From: Terriglobia bacterium
GTDB taxonomy: Bacteria > Acidobacteriota > Terriglobia > Acidiferrales > UBA7541
NCBI GenBank assembly: GCA_020072765.1
Contig: JAIQGD010000015.1
Coordinates: forward strand, 1 to 39,654
DNA length: 39,654 bases
Direction: 5' to 3'
How positions within the stretch are numbered: the stretch's first letter is position 1; the number at the start of each line of letters is the position of its first letter. Shown piece after piece: positions 1 through 39,654 of this stretch. Both the position numbers and the translations under genes were made by a program. The notes under the pieces are model-generated. The model worked only from the letters and a program-made list of their open reading frames with translations. It made no database searches and was not told the DNA's origin.

Positions 1-1
1 C

Positions 2-3000
2 GACTCGTGGCCCAAGGGTTCAACTCTTCCCAAGGATGAGATTCAATATCAACCTGCGAAGCCTGGCTACTACCTCATCTCGCGAGGACGCCCGGCCTTC
101 GAGCGGGAGCTCGGTTTCCATGTCTCCTGCAAGCGTTGGCTGCTACGTCGATACCTGCAAGCCGCGGTGCCAGGCTATCTGGGAACCATTGCGATCGTGA
201 CCGCGATGATCCTGGCATTACCGCTGCTGCATGCCCATGGAGCGGGCATGACCGTGAAGGGCCTCTTGCTCCTGGGTTTGCTCGCAGCAGTGCCAGCTTC
301 GGACCTGGCGATTGCACTGATCAATCGGGCGGTGGTGGCCTTGCTCGGGCCGCGCAGGATGCCGCGCATGGAGTTGCGCAACGGCATCCCGGAGGAGTTG
401 CGAACCATTATAGTCATGCCCACGCTGCTCACCACTGCAGAGGAAGTAACAGCGCATGTCGAGCGGCTGGAAGTGCACTACTTGGCCAATCCAGATGGAG
501 ACCTGCGTTTCGCGCTGCTCTCGGATTGGTTGGACGCCCCGTGCGAAACCCTGCCGGGCGACGATGACCTGCTCGCCGTGGCCGTCGACGGAGTTGCACG
601 GCTGAATACACGCTATGGTCCTGCGCCAGGAAATGGCGAGCGTTTTTTCATCTTCCATCGCAAGCGCGTTTGGAACGAGCGCGAAGGCAAATGGATGGGA
701 TGGGAGCGCAAGCGAGGGAAACTGCATGAGCTGAACCAGCTTTTGCGCGGTTCGACGAGCACGACGTTTATTCCCGTCGGAGGGCGCCCCCTCGTAAAAC
801 TGGCCGGTGTTCGCTACGTCATTACGCTGGACGCGGATACGCGCCTGCCGCGAGGCGCTGCCTCCCGCCTGGTCGGTACGATGGCGCATCCTCTCAATCG
901 GCCGCAGTTCAGCGCGCGCGACGGCCGTGTGGTGGAAGGCTACGCACTGGTGCAACCACGGATCACCCCTTCCTTGCCGGTTGATCAGGAAGGCTCGCTC
1001 GCCCAAAGAATATTCTCCGGTCCGAGCGGCATCGATCCATATTCCTCAGCCGTTTCCGACGTTTACCAGGATCTGTTTGAAGAGGGCTCGTACACGGGCA
1101 AAGGCATATACGACATCGATGCGTTCGAAGCGGCCCTGGCAGGCAAGGTGCCGGAAAACGCACTCTTGAGCCATGATCTCTTTGAAGGCATTTTCGCCCG
1201 CGTCGCCCTGGCCACCGACATCGAGCTGTTTGAAGAATTCCCCTCGCGTTATGAGGCGGTCGCCGCCCGCCAACATCGTTGGGCGCGCGGAGACTGGCAG
1301 CTCCTCCCCTGGCTCTTCGGGCGGGCGCACTCGGGAGCGGGAAAACGGAATCCCGTCATGATTCCGACGATCGGCCGCTGGAAGATGCTCGACAATCTGC
1401 GCCGCACCCTGTCAGCACCCGCGGCCTTCCTTACCTTGATTGTCGGCTGGCTGCTGCCGCCGGTGTCTCCCTGGGTGTGGACGCAATTCATTCTCGCAAC
1501 GATTGCGATTCCCGCTCTGCTGCCATTTCTCGTCGGGCTGAATCCGCATCGGAAAGGCATTTCCAAGCGAAGCCATTTCCGCGGCGTGCTCAGCGATCTG
1601 GCGCTCGGCGCGTCCCAAGTCGGCTTGACGTTAGCATTCCTGGCATACCAGACGTGGCTGATGTCCGACGCGCTTCTGCGGACGCTCACCCGTCTGTTTG
1701 TCACCCACAGGAACTTGCTGGAGTGGGTGACCGCAGCACAATCCAAGTTGGGAGCCGATTCCAGATTATCCGCCACCTATCGACGTATGGCGGGCGGCGT
1801 TCTCTTCGTCGTCGCAACGGCCGTGGCCTTGGTTTTGGGACGACACCAGGCTTGGGTTGCCGCGGGTCCCTTCATACTTCTTTGGGCTGCCGCTCCTGCT
1901 GTAGCACGCTGGATTAGCTTGCCGCCGCAGTCTCACGGCGCAAGTCTGCTGTCGCCAGGCGACGCGCGCACTCTCCGTTTGATTTCGCGCCGCACGTGGC
2001 GTTTTTTCGAAACTTTTGTCACTCCCGCGGACCACTCGCTGCCTCCCGATAATTTTCAGGAAACGCCGAAACCGGTTGCCGCTCACCGAACCTCGCCTAC
2101 CAACATGGGGCTCTATCTTCTTTCGACGGTTACCGCTCGGGACTTCGGATGGCTGGGCACGATTAACACCGTAGAGCGGCTGGAAGCCACGCTGGCGACG
2201 ATGGACCGGATGGAATTGTTCCGCGGGCACTTTTACAACTGGTATGACACACGCGACCTTCATCCGCTGGAGCCCAGGTACGTTTCCTCCGTGGACAGCG
2301 GAAACCTCGCCGGGCACCTGCTGACTCTCGGAAACAGCTGCCGCGAGCTGATGGAGACGTCCTCCCTCGGAGCTCCGATTCTCGCCGGGATGGAAGATCC
2401 CATCCGGTTGTTGCGCGAAGCGCTTGCCGGAATAGCCGACACACCGCGCACTCACATCGTTACCCGGAAGCAGCTCAGCAATGCGATCGATACGATGGCG
2501 GCCTCGCTTGACTCGGTTCCTGTCGATGCCGTCGATTGGGCGACTCGCTTCTTGGAGTGGAGGGCCCACGCCCAGACTGTAGCTGACATTGCTCAGGCTC
2601 TGGTGCAAGAACTGGGAGACTCTCCCGAAACGGAATTGCGCGTCTGGGCCGATGCGCTCCGGGCTTGCGTCGAGAGCCACGCACTGGATGCAAGAATCCT
2701 TATTCCGTGGATGCGCTTGGATTCAAAACAGATCGCCGGCATAGCCCAACTTCGTCGCGACCAGGCACCCGAGTGGATGGTGATTGAGCCGTTTCTCCAC
2801 TCCGTTCCCAAGCTCGCGGATGCCCCGGATCGATTCGACGCTGCTCTACATGAACTCTCCGCGTTACGCGGCCGCCTGCTGGACACTGTTCCGGGAGACA
2901 GAGACGCGATCACACGGATCGATGCACTCGCCGAAACGCTGAGGCTTGCGGCCGCGGATGCCGCCGCGCTCATTCGCCGTCTTTCAGCCATTGCCCAGAC

Positions 3001-6000
3001 GGCAGAGCGCATGTTTCAAGCGATGGAGTTCCGCTTCTTATTCGACGATCAGCGCAAGCTTTTCTCGATCGGTTATCGCGTCACGGACGGAAGCTTGGAT
3101 TCCAATTGCTATGATTTGCTGGCTTCGGAGGCGCGCCTGGCAAGCTTCATTGCCATCGCGAAAGGCGAAGTCCCGGCGTCACACTGGTTTCGTCTGGGCC
3201 GCGCGCTCACGCCTGTAAGCCGCGGCTCCGCGCTCATCTCATGGTCCGGCTCGATGTTTGAATATCTCATGCCTGCGATTGTGATGCGTTCTCCGGCTGG
3301 CAGCCTGCTGAATCAGACGTGCGAGCTGGTGGTGCGTCGTCAAATAGAATACGGCGCGGAGCTGGACGTGCCCTGGGGGGCTTCGGAATCGGCCTACAAT
3401 GTGCGCGACCTCGATTTCACTTACCAATATTCCAGCTTCGGCGTGCCCGGCCTGGGGCTCAAACGAGGCCTGAGCGAAGATGTCGTCGTCGCACCCTACG
3501 CCACAGCGCTGGCAGCGATGATGGATCCTGCCTCCGCCACGCACAACTTTGCACGACTCGCCGAGGCTGGTGGCATGGGAGCGTACGGCTTCTACGAAGC
3601 GCTCGATTACACAAGCACGCGTTTGCCGGAGGGCGAAACGGTCGCGGTTGTCCGCACGTATTTTGCGCATCACCAGGGAATGTCGTTGGTTGCCATGTCG
3701 AACGCCCTCAACAATGGCGCGATGCGCAGCCGTTTTCATGCCGAGCCTATGGTGCAGGCTACGGAGTTGCTGTTGCAGGAGCGCACTCCGCGCGACGTGC
3801 TGGTTGCCCGGCCTCGCGCCGAGGAAGTATCGGCCGCTGCCCAAGTCCGTGAACTCGTGCCACCAGTGCTCCGCCGATTCACGACCCCTCATAGTCCCAT
3901 CCCCCGGACGCACCTGCTTTCCAACGGTAGGTACGCGGTGATGCTGACCGCAGCGGGTTCAGGCTATAGCCGGTGGCGGGATATCGCCGTAACGCGCTGG
4001 AGGGAGGATGCCACGCGCGATGGCTGGGGCAGCTATATCTTTCTTCGTGACGCGCAATCGGGGCAAATCTGGTCAGCAGGCTACCAGCCGAGCGGCATTG
4101 AACCAGACGCCTACGAGGTGTCGTTCTACGAAGACCGCGCCGACTTTGTCCGGCGCGACCAGGCGCTGACCACCACACTGGAAGTCGTTGTGTCGCCCGA
4201 GGACGACGCGGAAATTCGGCGCGTTTCCATCACCAATCTCGGGACACGCACGCGCGACATTCAGGTGACCTCGTACGCCGAGTTGTGCCTGGCATCGCAG
4301 GCCGCCGACGTGGCCCATCCTGCGTTTTCGAATCTCTTTGTGCAGACCGAATTTGTGCCCGATGCCGGTGCGCTGCTGGCGACGCGCCGCAGGCAGTCCG
4401 ATAAAGAAACGGTCGTTTGGGCCGCGCACGTGGTTGCCGTGGAAGGGGAAACCGTCGGCGACCCGCAATTCGAGACGGACCGCGCGCGATTCCTGGGACG
4501 CGGCCACGATATCCGCAACCCCGTTTCCATCATTGATGGGCGGCCGCTCTCCAATACCGTGGGCTCCGTACTCGACCCTATTTTTAGTCTGAGGCGCACC
4601 CTACGCATTCTTCCGGGAGCCACGGCGCGCATTGCCTTCTCCACTATCGTCGCTCCGGCCCGCGAGCAGGTCCTGGAACTTGCCGACAAGTACCGCGGCG
4701 CCAAAACGTTTGAGCGCACACTGGCGCTGGCCTGGACCCAGGCGCAAGTACAACTTCATCATCTGGGTGTCGGCCTCGACGAAGCCCATGTGTTTCAGAG
4801 GCTGGCCAACTCCGTGTTGTATTCCGACGCTTCGCTGCGACCCTCTTCCGACGTACTGAGCCACACCACACTGGAGCAATCCGCCTTGTGGGCCCACGGA
4901 ATCTCCGGCGACGTGCCCATCGTACTGGTGCGCATCGATGAAGCGGAAGATCTTGAAATCGTCCGTCAATTACTGCGGGCACACGAATACTGGCGCATGA
5001 AGCAGTTATCCACCGACCTGGTCATCATCAATGAAAAGTCTTCCTCGTATGCGCAGGACCTGCAGATCTCTCTGGAAGGACTTGTGCGCGGCAGCCGATT
5101 ACGCCTCTCTCCGGATACGGAAAACGTGCGCGGCAACATCTTCCTCTTGCGCGCCGACCTGATCTCCCCGCGGGAACGGATACTTCTTCAAACGGTTGCG
5201 CGAGCGGTGCTGCTCAGCCAGCGCGGCACGTTGTCCGAGCAGGTGACTCGATCGCAACGCACACAAGCCGTCGCGTCCCCGACACCGCGAGCGTCGCAGC
5301 CGGCCAAACGTCTGGACGTGCCGCTTCCGCAGTTGGCTCTGGAATCTTTCAACGGCCTGGGTGGCTTTGCCGACCAGGGCCGCGAATATGTGACCGTCCT
5401 CGGCGAAGGTCTGCGGACTCCCGCGCCCTGGGTCAACGTGATTGCGAATCCTTCGTTTGGTTTTCTGGTTTCGGAGTCCGGCTCGGGCCACACCTGGTCA
5501 CTTAACAGCCGCGAAAACCAGCTCACGCCGTGGTCCAACGATCCCGTCGTCGATCCCCCCGGAGAAGCCATCTACATCCGTGATGAAGGCACGGGGGAAG
5601 TGTGGAGCCCCACGGCGCTGCCCATTCGCGACGAAATCGCTCCGTACATAGCACGCCACGGCCAGGGGTATAGCCGATTCCATCATGGCTCGCACGGCAT
5701 TCTGCTTGAGTTGCTGCAATTCGTGCCGCCGGAAGACCCCATTAAGATTTCCCGGCTCACTTTGAAAAACGAGTCCGGCCGTCCGCGCCGCCTCTCCGTG
5801 ACTGCTTATGCCGAATGGGTGCTGGGCAATTCGCGCGGCGCTTCGGCGCCTTACATCATCACGGAAATCGATTCGCTGACGGGAGCGCTCCTGGCACGGA
5901 ACGCGTGGGGCGGTGAGTTCGGCGGACGCATTGCCTTTGCGGATCTGGCCGGGAAACAGACATCTTTCACGGGCGACCGCACGGACTTTCTGGGACGCAA

Positions 6001-7744
6001 CGGCACGCTGGCGCGTCCCGCGGCACTGGAACGAGGCGGTCCACTTTCTGGAAAGCTGGGAGCAGGTCTCGATCCGTGCGCGGCGCTACAAACCTCGATC
6101 GAATTGCGTCCCGGTGCAACGGCGGAAATCGTGTTCTTCCTGGGCCAGGCAGAAAATAGTGAACAAGCGCGCCAATTGCTCGCACGCTATCGCGCAGCGG
6201 ACGTGGATGCCGTTCTGGCTGACGTGACGGGCCGTTGGGACGACGTGCTCAGCACCGTGCAGATCACGACACCCGATCCGGCCATGGATATGCTCCTGAA
6301 TCGCTGGCTGCTCTACCAAACTCTGGCATGCCGTGTTTGGGCGCGGGCGGGATTCTATCAGTTGAGCGGCGCCTACGGATTCCGCGACCAACTCCAGGAC
6401 GTAATGGCCCTGTGCGTTGTCAACCGCGCCATGGCGCGCGAGCATCTGCTGCGCGCAGCCGCACGACAGTTTGTCGAAGGCGACGTGCAACACTGGTGGC
6501 ATCCGCCTTCTGGACGCGGTGTGCGAACGCGTATCTCCGACGACCTCCTCTGGCTGCCTTACACGGTCATCCACTTCATGGAGGCCACCGGCGACACGGC
6601 CGTGATCGAGGAAGCCGTACCCTTCCTGGAGGGCGATACACTGGCGGACGGACAGAACGAATCTTATTTCCAGCCGCGCGTGTCAGAGACTCGCGCGACA
6701 CTATTCGAGCATTGCGCTCGCGCGCTGGACCGCAGCCTTGCCGTTGGCAGCCATGGCCTCCCCCTGATGGGTACAGGCGACTGGAATGACGGCATGAACC
6801 GAGTCGGGGAGCAAGGCACGGGAGAAAGCGTTTGGCTCGGCTGGTTCCTCCACACGATTCTCTGGGAGTTTGCCAAGGTTGCGGATTCGCGCGGCGAACA
6901 CAAACGCGCGGAGGCTTGGCGTCTACACGTCAGCGCGCTCAAGGCGGCGCTGGAGCGAGACGGTTGGGACGGAGAATGGTACCGTCGCGCTTTCTTCGAT
7001 GACGGCACACCGCTTGGCTCTGCCCACGACACAGAATGCCGCATCGATTCCATCGCCCAGTCTTGGGGCATCCTGAGCGGCGCGGCCGAACCTGGCCGCG
7101 TGGCTCGCGCCATGGCCGCCGTGGATCAACAATTGGTGCGTCGCCGAGACGGTTTGATCTTGCTCTTGACGCCGCCCTTTGACCGCCCGCCACAGGACCC
7201 CGGCTACATTCGGGGATACGTCCCGGGCATCCGCGAAAACGGCGGGCAATACACCCATGCTGCCGCGTGGACGGTCATTGCCTTTGCGGCGCTCGGCGAC
7301 GGCGATAAGGCCTGCGAACTGTTTCGGATGCTGAATCCCATCTCCCACACCTCTTCGCGCGCGAGCGTGCAGCGCTACAAAGTAGAACCCTACGTTGTTG
7401 CGGGCGATGTGTACGCCGAACCTCCCCACGTGGGGCGAGGTGGATGGACCTGGTACACCGGCTCAGCCGGCTGGCTCTATCGCGCCGGAATGGAATGGAT
7501 TCTCGGGTTCCGCGTTCGGGGCACGACGCTTTCCATCGATCCTTGCATCCCCCGAAACTGGCCCGGCTACTCCATCAATTTTCGGTATCACTCGGCCACC
7601 TACCAGATCCGGATGGACAATCCGTCTGGAGTTTCTCGCGGTGTAGCTCTCATGGAACTGGACGGTAAGTTGCTGCCCGGCCCCGCAAATATTCGGCTTG
7701 CCAACGACGGTGCTGTGCATCAAGTCCACATCGTACTGGGGTAA
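2..7744 (+). CDS. ndvB: Cyclic beta-1,2-glucan synthase-like protein (NdvB/ChvB type), 5' end outside window
   Basis: The reading frame is open from the first bases, so the N-terminus lies upstream; about 2,580 residues are visible, against roughly 2,800 for NdvB/ChvB. Family role: a membrane glycosyltransferase polymerises UDP-glucose into beta-1,2-glucan, which a C-terminal phosphorylase-like module trims and cyclises for the periplasm. Seen here: membrane helices near codons 55-110; a GT84-type region with LDADTRLP (about 830-850 nt) and the QHRWARGDWQ signature (about 1272-1302 nt); further hydrophobic segments to about 1900 nt; a glycoamylase-like domain with FAHHQGM (about 3661-3681 nt); and a GH94 phosphorylase-like half with GTGDWNDGMN (about 6769-6798 nt), whose Asp is the likely catalytic acid. 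No frameshift is seen. The gene stands alone and ends before a scar region. The family is sure; whether the product is cyclic is inferred. Confidence 0.93.
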   Translation, partial: DSWPKGSTLPKDEIQYQPAKPGYYLISRGRPAFERELGFHVSCKRWLLRRYLQAAVPGYLGTIAIVTAMILALPLLHAHGAGMTVKGLLLLGLLAAVPASDLAIALINRAVVALLGPRRMPRMELRNGIPEELRTIIVMPTLLTTAEEVTAHVERLEVHYLANPDGDLRFALLSDWLDAPCETLPGDDDLLAVAVDGVARLNTRYGPAPGNGERFFIFHRKRVWNEREGKWMGWERKRGKLHELNQLLRGSTSTTFIPVGGRPLVKLAGVRYVITLDADTRLPRGAASRLVGTMAHPLNRPQFSARDGRVVEGYALVQPRITPSLPVDQEGSLAQRIFSGPSGIDPYSSAVSDVYQDLFEEGSYTGKGIYDIDAFEAALAGKVPENALLSHDLFEGIFARVALATDIELFEEFPSRYEAVAARQHRWARGDWQLLPWLFGRAHSGAGKRNPVMIPTIGRWKMLDNLRRTLSAPAAFLTLIVGWLLPPVSPWVWTQFILATIAIPALLPFLVGLNPHRKGISKRSHFRGVLSDLALGASQVGLTLAFLAYQTWLMSDALLRTLTRLFVTHRNLLEWVTAAQSKLGADSRLSATYRRMAGGVLFVVATAVALVLGRHQAWVAAGPFILLWAAAPAVARWISLPPQSHGASLLSPGDARTLRLISRRTWRFFETFVTPADHSLPPDNFQETPKPVAAHRTSPTNMGLYLLSTVTARDFGWLGTINTVERLEATLATMDRMELFRGHFYNWYDTRDLHPLEPRYVSSVDSGNLAGHLLTLGNSCRELMETSSLGAPILAGMEDPIRLLREALAGIADTPRTHIVTRKQLSNAIDTMAASLDSVPVDAVDWATRFLEWRAHAQTVADIAQALVQELGDSPETELRVWADALRACVESHALDARILIPWMRLDSKQIAGIAQLRRDQAPEWMVIEPFLHSVPKLADAPDRFDAALHELSALRGRLLDTVPGDRDAITRIDALAETLRLAAADAAALIRRLSAIAQTAERMFQAMEFRFLFDDQRKLFSIGYRVTDGSLDSNCYDLLASEARLASFIAIAKGEVPASHWFRLGRALTPVSRGSALISWSGSMFEYLMPAIVMRSPAGSLLNQTCELVVRRQIEYGAELDVPWGASESAYNVRDLDFTYQYSSFGVPGLGLKRGLSEDVVVAPYATALAAMMDPASATHNFARLAEAGGMGAYGFYEALDYTSTRLPEGETVAVVRTYFAHHQGMSLVAMSNALNNGAMRSRFHAEPMVQATELLLQERTPRDVLVARPRAEEVSAAAQVRELVPPVLRRFTTPHSPIPRTHLLSNGRYAVMLTAAGSGYSRWRDIAVTRWREDATRDGWGSYIFLRDAQSGQIWSAGYQPSGIEPDAYEVSFYEDRADFVRRDQALTTTLEVVVSPEDDAEIRRVSITNLGTRTRDIQVTSYAELCLASQAADVAHPAFSNLFVQTEFVPDAGALLATRRRQSDKETVVWAAHVVAVEGETVGDPQFETDRARFLGRGHDIRNPVSIIDGRPLSNTVGSVLDPIFSLRRTLRILPGATARIAFSTIVAPAREQVLELADKYRGAKTFERTLALAWTQAQVQLHHLGVGLDEAHVFQRLANSVLYSDASLRPSSDVLSHTTLEQSALWAHGISGDVPIVLVRIDEAEDLEIVRQLLRAHEYWRMKQLSTDLVIINEKSSSYAQDLQISLEGLVRGSRLRLSPDTENVRGNIFLLRADLISPRERILLQTVARAVLLSQRGTLSEQVTRSQRTQAVASPTPRASQPAKRLDVPLPQLALESFNGLGGFADQGREYVTVLGEGLRTPAPWVNVIANPSFGFLVSESGSGHTWSLNSRENQLTPWSNDPVVDPPGEAIYIRDEGTGEVWSPTALPIRDEIAPYIARHGQGYSRFHHGSHGILLELLQFVPPEDPIKISRLTLKNESGRPRRLSVTAYAEWVLGNSRGASAPYIITEIDSLTGALLARNAWGGEFGGRIAFADLAGKQTSFTGDRTDFLGRNGTLARPAALERGGPLSGKLGAGLDPCAALQTSIELRPGATAEIVFFLGQAENSEQARQLLARYRAADVDAVLADVTGRWDDVLSTVQITTPDPAMDMLLNRWLLYQTLACRVWARAGFYQLSGAYGFRDQLQDVMALCVVNRAMAREHLLRAAARQFVEGDVQHWWHPPSGRGVRTRISDDLLWLPYTVIHFMEATGDTAVIEEAVPFLEGDTLADGQNESYFQPRVSETRATLFEHCARALDRSLAVGSHGLPLMGTGDWNDGMNRVGEQGTGESVWLGWFLHTILWEFAKVADSRGEHKRAEAWRLHVSALKAALERDGWDGEWYRRAFFDDGTPLGSAHDTECRIDSIAQSWGILSGAAEPGRVARAMAAVDQQLVRRRDGLILLLTPPFDRPPQDPGYIRGYVPGIRENGGQYTHAAAWTVIAFAALGDGDKACELFRMLNPISHTSSRASVQRYKVEPYVVAGDVYAEPPHVGRGGWTWYTGSAGWLYRAGMEWILGFRVRGTTLSIDPCIPRNWPGYSINFRYHSATYQIRMDNPSGVSRGVALMELDGKLLPGPANIRLANDGAVHQVHIVLG

Positions 7745-7950
7745 GGGATGCTCGGACTGCCCTGTTGCTCGCCAGAACCCAAAGCGGACATGAAATTGGC
7801 TCATTCGCGAGTGTAGATGATCTTGTAGCGGCGAGAGCACTCAGTTTCCGCAGACTTCAATCAACTTCAACAAGTGTGCCGCAAGCGATTCAACAGGAAT
7901 TACTTAGAAACAACAAGAATCAATAGATCTCAATAAGCCCTAGAATTTGA

Positions 7951-7992
7951 TTCGGGACCAGGAGGTCGGTGGTTCAAATCCGCTCGGCCGGA
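7951..7992 (+). pseudogene. tRNA-like 3' half (tRNA-Pro(CGG)-like), possible attachment-site scar
   Basis: From TTCGGGA through CAGGAGGTCGGTGG, a TTCAAAT T-loop and CGGCCGGA, this reads like the anticodon loop, 3' anticodon stem, variable loop, T-arm and acceptor 3' strand of a tRNA, closest by eye to tRNA-Pro(CGG). The T-stem pairs GGTGG with CCGCT, using wobbles. No matching 5' half (D-arm, acceptor 5' strand) lies in the preceding 40 bases, so this is not a working tRNA. Fragments that begin in the anticodon loop are typical of integrase attachment sites. The rest of 7745-8042 holds nothing else I recognise; it is AT-richer than the flanks. Confidence 0.45.
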
Positions 7993-8046
7993 CGGTCCTC
8001 TTCAACAATTGAGGCATTTCGAGAGACGAAGCGAAACACTTTGTAG

Positions 8047-8160
8047 TGCACCCCTCTAAAACTGGACACCTCAATTAGGTAGAATCAGGGACTCCAAACA
8101 GCAGGCAGCATGGGCAGGAAACCGCGCGCAGATCGATCCCCAGAAGAGAAGTGGCAGATC
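8047..8160 (+). mobile_element. Remnant of an IS3-family insertion sequence (left end and start of orfA)
   Basis: The stretch begins with a terminal-repeat-like TGCACCCCTCTAAAACTGG. About 45 bases later comes an ATG (8110) reading MGRKPRADRSPEEKWQI, the conserved start of IS3/IS911-type OrfA transposases. After about 17 codons the similarity stops abruptly and the rest of the frame (to 8295) does not resemble a transposase. No orfB, frameshift window or right end is visible, so only a decayed 5' fragment remains. It lies 55 bases after the tRNA-like fragment, which fits a region with a history of insertions. 8161-8320 holds no recognised gene. Confidence 0.6.
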
Positions 8161-8320
8161 GCAGGCGACATTTCCAACTTCCGGGTTCCGCGCTTTGGGC
8201 ACCTGCCTCACACCCGCGGGCAAGTACGCGTCAACACCCTCGACGGAATTGCGGGAAGTGAACCACGGAACGTGGGGCGTGAACCCGCCCGGTGAGAACA
8301 TCGGCCCTCGTGCGGCTGGA

Positions 8321-8512
8321 CTAGCTGTGGGGCTCGGCTTCCGTGCGCGGGTTTACATCGAAGCCCAATCCCTCGAGGTCGAGGTCTTGGTCCTGCATTT
8401 GGGGCTCGGTACCTTTGGCGAGTTTTCGTTCGGCACGGCGCTCGGCCTTGGCTCGCTGTTTCTCGAGCCGCTTCATTTCTTTCTGACGCTTCTGGAATGT
8501 GATTCGGGCCAC
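8321..8512 (-). CDS. Small highly charged hypothetical protein (63 aa)
   Basis: The GTG start is preceded by a good ribosome-binding site (AAGGAG, five bases upstream). The protein starts MARITFQKRQKEMKRLEK and is very rich in Lys, Arg and Glu in its first 35 residues, predicting a basic amphipathic helix or coiled coil; the C-terminal half is acidic (QDQDLDLEGLGFDV). It is the last gene of the minus-strand cold-shock/RNA-binding cluster, 20 bases after the RRM gene. A basic helix beside an RRM protein suggests RNA or ribosome association, but this is inference; no named family is recognised. Confidence 0.7.
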   Translation of the reverse strand: MARITFQKRQKEMKRLEKQRAKAERRAERKLAKGTEPQMQDQDLDLEGLGFDVNPRTEAEPHS

Positions 8513-8532
8513 GGCCTCTCCTTAATGTGGGG

Positions 8533-8895
8533 CTACCACCGGGGTTCGCGCGGCTGGCGCGCAGCTTCGCTGTAATTTTCGTTCGAGAATCCGCCGCGGC
8601 CACGACCGCCTCCGCCGCCACTGCCACTGCCACGGGGTCCGCTGCTGCGCTCCTTGGGGCGCGCTTCGTTGACCTTGATGTTGCGTCCGCCGACGTCTTT
8701 GCCGTCCAGAGCTGCAATGGCTTTGGCGGCTTCCGCGTCATTGGCCATCTCCACAAAACCAAAACCACGGGCCCGGCCGGTCTCCCGGTCCATGGCCATG
8801 TGGACGCGCGTGATGGTTCCGAAGGGCTCGAACAGCGCGCGCAAATCGCTTTCGGTGGTCTGAAAACTCAAATTCCCAACAAATAGATTTTTCAT
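8533..8895 (-). CDS. Single-RRM RNA-binding protein with Gly/Arg-rich tail (120 aa)
   Basis: One RNA-recognition motif fills residues 2-80: RNP2 is LFVGNL (4-9) and RNP1 is RGFGFVEM (43-50), both with the aromatic residues that stack on RNA bases. The tail (about 85-120) is rich in Gly, Arg and Ser, as in cyanobacterial Rbp proteins and eukaryotic GRPs, and probably adds non-specific RNA affinity. The frame is open further upstream to 9102, but the start at 8895 has GAGGATG just ahead of the ATG and gives exactly the RRM N-terminus. Bacterial single-RRM proteins are often cold-induced RNA chaperones; the neighbouring cold-shock gene fits. Confidence 0.9.
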   Translation of the reverse strand: MKNLFVGNLSFQTTESDLRALFEPFGTITRVHMAMDRETGRARGFGFVEMANDAEAAKAIAALDGKDVGGRNIKVNEARPKERSSGPRGSGSGGGGGRGRGGFSNENYSEAARQPREPRW

Positions 8896-8942
8896 TTCAT
8901 CCTCATGTCTGTTCCGCGCAGGCGCAACCTTCGCCCGCGTTT

Positions 8943-9272
8943 TTAGTGGTTTCCCAAGGGCTTTCGGCCGAACCCCATTCGCCCTTTTCGAGGCGCATGG
9001 GCGCTGCGATAATCGTCGAGATCCGCATCCGTAATCCGGTAGTGCGTGCCCGGCGGATGATTGGCATAGGTGGCCAGCTCGCGCCGAAGCTTGGCCGAGC
9101 AAACGTCGGGAGCATCCTGATAGCGCACCCGGTGATCGTTAAACGCCTGGTTCGTGATGGTCAGCGTAAATTCCCGGGGGTCGACTAAAGGCTCCCGCAC
9201 CCTGAAGGTGTACTCGCGGACCAACGTTTTCACTTCAAACCCCACGAACTGCATGAGGATCTCGTGGCTCAC
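8943..9272 (-). CDS. Conserved-looking hypothetical protein (109 aa)
   Basis: The GTG start overlaps the stop of the preceding gene by four bases (GTGA), suggesting translational coupling; an internal ATG at codon 7 is an alternative. The sequence has an alternating polar/hydrophobic beta-like N-terminal half (VREYTFRVREPLVDPREFTLTI) and a basic C-terminus. No signal peptide, membrane segment or known motif is seen. The position between a Tudor-like protein and an RRM protein suggests a role in the same cold-shock/RNA group, by association only. Confidence 0.65.
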   Translation of the reverse strand: MSHEILMQFVGFEVKTLVREYTFRVREPLVDPREFTLTITNQAFNDHRVRYQDAPDVCSAKLRRELATYANHPPGTHYRITDADLDDYRSAHAPRKGRMGFGRKPLGNH

Positions 9273-9511
9273 TTGGAGCCGGCGATCGACGCGATAGCGG
9301 GAGCCGCTGCGACCGCTTTCTTGACCCGTTTCGCGCGCCGCCGCTTGGGCGGTGTGCCTTCGGCGGGGGTGACCACCATCAAGCTGGTGACAAACTTCTT
9401 CATGCCGTGGAGATCGAAATCGATCGACGTTCGTTCAGAATCCGACTCGGTGACGACACCCAGGCCATACTGGAAGTGCTGGATGTATGCTCCTTCTTGA
9501 AGAGCTTTCAC
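9269..9511 (-). CDS. Small protein with a Tudor/SH3-like (DUF3553/UvrD-tail-like) domain (80 aa)
   Basis: The GTG start at 9511 is four bases after a perfect AAGGAGG; a longer frame to 9586 would run through the cold-shock gene's terminator and is rejected. Residues 6-45 (EGAYIQHFQYGLGVVTES...IDFDLHGMKKFV) match by eye the small five-strand barrel found at the C-terminus of UvrD/PcrA helicases and in DUF3553 proteins (V.H..FG.G.V, then I.F...G.K). The tail is Lys/Arg/Ala-rich and could contact nucleic acid. The stop overlaps the next gene by four bases. The domain assignment is by pattern only. Confidence 0.7.
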   Translation of the reverse strand: MKALQEGAYIQHFQYGLGVVTESDSERTSIDFDLHGMKKFVTSLMVVTPAEGTPPKRRRAKRVKKAVAAAPAIASIAGSK

Positions 9512-9543
9512 GGGGCCTCCTTGGAACGATTTCATCTGGTGCC

Positions 9544-9580
9544 AAAAAAATGGGCGAGTCCGCCGGTGGCGGACCCGCCC
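9544..9580 (-). terminator. Intrinsic terminator of the cold-shock gene
   Basis: In the minus-strand RNA a 13-bp GC-rich stem (one G.U pair) with a three-base loop (9552-9580) is followed by seven U (9544-9550). It starts six bases after the csp stop codon. The U-tract flank TGCCAAAAAAATGG (plus strand) is identical to that of the terminator at 9848-9881. Confidence 0.9.
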
Positions 9581-9586
9581 TGCCAA

Positions 9587-9790
9587 TTACAAGCTCGAAA
9601 CGTTCGAGGCCTGCAGGCCCTTGGGGCCGGTGGTCACTTCGAATTCGACCGCTTGGCCTTCGTTCAGCGATTTGTATCCTTCCGACTGAATCGCGGAAAA
9701 ATGGACGAAAACGTCCTCGCCGGACTGGCGCTGGATGAACCCGAAGCCCTTGCTGGCATTAAACCACTTCACTGTTCCTTGTTCTTTCAC
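9587..9790 (-). CDS. cspA: Cold-shock protein, CspA family (67 aa)
   Basis: A complete five-strand OB-fold cold-shock domain of standard length. RNP1 reads KGFGFIQ and RNP2 reads VFVHFSAI; these aromatic residues bind single-stranded RNA or DNA. Family role: an RNA chaperone that melts secondary structure, often but not always cold-induced. The start is GTG, with AAAGGA seven bases ahead. An intrinsic terminator follows directly (9544-9580). About 57 bases upstream another terminator-like hairpin (9848-9881) faces the same way, so the leader may be subject to attenuation. Whether this copy is cold-induced cannot be told from sequence. Confidence 0.96.
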
Positions 9791-9847
9791 GGTAATCCTT
9801 TTCTGCTATTTGAGCTATTTGGTGCTTCTCGACCGCCTCAAGCTGCC

Positions 9848-9881
9848 AAAAAAATGGCCTGCAAGTGTGGACTTGCAGGCC
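9848..9881 (-). terminator. Intrinsic terminator (or leader attenuator) upstream of csp
   Basis: Perfect 10-bp inverted repeat GGCCTGCAAG/CTTGCAGGCC with a six-base loop (9856-9881), followed on the minus strand by A then seven U (9848-9854). This is a textbook rho-independent terminator, but no protein gene lies ahead of it in that direction for over 600 bases. It may end a small RNA transcribed from 9882-10400, act as an attenuator in the csp leader, or be the remnant of a lost csp copy. Confidence 0.85.
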
Positions 9882-10558
9882 TTCAAGAAGTCTAAAGGTT
9901 TCACAAGAGCAACAAACGCATATACAGCATAACACACCAGACGCCCCGGACCTAACGAAATCCCCCGCAGCTTCGCACTCTGAGATTCAACGCCCCGGAA
10001 ATTCAGACAATGAGACGTCCCGGGCGCCAGACAGGCGCGTGAGACAATTAGATTGCGACTGAATATAAAGGAGATACAACAGTCATCTAAATGCGCAGGC
10101 TCTCAAAAAACTTATCTATACCCAACGCCTAGCTTCCCCTAACACCTGCTCCATGAACGAGATACGTCGAGAGAAGGCGTTATGCAACGGCACCAGGCCA
10201 CCCTACTGCGATATTCGGAATAAGCTCCCAGCAACATGCGATGCATGATAGGCAAAGTGTGCCGCAACGTCGTTCCAGTACCAAGCCGATTTTCTGTGTA
10301 AATCTCGTGGCGAAAAATAGAACTATTTATTTCAATTATTTGGAGCGGAACATGGCGATTCAAAATTTTCCGCGGAAGGATTGCCGCATGCCAAGTTTCC
10401 TATTTCTTTTTCGAAAAACGTCTCAGTTTTGAGACGGACCGGAGATACCTGCGAACGCTTACTTTCCGAAAGCAACTCTGGAATTTGAGCTTCACGTGTG
10501 TATGATCTATCCTCCGGCGGCGGCAAATCGGCCGGGCATACGGCACCAGGGGGGGCGC
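9882..10558. other. AT-richer non-coding stretch, possible small-RNA locus
   Basis: No convincing protein gene is seen on either strand; base composition is clearly more AT-rich than the flanks. It holds three loosely repeated CGCCCCGGA/CGTCCCGGG blocks (about 9940-10030) and a 7-bp hairpin CGTCTCA-GTTT-TGAGACG (10419-10436). A TATGAT box at 10501-10506 could serve as -10 for the gene at 10559, with a poor -35 (CTGGAA, 17-base spacer). A minus-strand transcript ending at the terminator at 9848 would have to start here. Confidence 0.4.
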
Positions 10559-11719
10559 ATGGCAAAGGCGAAGCATGGCTTGGCGGAGGACAGACTTCAA
10601 CACCTGAAACACGTGATCGAGGACGATATCCGGCGCGGCCGCTATTACGGCGCCGTCATCCTGGTGGCGCGGCACGGCGTGATCGGCCTGCATGAGGCCA
10701 TCGGCCACACCAATGCCACGGACCGCCGGCCAGTCACCAAGAAGTCGGTCTTCAGCCTGTTCTCGACCACCAAGGCGATCACCAATATCCTCGTGTTCCG
10801 CGCCATGGAACGGGGCCAGTTCGCGCTGACCACCAAAGTGTCCGAGATCATTCCGGAATTTTCCGGAGGCCGCCGCCAGGACGTCACCTTCTATCATCTG
10901 CTGACGCACAGTTCGGGATTGCCCAGCATCTTCAGCGTTGGTCCCGGAGGCTACATCGATGTGCTGGACGAAGTCGTCGCCTTCATCTGCAAGGAGGTTC
11001 ATAGCGTCGCGGAGCCCGGAGAGTTGGTGACCTACGCGCCCATGGTGGCGCACGCGCTGATGGGCGAGGCTCTGCGGCGGACCGATCCGAAGAAGCGTTC
11101 CTACCGCCGGATCGTCGAGGAGGAACTTCTCAAGCCGCTGAAGATGAAGGAAACCTCCGTGGGCGTTCGCGCCGATCTGAAAGCCCGCCACATCGTCCCG
11201 ATCTTTCTCTCGGAGCTACCGATGCTGCATCCCGGGCACAGCAATTACGGCCCGCATGGCGCGTTCCAGGAAGAGCAGGCGGAGATGCCGTGGGTCGGCT
11301 GCATCTCCACGGTGTCCGACATGTTCCGATTCGCCGAGATGTTGCGGCGCGGCGGCGAACTCGACGGCGCGCGGATTATCTCCCCGGCCACTCTCGATGC
11401 CGCGACGCGAAACCGGACCGGCGAAAAACCCAACGAGCTGTACAAAGCCCTGATGGCGGGGCCCCGGGGCTGGGAGCCCTATCCTGCTTATATCGGGCTG
11501 GGTTTCTTTCTCCGGGGAGAAGCCATCTGCCATCATCAGTTCGGCACACTGGCTTCGCCGCGGACCTTCGGCAACTACGGCGCAGGAAGCTCGCTCTTCT
11601 GGGTGGACCCCGAGCGCGACATGACGTTCGTCTGCCTTTCCGCCGGCGTCATGAGCGAACCCGACAACGTCGAGCGCTACCAGCGGCTCTCGGACATCGC
11701 CCTGTCGGCGGCGGTCTGA
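10559..11719 (+). CDS. Class C beta-lactamase-fold serine hydrolase (386 aa)
   Basis: The ATG follows a G-rich Shine-Dalgarno stretch; an upstream in-frame ATG at 10496 gives an unlikely N-terminus. The SxxK nucleophile motif is S69-T-T-K72, the Tyr motif is probably VTYAPMVAH, and the third motif region is NYGAGSSLFW near the C-terminus. There is no signal peptide, so it is probably a cytoplasmic esterase or amidase of the EstB/penicillin-binding-protein type rather than a resistance enzyme. A perfect 11-bp hairpin follows (11743-11771), separating it from the flavoprotein operon. A second, divergent member of the family lies at 14444, suggesting ester substrates in this pathway. Confidence 0.88.
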   Translation: MAKAKHGLAEDRLQHLKHVIEDDIRRGRYYGAVILVARHGVIGLHEAIGHTNATDRRPVTKKSVFSLFSTTKAITNILVFRAMERGQFALTTKVSEIIPEFSGGRRQDVTFYHLLTHSSGLPSIFSVGPGGYIDVLDEVVAFICKEVHSVAEPGELVTYAPMVAHALMGEALRRTDPKKRSYRRIVEEELLKPLKMKETSVGVRADLKARHIVPIFLSELPMLHPGHSNYGPHGAFQEEQAEMPWVGCISTVSDMFRFAEMLRRGGELDGARIISPATLDAATRNRTGEKPNELYKALMAGPRGWEPYPAYIGLGFFLRGEAICHHQFGTLASPRTFGNYGAGSSLFWVDPERDMTFVCLSAGVMSEPDNVERYQRLSDIALSAAV

Positions 11720-11742
11720 TCCCGCGCGCGCGGCGCCCGGAT

Positions 11743-11771
11743 CGCGCCGGACGGTGCGAGCGTCCGGCGCG
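11743..11771 (+). terminator. Strong hairpin between hydrolase gene and flavoprotein operon
   Basis: Perfect 11-bp inverted repeat (CGCGCCGGACG with its complement) around a seven-base loop, 24 bases after the stop codon. There is no U-tract, so intrinsic termination is uncertain; it may be an RNA-processing or transcript-stabilising element. Confidence 0.5.
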
Positions 11772-11782
11772 CCGAATGCTTC

Positions 11783-11812
11783 TTGACAGGGCCACCGGTT
11801 TTTCGACAGAGT
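11783..11812 (+). promoter_or_regulatory. Candidate promoter of the flavoprotein operon
   Basis: A perfect TTGACA -35 box (11783-11788) lies 85 bases before the flavoprotein start. The best -10 at normal spacing is weak (CAGAGT, 18-base spacer), which would fit an activator-dependent promoter. It sits just after the hairpin at 11743-11771. Confidence 0.35.
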
Positions 11813-11873
11813 ATGCGCGCACATCATCCAGGGCGAATGCAGGTCCTGCCTGATCATACGTAGAGGAGCCATC

Positions 11874-13454
11874 ATGCGAGTCCCGCCGGGCGTGACAGCA
11901 TCGGATTTTTCCGAGGCGCTCAAGCAATTCGCCGAAGCCATCGGTAAGGAATGGGTCTTCACCTCGGACGAGGATCTGGATCTGTATCGCGACGCGTATT
12001 CGCCGTTCTGGCACGAGCAGGAGGACCATGTGGTCTCCGCGGCCGTGGCTCCCGACGGCGTCGAGCAGGTCCAGAAGATCGTGCGGATCGCCAATATCTA
12101 TAAGATTCCCCTGTGGACCATCTCGACCGGAAGGAACTTGGCGTACGGCGCCACCTCGCCGGCCCTTTCCGGCAGCGTGATTCTCGATCTCAAGCGCATG
12201 AACCGCATCCTGGAGGTCAACGACCGGAATCACTACGCGCTGGTCGAGCCCGGGGTCAGTTACTTTGATCTGTACCAATACATTCAGGAACACAACCTGA
12301 AGGTCTGGATCGATCCGGCCGATCCCGGATGGGGCAGCCCCATGGGCAACGCCCTGGATCGCGGCGGGGGCCGGACTCCCATGCGGGACCACTGGTCGGC
12401 CGTGTGCGGCATGGAAGTCGTGCTGGCCAATGGCGAGGTGATGCGCACGGGCATGGGCGCTCTGCCGGGTTCCAAGACGTGGCAGCAGTACAAGTACGGC
12501 TTCGGACCGTATGTGGACGGCATCTTTTCGCAATCCAATTTCGGCGTGGTCACGAAAATGGGCATTTGGCTGATGCCCGCGCCGGAAGCCTATTTCGACG
12601 GCCGCGTCATGGTGCCCCAGCACGACGACCTGATCCCCTTCGTCGATACGGTTTGCTACCTGATGAATTCCAACATCCTGCGCGGCACGATGATGCTGGA
12701 AAGCCCGGTGCTGGACTACCGCGTATCGCAGGGCGGCGCGGCCTTCGACATGCCCGGCGGCCCTTCGGTCGAGGAAATGAATCGCCTGGCCAAGGAGAAG
12801 AATCTTCCGTATTGGGCCGCCGACCTTCGTTTCTGGGGGCCGAAGAAAGTCATTGAGGCGCAATGGGAATTCGTGAAGCAGAAGTTTTCGGAAATTCCCG
12901 GCGCCACGTTCAAGGACGGCCGCTCCTACGTGTTCCCCGCCGAGATCAAGGAATCCGCCGCCGACGTGCTGGTCGCGCTGGGCATCCCCAATTTGGGCGT
13001 CTTTGGGCTGATTCAGGGCGCCGACGGGCACCTGGGGTTCTCGCCTATCCTGCCGATGACCGCCGAAGCCATCTTCGAGGCGCTGAAAGTGTACGGGGAG
13101 CTCTATGCGGAGCTCGGCGTCTCCCCGAAGAATCAGTTTGCCGCTCTTCCGTGGTCGTATTACCCGCGCGCGTTCGTCCTGCTCTTCGGTGTGTCGATCT
13201 ACCGCGACAGGGAAAAGAACAAGAAGAGCCGCGAGATTTTCAAGCGACTGGTGGAAGTATCCGCCAAGCACGGCTGGGGAGAATATCGCACCCACGTCGC
13301 CTTCATGGACACGGTGGCGGATACCTACACCTTTAACAATCATGCGCTGCACCGGTTCCATGAAACGTTGAAGGACGCCGTCGATCCCAACGGGATTCTT
13401 TCCCCCGGGAAGTCCGGCATCTGGCCGAAACGCCTGCGGAAGGAAAAGGCCTAG
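11874..13454 (+). CDS. VAO/PCMH-family FAD-linked phenol oxidoreductase (526 aa), copy 1
   Basis: Homologue of vanillyl-alcohol oxidase, p-cresol methylhydroxylase flavoprotein and eugenol hydroxylase, which oxidise para-substituted phenols via a quinone methide. N-terminal FAD-binding (PP-loop) domain: STGRNLAYGA and the RGGGRTPMRDHW region, whose Asp172 matches VAO Asp170. The C-terminal cap ends with GWGEYRTH, whose Tyr471-Arg472 match the phenolate-binding Tyr503-Arg504 of VAO. A YYPRAF segment (429-434) lies near where the family attaches FAD covalently; its role is inferred. No signal peptide. Usual length. RBS GAGGAG. First gene of a close-set run to 19551 (gaps 37-75 bases). Unlike copy 2 it has no cytochrome gene immediately behind it, so its acceptor could be the cytochrome/PQQ protein, the shared cytochrome, or oxygen. 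Confidence 0.92.
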   Translation: MRVPPGVTASDFSEALKQFAEAIGKEWVFTSDEDLDLYRDAYSPFWHEQEDHVVSAAVAPDGVEQVQKIVRIANIYKIPLWTISTGRNLAYGATSPALSGSVILDLKRMNRILEVNDRNHYALVEPGVSYFDLYQYIQEHNLKVWIDPADPGWGSPMGNALDRGGGRTPMRDHWSAVCGMEVVLANGEVMRTGMGALPGSKTWQQYKYGFGPYVDGIFSQSNFGVVTKMGIWLMPAPEAYFDGRVMVPQHDDLIPFVDTVCYLMNSNILRGTMMLESPVLDYRVSQGGAAFDMPGGPSVEEMNRLAKEKNLPYWAADLRFWGPKKVIEAQWEFVKQKFSEIPGATFKDGRSYVFPAEIKESAADVLVALGIPNLGVFGLIQGADGHLGFSPILPMTAEAIFEALKVYGELYAELGVSPKNQFAALPWSYYPRAFVLLFGVSIYRDREKNKKSREIFKRLVEVSAKHGWGEYRTHVAFMDTVADTYTFNNHALHRFHETLKDAVDPNGILSPGKSGIWPKRLRKEKA

Positions 13455-13495
13455 CGTCGGGCGGGGGAGATTTGGAAGCTTCAGGAGATAGCATC

Positions 13496-14368
13496 ATGGC
13501 GATTGAACGCGTCAAGCATTGGCAGCTCGGCGATATCCGGATTACCCGCATCTTCGAATTGAAGGACCAGTGCGAGCTTTCGTTCTTGTTGCCCGAGGGC
13601 ACGGCGGACACCGTGAAGAAATACCCCTGGTTAAAGCCGCATTTCGCCACGCCGGAGGGACAAATCCTGGTGTGGTTCCAGGCCTTCGTGCTCACGTTCC
13701 GCGACCGTCGCATCATGGTGGACACTTGTGTCGGCAATGACAAGATGCGCGAATTTGAGCTCTTCACCAAGACGCACACCGCGTTCCTGGAAGATCTGAC
13801 GGCCGCCGGCTGCCCGCCGGAAACCATCGACACCGTCCTGTGCACCCATCTCCATCTCGATCACGTGGGCTGGAATACGCGCCTAGCCAACGGCCGCTGG
13901 GTACCCACGTTCCCCAACGCGCGCTATCTATTCGGCCGCGCCGAATGGGAATACTGGCAAAACCGGCTGCCCGAGAAGTCCATCCAGGTGCAGCATCTCA
14001 CCGACTCGATTTTGCCGATTATCGACGCGGGGCTGGCCGTCTTTGTCGAGCCATCCCATCGCGTGTCCGATGAGGTCTGGCTGGAACCGACGCCCGGACA
14101 CACGCCAGGGCACGTGAGCGTGCACGTCGCCTCCCAGGGACATCACGCGATCATCAGCGGCGACATCTTTCACAATCCGATTCAGTTCGCGGAGCCGGAT
14201 CTCCCCTCGGCCTTCTGTATTGACGCTAAAAAGGCCTGCCACACCCGCCGCGAGTTCCTCGCGCGCTATCAGGACAAGAAGGCCTTGATCGTCGGCAGCC
14301 ATTTCTGCGATCCGACGGTGGGATGGATCGTCCGGGACGGAAAGAACTGGCGCTTTGATTACGATTGA
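13496..14368 (+). CDS. MBL-fold metallo-hydrolase (290 aa)
   Basis: The zinc-binding motif HxHxDH is present as H118-L-H-L-D-H123, followed by TPGHTPGHVSVH and a GD motif (SGDIFHNP), the order of a complete metallo-beta-lactamase fold with two metal sites. There is no signal peptide. The start is chosen for its AGGAG nine bases upstream. Family members hydrolyse lactones, thioesters, esters or phosphoesters; overall layout resembles quorum-quenching lactonases and related hydrolases. Its place between a phenol-oxidising flavoprotein and an esterase-type gene suggests hydrolysis of a lactone or ester intermediate. The exact substrate is not readable from sequence. Confidence 0.9.
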   Translation: MAIERVKHWQLGDIRITRIFELKDQCELSFLLPEGTADTVKKYPWLKPHFATPEGQILVWFQAFVLTFRDRRIMVDTCVGNDKMREFELFTKTHTAFLEDLTAAGCPPETIDTVLCTHLHLDHVGWNTRLANGRWVPTFPNARYLFGRAEWEYWQNRLPEKSIQVQHLTDSILPIIDAGLAVFVEPSHRVSDEVWLEPTPGHTPGHVSVHVASQGHHAIISGDIFHNPIQFAEPDLPSAFCIDAKKACHTRREFLARYQDKKALIVGSHFCDPTVGWIVRDGKNWRFDYD

Positions 14369-14443
14369 CCTGCAGACACGTTGGAGCAAGATCAACAGGA
14401 AACGAATTCATCACCCATCATATCGGGAACGGAGGAAGCAGCA

Positions 14444-15631
14444 ATGATTGCAACGCAAACCGTGGTTCGCAAGGATGGCCGCGACTTCACCATTGACGGA
14501 TTTTGTGATCCGAAATTCGCGGCGGTGCGCGAAGCCTTTGAAACCAATTTTCGGACCGAGGAGGAAATCGGCTCCTGCGCGTCGGTGGTGGTGGACGGCA
14601 AGACCGTCGTGGACCTCTGGGGCGGGTGGCAGGACCAGGCCTGCACCAAGCCGTGGCAGCGCGACACGATCGTGTGCATGATGTCGGTCGCCAAGGGCGT
14701 CTCGGCCATCACGTTCAACGTCCTGCTCGATCGCGGGCTGGTCGAACTCGATGCGCCCATCGCGCGCTACTGGCCCGAATTCGCCCAGGCCGGCAAGGAG
14801 AAAATCCCCGTCCGCTACGCGCTCGATCACCGCGCCGGACTGGCCGTGTGCTCGGAAAAGCTGCCGCCCGGCTCGATTTTCGATTGGAACGTGATCGTCA
14901 ATTCGCTGGCCCGGCAGAAGCCGCTGTGGGAGCCCGGCACGCAATCCGGCTACCACATCCACAATCAGGGCTTCATCCTCGGGGAAATTATCCGCCGCGT
15001 CACCGGCAAGACGCTCGGCAATTTCTTCCGCGAGGAAATCGCGCGCCCGCTCGGCCTCGATTATCAGATCGGCGGGCTTTCTCCGGCGGACCAGGACCGC
15101 TGCGCCGAGGTGATACCGGCCATCGGGGGCACGCTTTTTGCCTCCACCAGCGAGGCCCCCAAGAGCATGCTGGCACAAGCCTGGAACGAGTGGCCCGAGG
15201 CCGACCGCGCCACGGTGCTCAACTCGCGGCAATGGAAAATCACGGAGATTCCCAGCGGCAACGGTCACGGCAATGCCCGGGCGGTCGCCAAACTGTTCGG
15301 CGTCGTGGCGCGCGGCGGGGAATTGGACGGTGTGCGCATCATGTCCGAGGCCGGCGTCCGCCAGATGATCACCGAGCAGCACTGCCTGCCAGAGGTCATG
15401 ATGGGCCGCCCCTATCATCAGGCCCTTGGCCTCATCCTCAACACGCCCACCGTGGTCTGGATGGGCCCGAATCCCAAAGCCTTCGGCCATCATGGCATCG
15501 GTGGCTCGCTGGGCATGGGTGATCTGGAAGCCAAGCTCGGCTTCTCCTACGGCATGAACAAATGGCACGCGCGGCACGATAACGGACCGCGCGCCCGCCG
15601 CCTGATCGAAGCCATGTACAAGTGCCTGTAA
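14444..15631 (+). CDS. Class C beta-lactamase-fold esterase (EstB-like, 395 aa)
   Basis: SxxK motif S81-V-A-K84, YHIHNQGFILGE near residue 170, and HHGIGGSLG near the C-terminus in place of KTG. This pattern fits EstB-type esterases, which share the penicillin-binding fold. RBS GGAGG, seven bases ahead of the ATG. No signal peptide. It is only distantly similar to the hydrolase at 10559. In the operon it follows the MBL-fold gene by 75 bases and precedes the exported cytochrome/propeller protein by 44. It probably cleaves an ester of the aromatic substrate; this is an inference from context. Confidence 0.88.
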   Translation: MIATQTVVRKDGRDFTIDGFCDPKFAAVREAFETNFRTEEEIGSCASVVVDGKTVVDLWGGWQDQACTKPWQRDTIVCMMSVAKGVSAITFNVLLDRGLVELDAPIARYWPEFAQAGKEKIPVRYALDHRAGLAVCSEKLPPGSIFDWNVIVNSLARQKPLWEPGTQSGYHIHNQGFILGEIIRRVTGKTLGNFFREEIARPLGLDYQIGGLSPADQDRCAEVIPAIGGTLFASTSEAPKSMLAQAWNEWPEADRATVLNSRQWKITEIPSGNGHGNARAVAKLFGVVARGGELDGVRIMSEAGVRQMITEQHCLPEVMMGRPYHQALGLILNTPTVVWMGPNPKAFGHHGIGGSLGMGDLEAKLGFSYGMNKWHARHDNGPRARRLIEAMYKCL

Positions 15632-15675
15632 GGCCGCGCTGCAAATCGGTGCGAAGAATCCATCGGGAGGAATCC

Positions 15676-17562
15676 ATGTTCAGGTTTGCAATCTTTGGGG
15701 CCATCATCGCGCTGCTGGCGGCCGCTCCGGCCCGCGCTCAGCAGAATGCCGGGGCGCAAGCTCCGGGCGGACCCGCCTCGCTGGAGATGCCGGCGGATTT
15801 GCCCGGCGTGAGCGGGCTCGAAGGCCAGATCGTCTTTGGCCGCAGCTGCGCTTCGTGCCACGTCTACACAGGCGTCTCGGCGCAGCGCGCCCCGGAGATG
15901 CCGTCCCTGCGCAAGCTCTCGCCCGAAACCATCTACGAGGTTCTCAACGCCGGCACGATGCGCGTGCAGGGGCAGGGCTTGACGGACGAGCAGAAGCGTT
16001 CCGTTGCCGAATATCTGGCCGGGCGCCCCGTGGGCAGCAGTGATGCGGGCGACGCCAAGAACATGACGAACCATTGCTCCGGCGACGCCGCCATCTCCGG
16101 CCCACTGACGGGGCCCTCGTGGAACGGCTGGGGCGCTGGGTCGGCCAACACCCGCTTTCAGCCCGCGGCACAGGCCGGGCTGACGGCCCAGCAAGTGCCG
16201 CACTTGAAGCTGAAGTGGGCATTTGGTTTTCCGGGATCGTCGTCGGTGTGGGGCCAGCCGACCGTCGTGGCCGGACACCTCTTCATCGGCAACGACACGG
16301 GCTATGTCTATTCCCTCAACGCTGCCAGCGGCTGCGTGTACTGGTCGTATAAGGCGCAGGCCGCGGTGCGCACGGCCATCAGTGTCGGCCCGGTGCAAGG
16401 TCAAGGCACGGCCAAGTACGCCCTCTACTTCGCTGATTTGAAGGCCAACGTCTACGCTCTCGACGCGTCCACCGGAAAAATGTTGTGGACCGTGCACGCC
16501 GATGATCACCCGATGGTCCAGATCACCGGCGCGCCCGCCCTGCTCGCCGGGCGCCTGTACGTTCCGGTGGCCACGACGGAAGAAAGCGTCTCCTCGAACG
16601 ACCTCTATCCCTGCTGCTCCGCGCGCGGGATTGTGCTGGCGCTCGATGCCAACACCGGCCGTCAGATCTGGAAGACCTACACCATTCCGGAAACTCCCAA
16701 GCCCACGAAGAAGAATTGGAATGGCATGCAGCTCTACGCTCCCGCGGGCGGCTCGGTATGGACCGCGCCCACCGTGGACCTCAAGAGCCAAACCGTTTAC
16801 GTCGGTACCGGGGACGCTTACACGGAGCCTGCCGCCGATACCACCGACGCCGTCCTGGCTCTCGATATCAAAACCGGCAAGATTCGCTGGAGCTTTCAGG
16901 GTACGGAAAATGACGTTTGGCTCGCCAATTGTGGACCCGACGCCAAGACCCTCGCTTGCCCCGAAGGCGTGATGGGCCCGGACTGGGACTTCGGCGCTTC
17001 GGCCATGTTGCGGACGTTGCCGGGCGGCCGCCGTATTCTCGTCGTCCCGCAGAAGAGCGGCGTGGTCTGGGCGTTCGATCCGGATCGCAACGGCGCGCTG
17101 CTCTGGAAAACCAACCTGGCCACCAAGCGTCCCAATCCCCAGGGGGCGATTGTTTTCGGCGGCGCGGCCGATGAGCAGAATGCCTACATCGCCATCACCG
17201 AGGGAGGCATGGCGGCCCTCGGGCTGAAAGATGGGAAGAAGAAATGGTTCACGCCGATCGTCGCGCCCGGCATGGTCGGCGTCACCAAGGGACAAGCGGC
17301 GGCGGTCACGGCGATTCCCGGAGCCGCTTTCGTGGGCGGCTGGGACGGCAAACTGCACGCGCTCTCCACCACTGACGGCCGCATCCTGTGGGAATTCGAA
17401 ACGGCCCGTGAGTTCCCCACCGTCAACGGGATCAAAGCCAAAGGCGGCGCCATGGGCGGCCCCGGCCCGGTCGTCGCTGGGGGAATGCTGTACGTGGGCT
17501 CGGGATATGCGTCGTTCGGCACCGGGCCGGGAAATGTTCTGCTGGCCTTCGCAGCTGAATGA
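15676..17562 (+). CDS. Exported cytochrome c / PQQ-type beta-propeller fusion (628 aa)
   Basis: Signal peptide MFRFAIFGAIIALLAAAPARA. A class I cytochrome c domain follows, with CASCH (C58, C61, H62). The rest is a propeller of the quinoprotein dehydrogenase/BamB type with repeated tryptophan-docking segments (SGCVYWSY, TGKMLWTV, TGRQIWKT, TGKIRWSF, DGRILWEF). The order haem then propeller matches polyvinyl-alcohol dehydrogenase-like proteins. Length is typical of a single-cytochrome quinohaemoprotein. Whether it really binds PQQ is uncertain: no PQQ synthesis genes lie nearby, and BamB-type propellers have the same repeats. Role inferred: periplasmic dehydrogenase or electron carrier serving the flavoproteins on either side. 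RBS GGGAGG. Confidence 0.88.
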   Translation: MFRFAIFGAIIALLAAAPARAQQNAGAQAPGGPASLEMPADLPGVSGLEGQIVFGRSCASCHVYTGVSAQRAPEMPSLRKLSPETIYEVLNAGTMRVQGQGLTDEQKRSVAEYLAGRPVGSSDAGDAKNMTNHCSGDAAISGPLTGPSWNGWGAGSANTRFQPAAQAGLTAQQVPHLKLKWAFGFPGSSSVWGQPTVVAGHLFIGNDTGYVYSLNAASGCVYWSYKAQAAVRTAISVGPVQGQGTAKYALYFADLKANVYALDASTGKMLWTVHADDHPMVQITGAPALLAGRLYVPVATTEESVSSNDLYPCCSARGIVLALDANTGRQIWKTYTIPETPKPTKKNWNGMQLYAPAGGSVWTAPTVDLKSQTVYVGTGDAYTEPAADTTDAVLALDIKTGKIRWSFQGTENDVWLANCGPDAKTLACPEGVMGPDWDFGASAMLRTLPGGRRILVVPQKSGVVWAFDPDRNGALLWKTNLATKRPNPQGAIVFGGAADEQNAYIAITEGGMAALGLKDGKKKWFTPIVAPGMVGVTKGQAAAVTAIPGAAFVGGWDGKLHALSTTDGRILWEFETAREFPTVNGIKAKGGAMGGPGPVVAGGMLYVGSGYASFGTGPGNVLLAFAAE

Positions 17563-17599
17563 CGCGCCCTGCTAGAAAGGCCAGTCATGGGGAGCACCG

Positions 17600-19198
17600 A
17601 TGAGACTTCCGCCCGGCGTGAGTAGCCAGGATTTCTCGAGCGCGCTGCGTCAATTTGAAGAAGCGATCGGCAAACCATGGGTGTTCACGTCCGACGAGGA
17701 CATGGACACCTATCGCGACTCCTACTCTCCCTTCTGGCACGAAGACGAGGATCCCGTCCCCTCCGCGGCGGTCGCTCCGGACGGGGTCGAGCAAGTCCAG
17801 CAAGTCGTCAAGATCGCCAACGCCCATAAGATTCCTCTCTGGACGATCTCCACGGGAAAAAATCTCGGCTATGGCGGCTCCGCGCCGGTCCTCTCCGGCA
17901 GTGTGATCCTCGACCTCAAGCGCATGAACCGGATTCTGGAGGTCAACGAGCACAATCATTACGCGCTCGTCGAACCCGGCGTCAGCTACTTCGATCTCTA
18001 CCGCTACATTCAGGAGCGCGGGCTGCGCGTCATGGTGGACGCGGCCGATCCCGGCTGGGGCAGCGTGCTCGGCAACGCCATTGACCGCGGAGGCGGCCAC
18101 ACGCCGATGCGCGATCACTTCGACGCGCACTGCGGCCTGGAAGTCGTTCTCGCCGACGGCGAACTCCTGCGCACCGGCATGGGCGCGCTGCCCGGCGCGA
18201 AGACCTGGCAGCAGTACCGCTACGGCTTCGGCCCCTATGTCGACGGCATCTTTTCGCAGTCCAATTTCGGCGTGGTCACCAAGATGGGCATGTGGCTCTA
18301 CCCGCAGCCCGAGGTCCACATGCAGGCCACGGTCACCGTTCCGCGCCACGATGACCTGATTCCGCTCGTGGACATCGTCGCCTATCTCATGAATTCCGGC
18401 ATCGTCACCAGCACCACCCAGTTCGCCACCCCCCTGTTCAGCGGACCGCAGGAAGATTCCGAGCTTTCCGCGCTTCGCGCGAGGCCGGACGCGCCTTCGG
18501 CGCAAGAGCTCGAGCAGCTCTTCCAGCGCAAGAATCTCGGCTACTGGAGCGTGGATTTGCCCTTCTATGGGCCCGCTAAGGTCGTCGCCGCGCAATGGGA
18601 ATATGCCCGCCAGAGATTCTCCGCCATTCCCGGCGCGACATTTCAGGAAGGAAAGCTGTACCGCTTTCCCCTCGACCCCAAGGAACTCGAACAGGTTCCC
18701 AATCCCGTGCTGCTGGGTGTGCCCAACCTCGCCATCTTCGGCATCGGAGGCCCGCGCAGCCAGGGCCACCTGTGGTTCTCGCCCATCATTCCGATGACGG
18801 GAGAAGCGGTGTTCGAGGCGCAGAAGGTGTTCGCCACCGCCTACCGGGAATTGGACCTGCCCGTCATCGCCGCCGGCCAGACGTTCTTCGGCCCCGCGTC
18901 CAATTACCCGCGCTGCTTTCTGATTCTGTTCGGATTCCCGGTCGAACACGACATCGAAAAGAACCGCAAGAACCGCGCCGCGTTCAAGCACCTGGTTCAG
19001 ATTGCCGCCGAGCACGGCTGGGGAGAGTACCGCACGCATACGGCGTTCATGCAGACGGTTTCCGACGCCTACAGCTTCAACAACCACGCGCTGCGGCGCT
19101 TCAACGAAACGATCAAGGACACCATTGATCCCAACGGCATCCTTTCGCCCGGCAAATGCGGCATCTGGCCCAAACACCTCCGGGAGGCAAAACCATGA
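17600..19198 (+). CDS. VAO/PCMH-family flavoprotein subunit (532 aa), copy 2, paired with cytochrome
   Basis: Close paralogue of the gene at 11874, similar along the whole length. The same key residues are present: RGGGHTPMRDHF with Asp172, and GWGEYRTH with Tyr477-Arg478 (phenolate site). The family's covalent-FAD region reads NYPRCF (435-440). No signal peptide. Its stop overlaps the start of a small cytochrome c gene by four bases (ATGA), the arrangement of p-cresol methylhydroxylase and eugenol hydroxylase, where the flavoprotein passes electrons directly to a bound cytochrome subunit. Expected reaction: hydroxylation or dehydrogenation at the benzylic carbon of a 4-alkylphenol, with water as oxygen source. 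The actual substrate is unknown. Confidence 0.93.
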   Translation: MRLPPGVSSQDFSSALRQFEEAIGKPWVFTSDEDMDTYRDSYSPFWHEDEDPVPSAAVAPDGVEQVQQVVKIANAHKIPLWTISTGKNLGYGGSAPVLSGSVILDLKRMNRILEVNEHNHYALVEPGVSYFDLYRYIQERGLRVMVDAADPGWGSVLGNAIDRGGGHTPMRDHFDAHCGLEVVLADGELLRTGMGALPGAKTWQQYRYGFGPYVDGIFSQSNFGVVTKMGMWLYPQPEVHMQATVTVPRHDDLIPLVDIVAYLMNSGIVTSTTQFATPLFSGPQEDSELSALRARPDAPSAQELEQLFQRKNLGYWSVDLPFYGPAKVVAAQWEYARQRFSAIPGATFQEGKLYRFPLDPKELEQVPNPVLLGVPNLAIFGIGGPRSQGHLWFSPIIPMTGEAVFEAQKVFATAYRELDLPVIAAGQTFFGPASNYPRCFLILFGFPVEHDIEKNRKNRAAFKHLVQIAAEHGWGEYRTHTAFMQTVSDAYSFNNHALRRFNETIKDTIDPNGILSPGKCGIWPKHLREAKP

Positions 19199-19551
19199 AA
19201 AACGGGAAAGCCGCTTTGTGGATCGTTCTGAGTTTGCTGTTTGCGGGACGCGCGCTGGCCGCACCCGACGAATCGGCCGTTGAAAAAGGGCGCCAGGTCT
19301 ATCAGAAATGGTGCCTGCCGTGTCACGGCGACGGCGTGGGGAAGCCCGGCACCGACGCCCTCGCCGAGCACTATAAGGGACAGAAACCCGCCGTGCTGGA
19401 ACAGCGCTCGGACCTGACTCCGGAGATGATCCGGCAGTTCGTCCGCCACGGCGTCCTGTTCATGCCCTCATTTCGCAAGACCGAAATCACCGATGCCGAT
19501 CTGGCGGCGATCTCCTCCTACCTGACGCGCAACAACAAACCCAAACCGTAG
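19195..19551 (+). CDS. Small exported c-type cytochrome, PCMH cytochrome-subunit-like (118 aa)
   Basis: Signal peptide to about residue 22 (ALA cleavage), then a class I cytochrome c domain with CLPCH (C40, C43, H44) and likely axial Met90 (LFMPSF). Length suits a PCMH cytochrome subunit. It overlaps the flavoprotein gene by four bases, so the two are translationally coupled, consistent with a 1:1 complex. It would accept two electrons in sequence from FAD and pass them to another periplasmic carrier. A terminator-like hairpin follows about 105 bases later, so the operon may end here. Confidence 0.94.
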   Translation: MKNGKAALWIVLSLLFAGRALAAPDESAVEKGRQVYQKWCLPCHGDGVGKPGTDALAEHYKGQKPAVLEQRSDLTPEMIRQFVRHGVLFMPSFRKTEITDADLAAISSYLTRNNKPKP

Positions 19552-19655
19552 CCTCGCCACCCGCCGGGCGCGCCGGCCGGTCGGCGTGCGAGGTCGTAAC
19601 ACTGCGCCCAACCAAACGCGACACGGCCCTGCCCGAGGTTGCAACTCTTTGGAGT

Positions 19656-19678
19656 GCGGCGGCTTGCCGCCGCTTTTT
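19656..19678 (+). terminator. Terminator-like palindrome after the flavocytochrome operon
   Basis: GCGGCGGC-TT-GCCGCCGC directly followed by five T: a GC stem plus U-tract. It also resembles dispersed repeat palindromes, so it may be both. The remainder of 19552-19912 shows no gene; a longer GTG-started frame from 19784 leads into the next cytochrome but gives a poor N-terminus. Confidence 0.6.
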
Positions 19679-19912
19679 GCAGCTGTGCCCCTGACTCAGC
19701 TTCCGATTCCAGGTGAAGCCCGTTGCAGGCTTCGAACCAACCCCGGCCTTTTTCTGCTGCCCATCCGGCCGCCGTGTTAGCCTGTGATTCCTCAGCCCTG
19801 CATCATTTTCCGTTTACAACTTGGCCTGTTCGGCCGGACAGCTGCCTTTAAAACTGCGTTCGGAGAAGCAACCCTTGCGCTCGCCCCAGCCTCTCGGGAG
19901 AGAATCAACGTG

Positions 19913-21862
19913 ATGATACCCAAAGCTGTCTCTTCCACCAGGCGCGCGGCGGTTTCTCCGCGGCGGGTGCCGGTTTGGACGAAAACCGTCTGGCTGGCTC
20001 TGGCGTGCTGTTTCCTGGCGGTCATGACGGCGCACGCGCAAATTTCTCCCGGCCCGCTCGCCCGCGCTCATCAATCGCTCAGCGGACCCACGCAGTGCAC
20101 CAGTTGCCATGCGCTCGGCAAGGGCGCGGCGGCCCTGAAATGCCAGGAGTGCCACACCGAGATCGCGCACGAACTCGCGCAGGGCCGCGGTCTGCACGCG
20201 CGCTTCCAGGACAAGGAAAACTGCGCCCGCTGCCACTCCGAGCACAACGGAGAAGATTTCGGGCTGATCCACTGGGAGCCCTCGCTCAAGGACTTCGATC
20301 ACCGGCAAACCGGCTACACCCTCGAGGGCAAGCACACCGGAATCGAGTGCGGGAAATGCCACACGCCCGCGCACATCAGCGCGGCGGTCCGGCCTTCGAT
20401 CCAGATGAAGGACCTGCGCCGGACGTTCCTGGGGCTTTCGCAGGAGTGCGTCGCTTGCCATGACGATCCGCATCACAGCCAGCTCGGCCAGAATTGCGTG
20501 AAATGCCACAATTTCACCGACTGGAAAGCCGCCTCCAAGATCGATCACGATAAGACGCGCTTCCCGCTCACCGGACTCCACGCCAAGGTCGAGTGCGCGA
20601 AGTGCCACACTCCGGCCACGCCCAAGGGACAGCCGCGATTCACCGGCATCCCCTTCGCCAAATGCTCCGATTGCCACACCGATCCCCACCGCGGCGCGTT
20701 CGCGCAATCCTGCGAATCGTGCCACACCACGGAGAGCTGGAAGAAGATTTCGGGCGGCCGCCAGTTCGATCATTCGAAGACGAAGTATCCCCTGGAGGGG
20801 AAACACGCGCAGGTGGATTGCATCAAGTGCCACGCGAGTGCGAATTTCAAAAAGCCCGTGGCGTTCGCCAAATGTTCCGATTGTCACCAGCCCGACCCGC
20901 ACGGCGGCCAATTCGCCGCGCGGAAGGACCGCGGCGAGTGCTCGGCGTGCCACACGGTTGCTGGGTGGAAGCCGTCTTCGTTCGGCGTGAAGGAGCATGC
21001 CTCTTCGGCCTACGCACTGGAAGGCAAGCACGCCGGCGTCTCCTGCGATAAATGCCATCTCCCTGCCGGCAAGGCCACGCGATACAAAGTCGCGTTCGCC
21101 AACTGCCTGGACTGCCACAAGGACGTTCATAGCGACCAGTTCGCGCAGGCGCCCTACAACAATCGCTGCGAGCAATGCCATTCGGTAAAGGGATTCCGCC
21201 CCTCCAGCTACACCCTCGCGCAGCACCAGAAGAGCCGTTTCCCCCTTTCCGGCGGGCATGTCGCCGTCGCCTGCGGGGAGTGCCACGCCGGCGGCCGGGC
21301 CGGCTATCCGGAAAAGGTCGCCGCGTATCGCTTTGCGGATCGCTCATGCACCGGCTGCCACAAGGATCCGCACCAGGGCCAGTTCAAGGAGCGCATGGCG
21401 GAGAAGCGTCCCAACGGCTCCCCGCTCGGGTGCGAGGCGTGCCATACGGTCAAGTCCTGGACCGATTTGCCGGGCTTCGACCATTCCAAGACGTCGTTTC
21501 CCCTGCGCGGCGGCCACGCGAAAGTTGCCTGCGAAAAATGCCACAAGTCGGCCGAGCCTGGCGGCAAAATCAGCGAAGCCTCGTTTCGCTCGGCGCCCAC
21601 GGCCTGCTCCGGGTGTCACCAGGACGTGCACGCCGGCCAATTTACCAAGGGCGGCCAGCCGGTGGCTTGCGAGCGGTGTCACACCGAGGATCACTGGAAG
21701 CCATCCCTTTTCGATCACGAGAAGCAGACCGATTTTTCGCTTCGACCAGCCCACAAAAAGGTCGCCTGTAATGACTGCCACACGAACTTCCGGTTCCTCG
21801 GCGGAAAACAGGTCCTGGTGTACAACCTGGCCCCGCGCGAATGCGCCCGCTGCCACAATTGA
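19913..21862 (+). CDS. Exported 23-haem c-type cytochrome (649 aa)
   Basis: I count 23 CxxCH motifs, one per about 28 residues, from CTSCH near residue 62 to CARCH ending two residues before the C-terminal Asn. Signal peptide with twin-basic start (STRRAAVSPRR), a hydrophobic core and AHA cleavage; GTG 19910 is an alternative start. A recurring module F-D-H-x-x-T-x-F/Y-P-L-x-G-x-H-x-x-V-x-C-x-x-C-H alternates with CSDCHxDPHxGQF segments; the extra His residues probably give bis-His coordination. Such dense chains act as nanowire-like electron conductors in the periplasm or across the outer membrane. No lipobox and no transmembrane segment beyond the signal. It lies 260 bases ahead of a 28-haem relative and an outer-membrane barrel, suggesting a conduit. 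No catalytic domain is seen. Confidence 0.95.
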   Translation: MIPKAVSSTRRAAVSPRRVPVWTKTVWLALACCFLAVMTAHAQISPGPLARAHQSLSGPTQCTSCHALGKGAAALKCQECHTEIAHELAQGRGLHARFQDKENCARCHSEHNGEDFGLIHWEPSLKDFDHRQTGYTLEGKHTGIECGKCHTPAHISAAVRPSIQMKDLRRTFLGLSQECVACHDDPHHSQLGQNCVKCHNFTDWKAASKIDHDKTRFPLTGLHAKVECAKCHTPATPKGQPRFTGIPFAKCSDCHTDPHRGAFAQSCESCHTTESWKKISGGRQFDHSKTKYPLEGKHAQVDCIKCHASANFKKPVAFAKCSDCHQPDPHGGQFAARKDRGECSACHTVAGWKPSSFGVKEHASSAYALEGKHAGVSCDKCHLPAGKATRYKVAFANCLDCHKDVHSDQFAQAPYNNRCEQCHSVKGFRPSSYTLAQHQKSRFPLSGGHVAVACGECHAGGRAGYPEKVAAYRFADRSCTGCHKDPHQGQFKERMAEKRPNGSPLGCEACHTVKSWTDLPGFDHSKTSFPLRGGHAKVACEKCHKSAEPGGKISEASFRSAPTACSGCHQDVHAGQFTKGGQPVACERCHTEDHWKPSLFDHEKQTDFSLRPAHKKVACNDCHTNFRFLGGKQVLVYNLAPRECARCHN

Positions 21863-22121
21863 AGTCGCGGGCGCCGCTGGCAACCCCTCACCACACAACC
21901 GAATCCAACCTGCGCCCGCCCCAACCATCTGCCGTACAGAGCAGCCCGCCTGGATCGGCAGGCTGCCGAGGGAACCTGTGTCCGTCGCCGAGAAGTATCG
22001 CATGCCTGAACGAAACCTGACCTTGCGTACAGTTGTGACGCCCCGCTCGCAAGGTTACTCTTTCAGGAATCTAGGTTTTTCAGGAAAGCCGGCCCGTAAA
22101 CCTAAGGGGAATTGGTGTCCC

Positions 22122-24290
22122 ATGTACTGGACGGCACTCATAGAATTGCTGCTCTTGCTACTGACCTTCGCGGGCCCCGCGGCTGTATCCGCGCACGCGC
22201 AGAAGGACAGGAACACCAATCGGAATCCGCACGGGCTCCTCAACATGCCCTGCGAGAATTGCCACACCAATTCCGGCTGGAAACCCATTCGCGGCGTTCC
22301 GGAGTTCGACCACAACCGCACCAGCTACGCGCTGCGGGGCATGCATCAGAAGGTCGCCTGCGCGCAGTGCCACACCAATCTCGTCTTCACCCAGATCGGC
22401 ACGCGCTGCGCCGATTGCCATGCCGACCTGCATCGCGGCCAGTTTGGCGCGAAATGCGAGGAGTGCCACACCGTCCAGGGCTGGCAGGTCCGCACCCAGC
22501 ATCTCAAGGATCACATGAACCGGTTCCCACTGCTGGGCGCGCACGCCATGGTGGATTGCGTCGATTGCCACAAGAACGAAGCGGCGGGACAGTTTACCGG
22601 CCTTTCGACGGCCTGCTACTCCTGCCACACCGCCGACTTCCAGAACGCCACCGGGCCCAACCACAAGACGCTGAACTTCCCGGTCACCTGTGATGCGTGC
22701 CATACCGCCGACACCTGGTTCGGCGCGAAATTCGATCACTTGAAGTACACCGGCTATGCTCTCACCGGAGCCCATGCCACGCTGGACTGCACGGCCTGCC
22801 ACATCAACGGAAGATTCGCGGGCACTCCGGCCGATTGCTATAGCTGCCACGTCAAGGATTACAACGGCACCACCAGCCCGAATCACGTCAAGGCCGGCAT
22901 CCCGACGCAATGCTCGACGTGCCACAATACAACCGCCTGGATCCCTGCGTCGTTCGACCACAACCTGACGTCGTTCCCGCTGACCGGAGCGCACGTCACC
23001 GTGCTCTGCGCCACCTGCCACACCGACAATTACGCCGGCACGCTGCCCACCGCCTGCTACGGCTGCCATGCCAAGGACTTCAACAACACCGCCACGATCG
23101 GCGGAAGCGTGCCCAATCATGTCAACGGAGGTTTCTCGCAGAATTGCATTCTCTGCCATACGACCCAGACATGGCTCAATGCCACGTTCGACCACAGCCT
23201 CACGGCGTTTCCGCTCACCGGCGCGCACCTCACCGTCGCCTGCGCCACCTGCCACACCGACAACTATGCGGGCACGCTGCCCACGAATTGCTACGGCTGC
23301 CATGCCAAGGACTTCAACAACACAGCGAACATCTCCGGCGTTCCCAATCACGTCAACGCCGGTTTCTCGCAGACGTGCACGCTCTGCCATACGACCACCA
23401 CCTGGCTCAATGCCACATTCAATCACAACGCCACGGCGTTTCCGCTCACCGGCGCGCACCTCACCGTCGCCTGCGCCACCTGCCACACGGACAACTACGC
23501 CGGCACGCTGCCCACCACCTGCTACGGCTGCCATGCCAAGGACTACAGCAACACGGCGACCATTGCGGGCGTGCCCAACCACGTCACGGCCAACTTCCCG
23601 CAGGACTGCACGCTGTGCCACAGCACTTCGACCTGGCTGAACGCCACCTTTAATCACAACAACACATCGTTCCCGCTCACCGGCGCGCACCTCACGGTCG
23701 CCTGCGCCACTTGCCACACCGACAACTACGCCGGCACGCTGCCCACCACCTGCTACGGCTGCCACACCAAGGACTACAACAACACCGCCACCATTGCAGG
23801 CGTGCCCAATCACGTGACCGCGGGGTACCCGACCGACTGCACCATGTGCCACAACACGACGAGCTGGCTGGGAGCGGTGTTCGATCACAACAAGACTCCC
23901 TTCCCGCTCACCGGCGCGCACGTCACGGTCCCCTGCGCCAGTTGCCACATCGGCGGGGTCTACGCCGGAACACCGACCGACTGCTACTCGTGCCATAAGG
24001 CCGACTACGCCGGGACGACCAATCCGAATCACGCCGCGGCGGGTTTCCCGACCACCTGCGCAACCTGTCACACGACCACCAGCTGGCTGGGGGCCACGTT
24101 CAACCATACCTGGTTCCCGATGAACCATGGCACGGCCAAAACGTGCAGCGATTGCCATACGAATCCGTCGAACTACGCGGTCTTCACCTGCACGACGTGC
24201 CACACAAAATCGCAGACCGATTCAAACCATCAAGGCGTGTCGGGCTACGTCTACAACAGCGTCAACTGCTATTCGTGCCACAAGAATTAG
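22122..24290 (+). CDS. Exported 28-haem repeat cytochrome c (722 aa)
   Basis: I count 28 CxxCH motifs, one per about 26 residues. Signal peptide MYWTALIELLLLLLTFAGPAAVSAHA. The first third resembles the 23-haem protein (FDHNRTSYALRGMHQKVACAQCH). Residues about 285-670 are a tandem array of 77-residue, three-haem units (CATCH, CYGCH, CTLCH in each), encoded by 231-bp repeats. The interhaem sequence is rich in Asn, Thr and Ala with few charges, unlike the first cytochrome, suggesting an exposed or outer-surface fibre-like domain. The start at 22122 is chosen because it gives the signal peptide; the frame is open back to 21258 only as a shadow of the previous gene. The barrel gene follows after 17 bases, so the two are surely co-transcribed. 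Function inferred: long-range electron transfer. Confidence 0.95.
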   Translation: MYWTALIELLLLLLTFAGPAAVSAHAQKDRNTNRNPHGLLNMPCENCHTNSGWKPIRGVPEFDHNRTSYALRGMHQKVACAQCHTNLVFTQIGTRCADCHADLHRGQFGAKCEECHTVQGWQVRTQHLKDHMNRFPLLGAHAMVDCVDCHKNEAAGQFTGLSTACYSCHTADFQNATGPNHKTLNFPVTCDACHTADTWFGAKFDHLKYTGYALTGAHATLDCTACHINGRFAGTPADCYSCHVKDYNGTTSPNHVKAGIPTQCSTCHNTTAWIPASFDHNLTSFPLTGAHVTVLCATCHTDNYAGTLPTACYGCHAKDFNNTATIGGSVPNHVNGGFSQNCILCHTTQTWLNATFDHSLTAFPLTGAHLTVACATCHTDNYAGTLPTNCYGCHAKDFNNTANISGVPNHVNAGFSQTCTLCHTTTTWLNATFNHNATAFPLTGAHLTVACATCHTDNYAGTLPTTCYGCHAKDYSNTATIAGVPNHVTANFPQDCTLCHSTSTWLNATFNHNNTSFPLTGAHLTVACATCHTDNYAGTLPTTCYGCHTKDYNNTATIAGVPNHVTAGYPTDCTMCHNTTSWLGAVFDHNKTPFPLTGAHVTVPCASCHIGGVYAGTPTDCYSCHKADYAGTTNPNHAAAGFPTTCATCHTTTSWLGATFNHTWFPMNHGTAKTCSDCHTNPSNYAVFTCTTCHTKSQTDSNHQGVSGYVYNSVNCYSCHKN
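22977..24130 (+). repeat. 231-bp tandem repeats inside the 28-haem cytochrome gene
   Basis: The block beginning CCGCTCACCGGCGCGCACCT recurs at 22977, 23211, 23442, 23673 and 23904: spacing 234, then 231 three times. Each unit codes for 77 residues with three haem motifs. The middle three are nearly identical in DNA over long stretches, showing recent duplication or gene conversion; the outer two diverge. Confidence 0.93.
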
Positions 24291-24307
24291 GTAGGGGCGT
24301 GGGGGCG

Positions 24308-26050
24308 ATGATCGAGCAACGAATTCTGTGGGCGCTGGCCGCTCTTCTGGCCGCTTGCGCCGTACTCCCGGCCCTCGCCCGGGCCCAGGAATCGTCCGAA
24401 CGCCTCACGTTTCACGTCAAATACATCGCGCAGGATGTGGTCTATCTCGATGGCGGCCGCGCCGCCGGTTTGCAGGAGGGCCAGCAGTTGACCGTCGAGC
24501 ACCCTGCCACCCCCGCCGCGGCGGGCCCGGACGCGCCCGCTCCGTCGCCCTCAGGCATCATCGCCTCGCTCAAGGTTGTTTCCGTGGCCGCCTCCTCCGC
24601 CGTGTGTGAGATCTCCAACGCCACCGGCCCGGTGCAGGTCGGCGATCTGGCTCGCTTGCCCGCTCAGGAAGTCCAAGCCAGACGGGCCCAGCAGCAAGAG
24701 CAGCAACGAATCACCGGGGGACGCGCCTACCCGCAAATCATCTCCTTCACCTCCGGCGATCCGGTGGTGGAAGAAGCGCGCGCCTCAGTCCCGCGCCCGC
24801 CTTCGCCGGAAATCAACCGCATGCGGGGACGCATCGGCATGGAATACAGCACGCTGTTCACCCACACCACGCCCTCGGCCACCAGTTCGGACGTCGGCAT
24901 GGTGGCGCGCTTCGACATGACGCGGATCGGCGGCACCTACTGGAATTTCTCCGGCTACTGGCGCGGCCGCTTCCGGTCGCTCTCCGGCGGCGCGCAGCCC
25001 GTGACCATCAGCGACCTCATCAATCGCACCTATCATCTCGCGCTCACCTACAACAATCCCAACTCGAGCTGGGTGGCCGGAGGAGGCCGCCTCTACCTGC
25101 CCTGGGCCTCCAGCCTGGACACCATCGACGGCGGATATTTCGGCCGCAAAACACGCAACAACACGATCGTCGGGGTTTTCGGCGGCTCGACCCCCGACCC
25201 AACCTCCTACGATTACAATCCGAACCAGCACATCGCCGGCGGCTTTGCCAATTTCTCCGGCGGCGATTTCGACAGCACGCGCTACACCGCCACGGTCGGC
25301 GTGGCCTTCAGTTCCATCAACTGGCAACCCAGCCGCCAGTTCCTGTTCACCGAGACGGGAATCTTCTTCAAGCGCAATCTGGCTCTCTACCACGCCCTGG
25401 AAATCGACGCGCCGCACACCGCCATCACCCAGCCGGCAACTTCCACGACGCCGGCGGTCGCGACCAGCACCGGAGGGCTGAACCGCAGCTATCTGACCCT
25501 GCGCTACGACCCCAATCCGCGGCTCGAACTCAGCCTGAGCGATGTCTACTTCCGCGATTTCCCCACTTTCGATCCCAATCTGATCGGCACCGGCCTGCTG
25601 GACCGCTATCTGTTTCAAGGCCTAAGCGGCGGCGTGCGCGTGAATCTTCCCCGGAAAATCGCCGTGTACACCAATATCGGCCAGAGCTCCCGCACCGGCG
25701 ACGCCAAAAGCTCCTGGAATCAGTTGTACGGCATCACCTTGGGCGATATCCGCAAGATCGGAATGCGCGTCGACCTGCGCTATTCGAAGTTCAGCAGTTC
25801 GTTCGGAAGCGGAGATTACAAAGCCGTGTCGCTGTCGCGCCAGATCAGCCAATCGCTGGACTGGCAGCTGATCGGCGGCCTGCAGAATTTCAATTCGCCG
25901 ATGACCAAAACGTCGCAGACGCACTTCATCAACACCTATCTCGATTGGTCGCCGGGAAAGATTCTCTTCTTCAACGCCGGCTACACGTGGCAGCGCGGCG
26001 GGACGATGAACTATGACCAGTTTCAGGTCATCGTTGGAAAGCGTTTCTGA
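24308..26050 (+). CDS. Outer-membrane beta-barrel protein, probable porin partner of the multihaem cytochromes (580 aa)
   Basis: Signal peptide (MIEQRILWALAALLAACAVLPALARA), then a periplasmic domain of about 130 residues (a small beta-domain with VVYLDGGRAAGLQEGQQL, then a Gln/Arg-rich linker). From about residue 170 the sequence is a long series of amphipathic strands with aromatic girdle residues (GTYWNFSGYWRGRF, SSWVAGGGRLYLPW, KILFFNAGYTWQR) and ends in Phe (VIVGKRF), the classic barrel C-terminus for BAM recognition. The size allows some 20 or more strands. It lies 17 bases after the 28-haem gene, as barrels do beside cytochromes in porin-cytochrome (Mtr/Pcc-type) conduits. No homology to MtrB can be claimed by eye. 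Confidence 0.85.
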   Translation: MIEQRILWALAALLAACAVLPALARAQESSERLTFHVKYIAQDVVYLDGGRAAGLQEGQQLTVEHPATPAAAGPDAPAPSPSGIIASLKVVSVAASSAVCEISNATGPVQVGDLARLPAQEVQARRAQQQEQQRITGGRAYPQIISFTSGDPVVEEARASVPRPPSPEINRMRGRIGMEYSTLFTHTTPSATSSDVGMVARFDMTRIGGTYWNFSGYWRGRFRSLSGGAQPVTISDLINRTYHLALTYNNPNSSWVAGGGRLYLPWASSLDTIDGGYFGRKTRNNTIVGVFGGSTPDPTSYDYNPNQHIAGGFANFSGGDFDSTRYTATVGVAFSSINWQPSRQFLFTETGIFFKRNLALYHALEIDAPHTAITQPATSTTPAVATSTGGLNRSYLTLRYDPNPRLELSLSDVYFRDFPTFDPNLIGTGLLDRYLFQGLSGGVRVNLPRKIAVYTNIGQSSRTGDAKSSWNQLYGITLGDIRKIGMRVDLRYSKFSSSFGSGDYKAVSLSRQISQSLDWQLIGGLQNFNSPMTKTSQTHFINTYLDWSPGKILFFNAGYTWQRGGTMNYDQFQVIVGKRF

Positions 26051-26053
26051 GCC

Positions 26054-26881
26054 ATGACGACCTTGGCAGCCACAAAGCGCGTTTCCCACTGGGTCCCCGG
26101 CGTTCTTGCGAGCGCCCTGGCACTGCTGGCTCTGCTCGCGCCGCTCCCGGCTCGCGCGGGATCGCCGGATGCGCCCGATCCCCTGCTGGCGAAGAGCCGC
26201 GCCCTGGTCGAGCAATTCAGCCAGGACTTCTCCTCGCTGCGATACGACGAAGACATCGAGCAGCAGAAATTGAAAGCCAACGACCGCGTCGATTACCACC
26301 GCACGACGCTGTTTGATTCCATCCTGATCATTCGCTGCGAGGAAGGCGGTGTGCGCGTCACCGAGCAGCGCCTCACGGAAAAGAGTCCCACCCACGTGGA
26401 CGCGCGTCCCCTGCTGGTGACCTACGGCTTTTCGGCGCTGGCCATGGTCTTGCACCCCAGCTACGAATCCAGTTTCCGTTTCACGCGCCTGGGCGACGAC
26501 GCCGTGCAGGGCGCGGCGCTCACCCGCTACCGCTTCGAGCATCTGCCCGGCACGCCCTCGCCCATCCTCTACCAGATGATCGTGCAGGACCGCCCCTTGG
26601 ACCTCAGCGGCACAGCCTGGCTCGACCCGGCCACCGGCGCGATCCACCGCATCGAGGTGGAAGTCGGCTCCACCATGTCCGACGTGGGCGTGAAATCGCT
26701 TCGCGCCGTGCTGGAATACGGGCCCGTCGCGCTGCAGGGCGAACCCCAGCCGCAGTGGCTGCCCGTATCCGCAACCGTTGACTTGGAAACGCCGCGCCAG
26801 CACTGGCGCAATATTCATCGCTTCTCGGAATACCGCAAATTCCGCGTGGACGTAAAGCTGGCCGGAGGTACCCAACCGTGA
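26054..26881 (+). CDS. Exported periplasmic protein of unknown function (275 aa)
   Basis: Signal peptide to about residue 35 (PLPARA). The mature part resembles, in pattern only, LolA-like or outer-membrane lipoprotein-carrier folds: alternating strands such as YRFEHLPGTPSPILYQMIV, then SGTAWLDPATGAIHRIEVEV. Only one cysteine (in IIRCEEGG) and no haem motif. It begins four bases after the barrel stop and overlaps the next gene by four bases (GTGA), so it is tightly built into the electron-transfer operon. It may help assemble the barrel or cytochromes; that is guesswork from position. Confidence 0.8.
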   Translation: MTTLAATKRVSHWVPGVLASALALLALLAPLPARAGSPDAPDPLLAKSRALVEQFSQDFSSLRYDEDIEQQKLKANDRVDYHRTTLFDSILIIRCEEGGVRVTEQRLTEKSPTHVDARPLLVTYGFSALAMVLHPSYESSFRFTRLGDDAVQGAALTRYRFEHLPGTPSPILYQMIVQDRPLDLSGTAWLDPATGAIHRIEVEVGSTMSDVGVKSLRAVLEYGPVALQGEPQPQWLPVSATVDLETPRQHWRNIHRFSEYRKFRVDVKLAGGTQP

Positions 26882-27819
26882 GCATCAATCTCTCGATTCG
26901 CGCTCTCGCAGCGCCCGTCGCCGATCCCGAGCGCCCTCATCGCCGCCGCGTCGCCGCAGCCTGGGCCCTGGCAACCGCCCTGGTGCTCGCCATCGCCGCC
27001 TACGGCTTCGATTACTACACGCTGGGCGCCGCCGCCCGCCCGCTTTCGCCCAAGCACGCCCTCCTGCGCCCCAGCGGCGCCATCGGCATCAAGCTCGGCA
27101 TCCTGGGCGTGGGGCTCTTCTTCCTGATCTACCTCTACTACTTCCGCAAGCGCTGGAAGTGGCTGGGCCGCTTGGGCGTCAACCGTCACTGGCTGGACTT
27201 TCACGTCGTGCTGGGCGTCGCTTCTCCGGTCATCATCGCGTTTCACTCGGCCTTCAAGTTCCGCGGCATTGCCGGCATGGCGTTCTGGATCATGCTGGCC
27301 GTGGCCCTGAGCGGCATCGTGGGCCGCTACCTGTACGCCCAGATTCCCCGCCATCTCAACGCCGCGGAATTATCGTGGCAGGAGTTGCAGGAGGAGCAGT
27401 TGACTCTGGCCAGCCAGATGGCCTCTCAGAAAGTATTCCCGGCCGACCGACTAGTGGCCGCCTTCCATGTGCCCAGCGCGGAGATGGTCAAACACAAATC
27501 CGCCATCGGAGCCATCGTCTGGATGTTGATGCTCGACCTCGTGCGCCCGTTTCGCGTCGCCTCGCTCCGCCGGCAGGTGCTGGGCTTCGGCGGCATCATC
27601 TTCAGCCTGGGCGGCCTGTTGCGCAGCACGCACGACGAACTGGAAACGGTCGTCCGCATCGCCCAGCAGCAAGCCGCGCTCTCCAAGCGCATGGTGTTCC
27701 TCAGCCGGACGCAGGAAATCTTCCAGCTTTGGCACGTCATCCACCGGCCCTTCAGCTATGCGTTTATCGTTTTGGCACTCTTGCACATCGGAACAGCTAT
27801 GTTGCTCGGCTACTTGTAG
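26878..27819 (+). CDS. Membrane protein with cytochrome-b-like di-haem His pattern (313 aa)
   Basis: The GTG start overlaps the upstream gene by four bases. About five membrane helices: roughly 25-47, 67-89, 104-126, 131-153 and 291-313, with a long soluble loop between the fourth and fifth. Helix three carries H109 and H123, and the last helix region carries H289 and H303; both pairs are 14 residues apart, the spacing that holds two b haems in cytochrome b. Extra His at 104 and 286 flank them. No CxxCH. It would pass electrons across the inner membrane between quinone or the ferredoxin/FAD protein encoded next and periplasmic cytochromes. I do not recognise a named family; the b-haem call rests on the His spacing. 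Confidence 0.8.
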   Translation: MSINLSIRALAAPVADPERPHRRRVAAAWALATALVLAIAAYGFDYYTLGAAARPLSPKHALLRPSGAIGIKLGILGVGLFFLIYLYYFRKRWKWLGRLGVNRHWLDFHVVLGVASPVIIAFHSAFKFRGIAGMAFWIMLAVALSGIVGRYLYAQIPRHLNAAELSWQELQEEQLTLASQMASQKVFPADRLVAAFHVPSAEMVKHKSAIGAIVWMLMLDLVRPFRVASLRRQVLGFGGIIFSLGGLLRSTHDELETVVRIAQQQAALSKRMVFLSRTQEIFQLWHVIHRPFSYAFIVLALLHIGTAMLLGYL

Positions 27820-27920
27820 GATCATCAGTTCATGCCGGAATTTGCGTGCCGGGCATCACGGGCGCGGCATAATTGAATCGTCGCAATCGGGCTCTCCCGG
27901 GGTAACACCGCACAACGACT

Positions 27921-29306
27921 ATGGACACACTGTTCGCTTTCGTGATCTCCGCCGTGGTGCTGCTGTTCTTCATGCGCCGCTACCTCAAGGATTTGAAGAA
28001 GAGCGAGGCACGGGCTCGCGCTGCCGCGGAAAAAGCCAAACTGCGCTCCGATGGCCCGCGCGCCCAGCATCCCCACATCGACGCTGAATACTGCATCGGC
28101 TGCGCCGCGTGCACTTCGGTCTGCCCGGAAGGCGACGTTCTCGCCATGCTCGGGGGCAAGGCCGCCATCGTCAACCCCTTCAAGTGCATCGGCCACGCGC
28201 TCTGCGCCGATATCTGCCCCGTCGGAGCCATCGCCATGGTCATGGCCAGTCCCAGCGTGAGCGCGGACATGCCCCGCCTCACCCCCGAGTATGAGACCTC
28301 CGTGCCCAACCTCTTCATCGCCGGTGAACTCGGCGGGCTGGCCTTAATCAAAAACGCCGTCTCCCAGGGCCGCGACTCCATCGATCACATTGCCAACCGC
28401 CTGGCTTCGCAACGCACATCCTCGCCAAGCCCCGAGGTGCATGACGTCTTCATCGTCGGCGCTGGCCCGGCGGGAATCAGCGCCTCCCTGCGCGCCATCG
28501 AACGCAAACTCAATTACATCACCGTCGACGAAGGCGAGATCGGCGGCACCGTGGCGAAATATCCCCGCCAGAAACTCGTCCTGACCAGCCCCGTCGAGTT
28601 CCCCATGCACGGAAAGTTCACCAAAACGGAGCTTTCCAAGGAAGACCTGATGGCCTTCTGGAGCAAGGTTCTGGAGCGCGCGGACTTCCAGTATCGCCCG
28701 GGCGAAAAGGTCGAGGACATCCGCAAAGGCGAAGACGCCCTCTTCACCATTACCACCACCAAGGGACAATACCGCGCGCGCGCCGTCGTGCTAGCCATGG
28801 GACGCGCCGGCAGCCCCCGAAAACTCGGCGTCAAGGGCGAGGAACTGCCCAAGGTGATGTACCGCTTGATCGAAGCCGACCACTACATCAACAAACACAT
28901 TCTCGTCGTCGGCGGCGGAGACAGCGCGGTCGAGGCCGCCATGGGGCTGGCGCATCAGGTTGGAAACACCGTCACCCTCTCCTACCGCCAGGATTCCTTC
29001 TCCCGCATCAAGGAGCGCAACTCCCAGCGCATCGCCGAGTGCATCCGCAAAGGAAAGGTCACGGTGCTGTATAATTCTCAACCGGTGGAATTCAAGGCGC
29101 GTTCCGTCATGCTCGACGTGAAAGGCGAAACACGGGAGATTCCCAACGATTTCGTCTGGATCTTCGCCGGCGGCGAGGCCCCCAACGCCTTCCTGAAAAA
29201 GATCGGCGTGGGATTTGGCAGCCGCGATCTGACGTCCGAGGCCGGCAACGAGGTCAAGCGCGCCGCTTCCAAAACCGGAGGCTCGCCCGTCCTCGCTGGA
29301 CGATGA
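27921..29306 (+). CDS. Membrane-anchored ferredoxin-FAD/NAD(P) oxidoreductase (461 aa)
   Basis: N-terminal membrane helix (3-19), then a basic linker and a bacterial-type ferredoxin domain (54-105). Cluster 1 has the normal C58-x2-C61-x2-C64-x3-C68-P. Cluster 2 is C89-x2-H92-x2-C95-x3-C99-P, with His for the second Cys. From residue 174 there is a two-dinucleotide-domain flavoprotein of the thioredoxin-reductase/YpdA type: first Rossmann motif VGAGPAG, second VGGGDSA. No redox-active CxxC, so not a thioredoxin reductase. It probably links NAD(P)H or ferredoxin to the neighbouring b-type membrane protein and so to the cytochromes. It follows that gene by about 100 bases. Direction of electron flow is unknown. 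Confidence 0.88.
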   Translation: MDTLFAFVISAVVLLFFMRRYLKDLKKSEARARAAAEKAKLRSDGPRAQHPHIDAEYCIGCAACTSVCPEGDVLAMLGGKAAIVNPFKCIGHALCADICPVGAIAMVMASPSVSADMPRLTPEYETSVPNLFIAGELGGLALIKNAVSQGRDSIDHIANRLASQRTSSPSPEVHDVFIVGAGPAGISASLRAIERKLNYITVDEGEIGGTVAKYPRQKLVLTSPVEFPMHGKFTKTELSKEDLMAFWSKVLERADFQYRPGEKVEDIRKGEDALFTITTTKGQYRARAVVLAMGRAGSPRKLGVKGEELPKVMYRLIEADHYINKHILVVGGGDSAVEAAMGLAHQVGNTVTLSYRQDSFSRIKERNSQRIAECIRKGKVTVLYNSQPVEFKARSVMLDVKGETREIPNDFVWIFAGGEAPNAFLKKIGVGFGSRDLTSEAGNEVKRAASKTGGSPVLAGR

Positions 29307-29346
29307 CTGCTAGGAAGGCGCAAACACGCTACACAAGGACTCTCTT

Positions 29347-29862
29347 ATGAAAACATATCTGCCGATGATCGCTCTGTTTCTCGCCGCCGCCTTGGTGTGC
29401 GGCTGCAACAAGAATAGCCAGCCCGCGCCCGCTTCCAGCAGCGCCATGCCGCCCATGGGAACTCCCGCCGAGGCGACTCCGCCTGCCGGCGCGCCGTCGC
29501 CGGCTTCGGCCAGCGATTCCGACGCTATCCGCAAAGCCATCGAAGCCCATCTGGGCGACAACAAGGGAATCAACATGTCCGTGATGGATATGGCCCTCAA
29601 CAATGTGCAGGTCCACGGCGACCAGGCCCAGGCCGACGCCGTGTTCCGCCTCAAGCAGGGCGGCGCCACCATGCAGATGACCTACTTCCTCGAACGCCAC
29701 GCCGGCGGCTGGCTCGTCCTCCGCAACCAGGCCGCGGGCGGCCAATTCCAGCACCCGCCCACCGACAAGACCCACTCCGGCGCGGCTCCCAATTCCGCCA
29801 GCCCGTCCCTGCCCGACGTCGGCGGCTACCTCAAGGATCATCCGGCGCCCAGCAAACAGTAA
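29347..29862 (+). CDS. Putative lipoprotein (171 aa)
   Basis: Lipoprotein signal MKTYLPMIALFLAAALVCGC with lipobox-type VCGC (Cys20). A Pro/Ala/Ser-rich linker (24-56) leads to a domain of about 85 residues (DAIRKAIEAHLGDNKGINMSV...GGWLVLRN), a pattern seen in small NTF2-like or DUF4878-like lipoproteins. It is 41 bases after the ferredoxin/FAD gene and probably closes the electron-transfer operon. Function unknown. Confidence 0.8.
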   Translation: MKTYLPMIALFLAAALVCGCNKNSQPAPASSSAMPPMGTPAEATPPAGAPSPASASDSDAIRKAIEAHLGDNKGINMSVMDMALNNVQVHGDQAQADAVFRLKQGGATMQMTYFLERHAGGWLVLRNQAAGGQFQHPPTDKTHSGAAPNSASPSLPDVGGYLKDHPAPSKQ

Positions 29863-29890
29863 TCCCGCACTCCGCGGCGCCCCTGCGACC

Positions 29891-30062
29891 GGCGGCGAAC
29901 TGCCGCCGCACAGGCGCGAACACCACCCGTAGGGGCACGGCACGCCCCGCCCCGGACAGCAGTCGGGGCCGTGCCCGTCCTGCTGTGGCGCCACTCCAAA
30001 GCTCACACGAGTTTGCGCCGTCATTCTGAGCCCATCCGACCAGGATGGGCGAAGAATCTCAA
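29891..30062. repeat. Cluster of three dispersed palindromes between convergent genes
   Basis: Three hairpins: CGGCGGC/GCCGCCG (29891-29909); GGGCACGGC/GCCGTGCCC (29934-29977); and GCCCATCC/GGATGGGC (30030-30050) set in TCATTCTGAG...GAAGAATCTC. The last layout recurs in altered form at 36586-36640. They lie between the lipoprotein gene and the convergent amidohydrolase gene and may act as bidirectional transcript ends. No gene is seen in 29863-30106. Confidence 0.7.
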
Positions 30063-30106
30063 CGTCGACATCAAGCACAGCTTGTCTTTCTCGCCCTTTC
30101 GCGCCG

Positions 30107-31117
30107 CTACCGAAGACCTAGCAATTTGCAAGCGTTCTTGTAGTACAGCTTCTCGCGGTCTTCCTTGGAAATCTCCAGCGCGTCGATGCAGCGGATCGTT
30201 TCCCGGATGTACATCGGCCCGCCTTCCGGATCGAACGGAGCGTCGGAGGCGAACAGCATGTGATCGACGCCATAGAAACTCAGGGCGCATACCAGCGCGG
30301 GCGTCGAGCAGAACGTGGCCGTATCCGCGTAGAACATCTTGAAGTAATCGAGCGGGCGCTTCTTCAGTTCCTTCAGCAGCGGCCGGTAGTCGTGGTGCGA
30401 CGTCCGCGTGCCCAGCTGATCCCACCCGGCGCCGACGCGCCCCTCGAAAAACGGCACCATCCCCCCGGCATGATGGATGATGATCTTGAGGTTCGGCATT
30501 TCATCCAGCATTTTGGAAAACACGATCCGCGCCTGCGCCACGCTCGATTCGTACGGCCACCCGAAGGTCCACCAGATTTCGTACTGCGAAAGTTCCTCCG
30601 TCTGATAATCGGGAAACTTCGCGGTGCGCGCCGGGTGAATCCAGATCGGTTTTCCAAGAGCTTCCAGGCCCTTGAAGATGTGGCGGAATTCCGGCGCGTC
30701 GAGCGGCTTGCCGTTGACATTGGTGTAGATCTGCACGCCGCACGCGCCCAGGTCCTGGATCGCGCGGCGCGCTTCGTCCACCGCGCCTTCGGCGTCGTGC
30801 ATGGCGATCGACGCGAGGAAGCTGGGGAAACGGTCGGGATACTTCCGGCAGAGTTCGGCCATGCTGTCGCTGCCGATGCGGGAGAGTTCGCGCGCGGCGG
30901 CGGGTCCTGCCGCGGCGTCCAGCGGCGGAGAGGCCAGCGAAAGAATCTGCTGGTAACCCTCGAACATGTCCATCACCCGGAAGCGGCGGTCCAGGTCGGT
31001 CATCATCGGGACGGCCTCGCTGCGCCGGTGCATATCCTTCATCCCGCCGGTCTGCTTGCCCAACGCTTCATAGAACGCCTTCGGCCAGATATGCGTGAAA
31101 ATATCGATCTTCCTCAT
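30107..31117 (-). CDS. Amidohydrolase-2 (ACMSD-type) family protein, probable decarboxylase or hydrolase (336 aa)
   Basis: TIM-barrel metal enzyme of the family that includes ACMSD, gamma-resorcylate decarboxylase and 5-carboxyvanillate decarboxylase. Seen: N-terminal IDIFTHIWP, where the usual HxH metal motif is FxH; PIWIHPAR near the middle, with a central His; IIHHAGGMVPFFEGR; and FASDAPFDPEGG near the end, with the conserved Asp. Start chosen at 31117 (GGTGGAGC just ahead); the longer frame to 31285 would overlap the MFS gene. Last gene of the minus-strand catabolic set, 52 bases after the MFS gene. It probably decarboxylates or hydrolyses an aromatic or ring-fission intermediate; the substrate is not readable. 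Confidence 0.85.
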   Translation of the reverse strand: MRKIDIFTHIWPKAFYEALGKQTGGMKDMHRRSEAVPMMTDLDRRFRVMDMFEGYQQILSLASPPLDAAAGPAAARELSRIGSDSMAELCRKYPDRFPSFLASIAMHDAEGAVDEARRAIQDLGACGVQIYTNVNGKPLDAPEFRHIFKGLEALGKPIWIHPARTAKFPDYQTEELSQYEIWWTFGWPYESSVAQARIVFSKMLDEMPNLKIIIHHAGGMVPFFEGRVGAGWDQLGTRTSHHDYRPLLKELKKRPLDYFKMFYADTATFCSTPALVCALSFYGVDHMLFASDAPFDPEGGPMYIRETIRCIDALEISKEDREKLYYKNACKLLGLR

Positions 31118-31169
31118 GCTCCACCCCTGTCTGTGAGAAAAATCCCAAGCTTGCGGCTGGCGCCTGCCC

Positions 31170-32468
31170 TCACGCCGGTCTTCGCATCGGCGGCGTCGTG
31201 AACAGCAAAAGGACCGCTGCGGCAAACGCCAATCCCGAAACACCATAAAATGCCGGCGCGTAACTTCCGGCGCGGTCAAACACATATCCGGCCAGGGATG
31301 CTCCCATGGCCCCGCTCGTCGTGCCCACGGCCATCATCAACCCTATGACTGACGGGTAGGCGCGCGCCCCGAAATAGTTGGCCGGAAGCGACATCATGGC
31401 CGAAAACCCCACGCCAAATCCGCTTCCCAGGCACACCGCGTAGGCGTACAGCCCGGCCGCGCCGCTCGCCCGCAGCGCCAGAAGCATCCCGGCGCAAAAC
31501 ACCAGCGAAGCGGCCGACCACAGGAACCGCGGCTCGACGCGATCCCCAAACGCCGCGAACACCAGCGTACCCCCCAGCGACGCCCCCAGCATAACCGAAA
31601 TCGAAAACGCCGCCTGGCCCGCCGTGTACCCCAGATCGCGCAGATGCACCACCCCGTGCGCCAGGAACAGCGGATAGCCTGCGCTGAACCCCAGAAGCGA
31701 AATCAGCAGCAGCCATATCGCCGGAGTCCGCAAAACTTCCCGAAACGCCCATTCCTCCGCCGTCTTATAAACTTTCCTTCGCGCCCCCGCCCCCGCGCCG
31801 GCCGAAGCCGCCGCGTGCCTCGCCACTGCTCCACCGTCGGGCAATTGCCCCAGATCGGAAGGCCGCTCCTGCACCAGGAACGCCGAAAGCAGCGTCCCCG
31901 TGCCGCTCAACCCGGCGATCAGCCACCATCCGGCCCGCCAGTTGCCATGGAAGCCCGCGATCACGCGATTCAGCAGCGGCGCGGCCACGAAACCTCCGAT
32001 GCTGCTGCCCGTGTGTACCAGCGTAATGGCCCGCGCCTTGCCCTCGATGAACCATCGGCTGATCCCCGACTGCGCCCCCAGCACTCCTCCGGCCAGCGCG
32101 CCCAGCCCGATCACCACGCCGTACACCACCACCACCTGCCAGCTCGTGTGCACCACCAGCGCCATCAGCATCGCCCCGGCCATCACCGTCATGCACCCGA
32201 GCGTCATCGTGAAGCGCACGCCTTTCTTGTTGATGCACAGGGCCGCCAAGGGAGCCGGCAATCCCGCCATCCACTGAAACATCCCGTAGGCCAGCCCCAG
32301 CTCGCCGCGATTAAAATGCAGATCCGCGGCCATGTAGGCGTTGACCACACTGGCGCCGTACAGAGGAAACGCGAAGTTCGTGAACAGAATCAGCCAGAAT
32401 GTCCCCAGCAGTTTCCAGCCGTAGAATCCCGCTTTCGGCATCCCCGGCGCGTGCTCCACGGCGCTCAC
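31170..32468 (-). CDS. Major facilitator superfamily transporter (432 aa)
   Basis: About twelve membrane helices, e.g. LLGTFWLILFTNFAFPLYGA, VVVVYGVVIGLGALAGGVLG, AIWLLLISLLGFSAGYPLFL and FAAAVLLLFTTPP, split by a cytoplasmic loop around residues 200-235 (QERPSDLGQLPDGGA). This layout fits the oxalate/formate-antiporter or monocarboxylate-porter-like MFS branch. The GTG start overlaps the stop of the NTF2-like gene by four bases (GTGA), so translation is coupled. Likely import of an organic acid or aromatic acid used by the surrounding enzymes; the substrate is inferred only from context. Confidence 0.9.
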   Translation of the reverse strand: MSAVEHAPGMPKAGFYGWKLLGTFWLILFTNFAFPLYGASVVNAYMAADLHFNRGELGLAYGMFQWMAGLPAPLAALCINKKGVRFTMTLGCMTVMAGAMLMALVVHTSWQVVVVYGVVIGLGALAGGVLGAQSGISRWFIEGKARAITLVHTGSSIGGFVAAPLLNRVIAGFHGNWRAGWWLIAGLSGTGTLLSAFLVQERPSDLGQLPDGGAVARHAAASAGAGAGARRKVYKTAEEWAFREVLRTPAIWLLLISLLGFSAGYPLFLAHGVVHLRDLGYTAGQAAFSISVMLGASLGGTLVFAAFGDRVEPRFLWSAASLVFCAGMLLALRASGAAGLYAYAVCLGSGFGVGFSAMMSLPANYFGARAYPSVIGLMMAVGTTSGAMGASLAGYVFDRAGSYAPAFYGVSGLAFAAAVLLLFTTPPMRRPA

Positions 32469-33166
32469 TTCTTCCAGGGCTTTCCGGTGACGGGATTCGC
32501 ATAGTGGAAGGCAAGAACTTCGGTCTCCGGCCAGAGCACGGGCTTGTCCACTTCGAGCGCGTCCGGCCCTCCCGGATCTTCCGGATAGGTCTCGGTAAAG
32601 AACGCCAGATAGCGGGGCCGCGTGTGCGCCCATCCGGATTCATAGTCGGCGTTCCACACCAGCCGGTAGTTGAGCGACTTGATTTTCCACACCCCGTCTT
32701 CCCGCACGTACTCGTTCTCGTAGACCCCGCCTTCCCACCATTGTTTGGGCAGCTTCACCGTATGGGCGGGCTTGGCGCTTTCGTGCAGTCCGGCCTGCAT
32801 GACGCAGCGAAACCGCCCTTTGGCTGTCTTGCGGTCCGGCGCAACGTCCACCACGTCCTGCATCTGCGGGTGATCGAGCAGAAAGCCGTACATCGGTCCG
32901 TCCGTCCCGCCCGTGAAATTCTTGCGGAAGCGCTCGATGTAAAGCCGCCGCACGCCCGCCTTCCCCTTGTAAATCCCGCCCAGAAAATGGACTTCGCCGT
33001 CGTCGGCGAACAACTCCACGATCTCGCCGTACAAACACTTGTCCATGTAATAGCCGTAGGCGTGCTGCACCCGCCGGATAGCGTGAATGTCCTCGAGAAC
33101 CCCCACGCGCTGCGCGAGCTCCTCGATCTTCTTCTCCAATACCGCCATCTTCGCGTCGTCTGCCAT
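32465..33166 (-). CDS. NTF2-like (SnoaL-type) protein (233 aa)
   Basis: A short N-terminal coiled coil (MAVLEKKIEELAQRVGVLEDI, written here in part: residues 7-27) leads into a SnoaL-like domain: HAIRRVQHAYGYYMDKCLYGEIVELFADDG and a C-terminal sheet (GVWKIKSLNYRLVW). Good RBS AGGAGGGG. Such proteins act as small lyases, isomerases or dehydratases (scytalone-dehydratase fold) in aromatic and polyketide metabolism. The domain runs longer than the minimal 130 residues because of an added C-terminal part with several Trp and Tyr. Four-base overlap with the MFS gene; same operon as SDR and ALDH. The reaction is unknown. Confidence 0.85.
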   Translation of the reverse strand: MADDAKMAVLEKKIEELAQRVGVLEDIHAIRRVQHAYGYYMDKCLYGEIVELFADDGEVHFLGGIYKGKAGVRRLYIERFRKNFTGGTDGPMYGFLLDHPQMQDVVDVAPDRKTAKGRFRCVMQAGLHESAKPAHTVKLPKQWWEGGVYENEYVREDGVWKIKSLNYRLVWNADYESGWAHTRPRYLAFFTETYPEDPGGPDALEVDKPVLWPETEVLAFHYANPVTGKPWKK

Positions 33167-33270
33167 GCCGATCCCCTCCTAACCGGCGCCAGAAAAACGG
33201 CGCCTCGCATCATTCTCGTGTTGCGCCCCACAAAGGACCGCCCATCATCTGCGGCTCGCACTCTATTGTA

Positions 33271-33315
33271 GGGGCGCTGCTTGCTGCGCCCCGATGAGGT
33301 CAATCGGGGCTGCGC
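33271..33315. repeat. Palindromic intergenic repeat
   Basis: GGGGCGC-8-GCGCCCC (33271-33292) followed by CCGAT-7-ATCGG and GGGCTGCGCCC. It begins with TTGTAGGGGC, like the repeat start at 29930 (GTAGGGGC). It sits between the SDR and NTF2-like genes. 33167-33359 holds no gene. Confidence 0.65.
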
Positions 33316-33359
33316 CCTGCCCGGCTGCAACCTTTGCCAGATGTTTCCGGGACACCCTG

Positions 33360-34163
33360 CTAGCCCGCAGGCGCTTCCCGAAGCAACTTCTCAAAATCGT
33401 CCTGCGGCATCAAAAAACGCCCGGACAGCGCATCGTAGCGCCCCGACGCCAGGTCCGCGCACATCTCCACGCAGCGCGCAAACACTGCCGCCTGGTCCTG
33501 CTGCCCTTTCAGCCCGCGCAATCGTTCCACCATCCCCGGCAGCCAGCGCTGGGCCTCGGGCGAAGCCATCGTCCCTTCGGCCAGTTCGGTGATGGCCGTG
33601 CCCGGCTCGATGGCAAACGCCGCCACGCTGTGCTCCTTGGTCTCCGCGGCCACGTGCTCGGTCAGGCGTATCTGCGCGCTTTTGGCCACGCAGTACGCCG
33701 AGAGATTCGGGGCCACGCGCTGTCCCGCAAGCGCCGCAATGGTGATGATGTGGCCGTTGCGCCGTTCGATCATGCCGGGAAGCACCGCATGCATGTACAG
33801 CAGCGCGCCCCGCACGTGTACCGCCTCGGCGGCCCACCATTGGTCCGGATCCACCGCCCACACCGGCCCGAACGGCCAGGCCACGCCCGCATTGTTCACC
33901 AGCACGCTGACCGGACCAAACCGCTGCTGCGCCGCCTCGACGACGCGCGCCACGTCGCCGCGATTCGTCACATCACCGGCCACCGCCTGCGCGCGCCCTC
34001 CGGCCGACTCGATCTGCGCCACGGTCATCGCGATCTCTTCCTTCGATCGCGCCGTCACCGTCACCGCCGCCCCTTCGACCGCCAGACCCAGCGCAATGGC
34101 CCGCCCGAACCCGCGCCCCGCGCCGGTCACGATCGCCGTTTGTCTCGCCAGCCTGCCCGCCAC
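33360..34163 (-). CDS. Short-chain dehydrogenase/reductase, catalytic Ser apparently replaced (267 aa)
   Basis: Classical SDR: TGAGRGFG nucleotide motif (14-21), NNAG, and YxxxK as YCVAK. The position 13 residues before the Tyr, normally the catalytic Ser, is Ala (TIAALAGQR). The C-terminal region (LPQDDFEKLL-type end) is longer than usual and may form a lid. It lies 85 bases downstream of the aldehyde dehydrogenase gene. It may oxidise or reduce an alcohol or ketone in the aromatic pathway, or be catalytically altered because of the Ser change. NAD/NADP preference is not clear; an Arg after the second strand (TARSKE) leans to NADP. Confidence 0.9.
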   Translation of the reverse strand: MAGRLARQTAIVTGAGRGFGRAIALGLAVEGAAVTVTARSKEEIAMTVAQIESAGGRAQAVAGDVTNRGDVARVVEAAQQRFGPVSVLVNNAGVAWPFGPVWAVDPDQWWAAEAVHVRGALLYMHAVLPGMIERRNGHIITIAALAGQRVAPNLSAYCVAKSAQIRLTEHVAAETKEHSVAAFAIEPGTAITELAEGTMASPEAQRWLPGMVERLRGLKGQQDQAAVFARCVEMCADLASGRYDALSGRFLMPQDDFEKLLREAPAG

Positions 34164-34248
34164 GCGATTCCCTTTCGTTCGGTCCCCTGAGGCAATGCTT
34201 TTGACTTGTCCCGCAAACTGCCGAGCCAGTGACGTACGGAATTCCTGA

Positions 34249-35697
34249 TTACGCCTCGCTGATGAATTTCGTCACGAGACACGCTTCCAGCCCCTCGATG
34301 CCTTCTTCCGAACCGTGGCCGCTCTCCTTCACCCCGCCGAACGGCGATTCCGGCACCGAGATCGCGTACGTGTTGACCCCCACCATGCCCGCCTCGAGCT
34401 TTTCTCCTGCAAGCTTCGCGATGCGCGCCGACCCGGTAAACGCAAACGCCGCCAGCCCGTAGGGCAGCCGGTTGGCCTGTTCGATCACGCTGTCGAAATT
34501 CGAAAACGGATTCAGAATCGCCACCGGCCCGAACGGCTCCTCGTTCATGATGCGCGCCGTGTTCGGCACGTCCGCCAGCACCGTCGGCGCAAAAAAGTAT
34601 CCCGGGCTGCGCAACCGCTTTCCGCCGGCCACCACGCGCCCGCCGCACGCCACCGCGTCCTGCACGAACCCTTCGATCACCGCCACTCTTCGCGCGTGGA
34701 TCAGCGGACCCATCTTGTTCTTTTCGTCCAGACCGTCGCCCACCGGCCACCCCTTCGCGCGCGCCGCAAATCCCTCGACAAATCGCGGGTAGATCGACTC
34801 ATGCACGTAGAACCGCGTGGGCGACACGCACACCTGTCCTCCGTTGCGGTATTTGGCCGTCACCGACTGGTCGAGCACGCTCTCGACATCCACATCGCCA
34901 AACACCAGCACGGGGCCATGGCCGCCCAATTCCATCGTTGTCCGCTTCATTCCCTCCGCCGCCAGCTTCATCAGTTGCTTTCCCACGGGAATCGACCCCG
35001 TGAACGAAATCGCGCGAATGGCCGGCGAGGCAATCAGATGCGACGACACCTCCTGCGGCACGCCGAATACGATCGACAGCACGCCCGCCGGCAAACCCGC
35101 CTCCGCCAGCGCCCGCGCCACCGCCAGCCCCGACGCCGGCGTTTCCTCGGCCGGCTTCAGGATGCACGAACATCCCGCGCCGAGCGCCGCGCCGATTTTC
35201 CGCGCCGGATTGCCCAGCGGAAAATTCCACGGCGCGAACGCCGCCACCGGCCCCACCGGCTCCTTCACCACGCACAGCCGCGTGCCTGCCGCCCGCTGCG
35301 GCAGCACCCGCCCATAGGCCCGGCGCCCCTCTTCGGCGTACCACTCCAGGATCGCGGCCGACATTCCCAGTTCGATGCGCGTCTCGTGGATCGACTTGCC
35401 CGACTCGATCGTGGCCGTCCGCGCAATCTCCTCCGCGCGCGCGCGCAGCAGGTCCGCCGCGCGCTTCAGGATTTTGCCGCGCTGGTCCGGAAAGATTGCG
35501 CGCCATACCCGAAACCCTTCCTGCGCCACGGCCAGCGCGCGGTCCAGGTCGGCCGTCGTGGCGTGCGGAAGCTGCCCGATCACTTCCTCGTTCGCCGGAT
35601 TGATCACCGGCGAGGACTTGCGTCCGCCCCCCGATACCATCTCGCCGCCGATGAACAGTCCCAACTCCGCATACGCCGACGCCACTGGTGTCCCCAT
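34249..35697 (-). CDS. NAD(P)-dependent aldehyde dehydrogenase (482 aa)
   Basis: Full-length ALDH superfamily member of the succinate-semialdehyde/benzaldehyde dehydrogenase type. Seen: [19 protein letters not shown] (cofactor loop), catalytic Glu in MELGGHGP, catalytic Cys in [18 protein letters not shown] and [11 protein letters not shown] near the C-terminus. Start at 35697 with GGGAG eight bases upstream. First gene of the minus-strand operon. Oxidises an aldehyde to its acid; with the VAO/PCMH-type flavoproteins nearby, a 4-hydroxybenzaldehyde- or vanillin-type substrate is attractive but unproven. Succinate semialdehyde is the alternative. Confidence 0.94.
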
Positions 35698-35865
35698 GCT
35701 GTGTTCTCCCGTCGTGAAGTGGCGCAGATTATTTCGCGCCCGTCCAACCTCTGTCAAGCCGCCGCCCTGCTTCGGCGCCCTCTGTGTTTCGCTCGGCTCC
35801 TGGAATCTTTGCGAAGCTGAAAACCATCCAATCCCTGTTACCATGTTGCACCCGGGCCGCTACCG

Positions 35866-35871
35866 TATAAT
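35866..35871 (+). promoter_or_regulatory. -10 box of the seleno-peroxiredoxin gene
   Basis: Perfect TATAAT, 34 bases before the ATG. Candidate -35 boxes are TTGCAC (14-base spacer) or ATGTTG (17-base spacer), both imperfect. Confidence 0.5.
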
Positions 35872-35905
35872 GACCCGGCAGTCACTCCACTACAAGGAGA
35901 AGCCG

Positions 35906-36481
35906 ATGAAGCGTATCGCCACCCTGGCGGGCGCCCTGTTGTTGCTGGCCGCGGCCGTGCCGTTCGCCGCCCAGGCCCAGCAGGAAGCCATCGCCACGAC
36001 GAAGCTCAAGGTGGGAGACGTGGCCCCCGATTTCACGCTGCCGACCAACCAGATGTCTTCGGTGAAGCTCAGCGATTTCCGGGGCAAGAAGAACGTCATC
36101 CTCGCCTTCTACGTTCTCGCGTTCACCCCCGGTTGAAAACAGGAGCTGCAGGCCTATCAGTCTGATCAGGCCAAGATCGAAGCCAGCGACACCGTGGTGT
36201 TTGGCATCAGCATTGACAGTCCCCCGGCCAACGCCGCCTTTGCCAAGGAAATCGGCGTCACCTTCCCGCTGCTGAGCGACATGAACCGCAAGGTGCTCAC
36301 TCAGTACGGCATCCTGCAAACCTACCCGATGGCGCAGGATAAGTACGAATTCGCGCGCCGCACCACCTTCGTGATCGACAAAAGTGGCGTCATTCAGCAC
36401 GTCGAGTTTGACTCCACCGCGATCGATCCCTCGAATGCCGTCGCCATCTGCACGGACATCCACAAGCACAGCGCGAAGTAG
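35906..36481 (+). CDS. Exported peroxiredoxin with in-frame TGA at the peroxidatic Cys position: probable selenoprotein (191 aa)
   Basis: The frame runs from the ATG at 35906 (RBS AAGGAG) to TAG at 36479-36481, broken only by TGA at 36134-36136. Read as selenocysteine (U77) it gives [15 protein letters not shown], the exact place of the peroxidatic Cys in AhpC/TSA peroxiredoxins (consensus PxxxTxxC; the Pro is Val here). The fold continues without break after the [44 protein letters not shown] hairpin fitting a bacterial SECIS starts 14 bases after the TGA. Signal peptide to about residue 24 (AAQAQ) makes it periplasmic. One further Cys (C182) near the C-terminus could resolve the selenenic acid. 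Role: peroxide reduction. Alternatives are a nonsense mutation or a sequencing error at a Cys codon. Automatic annotation would split it in two. Confidence 0.85.
36151..36172 (+). promoter_or_regulatory. Candidate bacterial SECIS element
   Basis: GGCCT-ATCA-GTC-TGAT-(C)-AGGCC: a nine-pair stem with one bulged C and a three-base loop starting with G. The loop begins 23 bases after the TGA, inside the 16-37 base range known for bacterial SECIS elements. It lies within the coding region, as bacterial SECIS hairpins do. Confidence 0.65.
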
Positions 36482-36503
36482 CGGCGCCTGTACCCGCATC
36501 GCC

Positions 36504-36539
36504 CGCGCGAGGGCTGAGCACGCCGCTCAGCCCCGCGCG
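36504..36539 (+). terminator. Hairpin after the peroxiredoxin gene
   Basis: GGGCTGAGC-ACGCC-GCTCAGCCC extended by CGCGCG pairs around a bulged A gives about 15 pairs, 22 bases after the stop codon. No U-tract follows, so it may be a processing or repeat element rather than an intrinsic terminator. Confidence 0.5.
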
Positions 36540-36585
36540 CACTTCTCCTGCCGTGCTGACCCGGAAGTTCCTCACGTCAGAACAA

Positions 36586-36660
36586 ATTTGTCATTCCGAC
36601 CGGAGGGATGGCGCCTTGTGCCGTCCCGGAGTGGAGGAATCTCTCTTCAACTTCGGACTT
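36586..36660. repeat. Dispersed intergenic repeat
   Basis: TTGTCATTCCGACCGGAGGG...GGAGTGGAGGAATCTC: same TCATTC...GAATCTC frame as 30021-30060. 36540-36743 holds no gene. Confidence 0.5.
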
Positions 36661-36743
36661 CAGGCTGCGTTGTCGTTCTTATGATTGTTTGGGGTAGAAC
36701 CAGGGGAGGCAATTCTCGATGCGATGCGGTGTGTTTGAAAAGC

Positions 36744-38166
36744 CTACGATGCCTTTTCCTGCGCGTACACCAGATATTCCTCGTACGGGCCCTTGAAGTC
36801 CTCGATGCGCCCGCCCTGGAAATGCCAGATGCGCGTGGCCACTTCGTCGATCACGTCGTGGTCGTGCGTGACCAGCAGCACCGTCCCGTCATACTTCTGC
36901 AGCGCGATGTTGAGCGCGTTGATCGATTCCAGGTCCAAATGGTTGGTGGGCTCGTCCAGCACCAGGATGTTCGGCTTCTGCAGCATCAGCCGGCAGAAGA
37001 TCAGCCGCGCCGACTCGCCGCCGGAGAGCGCCCGCGTTGGCTTCAGCGCGTCTTCGCCGCTGAACAGCATCTGGCCCAGCAAGCCGCGCAGCTCCTCTTG
37101 CGTCGCCTGCGGCTTGAACTGGTGCAGCCACTCGATGGCCGTCGTGCCCTTGACGATTGATTCCGAGTGGTCCTGCGCGAAGTAGCCCGCCAGCGTGTTG
37201 TGGCCCCACGCCACTGTGCCGCCATCGATCGCGAACTGCTTCTCCGCGTCGTCAATGTAGCCCGTCGCGTTGCGGACGAGCGACTTCAGCAACGTCGTCT
37301 TGCCCGTGCCGTTGCGCCCCATCAGCGCGATCTTCTCGCCACGCACCACGCTGGCGGAAAACGGCTGGAACACTTTCACGCCGTCGTACGCCTTCACCAC
37401 GCTCTTGATCTCCAGCGGATGCCGCCCGGAAGCCTGCTCCATCTGAAAGCGGATGAACGGCCGCGCGATGTTGGACCGGGCCAGGTCAGTGGTCTGCAAT
37501 CGCTCGACTTCCTTCTTGCGCGACGTCGCCTGCGCCGAACGCGTGCCGGCCGAAAAGCGCGCGATGAATTCATTCAATTGCGCGATCTTCTTCTCGCGCT
37601 GCGCGTTTTCCGATTCGATGCGCGAGCGGATCGACGTCTTGGCCAGCACCATGTCGTCGTACCCGCCGTTGTACATGATCACCGTTTCGTAATCGATGTC
37701 GGCGGTGTGCGTGCACACGCTGTTCAGGAAGTGCCGGTCGTGCGAAATCACGATCAGCACGCCTTCGTACTCGCACAGATAGTTCTGCAGCCAGTGGACC
37801 GAATCCAGGTCCAGGTGGTTCGTGGGCTCGTCCAGCAGCAGCGCCGGCGGGCTGCCAAACAGCGCCTGCGCCAGCAGCACGCGCACCTTCTGCCCGCCCT
37901 GCAATTCGCCCATTTTCCGCTCGTACAGCGACTCGGGCACGTCCAGCCCGTCGAGCAGCCGGGCGGCATCGGCTTCCGCCGTGTAACCGCCCTCCTCGCC
38001 CACAATCCCTTCGAGCTCGCCCAGGCGCATGCCGTCCGCGTCGGTGAGCGCCCGCGCCATTCGGCCCGGTGATGGCGTAGCGCCGCCCCGCGAAAAACGA
38101 GCAGGTCACGTCCTCGAACAGGATCCGCGCGCCAAACCGCATCGTAATGTTGTTGATAGTGAGCAT
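36744..38166 (-). pseudogene. ABC-F ATPase (YbiT-like) with internal deletion and frameshift
   Basis: Two frames make up one ABC-F protein. The N-terminus (38166-38050) reads MLTINNITMRFGARILFEDV to ITGPNGAG, the start of Walker A. The remaining 438 residues (38060-36744) begin in another frame at ADGMRLGELEGIVGEEGGYTAE, a region that in YbiT lies about 65 residues after Walker A. The Walker A Lys and what follows in domain 1 are therefore missing and the frame shifts. The rest is intact: first-domain signature LQGGQKVR and Walker B LLLDEPTNHLD; linker; second-domain Walker A GRNGTGKTT, LSGGESAR and a second DEPTNHLD. The junction falls in a GCGCGGGCG-type repeat. Family role: ribosome-associated translation factor. 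Either a true pseudogene or an assembly error. Confidence 0.85.
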
Positions 38167-38284
38167 GAACTTCTAATTATAGCCTAATTTCGCGATATAT
38201 GCTGGCCCCTCGCGCAGACGGGTAGTGTCTTAATATGGGCGATAATATACTTGCCTCAGTGAAGTGGGGCGGGCACATTAGGCG

Positions 38285-38325
38285 ATGCGGCGGGGATGCT
38301 GCACTTGACCGTCTTGCCGCCGCAT
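38285..38325. promoter_or_regulatory. 9-bp inverted repeat upstream of the DUF3800 gene
   Basis: ATGCGGCGG (38285-38293) and CCGCCGCAT (38317-38325) flank a TTGACC -35-like box (38305-38310). The -10 at 17 bases (TTTGTT) is poor. A possible operator, 36 bases before the start codon. Confidence 0.35.
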
Positions 38326-38360
38326 TGTTTGTTGGAAGTAAGAATCCCGAAGGAAGACTC

Positions 38361-39128
38361 ATGGGACTATTCGCAGCCTATCTAGATGCCGCTGGCGATT
38401 GGAAAAATCAACCGTTTGTAGTTGTCGCTGGGTACATCGCGAATTCTACTCAATGGCGCGTCTTTGACAACACTTGGAAGACTATTCACGACGACTTCCG
38501 GTTAGATTTGCCATTTCACATGTCAGATTTTGCTTCTGCCATCACAAACGAAAAGTACAAACTTCAGACGAACGCTCGACGAGATTATGTGGAGATTGCG
38601 CAGGATCCAATTCGTTGGGGAGGTTTTCTTACCAACTTACTTATTGCACAAGTAACGATGGCTAATTGCGCCGTATGTTGCGTAGTACCAATGGACATCT
38701 ACAACCAAATCGACAGTGTAGTGGAACTGCGAGAGTTGATTCCACCGTATGCTCTTGGAGCGCGTTATTGTGTTGAGAGAATCCACCGTTGGGAAAAAGA
38801 GTTCGAAATCGAAGAACCAGTCGAAATAGTTTTTGAGGGAGGAGATTTTGGGCAAGGGGAATTTTCCAAGCTAATGGTTGGTGAGGGCATGCCTATACCA
38901 ACATATAAGAACAAGAAAGATTTCGCTGGACTGCAAGGCGCTGACCATTACGCCTGGGAAATCACCAACAGAAAAAAACAATTGGATAAGAATATGAAGT
39001 TTGAGCCTAGGCCGGAGATGGTCTACTTACTTCACCAGATTCCAAGACTGCATATTGAACCCACGCAAGAATCCTTGATTAATATTTGTCATGAAAGGGG
39101 CATCAAAGCGCGAGCATGGAAAAAGTAA
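38361..39128 (+). CDS. DUF3800 domain protein (255 aa)
   Basis: DUF3800 proteins have an RNase H-like fold and usually start FxDESG. Here the N-terminus reads MGLFAAYLDAAGDWKNQPFVVVAGYIA: the first Asp is kept, but ES is AA. Later landmarks: FHMSDFAS, VEIVFEGGDFGQGEF, and the C-terminal LQGADHYAWEITNR that supplies another conserved Asp. Start chosen at 38361 (GAAGGAAG just ahead) because upstream residues lack family character. The gene is much more AT-rich than its neighbours and uses AGA, ATA and TTA-type codons, pointing to horizontal transfer. It overlaps a small downstream gene. Such genes occur in defence and mobile regions; function is unknown. Confidence 0.85.
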   Translation: MGLFAAYLDAAGDWKNQPFVVVAGYIANSTQWRVFDNTWKTIHDDFRLDLPFHMSDFASAITNEKYKLQTNARRDYVEIAQDPIRWGGFLTNLLIAQVTMANCAVCCVVPMDIYNQIDSVVELRELIPPYALGARYCVERIHRWEKEFEIEEPVEIVFEGGDFGQGEFSKLMVGEGMPIPTYKNKKDFAGLQGADHYAWEITNRKKQLDKNMKFEPRPEMVYLLHQIPRLHIEPTQESLINICHERGIKARAWKK

Positions 39129-39247
39129 ACAGAAATGAAGAGTTCAAACACTTCGACAAAACCATGCGTGAACTATTGGAAGTCCCGCATAGTGAGATCA
39201 AGGCCAAGCTATCTATGGAGAAGATAGGCGGGTGGCCTAGCCTTTGA
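39116..39247 (+). CDS. Small protein overlapping the DUF3800 gene (43 aa)
   Basis: The ATG at 39116 lies inside the last codons of the DUF3800 gene (13-base overlap, +1 relative frame), suggesting coupled translation. It reads MEKVNRNEEFKHFDKTMREL, then LEVPHSEIKAKLSMEK. The pattern F..FD..M..LL.VPHSEI...L is one I associate with small proteins encoded beside mobile or toxin-type genes. The last residues (IGGWPSL) may be replaced by repeat sequence, as a palindrome starts 10 bases on. Possibly a partner or antitoxin of the DUF3800 protein; inference only. Confidence 0.6.
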   Translation: MEKVNRNEEFKHFDKTMRELLEVPHSEIKAKLSMEKIGGWPSL

Positions 39248-39653
39248 TCTTGCGGGTGCCCCATCCTTCGCGCCGTGTGCGAAGGGTGGGGCCTTTGAAC
39301 TTGATTCCTTCACCGATTCCGCACAGCGCATTTTCGGAGGCTGCTGCGCGGGGTTTTACTGCCGGCGGCCCATTCGCGCCGGCGGTTCGGGCGGTGGCAG
39401 TCATGGTTTTCCCGTCCTGAGAGACCACCCGGTTCGCCGTCTGAAACGCTTTGCCCTCCTTCTGCAAGGTTGCTTCGACCGTGCGGGCATTGATGCGCTT
39501 GACGGCGATGGCGTCCGCTCCACCGGGTCCGGAACCAGTGATCGGGTAATACTTACCGTCGAAGCGGACCGTGTAGCCCCACGTCACGCGGCTTCCATCC
39601 GCGCTAATGCCATTGACGGTGAGTTTCTCACTGTCGCCGGTCGCTTCGTACGT
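39237..39653 (-). CDS. C-terminal part of a hypothetical protein (start outside window)
   Basis: The frame is open from the right edge of the window, so the N-terminus is missing; 138 residues are visible. Pattern: TVNGISADGSRVTWGYTVRF, DGKYYPITGSG, INARTVEATLQKEGK, VSQDGKTMTATARTAG: a run of antiparallel strands as in small lipocalin-like proteins common in Acidobacteriota. The last 20 or so codons (GPTLRTRREGWGTRKIKG) are read from the palindromic repeat at 39258-39292, so the native C-terminus was probably replaced by it. It converges on the small gene at 39116 and overlaps its end by 11 bases. Confidence 0.7.
   Translation of the reverse strand, partial: TYEATGDSEKLTVNGISADGSRVTWGYTVRFDGKYYPITGSGPGGADAIAVKRINARTVEATLQKEGKAFQTANRVVSQDGKTMTATARTAGANGPPAVKPRAAASENALCGIGEGIKFKGPTLRTRREGWGTRKIKG
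39258..39292. repeat. Palindromic dispersed repeat
   Basis: GCCCCATCCTTCGC-7-GCGAAGGGTGGGGC: 14 pairs with one G.U. It lies at the junction of two convergent genes and supplies the C-terminal codons of the minus-strand one. Confidence 0.8.
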
Positions 39654-39654
39654 C

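Follow-up and report, generated by a model that had tools for sequence, protein, structure and literature searches.

A PCC3-like gene cluster with an invariant 23-haem cytochrome in Acidobacteriota and on a Bacteroidota plasmid: a probable trans-envelope electron conduit

Introduction

Two exported multihaem cytochromes encoded directly before an outer-membrane beta-barrel raise the question of whether they carry electrons across the cell envelope and, if so, whether the conduit is of a known or a new kind. Such a locus is found in the window analysed here, a stretch of 39,654 nucleotides that forms a single contig in the 3.78-Mb draft genome of a soil or groundwater bacterium, placed in Acidobacteriota through its named close relatives, Acidobacteria/Terriglobia MAGs. 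An earlier, sequence-only reading of this DNA had proposed a porin–cytochrome conduit of possibly new type. Among the known systems, PCC3 was proposed for Proteobacteria by He et al. (2017; PMC5566968), and its function was still described as unverified in a 2025 paper (PMC12442390). PCC3 comprises one extracellular and one periplasmic cytochrome, with published median haem numbers of 34 and 21 and with 22–39 aa per haem, and a large porin of up to 42 strands. The inner-membrane protein (IMP) of PCC3 and PCC4 has about 300 aa and five helices, with WX3HX13H motifs on helices 3 and 5 and an SGXXG motif on helix 4, and two b-haems have been proposed for it (PMC5566968).

Gene organization of the locus

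The genes lie on the + strand in the order cytA-cytB-barrel-X-IMP-FeS/FAD, followed by a small lipoprotein gene:

19913–21862, + strand: cytA, exported 23-haem c-type cytochrome of 649 aa (23 CxxCH motifs; PF14522/PF14537 above cut-off)
22122–24290, + strand: cytB, exported 28-haem c-type cytochrome of 722 aa (28 CxxCH motifs; PF14522/PF02085)
22968–23949, + strand: tandem repeat within cytB with a 231-bp unit (Tandem Repeats Finder; haem spacing)
24308–26050, + strand: outer-membrane beta-barrel of 580 aa with an N-terminal FlgT_C-like domain (structural model and fold search)
26054–26881, + strand: X, exported protein with no family assigned (synteny)
26878–27819, + strand: IMP, inner-membrane protein of 313 aa, likely di-haem b (motifs, hydropathy)
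27921–29306, + strand: membrane-anchored 4Fe-4S and FAD/NAD(P) oxidoreductase, ferredoxin-NADP-reductase-like (PF13738, PF07992 and Fer4 families)
29347–29862, + strand: small lipoprotein (lipobox; homologues beside the cluster in nine loci)

The 51 CxxCH motifs (23 and 28) that had been counted in the two exported cytochromes were confirmed, as was their position directly 5' of a barrel ending in Phe, and this gene order proved to be conserved. The extent first given to the feature, 19913–26050, held for the genes it contains but not for its end, as three further conserved genes reach to 29306 and the conserved lipoprotein gene follows. Longer frames from 21258 and 24143 are upstream read-through rather than genuine starts, and the natural starts are probably 22122 for cytB and 24308 for the barrel.

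Upstream of the cluster, positions 17600–19198 encode a p-cresol-methylhydroxylase-like flavocytochrome (match to 9h40, E = 5e-184), followed by a monohaem cytochrome c gene that ends 361 bp 5' of cytA. This proximity could be taken to indicate a dedicated electron outlet for phenol oxidation, in which the flavocytochrome feeds a periplasmic wire; however, in the relatives examined the cluster had no homologue of the flavocytochrome or monohaem gene next to it. The flavocytochrome was rejected as part of the unit because the neighbourhood is not conserved, and we regard the phenol outlet as very improbable.

Conservation and distribution of the cluster

Among 101 related genomes, the barrel was found in 21, cytA in 20 and a strong match to the IMP in 21, and these were the same genomes; the other 80 gave no strong match to any of the three. 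The single genome with the barrel and no cytA (G025) has a contig that ends at the barrel. This co-occurrence in 20–21 of the 21 genomes, together with the adjacency of cytB and the barrel, lends good support to the porin–cytochrome conduit originally proposed. The opposite pattern, cytochromes present without the barrel in most relatives, had been named beforehand as contrary to that proposal, and it was sought in the 101 genomes and not found. Within the window's own genus, the cluster is present in only 4 of 20 genomes, the window's own included, and is therefore an accessory trait; across Acidobacteriota, a profile of the barrel had matches in 28 of 396 sampled genomes.

In nearly all loci examined, a cytB-like cytochrome directly precedes the barrel, even where barrel identity falls to about 22%, and in these distant loci, as far as the contigs extend, cytA, the IMP and often the flavoprotein are found in the vicinity. 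Plasmid pEMTOL02 of a Bacteroidota isolate, Emticicia oligotrophica DSM 17448, carries this set as well (IMP, FeS/FAD, cytA, cytB and barrel), with identities to the window of 36% for cytA, 41% for cytB, 41% for FeS/FAD, 29% for the IMP and 20% for the barrel. The two Emticicia cytochromes have 23 (cytA) and 40 (cytB) haem motifs. A search for cytA among viral contigs gave no match.

An invariant and an expandable cytochrome

The motif numbers of both cytochromes are not a product of chance, since residue-shuffled versions of either protein contained about 0.3 CxxCH on average and at most three in 2000 shuffles; neither CX3CH nor CX4CH motifs contribute further haem sites. With 52 His in cytA and 58 in cytB, at least one spare His is available per haem, and every haem could, judging from composition, have two His ligands. 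Inspection of the N-termini by eye shows a hydrophobic signal stretch of the Sec type in both proteins.

Exactly 23 haem motifs were observed in all 27 intact cytA copies, in the same 23 alignment columns, at pairwise identities from 91% down to 34%. One further aligned sequence, the 28th (L038), is split over two frames and was not counted as intact; the frame-split copies also sum to 23 (19+4 in L038, 11+12 in L039). No tandem repeat of the cytB kind was found in cytA, and the four-sequence AlphaFold2 model of this protein had a mean pLDDT of 35, unusable for fold comparison. The haem number of cytB, by contrast, ranges from 13 to 51 in the 17 copies with both ends recognisable, and in 15 of these 17 copies the difference from 28 is divisible by three (binomial p = 4e-6, with shared ancestry ignored). 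The tandem repeat in the window's cytB has 4.2 copies of its 231-bp unit with 83% matches. One unit corresponds to 77 aa with three haems, and such tri-haem units are the likely cause of the steps of three. No lipobox or lipid anchor is visible in the window's cytB.

We consider cytA likely to be a periplasmic membrane-to-membrane wire and cytB likely to be the outer or extracellular one, and the simplest reading of the contrast between them is that the distance to be bridged is fixed for cytA and not for cytB. The likeliest reading of the conduit is a fixed-length wire spanning the periplasm combined with an expandable and probably extracellular wire. By analogy with known haem wires, 23 haems would have a length of the order of 18 nm, comparable to a periplasm. 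It has been suggested earlier that the PCC3 periplasmic cytochrome is able to span the periplasm, and in Gallionellaceae the PCC3 counterpart of cytA has 21, 24 or 27 haems (PMC10734462); the strict invariance of 23 haems is what the present analysis adds to this idea. More tentatively, cytA may be a fixed-length molecular ruler, a single protein that reaches across the entire periplasm between a b-type cytochrome in the inner membrane and the barrel. The geometry of the envelope would keep its haem number constant in different phyla, while the length of the outer cytochrome would change by tri-haem units, and the Fe-S flavoprotein would couple the wire directly to NAD(P)H. This full scheme is possible, although we would not yet favour it.

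The outer-membrane barrel

The barrel ends in ...VGKRF, with Phe580 as its last residue. An AlphaFold2 model from four sequences, of modest confidence (mean pLDDT 59.5), has an N-terminal domain with strands at 34–116 and about 22 long strands over residues 171–579. The top structural matches among those listed for this model are outer-membrane barrels (Foldseek E to 2e-8, VIA Z 16.7) and are led by OprD-type porins, and no Mtr-type barrel appears in that limited listing. The resemblance of the N-terminal domain to FlgT_C is weak and was seen in 6 of 18 homologues. The barrel matched no Pfam barrel family, and a PDB sequence search with cytA, cytB and the barrel returned nothing significant.

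The solved barrels nearest to the model, substrate-specific OprD-type porins and TonB receptors, would also suit a different arrangement, in which the cytochromes store electrons in the periplasm or act there as a redox buffer, and the co-regulated barrel serves as a porin for a solute or metal. The very high haem density is likewise suited to charge storage, a role suggested for similar proteins by Arbour et al. (2020; PMC7399161). A store, however, would not require one cytochrome to keep exactly 23 haems while its neighbour varies freely, and neither the retention of the cytB–barrel adjacency at about 22% barrel identity nor the joint presence or absence of the cytochrome and barrel genes is readily expected of it. 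Compared with a conduit, we therefore consider a store unlikely.

Comparison with known electron conduits

The cytochromes had been described as unlike MtrA and MtrC, and model scores bear this out, at 49.7 against a cut-off of 192 for DmsE and 11.7 against 209 for OmcA/MtrC; nor was MtrB/PioB (PF11854) matched in the barrel or anywhere in the genome. A diverged member of the MtrCAB, OmbB-OmaB-OmcB or OmcS-type nanowire families might still be read from the sub-cut-off matches to DmsE/MtrA-type models and from PF22113, which scored above its own cut-off. However, the weak DmsE/MtrA-type matches are explained by shared haem motifs, and no significant PDB sequence match to any nanowire was obtained, so that such membership appears highly unlikely. 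The locus would share with MtrCAB and MtoAB a cytochrome wire inside an outer-membrane barrel; these systems differ from it in their ten-haem cytochromes, larger MtrB-family barrel and CymA-type quinol input. OmbB-OmaB-OmcB has octahaem and dodecahaem cytochromes with an OmbB barrel, instead of cytochromes with 23 and 28 haems, and for OmcS, OmcE and OmcZ the comparison, made at the level of sequence, gave no significant PDB match from the locus.

The suggestion that the conduit may be a new type was not borne out, as its composition, haem numbers and IMP motifs fit the published PCC3 (PMC5566968). Like PCC3, the locus combines a barrel with a pair of cytochromes very rich in haem, of which one is fairly constant in size and the other variable; with 28 and 23 haems, these have 25.8 (cytB) and 28.2 (cytA) aa per haem, inside the published range for that ratio, and its IMP has the published size, five hydrophobic stretches and both motif types. 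The differences are that the locus occurs in Acidobacteriota and Bacteroidota whereas PCC3 was proposed for Proteobacteria, that cytA is fixed at 23 haems against a PCC3 median of 21, that an exported protein and a reductase of the Fe-S/FAD type are linked to the cluster in addition, and that the barrel has about 22 predicted strands, in a model of modest confidence, fewer than many reported PCC3 porins, for which numbers reach 42. Because the comparison was made with published features of PCC3, it is firmer to say that the locus works like PCC3 than that it is PCC3. PCC4 differs in having three cytochromes in the periplasm, which carry 4, 5 and 10 haems (PMC5566968), instead of two cytochromes with 23 and 28.

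Other published conduits share individual traits with the locus. According to Arbour et al. (2020; PMC7399161), the Burkholderiales S13 conduit likewise has two large cytochromes (24- and 49-haem) directly before a porin, and its larger cytochrome varies in that CxxCH domains have been gained or lost; in contrast to our locus, it is reported as OmbB-like and from Betaproteobacteria, and the description consulted includes no IMP or flavoprotein. The same source reports Acidobacteria conduits with other barrels, in Holophaga. Similarly, in karst metagenome-assembled genomes a ferredoxin-NADP reductase was found near a porin–cytochrome cluster, with Acidobacteriota among the carriers, but there the reductase accompanies a group centred on large decahaem cytochromes, and proteins with more than 20 haems belong to a separate group (PMC13264449, 2026). 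In a literature search that excluded subscription papers and preprints, PCC3 was nowhere paired with Acidobacteria and no Emticicia paper mentioned extracellular electron transfer; within that search, whose scope left out many journals, this gene combination was not described in Acidobacteriota or Bacteroidota. The individual pieces of the idea are already in the literature, and what appears to be new is the occurrence in two further phyla, the linked ferredoxin-NADP-reductase-like partner and the invariant 23-haem first cytochrome.

The inner-membrane end

The 313-aa IMP has five hydrophobic stretches (approximately 23–45, 65–89, 104–126, 128–150 and 291–313), with WX3HX13H at 105–123 and 285–303, at the third and fifth, and SGXXG at 145, at the fourth. 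An alignment of 20 sequences, one of them from Bacteroidota, shows no variation in the four His or in the SG..G residues, and the full signature is present in 33 of 34 relatives' frames. This pattern suggests that the IMP likely binds two b-haems.

The Fe-S/FAD protein has a membrane helix at its N-terminus and contains Cys motifs of the ferredoxin type together with a flavin domain, whose PDB relatives include YpdA, thioredoxin reductase and TrxR-like ferredoxin-NADP reductases. As its flavin part has a single Cys and thus lacks the CxxC disulfide pair of thioredoxin reductase, a ferredoxin-NADP reductase is the likelier predicted role. Where enough sequence is available, most loci have its gene adjacent to the cluster or in its vicinity, in some cases on the opposite strand or a few kb away. 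Protein X sits between the barrel and the IMP in close relatives; 19 sequences of it gave no credible Pfam or PDB relative, and a LolA-like assignment was dropped as no family match supported it. The small lipoprotein is conserved nearby in many relatives.

Proposed electron route and implications

Taken together, we propose that the locus probably specifies a PCC3-type conduit for electrons across the cell envelope, linking NAD(P)H or quinones to an outside partner. The two b-haems of the IMP would exchange electrons with quinones and/or, by way of the Fe-S/FAD protein, with cytoplasmic NAD(P)H, and the 23 haems of cytA would carry these electrons between the IMP and the outer membrane across the periplasm. 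The barrel, presumably in complex with the cytochromes, would allow electron passage through the outer membrane, and the repeat-built cytB would extend the path at or beyond the cell surface. The outside partner may be solid or large, such as an Fe or Mn mineral, humics or another cell, and electrons may flow to it or from it.

So far PCC3 has been regarded as proteobacterial, with iron oxidisers among its carriers, and the presence of this architecture in Acidobacteriota and on a Bacteroidota plasmid widens the range of organisms that may exchange electrons with minerals. The copy in Emticicia shows that the cluster can be plasmid-borne. The invariant 23-haem cytochrome and its expandable partner make the periplasm-bridging idea for PCC3 testable, and Emticicia oligotrophica, a cultured organism, is suited to testing this prediction.

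Plasmid-borne relatives and possible relatives of the conduit cluster

In Emticicia oligotrophica, a species described from warm spring water, a 100-kb plasmid carries the complete conduit cluster (L044; NC_018749.1, 72000-100312), and a fused cytochrome biogenesis gene of the CcsA type comes before the cluster. Small plasmid clusters in Methylophaga and Pontibacter (L045, 9974-13328; L046, 5176-8663) combine a flavoprotein or Fe-S protein with a cytochrome and a short protein at the position of the five-helix inner-membrane protein, and the barrel is absent from both; perhaps they represent the inner part of the conduit in a barrel-less version.

Within residues 58-99 of the Fe-S/FAD oxidoreductase (27921-29306), just three cysteines (89, 95 and 99) are present in the second ferredoxin-type motif, and the Emticicia homologue has three in each of its two such motifs; the cluster type may be unusual. 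Locus L023 encodes a second Fe-S/FAD homologue (14892-17105; 44% identity) with a longer N-terminal part fused on, a few kilobases past the conduit cluster.

Other genes in the window and genome

A flavoprotein gene and a monohaem cytochrome gene, in that order, immediately precede the 23-haem cytochrome gene cytA; the flavoprotein was assigned as p-cresol-methylhydroxylase-like by its match to PDB 9h40 (E 5e-184). The start of a second FAD_binding_4 flavoprotein (11874-13454) closely resembles that of this flavoprotein.

17600-19551, p-cresol-methylhydroxylase-like flavoprotein, then monohaem cytochrome c; the pair adjoins cytA on its upstream side
8533-9102, minus strand, frame for an RNA-binding protein of the RRM type whose tail is Gly-rich (translation reading only)

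Elsewhere in the same genome, a further dense run of CxxCH-like codon motifs on contig C25 (about 2617-12072) suggests that additional large multihaem cytochromes may be encoded.

Follow-up and report, generated by a model that had tools for sequence, protein, structure and literature searches.

The protein encoded at positions 26878-27819 of the window (the whole 39,654-nucleotide stretch of Terriglobia bacterium contig JAIQGD010000015.1 analysed here) is, judged from its sequence against the published description of such proteins, the inner-membrane protein (IMP) of a PCC3 porin-cytochrome complex, with which it agrees in all the features listed below. We consider it likely that the IMP of the Acidobacteriota PCC3 carries two b haems that pass electrons between a cytoplasmic NAD(P)H module and the chain of MHC23, porin and MHC28; in this proposal we infer the haem binding, the docking, the partner and the direction of flow. 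Little is known of how Acidobacteriota, which rank with the most abundant bacteria of soil, exchange electrons with minerals and humics. The present analysis places in this phylum a defined conduit that is recurrently conserved, and gene linkage hints that its inner-membrane protein is tied to NAD(P)H and not to quinol. The wide occurrence of PCC3 in Acidobacteriota is a new finding here; our literature search found no paper combining PCC3, Acidobacteriota and cytochrome, and no report of a swap of NAD(P)H modules beside a PCC3 IMP. The complexes described for Holophaga are MtrB- and ExtB-type PCCs, a different type from PCC3 (PMC7399161).

The conduit cluster and its inner-membrane protein

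The features of the cluster are as follows.

19913-21862, plus strand: MHC23, periplasmic-type multihaem cytochrome c with 23 CxxCH (Pfam Cytochrome_C7, motif count)
22122-24290, plus strand: MHC28, extracellular-type repeat multihaem cytochrome c of 722 aa with 28 CxxCH (motif count)
24308-26050, plus strand: porin, outer-membrane beta-barrel with an N-terminal periplasmic part (AlphaFold, Foldseek)
26054-26881, plus strand: p26054, exported protein of 275 aa (no Pfam family over cut-off)
26878-27819, plus strand: PCC3-type IMP, predicted di-haem b (invariant His, motifs, model)
27190-27246, plus strand: WX3HX13H motif on TM3, W105, H109, H123 (motif scan)
27310-27324, plus strand: SGxxG motif on TM4, S145-G149 (motif scan)
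27343-27726, plus strand: predicted cytoplasmic all-helical TM4-TM5 loop, residues ~156-283 (model and positive-inside rule)
27730-27786, plus strand: WX3HX13H motif on TM5, W285, H289, H303 (motif scan)
27921-29306, plus strand: FADred, membrane-anchored NAD(P)H flavoprotein (Pfam Pyr_redox_3 148 bits, Fer4_10 40 bits)
28185-28217, plus strand: second FeS motif of FADred, CxxHxxCxxxC, with His92 replacing the usual Cys (alignment)

In the description of He et al. (2017, PMC5566968), the PCC3 IMP crosses the membrane five times within ~300 aa and bears an SGxxG motif on TM4 and a WX3HX13H motif on each of TM3 and TM5; besides the IMP, the PCC3 clusters encode a porin and two multihaem cytochromes (MHCs), one extracellular with a median of 34 haems and one periplasmic with a median of 21. 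The window protein is like the PCC3/PCC4 IMPs of that description in its size, its five TM helices, its SGxxG and two WX3HX13H motifs and its setting in a cluster with a porin and two MHCs, and among its homologues SGxxG was kept in 81/81 and both WX3HX13H motifs in 80/81. The clusters described there come from Proteobacteria (PCC4 also from Planctomycetes) and consist of four genes, given without an NAD(P)H module and with quinone coupling as the proposed model, whereas the window cluster belongs to Acidobacteriota and includes p26054 and an NAD(P)H-FAD-FeS protein. The same authors describe another redox protein adjoining the IMPs in related porin-less clusters (PMC5566968). The preliminary description had found that the protein fits no family; it indeed reaches no curated cut-off of Pfam or NCBIfam, but its type had already been published as the PCC3/PCC4 IMP (PMC5566968). 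This kind of protein is therefore already in print, and the PCC3 conduit is known but little studied.

The IMP ORF encodes 313 aa from a GTG start, and its third-position GC of 0.82 corresponds to the codon composition usual for the neighbouring genes. The four-base overlap (GTGA) with the upstream ORF 26054-26881, which had been taken to lock the gene to the conduit operon, was confirmed, and a four-base overlap of p26054 and IMP is possible in 54/75 relatives having the same upstream gene. Scanning of contigs revealed that at least 547 of 591 pattern stretches encode IMP relatives, the best 80 being all from Acidobacteriota groups; 41 of these 80 loci had full flanks, with >8.5 kb upstream and 2.5 kb downstream. 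Because the best 80 loci were picked by similarity, the counts in the 41 favour close relatives: MHC23 was found in 40, MHC28 in 39, the porin in 40, p26054 in 41 and FADred in 41, on the same strand in 38. The claim that the membrane protein is tied to an electron-conduit operon is well supported, the porin and the two multihaem cytochromes accompanying it in 39-40/41 full-flank loci among the best 80. Four loci (L100, L113, L115 and L120) carried MHC23-cytB-FADred, cytB being the IMP gene, and gave no matches to porin, MHC28 or p26054 in sequences reaching only 4-7 kb upstream. IMP matches at E 1e-5 were present in 44/297 genomes of the phylum, and the viral contigs searched contained no IMP relative. 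The source genome has a single IMP copy and relatives have weaker paralogues; an explanation by a second paralogue was rejected, the window genome containing one copy.

The start codon of MHC23 is uncertain (19784, 19913 or 19967), and exactly 23 CxxCH were counted in 37/40 of its relatives in the full-flank loci among the best 80. Relatives of MHC28 carried 20-55 CxxCH (median 31) in 39 full-flank loci and up to 61 overall, the 23-haem partner remaining constant. The AlphaFold model of the porin has ~22 strands (pLDDT 78.9, pTM 0.61) and its best Foldseek matches were outer-membrane barrels; its N-terminal part (24308-24660) matched FlgT_C weakly, with 21.4 bits vs a cut-off of 27. p26054, which may be LolA-like, occurs in every one of the 41 full-flank loci among the best 80, yet its identity is <45% beyond the nearest relatives.

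Histidine pairs, predicted fold and other haem b families

The prediction of a di-haem b membrane protein, with haem binding deduced from the invariant His, is well supported. H109/H123 and H289/H303 had been read as a copy of the cytochrome b spacing; their positions proved exact, one pair on TM3 and one on TM5, two separate helices, and the protein has no other HX13H pair. Shuffling of its 12 His gave at least two HX13H pairs in 5.6% of 20,000 trials, so that the spacing alone is modest or weak evidence and the di-haem case rests on conservation. The equation of two His pairs at spacing 14 with cytochrome b was rejected, given a chance of 0.056 in this composition and the presence of the spacing in other families. 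The preliminary description had named non-conservation of these His in homologues as grounds for giving up the reading; the alignment was made and all four were invariant in 81/81 homologues (46-76% identity to the window protein), so those grounds did not arise. The four His were also invariant in 14/14 nearer orthologues, and in 27 rows of deeper or paralogous sequences no residue aligned at these positions departs from His (L128, which is interrupted, has gaps); a paralogue fragment (L019) is without the last His. H286 is invariant and H60 and R54 are near-invariant in the IMP alignment, and the remotest paralogues retain the four His without H60 and H286.

The AlphaFold model of the IMP with 80 relatives (pLDDT 86.9, pTM 0.78) contains helices at 19-47, 68-83, 102-123 (carrying H109 and H123) and 130-155, a helical domain to ~252 and a 57-residue helix, 253-309, with H289 and H303 in its last part. 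Hydropathy and AlphaFold gave five TM helices, and a sixth, mildly hydrophobic stretch (209-227) lies within the loop. By the positive-inside rule the basic residues place 1-24, 88-104 and 154-284 inside. The long soluble loop that had been described between the helix pair was recovered as residues ~156-283, all-helical in the model and predicted to be cytoplasmic; TM4 also lies between the haem helices. Of the expected pairs of haem ligands, H109-H289 would be the cytoplasmic and H123-H303 the periplasmic one. Foldseek with the IMP model found no match at E 0.001, and searches of solved structures with the IMP sequence and with profile A1 gave chance matches only. VIA-align listed STEAP1 (6y9b, Z 7.7, rmsd 5.8, 146 residues) and NarI (1y4z_C, Z 6.1 over 121 residues, inside the background), and we set this listing aside because both appear among many unrelated helical proteins.

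The HMM comparisons that had been suggested came out negative, the window protein having no match at E 1 to cytochrome b (PF00033), NarI (PF02665) or ferric reductase (PF01794). PF00033 was also absent from the families listed (25 of 28) as matched by the IMP homologues of alignment A2; the source genome encodes its own cytochrome b elsewhere. The best Pfam score of the window protein was that to DUF4405 (PF14358), 25.3 bits over H289-H303 with a cut-off of 26.7, the best of 81 members. Weak matches among the 81 homologues were to DUF4405 (67), Ferric_reduct (52, best E 0.0011, none over the cut-off), Ni_hydr_CYTB (25) and PepSY_TM (21), which are haem-b-type membrane families; the DUF4405 profile also matches true cytochrome b, and in NCBIfam the matches of AciT and others to the IMP were far below cut-off. 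Profile-profile comparison gave E values of 0.013 for DUF4405, 0.036 for b561, 0.44 for Ferric_reduct, 0.69 for cytochrome b and 0.94 for NarI, values that rank and do not decide because the segment boundaries were rough and the run was pairwise (family sets gathered within the phylum, 84 of 110 loci used).

The arrangement of the His resembles that of ferric reductase/NOX, with haems on TM3 and TM5, more closely than that of cytochrome b. The spacing is not peculiar to cytochrome b and occurs also in ferric reductase/NOX, whose H101/H115 on TM3 and H209/H222 on TM5 match the TM3/TM5 placement found here (PMC3591440). As described for ferric reductase/NOX (PF01794), the window IMP has a spacing of 14 on TM3 and is predicted to hold two bis-His haems on TM3/TM5, and a cytoplasmic FAD/NAD(P)H module sending electrons outward is proposed for it too; the TM5 spacing is 14 in the window IMP vs 13 in NOX (PMC3591440). 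Unlike in ferric reductase/NOX, the dehydrogenase is a separate protein, the IMP has five TM helices and a long TM4-TM5 loop, and a multihaem cytochrome is its probable acceptor. DUF4405 cytochromes, for which haem b has been demonstrated experimentally, have the four central His in common with the window IMP and differ by six TM helices and flavinylation partners (PMC11334425). The di-haem reading is supported by the binding of haem b in DUF4405 and by the TM3/TM5 layout shared with FRD/NOX (PMC11334425, PMC3591440).

NAD(P)H modules beside the inner-membrane protein

FADred consists of an N-terminal TM helix, read from the sequence, two 4Fe-4S motifs and a TrxR/FNR-like FAD-NAD(P) domain, and the PDB structure nearest to it is YpdA (7a7b, E 1.1e-28). 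Its FeS residues comprise seven Cys found in 77/77 homologues and an eighth position that is His (His92) in 76/77; R356, R366 and N367 are invariant. A His-ligated cluster is possible in the second motif; in the Emticicia homologue the first motif departs as well, with CxxS. In the alignment of homologues the FAD/NAD(P) domain contains no conserved Cys, indicating that FADred does not belong to the TrxR-type disulfide reductases; its use of NAD(P)H is predicted from Rossmann motifs only. Among the best 80 loci, FADred was linked in 71/72 having at least 1.5 kb downstream, lying directly downstream on the same strand in 65. Its location on the other strand at a distance of 1.5-5.1 kb in 6/72 and its absence from L118 count against NAD(P)H coupling. 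In 110 flanks around other cytochrome b-type genes, which are shorter, none of the window genes including FADred was matched.

Twenty deeper Acidobacteriota loci, which we selected from the 44 genomes (those left out include G063, G299, G296, G248 and G255), showed an altered gene order, often cytB-FADred-MHC23-MHC28-porin. FADred was present in 12/20, and in 6/20 (L124, L126, L127, L130, L132 and L136) a FAD_binding_6/NAD_binding_1/Fer2 reductase unrelated to FADred was located near cytB; the two reductases occurred together in 0/20. The FNR-type neighbours had weak Ferric-reductase NAD-binding matches. L128, which has an internal stop in cytB, and L134 contained no NAD(P)H module among the scanned ORFs, which counts against NAD(P)H coupling. 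Two of the 12 loci, L140 and L141, combine an IMP-like gene with a TrxR-like flavoprotein carrying two cNMP-binding domains and FeS, and with a decahaem c carrying FHA domains, a set that is possibly an electron module gated by nucleotide or phosphorylation.

Remote relatives of the IMP adjoin NuoE/F-, cNMP-TrxR- or FNR-type NAD(P)H modules, in most cases with a multihaem c as well. In L034, L036, L037 and L038 an IMP-like four-His gene was accompanied by a NuoE/F fusion, a NuoG-like FeS protein and a decahaem c; L037, the one of these loci that was scanned with Pfam, has three cNMP domains, and a 4-haem c ORF recurs nearby in such loci. The relatives found on plasmids were either from Bacteroidota or parts of clusters of another type. 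Those of Methylophaga, Sphingobium and Alteromonas each combine a reductase of the FNR type with an IMP-like gene and one further gene, which encodes a cytochrome c except in Sphingobium, where it is unnamed. On pEMTOL02 of Emticicia oligotrophica, the IMP (WP_015031196), FADred (41% identity), a 23-haem and a 40-haem cytochrome and a barrel-like gene stand in one row. This locus (L252, NC_018749.1 67377-96129), on a plasmid of the cultured strain DSM 17448, reads cytB-FADred-MHC-MHC-barrel and also has ccsA.

Proposed electron path and its alternatives

In the path that we propose, FADred would face the cytoplasm, docked on the helical TM4-TM5 loop and the basic TM2-TM3 loop of the IMP, and would deliver electrons from NAD(P)H through FAD and its FeS clusters to the IMP haems. 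These haems would be held by TM3 and TM5, with H109-H289 as ligands of the b haem on the cytoplasmic side and H123-H303 as those of the b haem on the periplasmic side, and electrons would move from haem to haem to the 23-haem periplasmic MHC23 and then through the porin to the extracellular 28-haem MHC28, the whole path amounting to a split analogue of NOX. NAD(P)H is the putative cytoplasmic redox partner of the cytochrome because two unrelated NAD(P)H reductases replace each other beside it, and this swapping, as far as gene content can tell, argues for exchange between the haem protein and NAD(P)H and against the published quinone model. Two arguments favour the outward direction: NAD(P)H is strongly reducing, and electrons that leave the cell move down the membrane potential. 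Since such flow would dissipate the membrane potential, redox balancing or reduction of metals or humics would be expected, and not direct energy conservation.

CymA, ImcH, CbcL and CbcBA are the menaquinol oxidases of known conduits, leading from the inner membrane to a periplasmic multihaem cytochrome. The window IMP would take the same position in the chain and differs by its linkage to NAD(P)H modules; we know of no sequence family common to it and these proteins. We suggest tentatively that in Acidobacteriota, Bacteroidota and relatives the PCC3 conduits may work as NAD(P)H wires independent of quinones, in which a split NOX-like di-haem b protein, fed by a TrxR-like 4Fe-4S, an FNR-like 2Fe-2S or (in paralogues) a NuoEF-like module, supplies giant multihaem cytochromes reaching outside the cell.

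Cytochrome b and NarI are examples of di-haem b proteins that react with quinones, and the conserved H60, R54 and H286 could form a quinone/quinol site; yet H60 and H286 are lost in the remotest paralogues, where the four His are kept. Quinone coupling is the published hypothesis of He et al. (PMC5566968), under which the haems would join the conduit to the menaquinone pool at a cytochrome b site and the FAD/FeS protein would be auxiliary. The account of the Sideroxydans PCC3 clusters as four genes only (PMC12442390) is consistent with it, whereas the repeated linkage to one or the other of two unrelated NAD(P)H reductases, never to both, speaks against it, and we regard it as rather unlikely.

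Flow in the reverse direction, from extracellular donors (Fe(II), minerals or partners) via MHC28, MHC23 and the haems to FADred and NAD(P)H, also appears improbable, as electrons moving inward to NAD(P)+ would face both an unfavourable redox potential and the opposing membrane potential. PCC3 was found in Fe(II) oxidisers (PMC5566968) and conduits can be reversible (PMC10734462). The Sideroxydans expression data on direction, as reported, point both ways: in strain CL21 the IMP of the second PCC3 copy increased together with iron-oxidising activity (PMC12442390), and both PCC3 clusters were down on Fe(II) in ES-1 (PMC8788666). An enzyme like NOX or ferric reductase that itself reduces O2, Fe(III) or another small periplasmic acceptor, the cytochromes having an accessory part, would agree with the NOX layout of His on TM3/TM5 (PMC3591440) and with the weak Ferric-reductase matches of the FNR-type neighbours, but is very improbable, since two giant multihaem cytochromes and a porin are linked to the IMP almost universally and the PF01794 profile is not matched over cut-off.

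With the conduit defined, its putative tie to NAD(P)H and the set present in the cultured E. oligotrophica DSM 17448, how PCC3 is fed, by NAD(P)H as we propose or otherwise, becomes directly testable. Elsewhere in the window, positions 167-7744 encode a 2525-aa GH94/glucoamylase/glycosyltransferase-like protein of the cyclic glucan synthase type, and positions 10433-19548 hold a cluster that encodes two oxidases of the FAD_binding_4 type, three beta-lactamase-fold proteins (two serine, one metallo), a PQQ enzyme that has a cytochrome domain, and a small cytochrome c.
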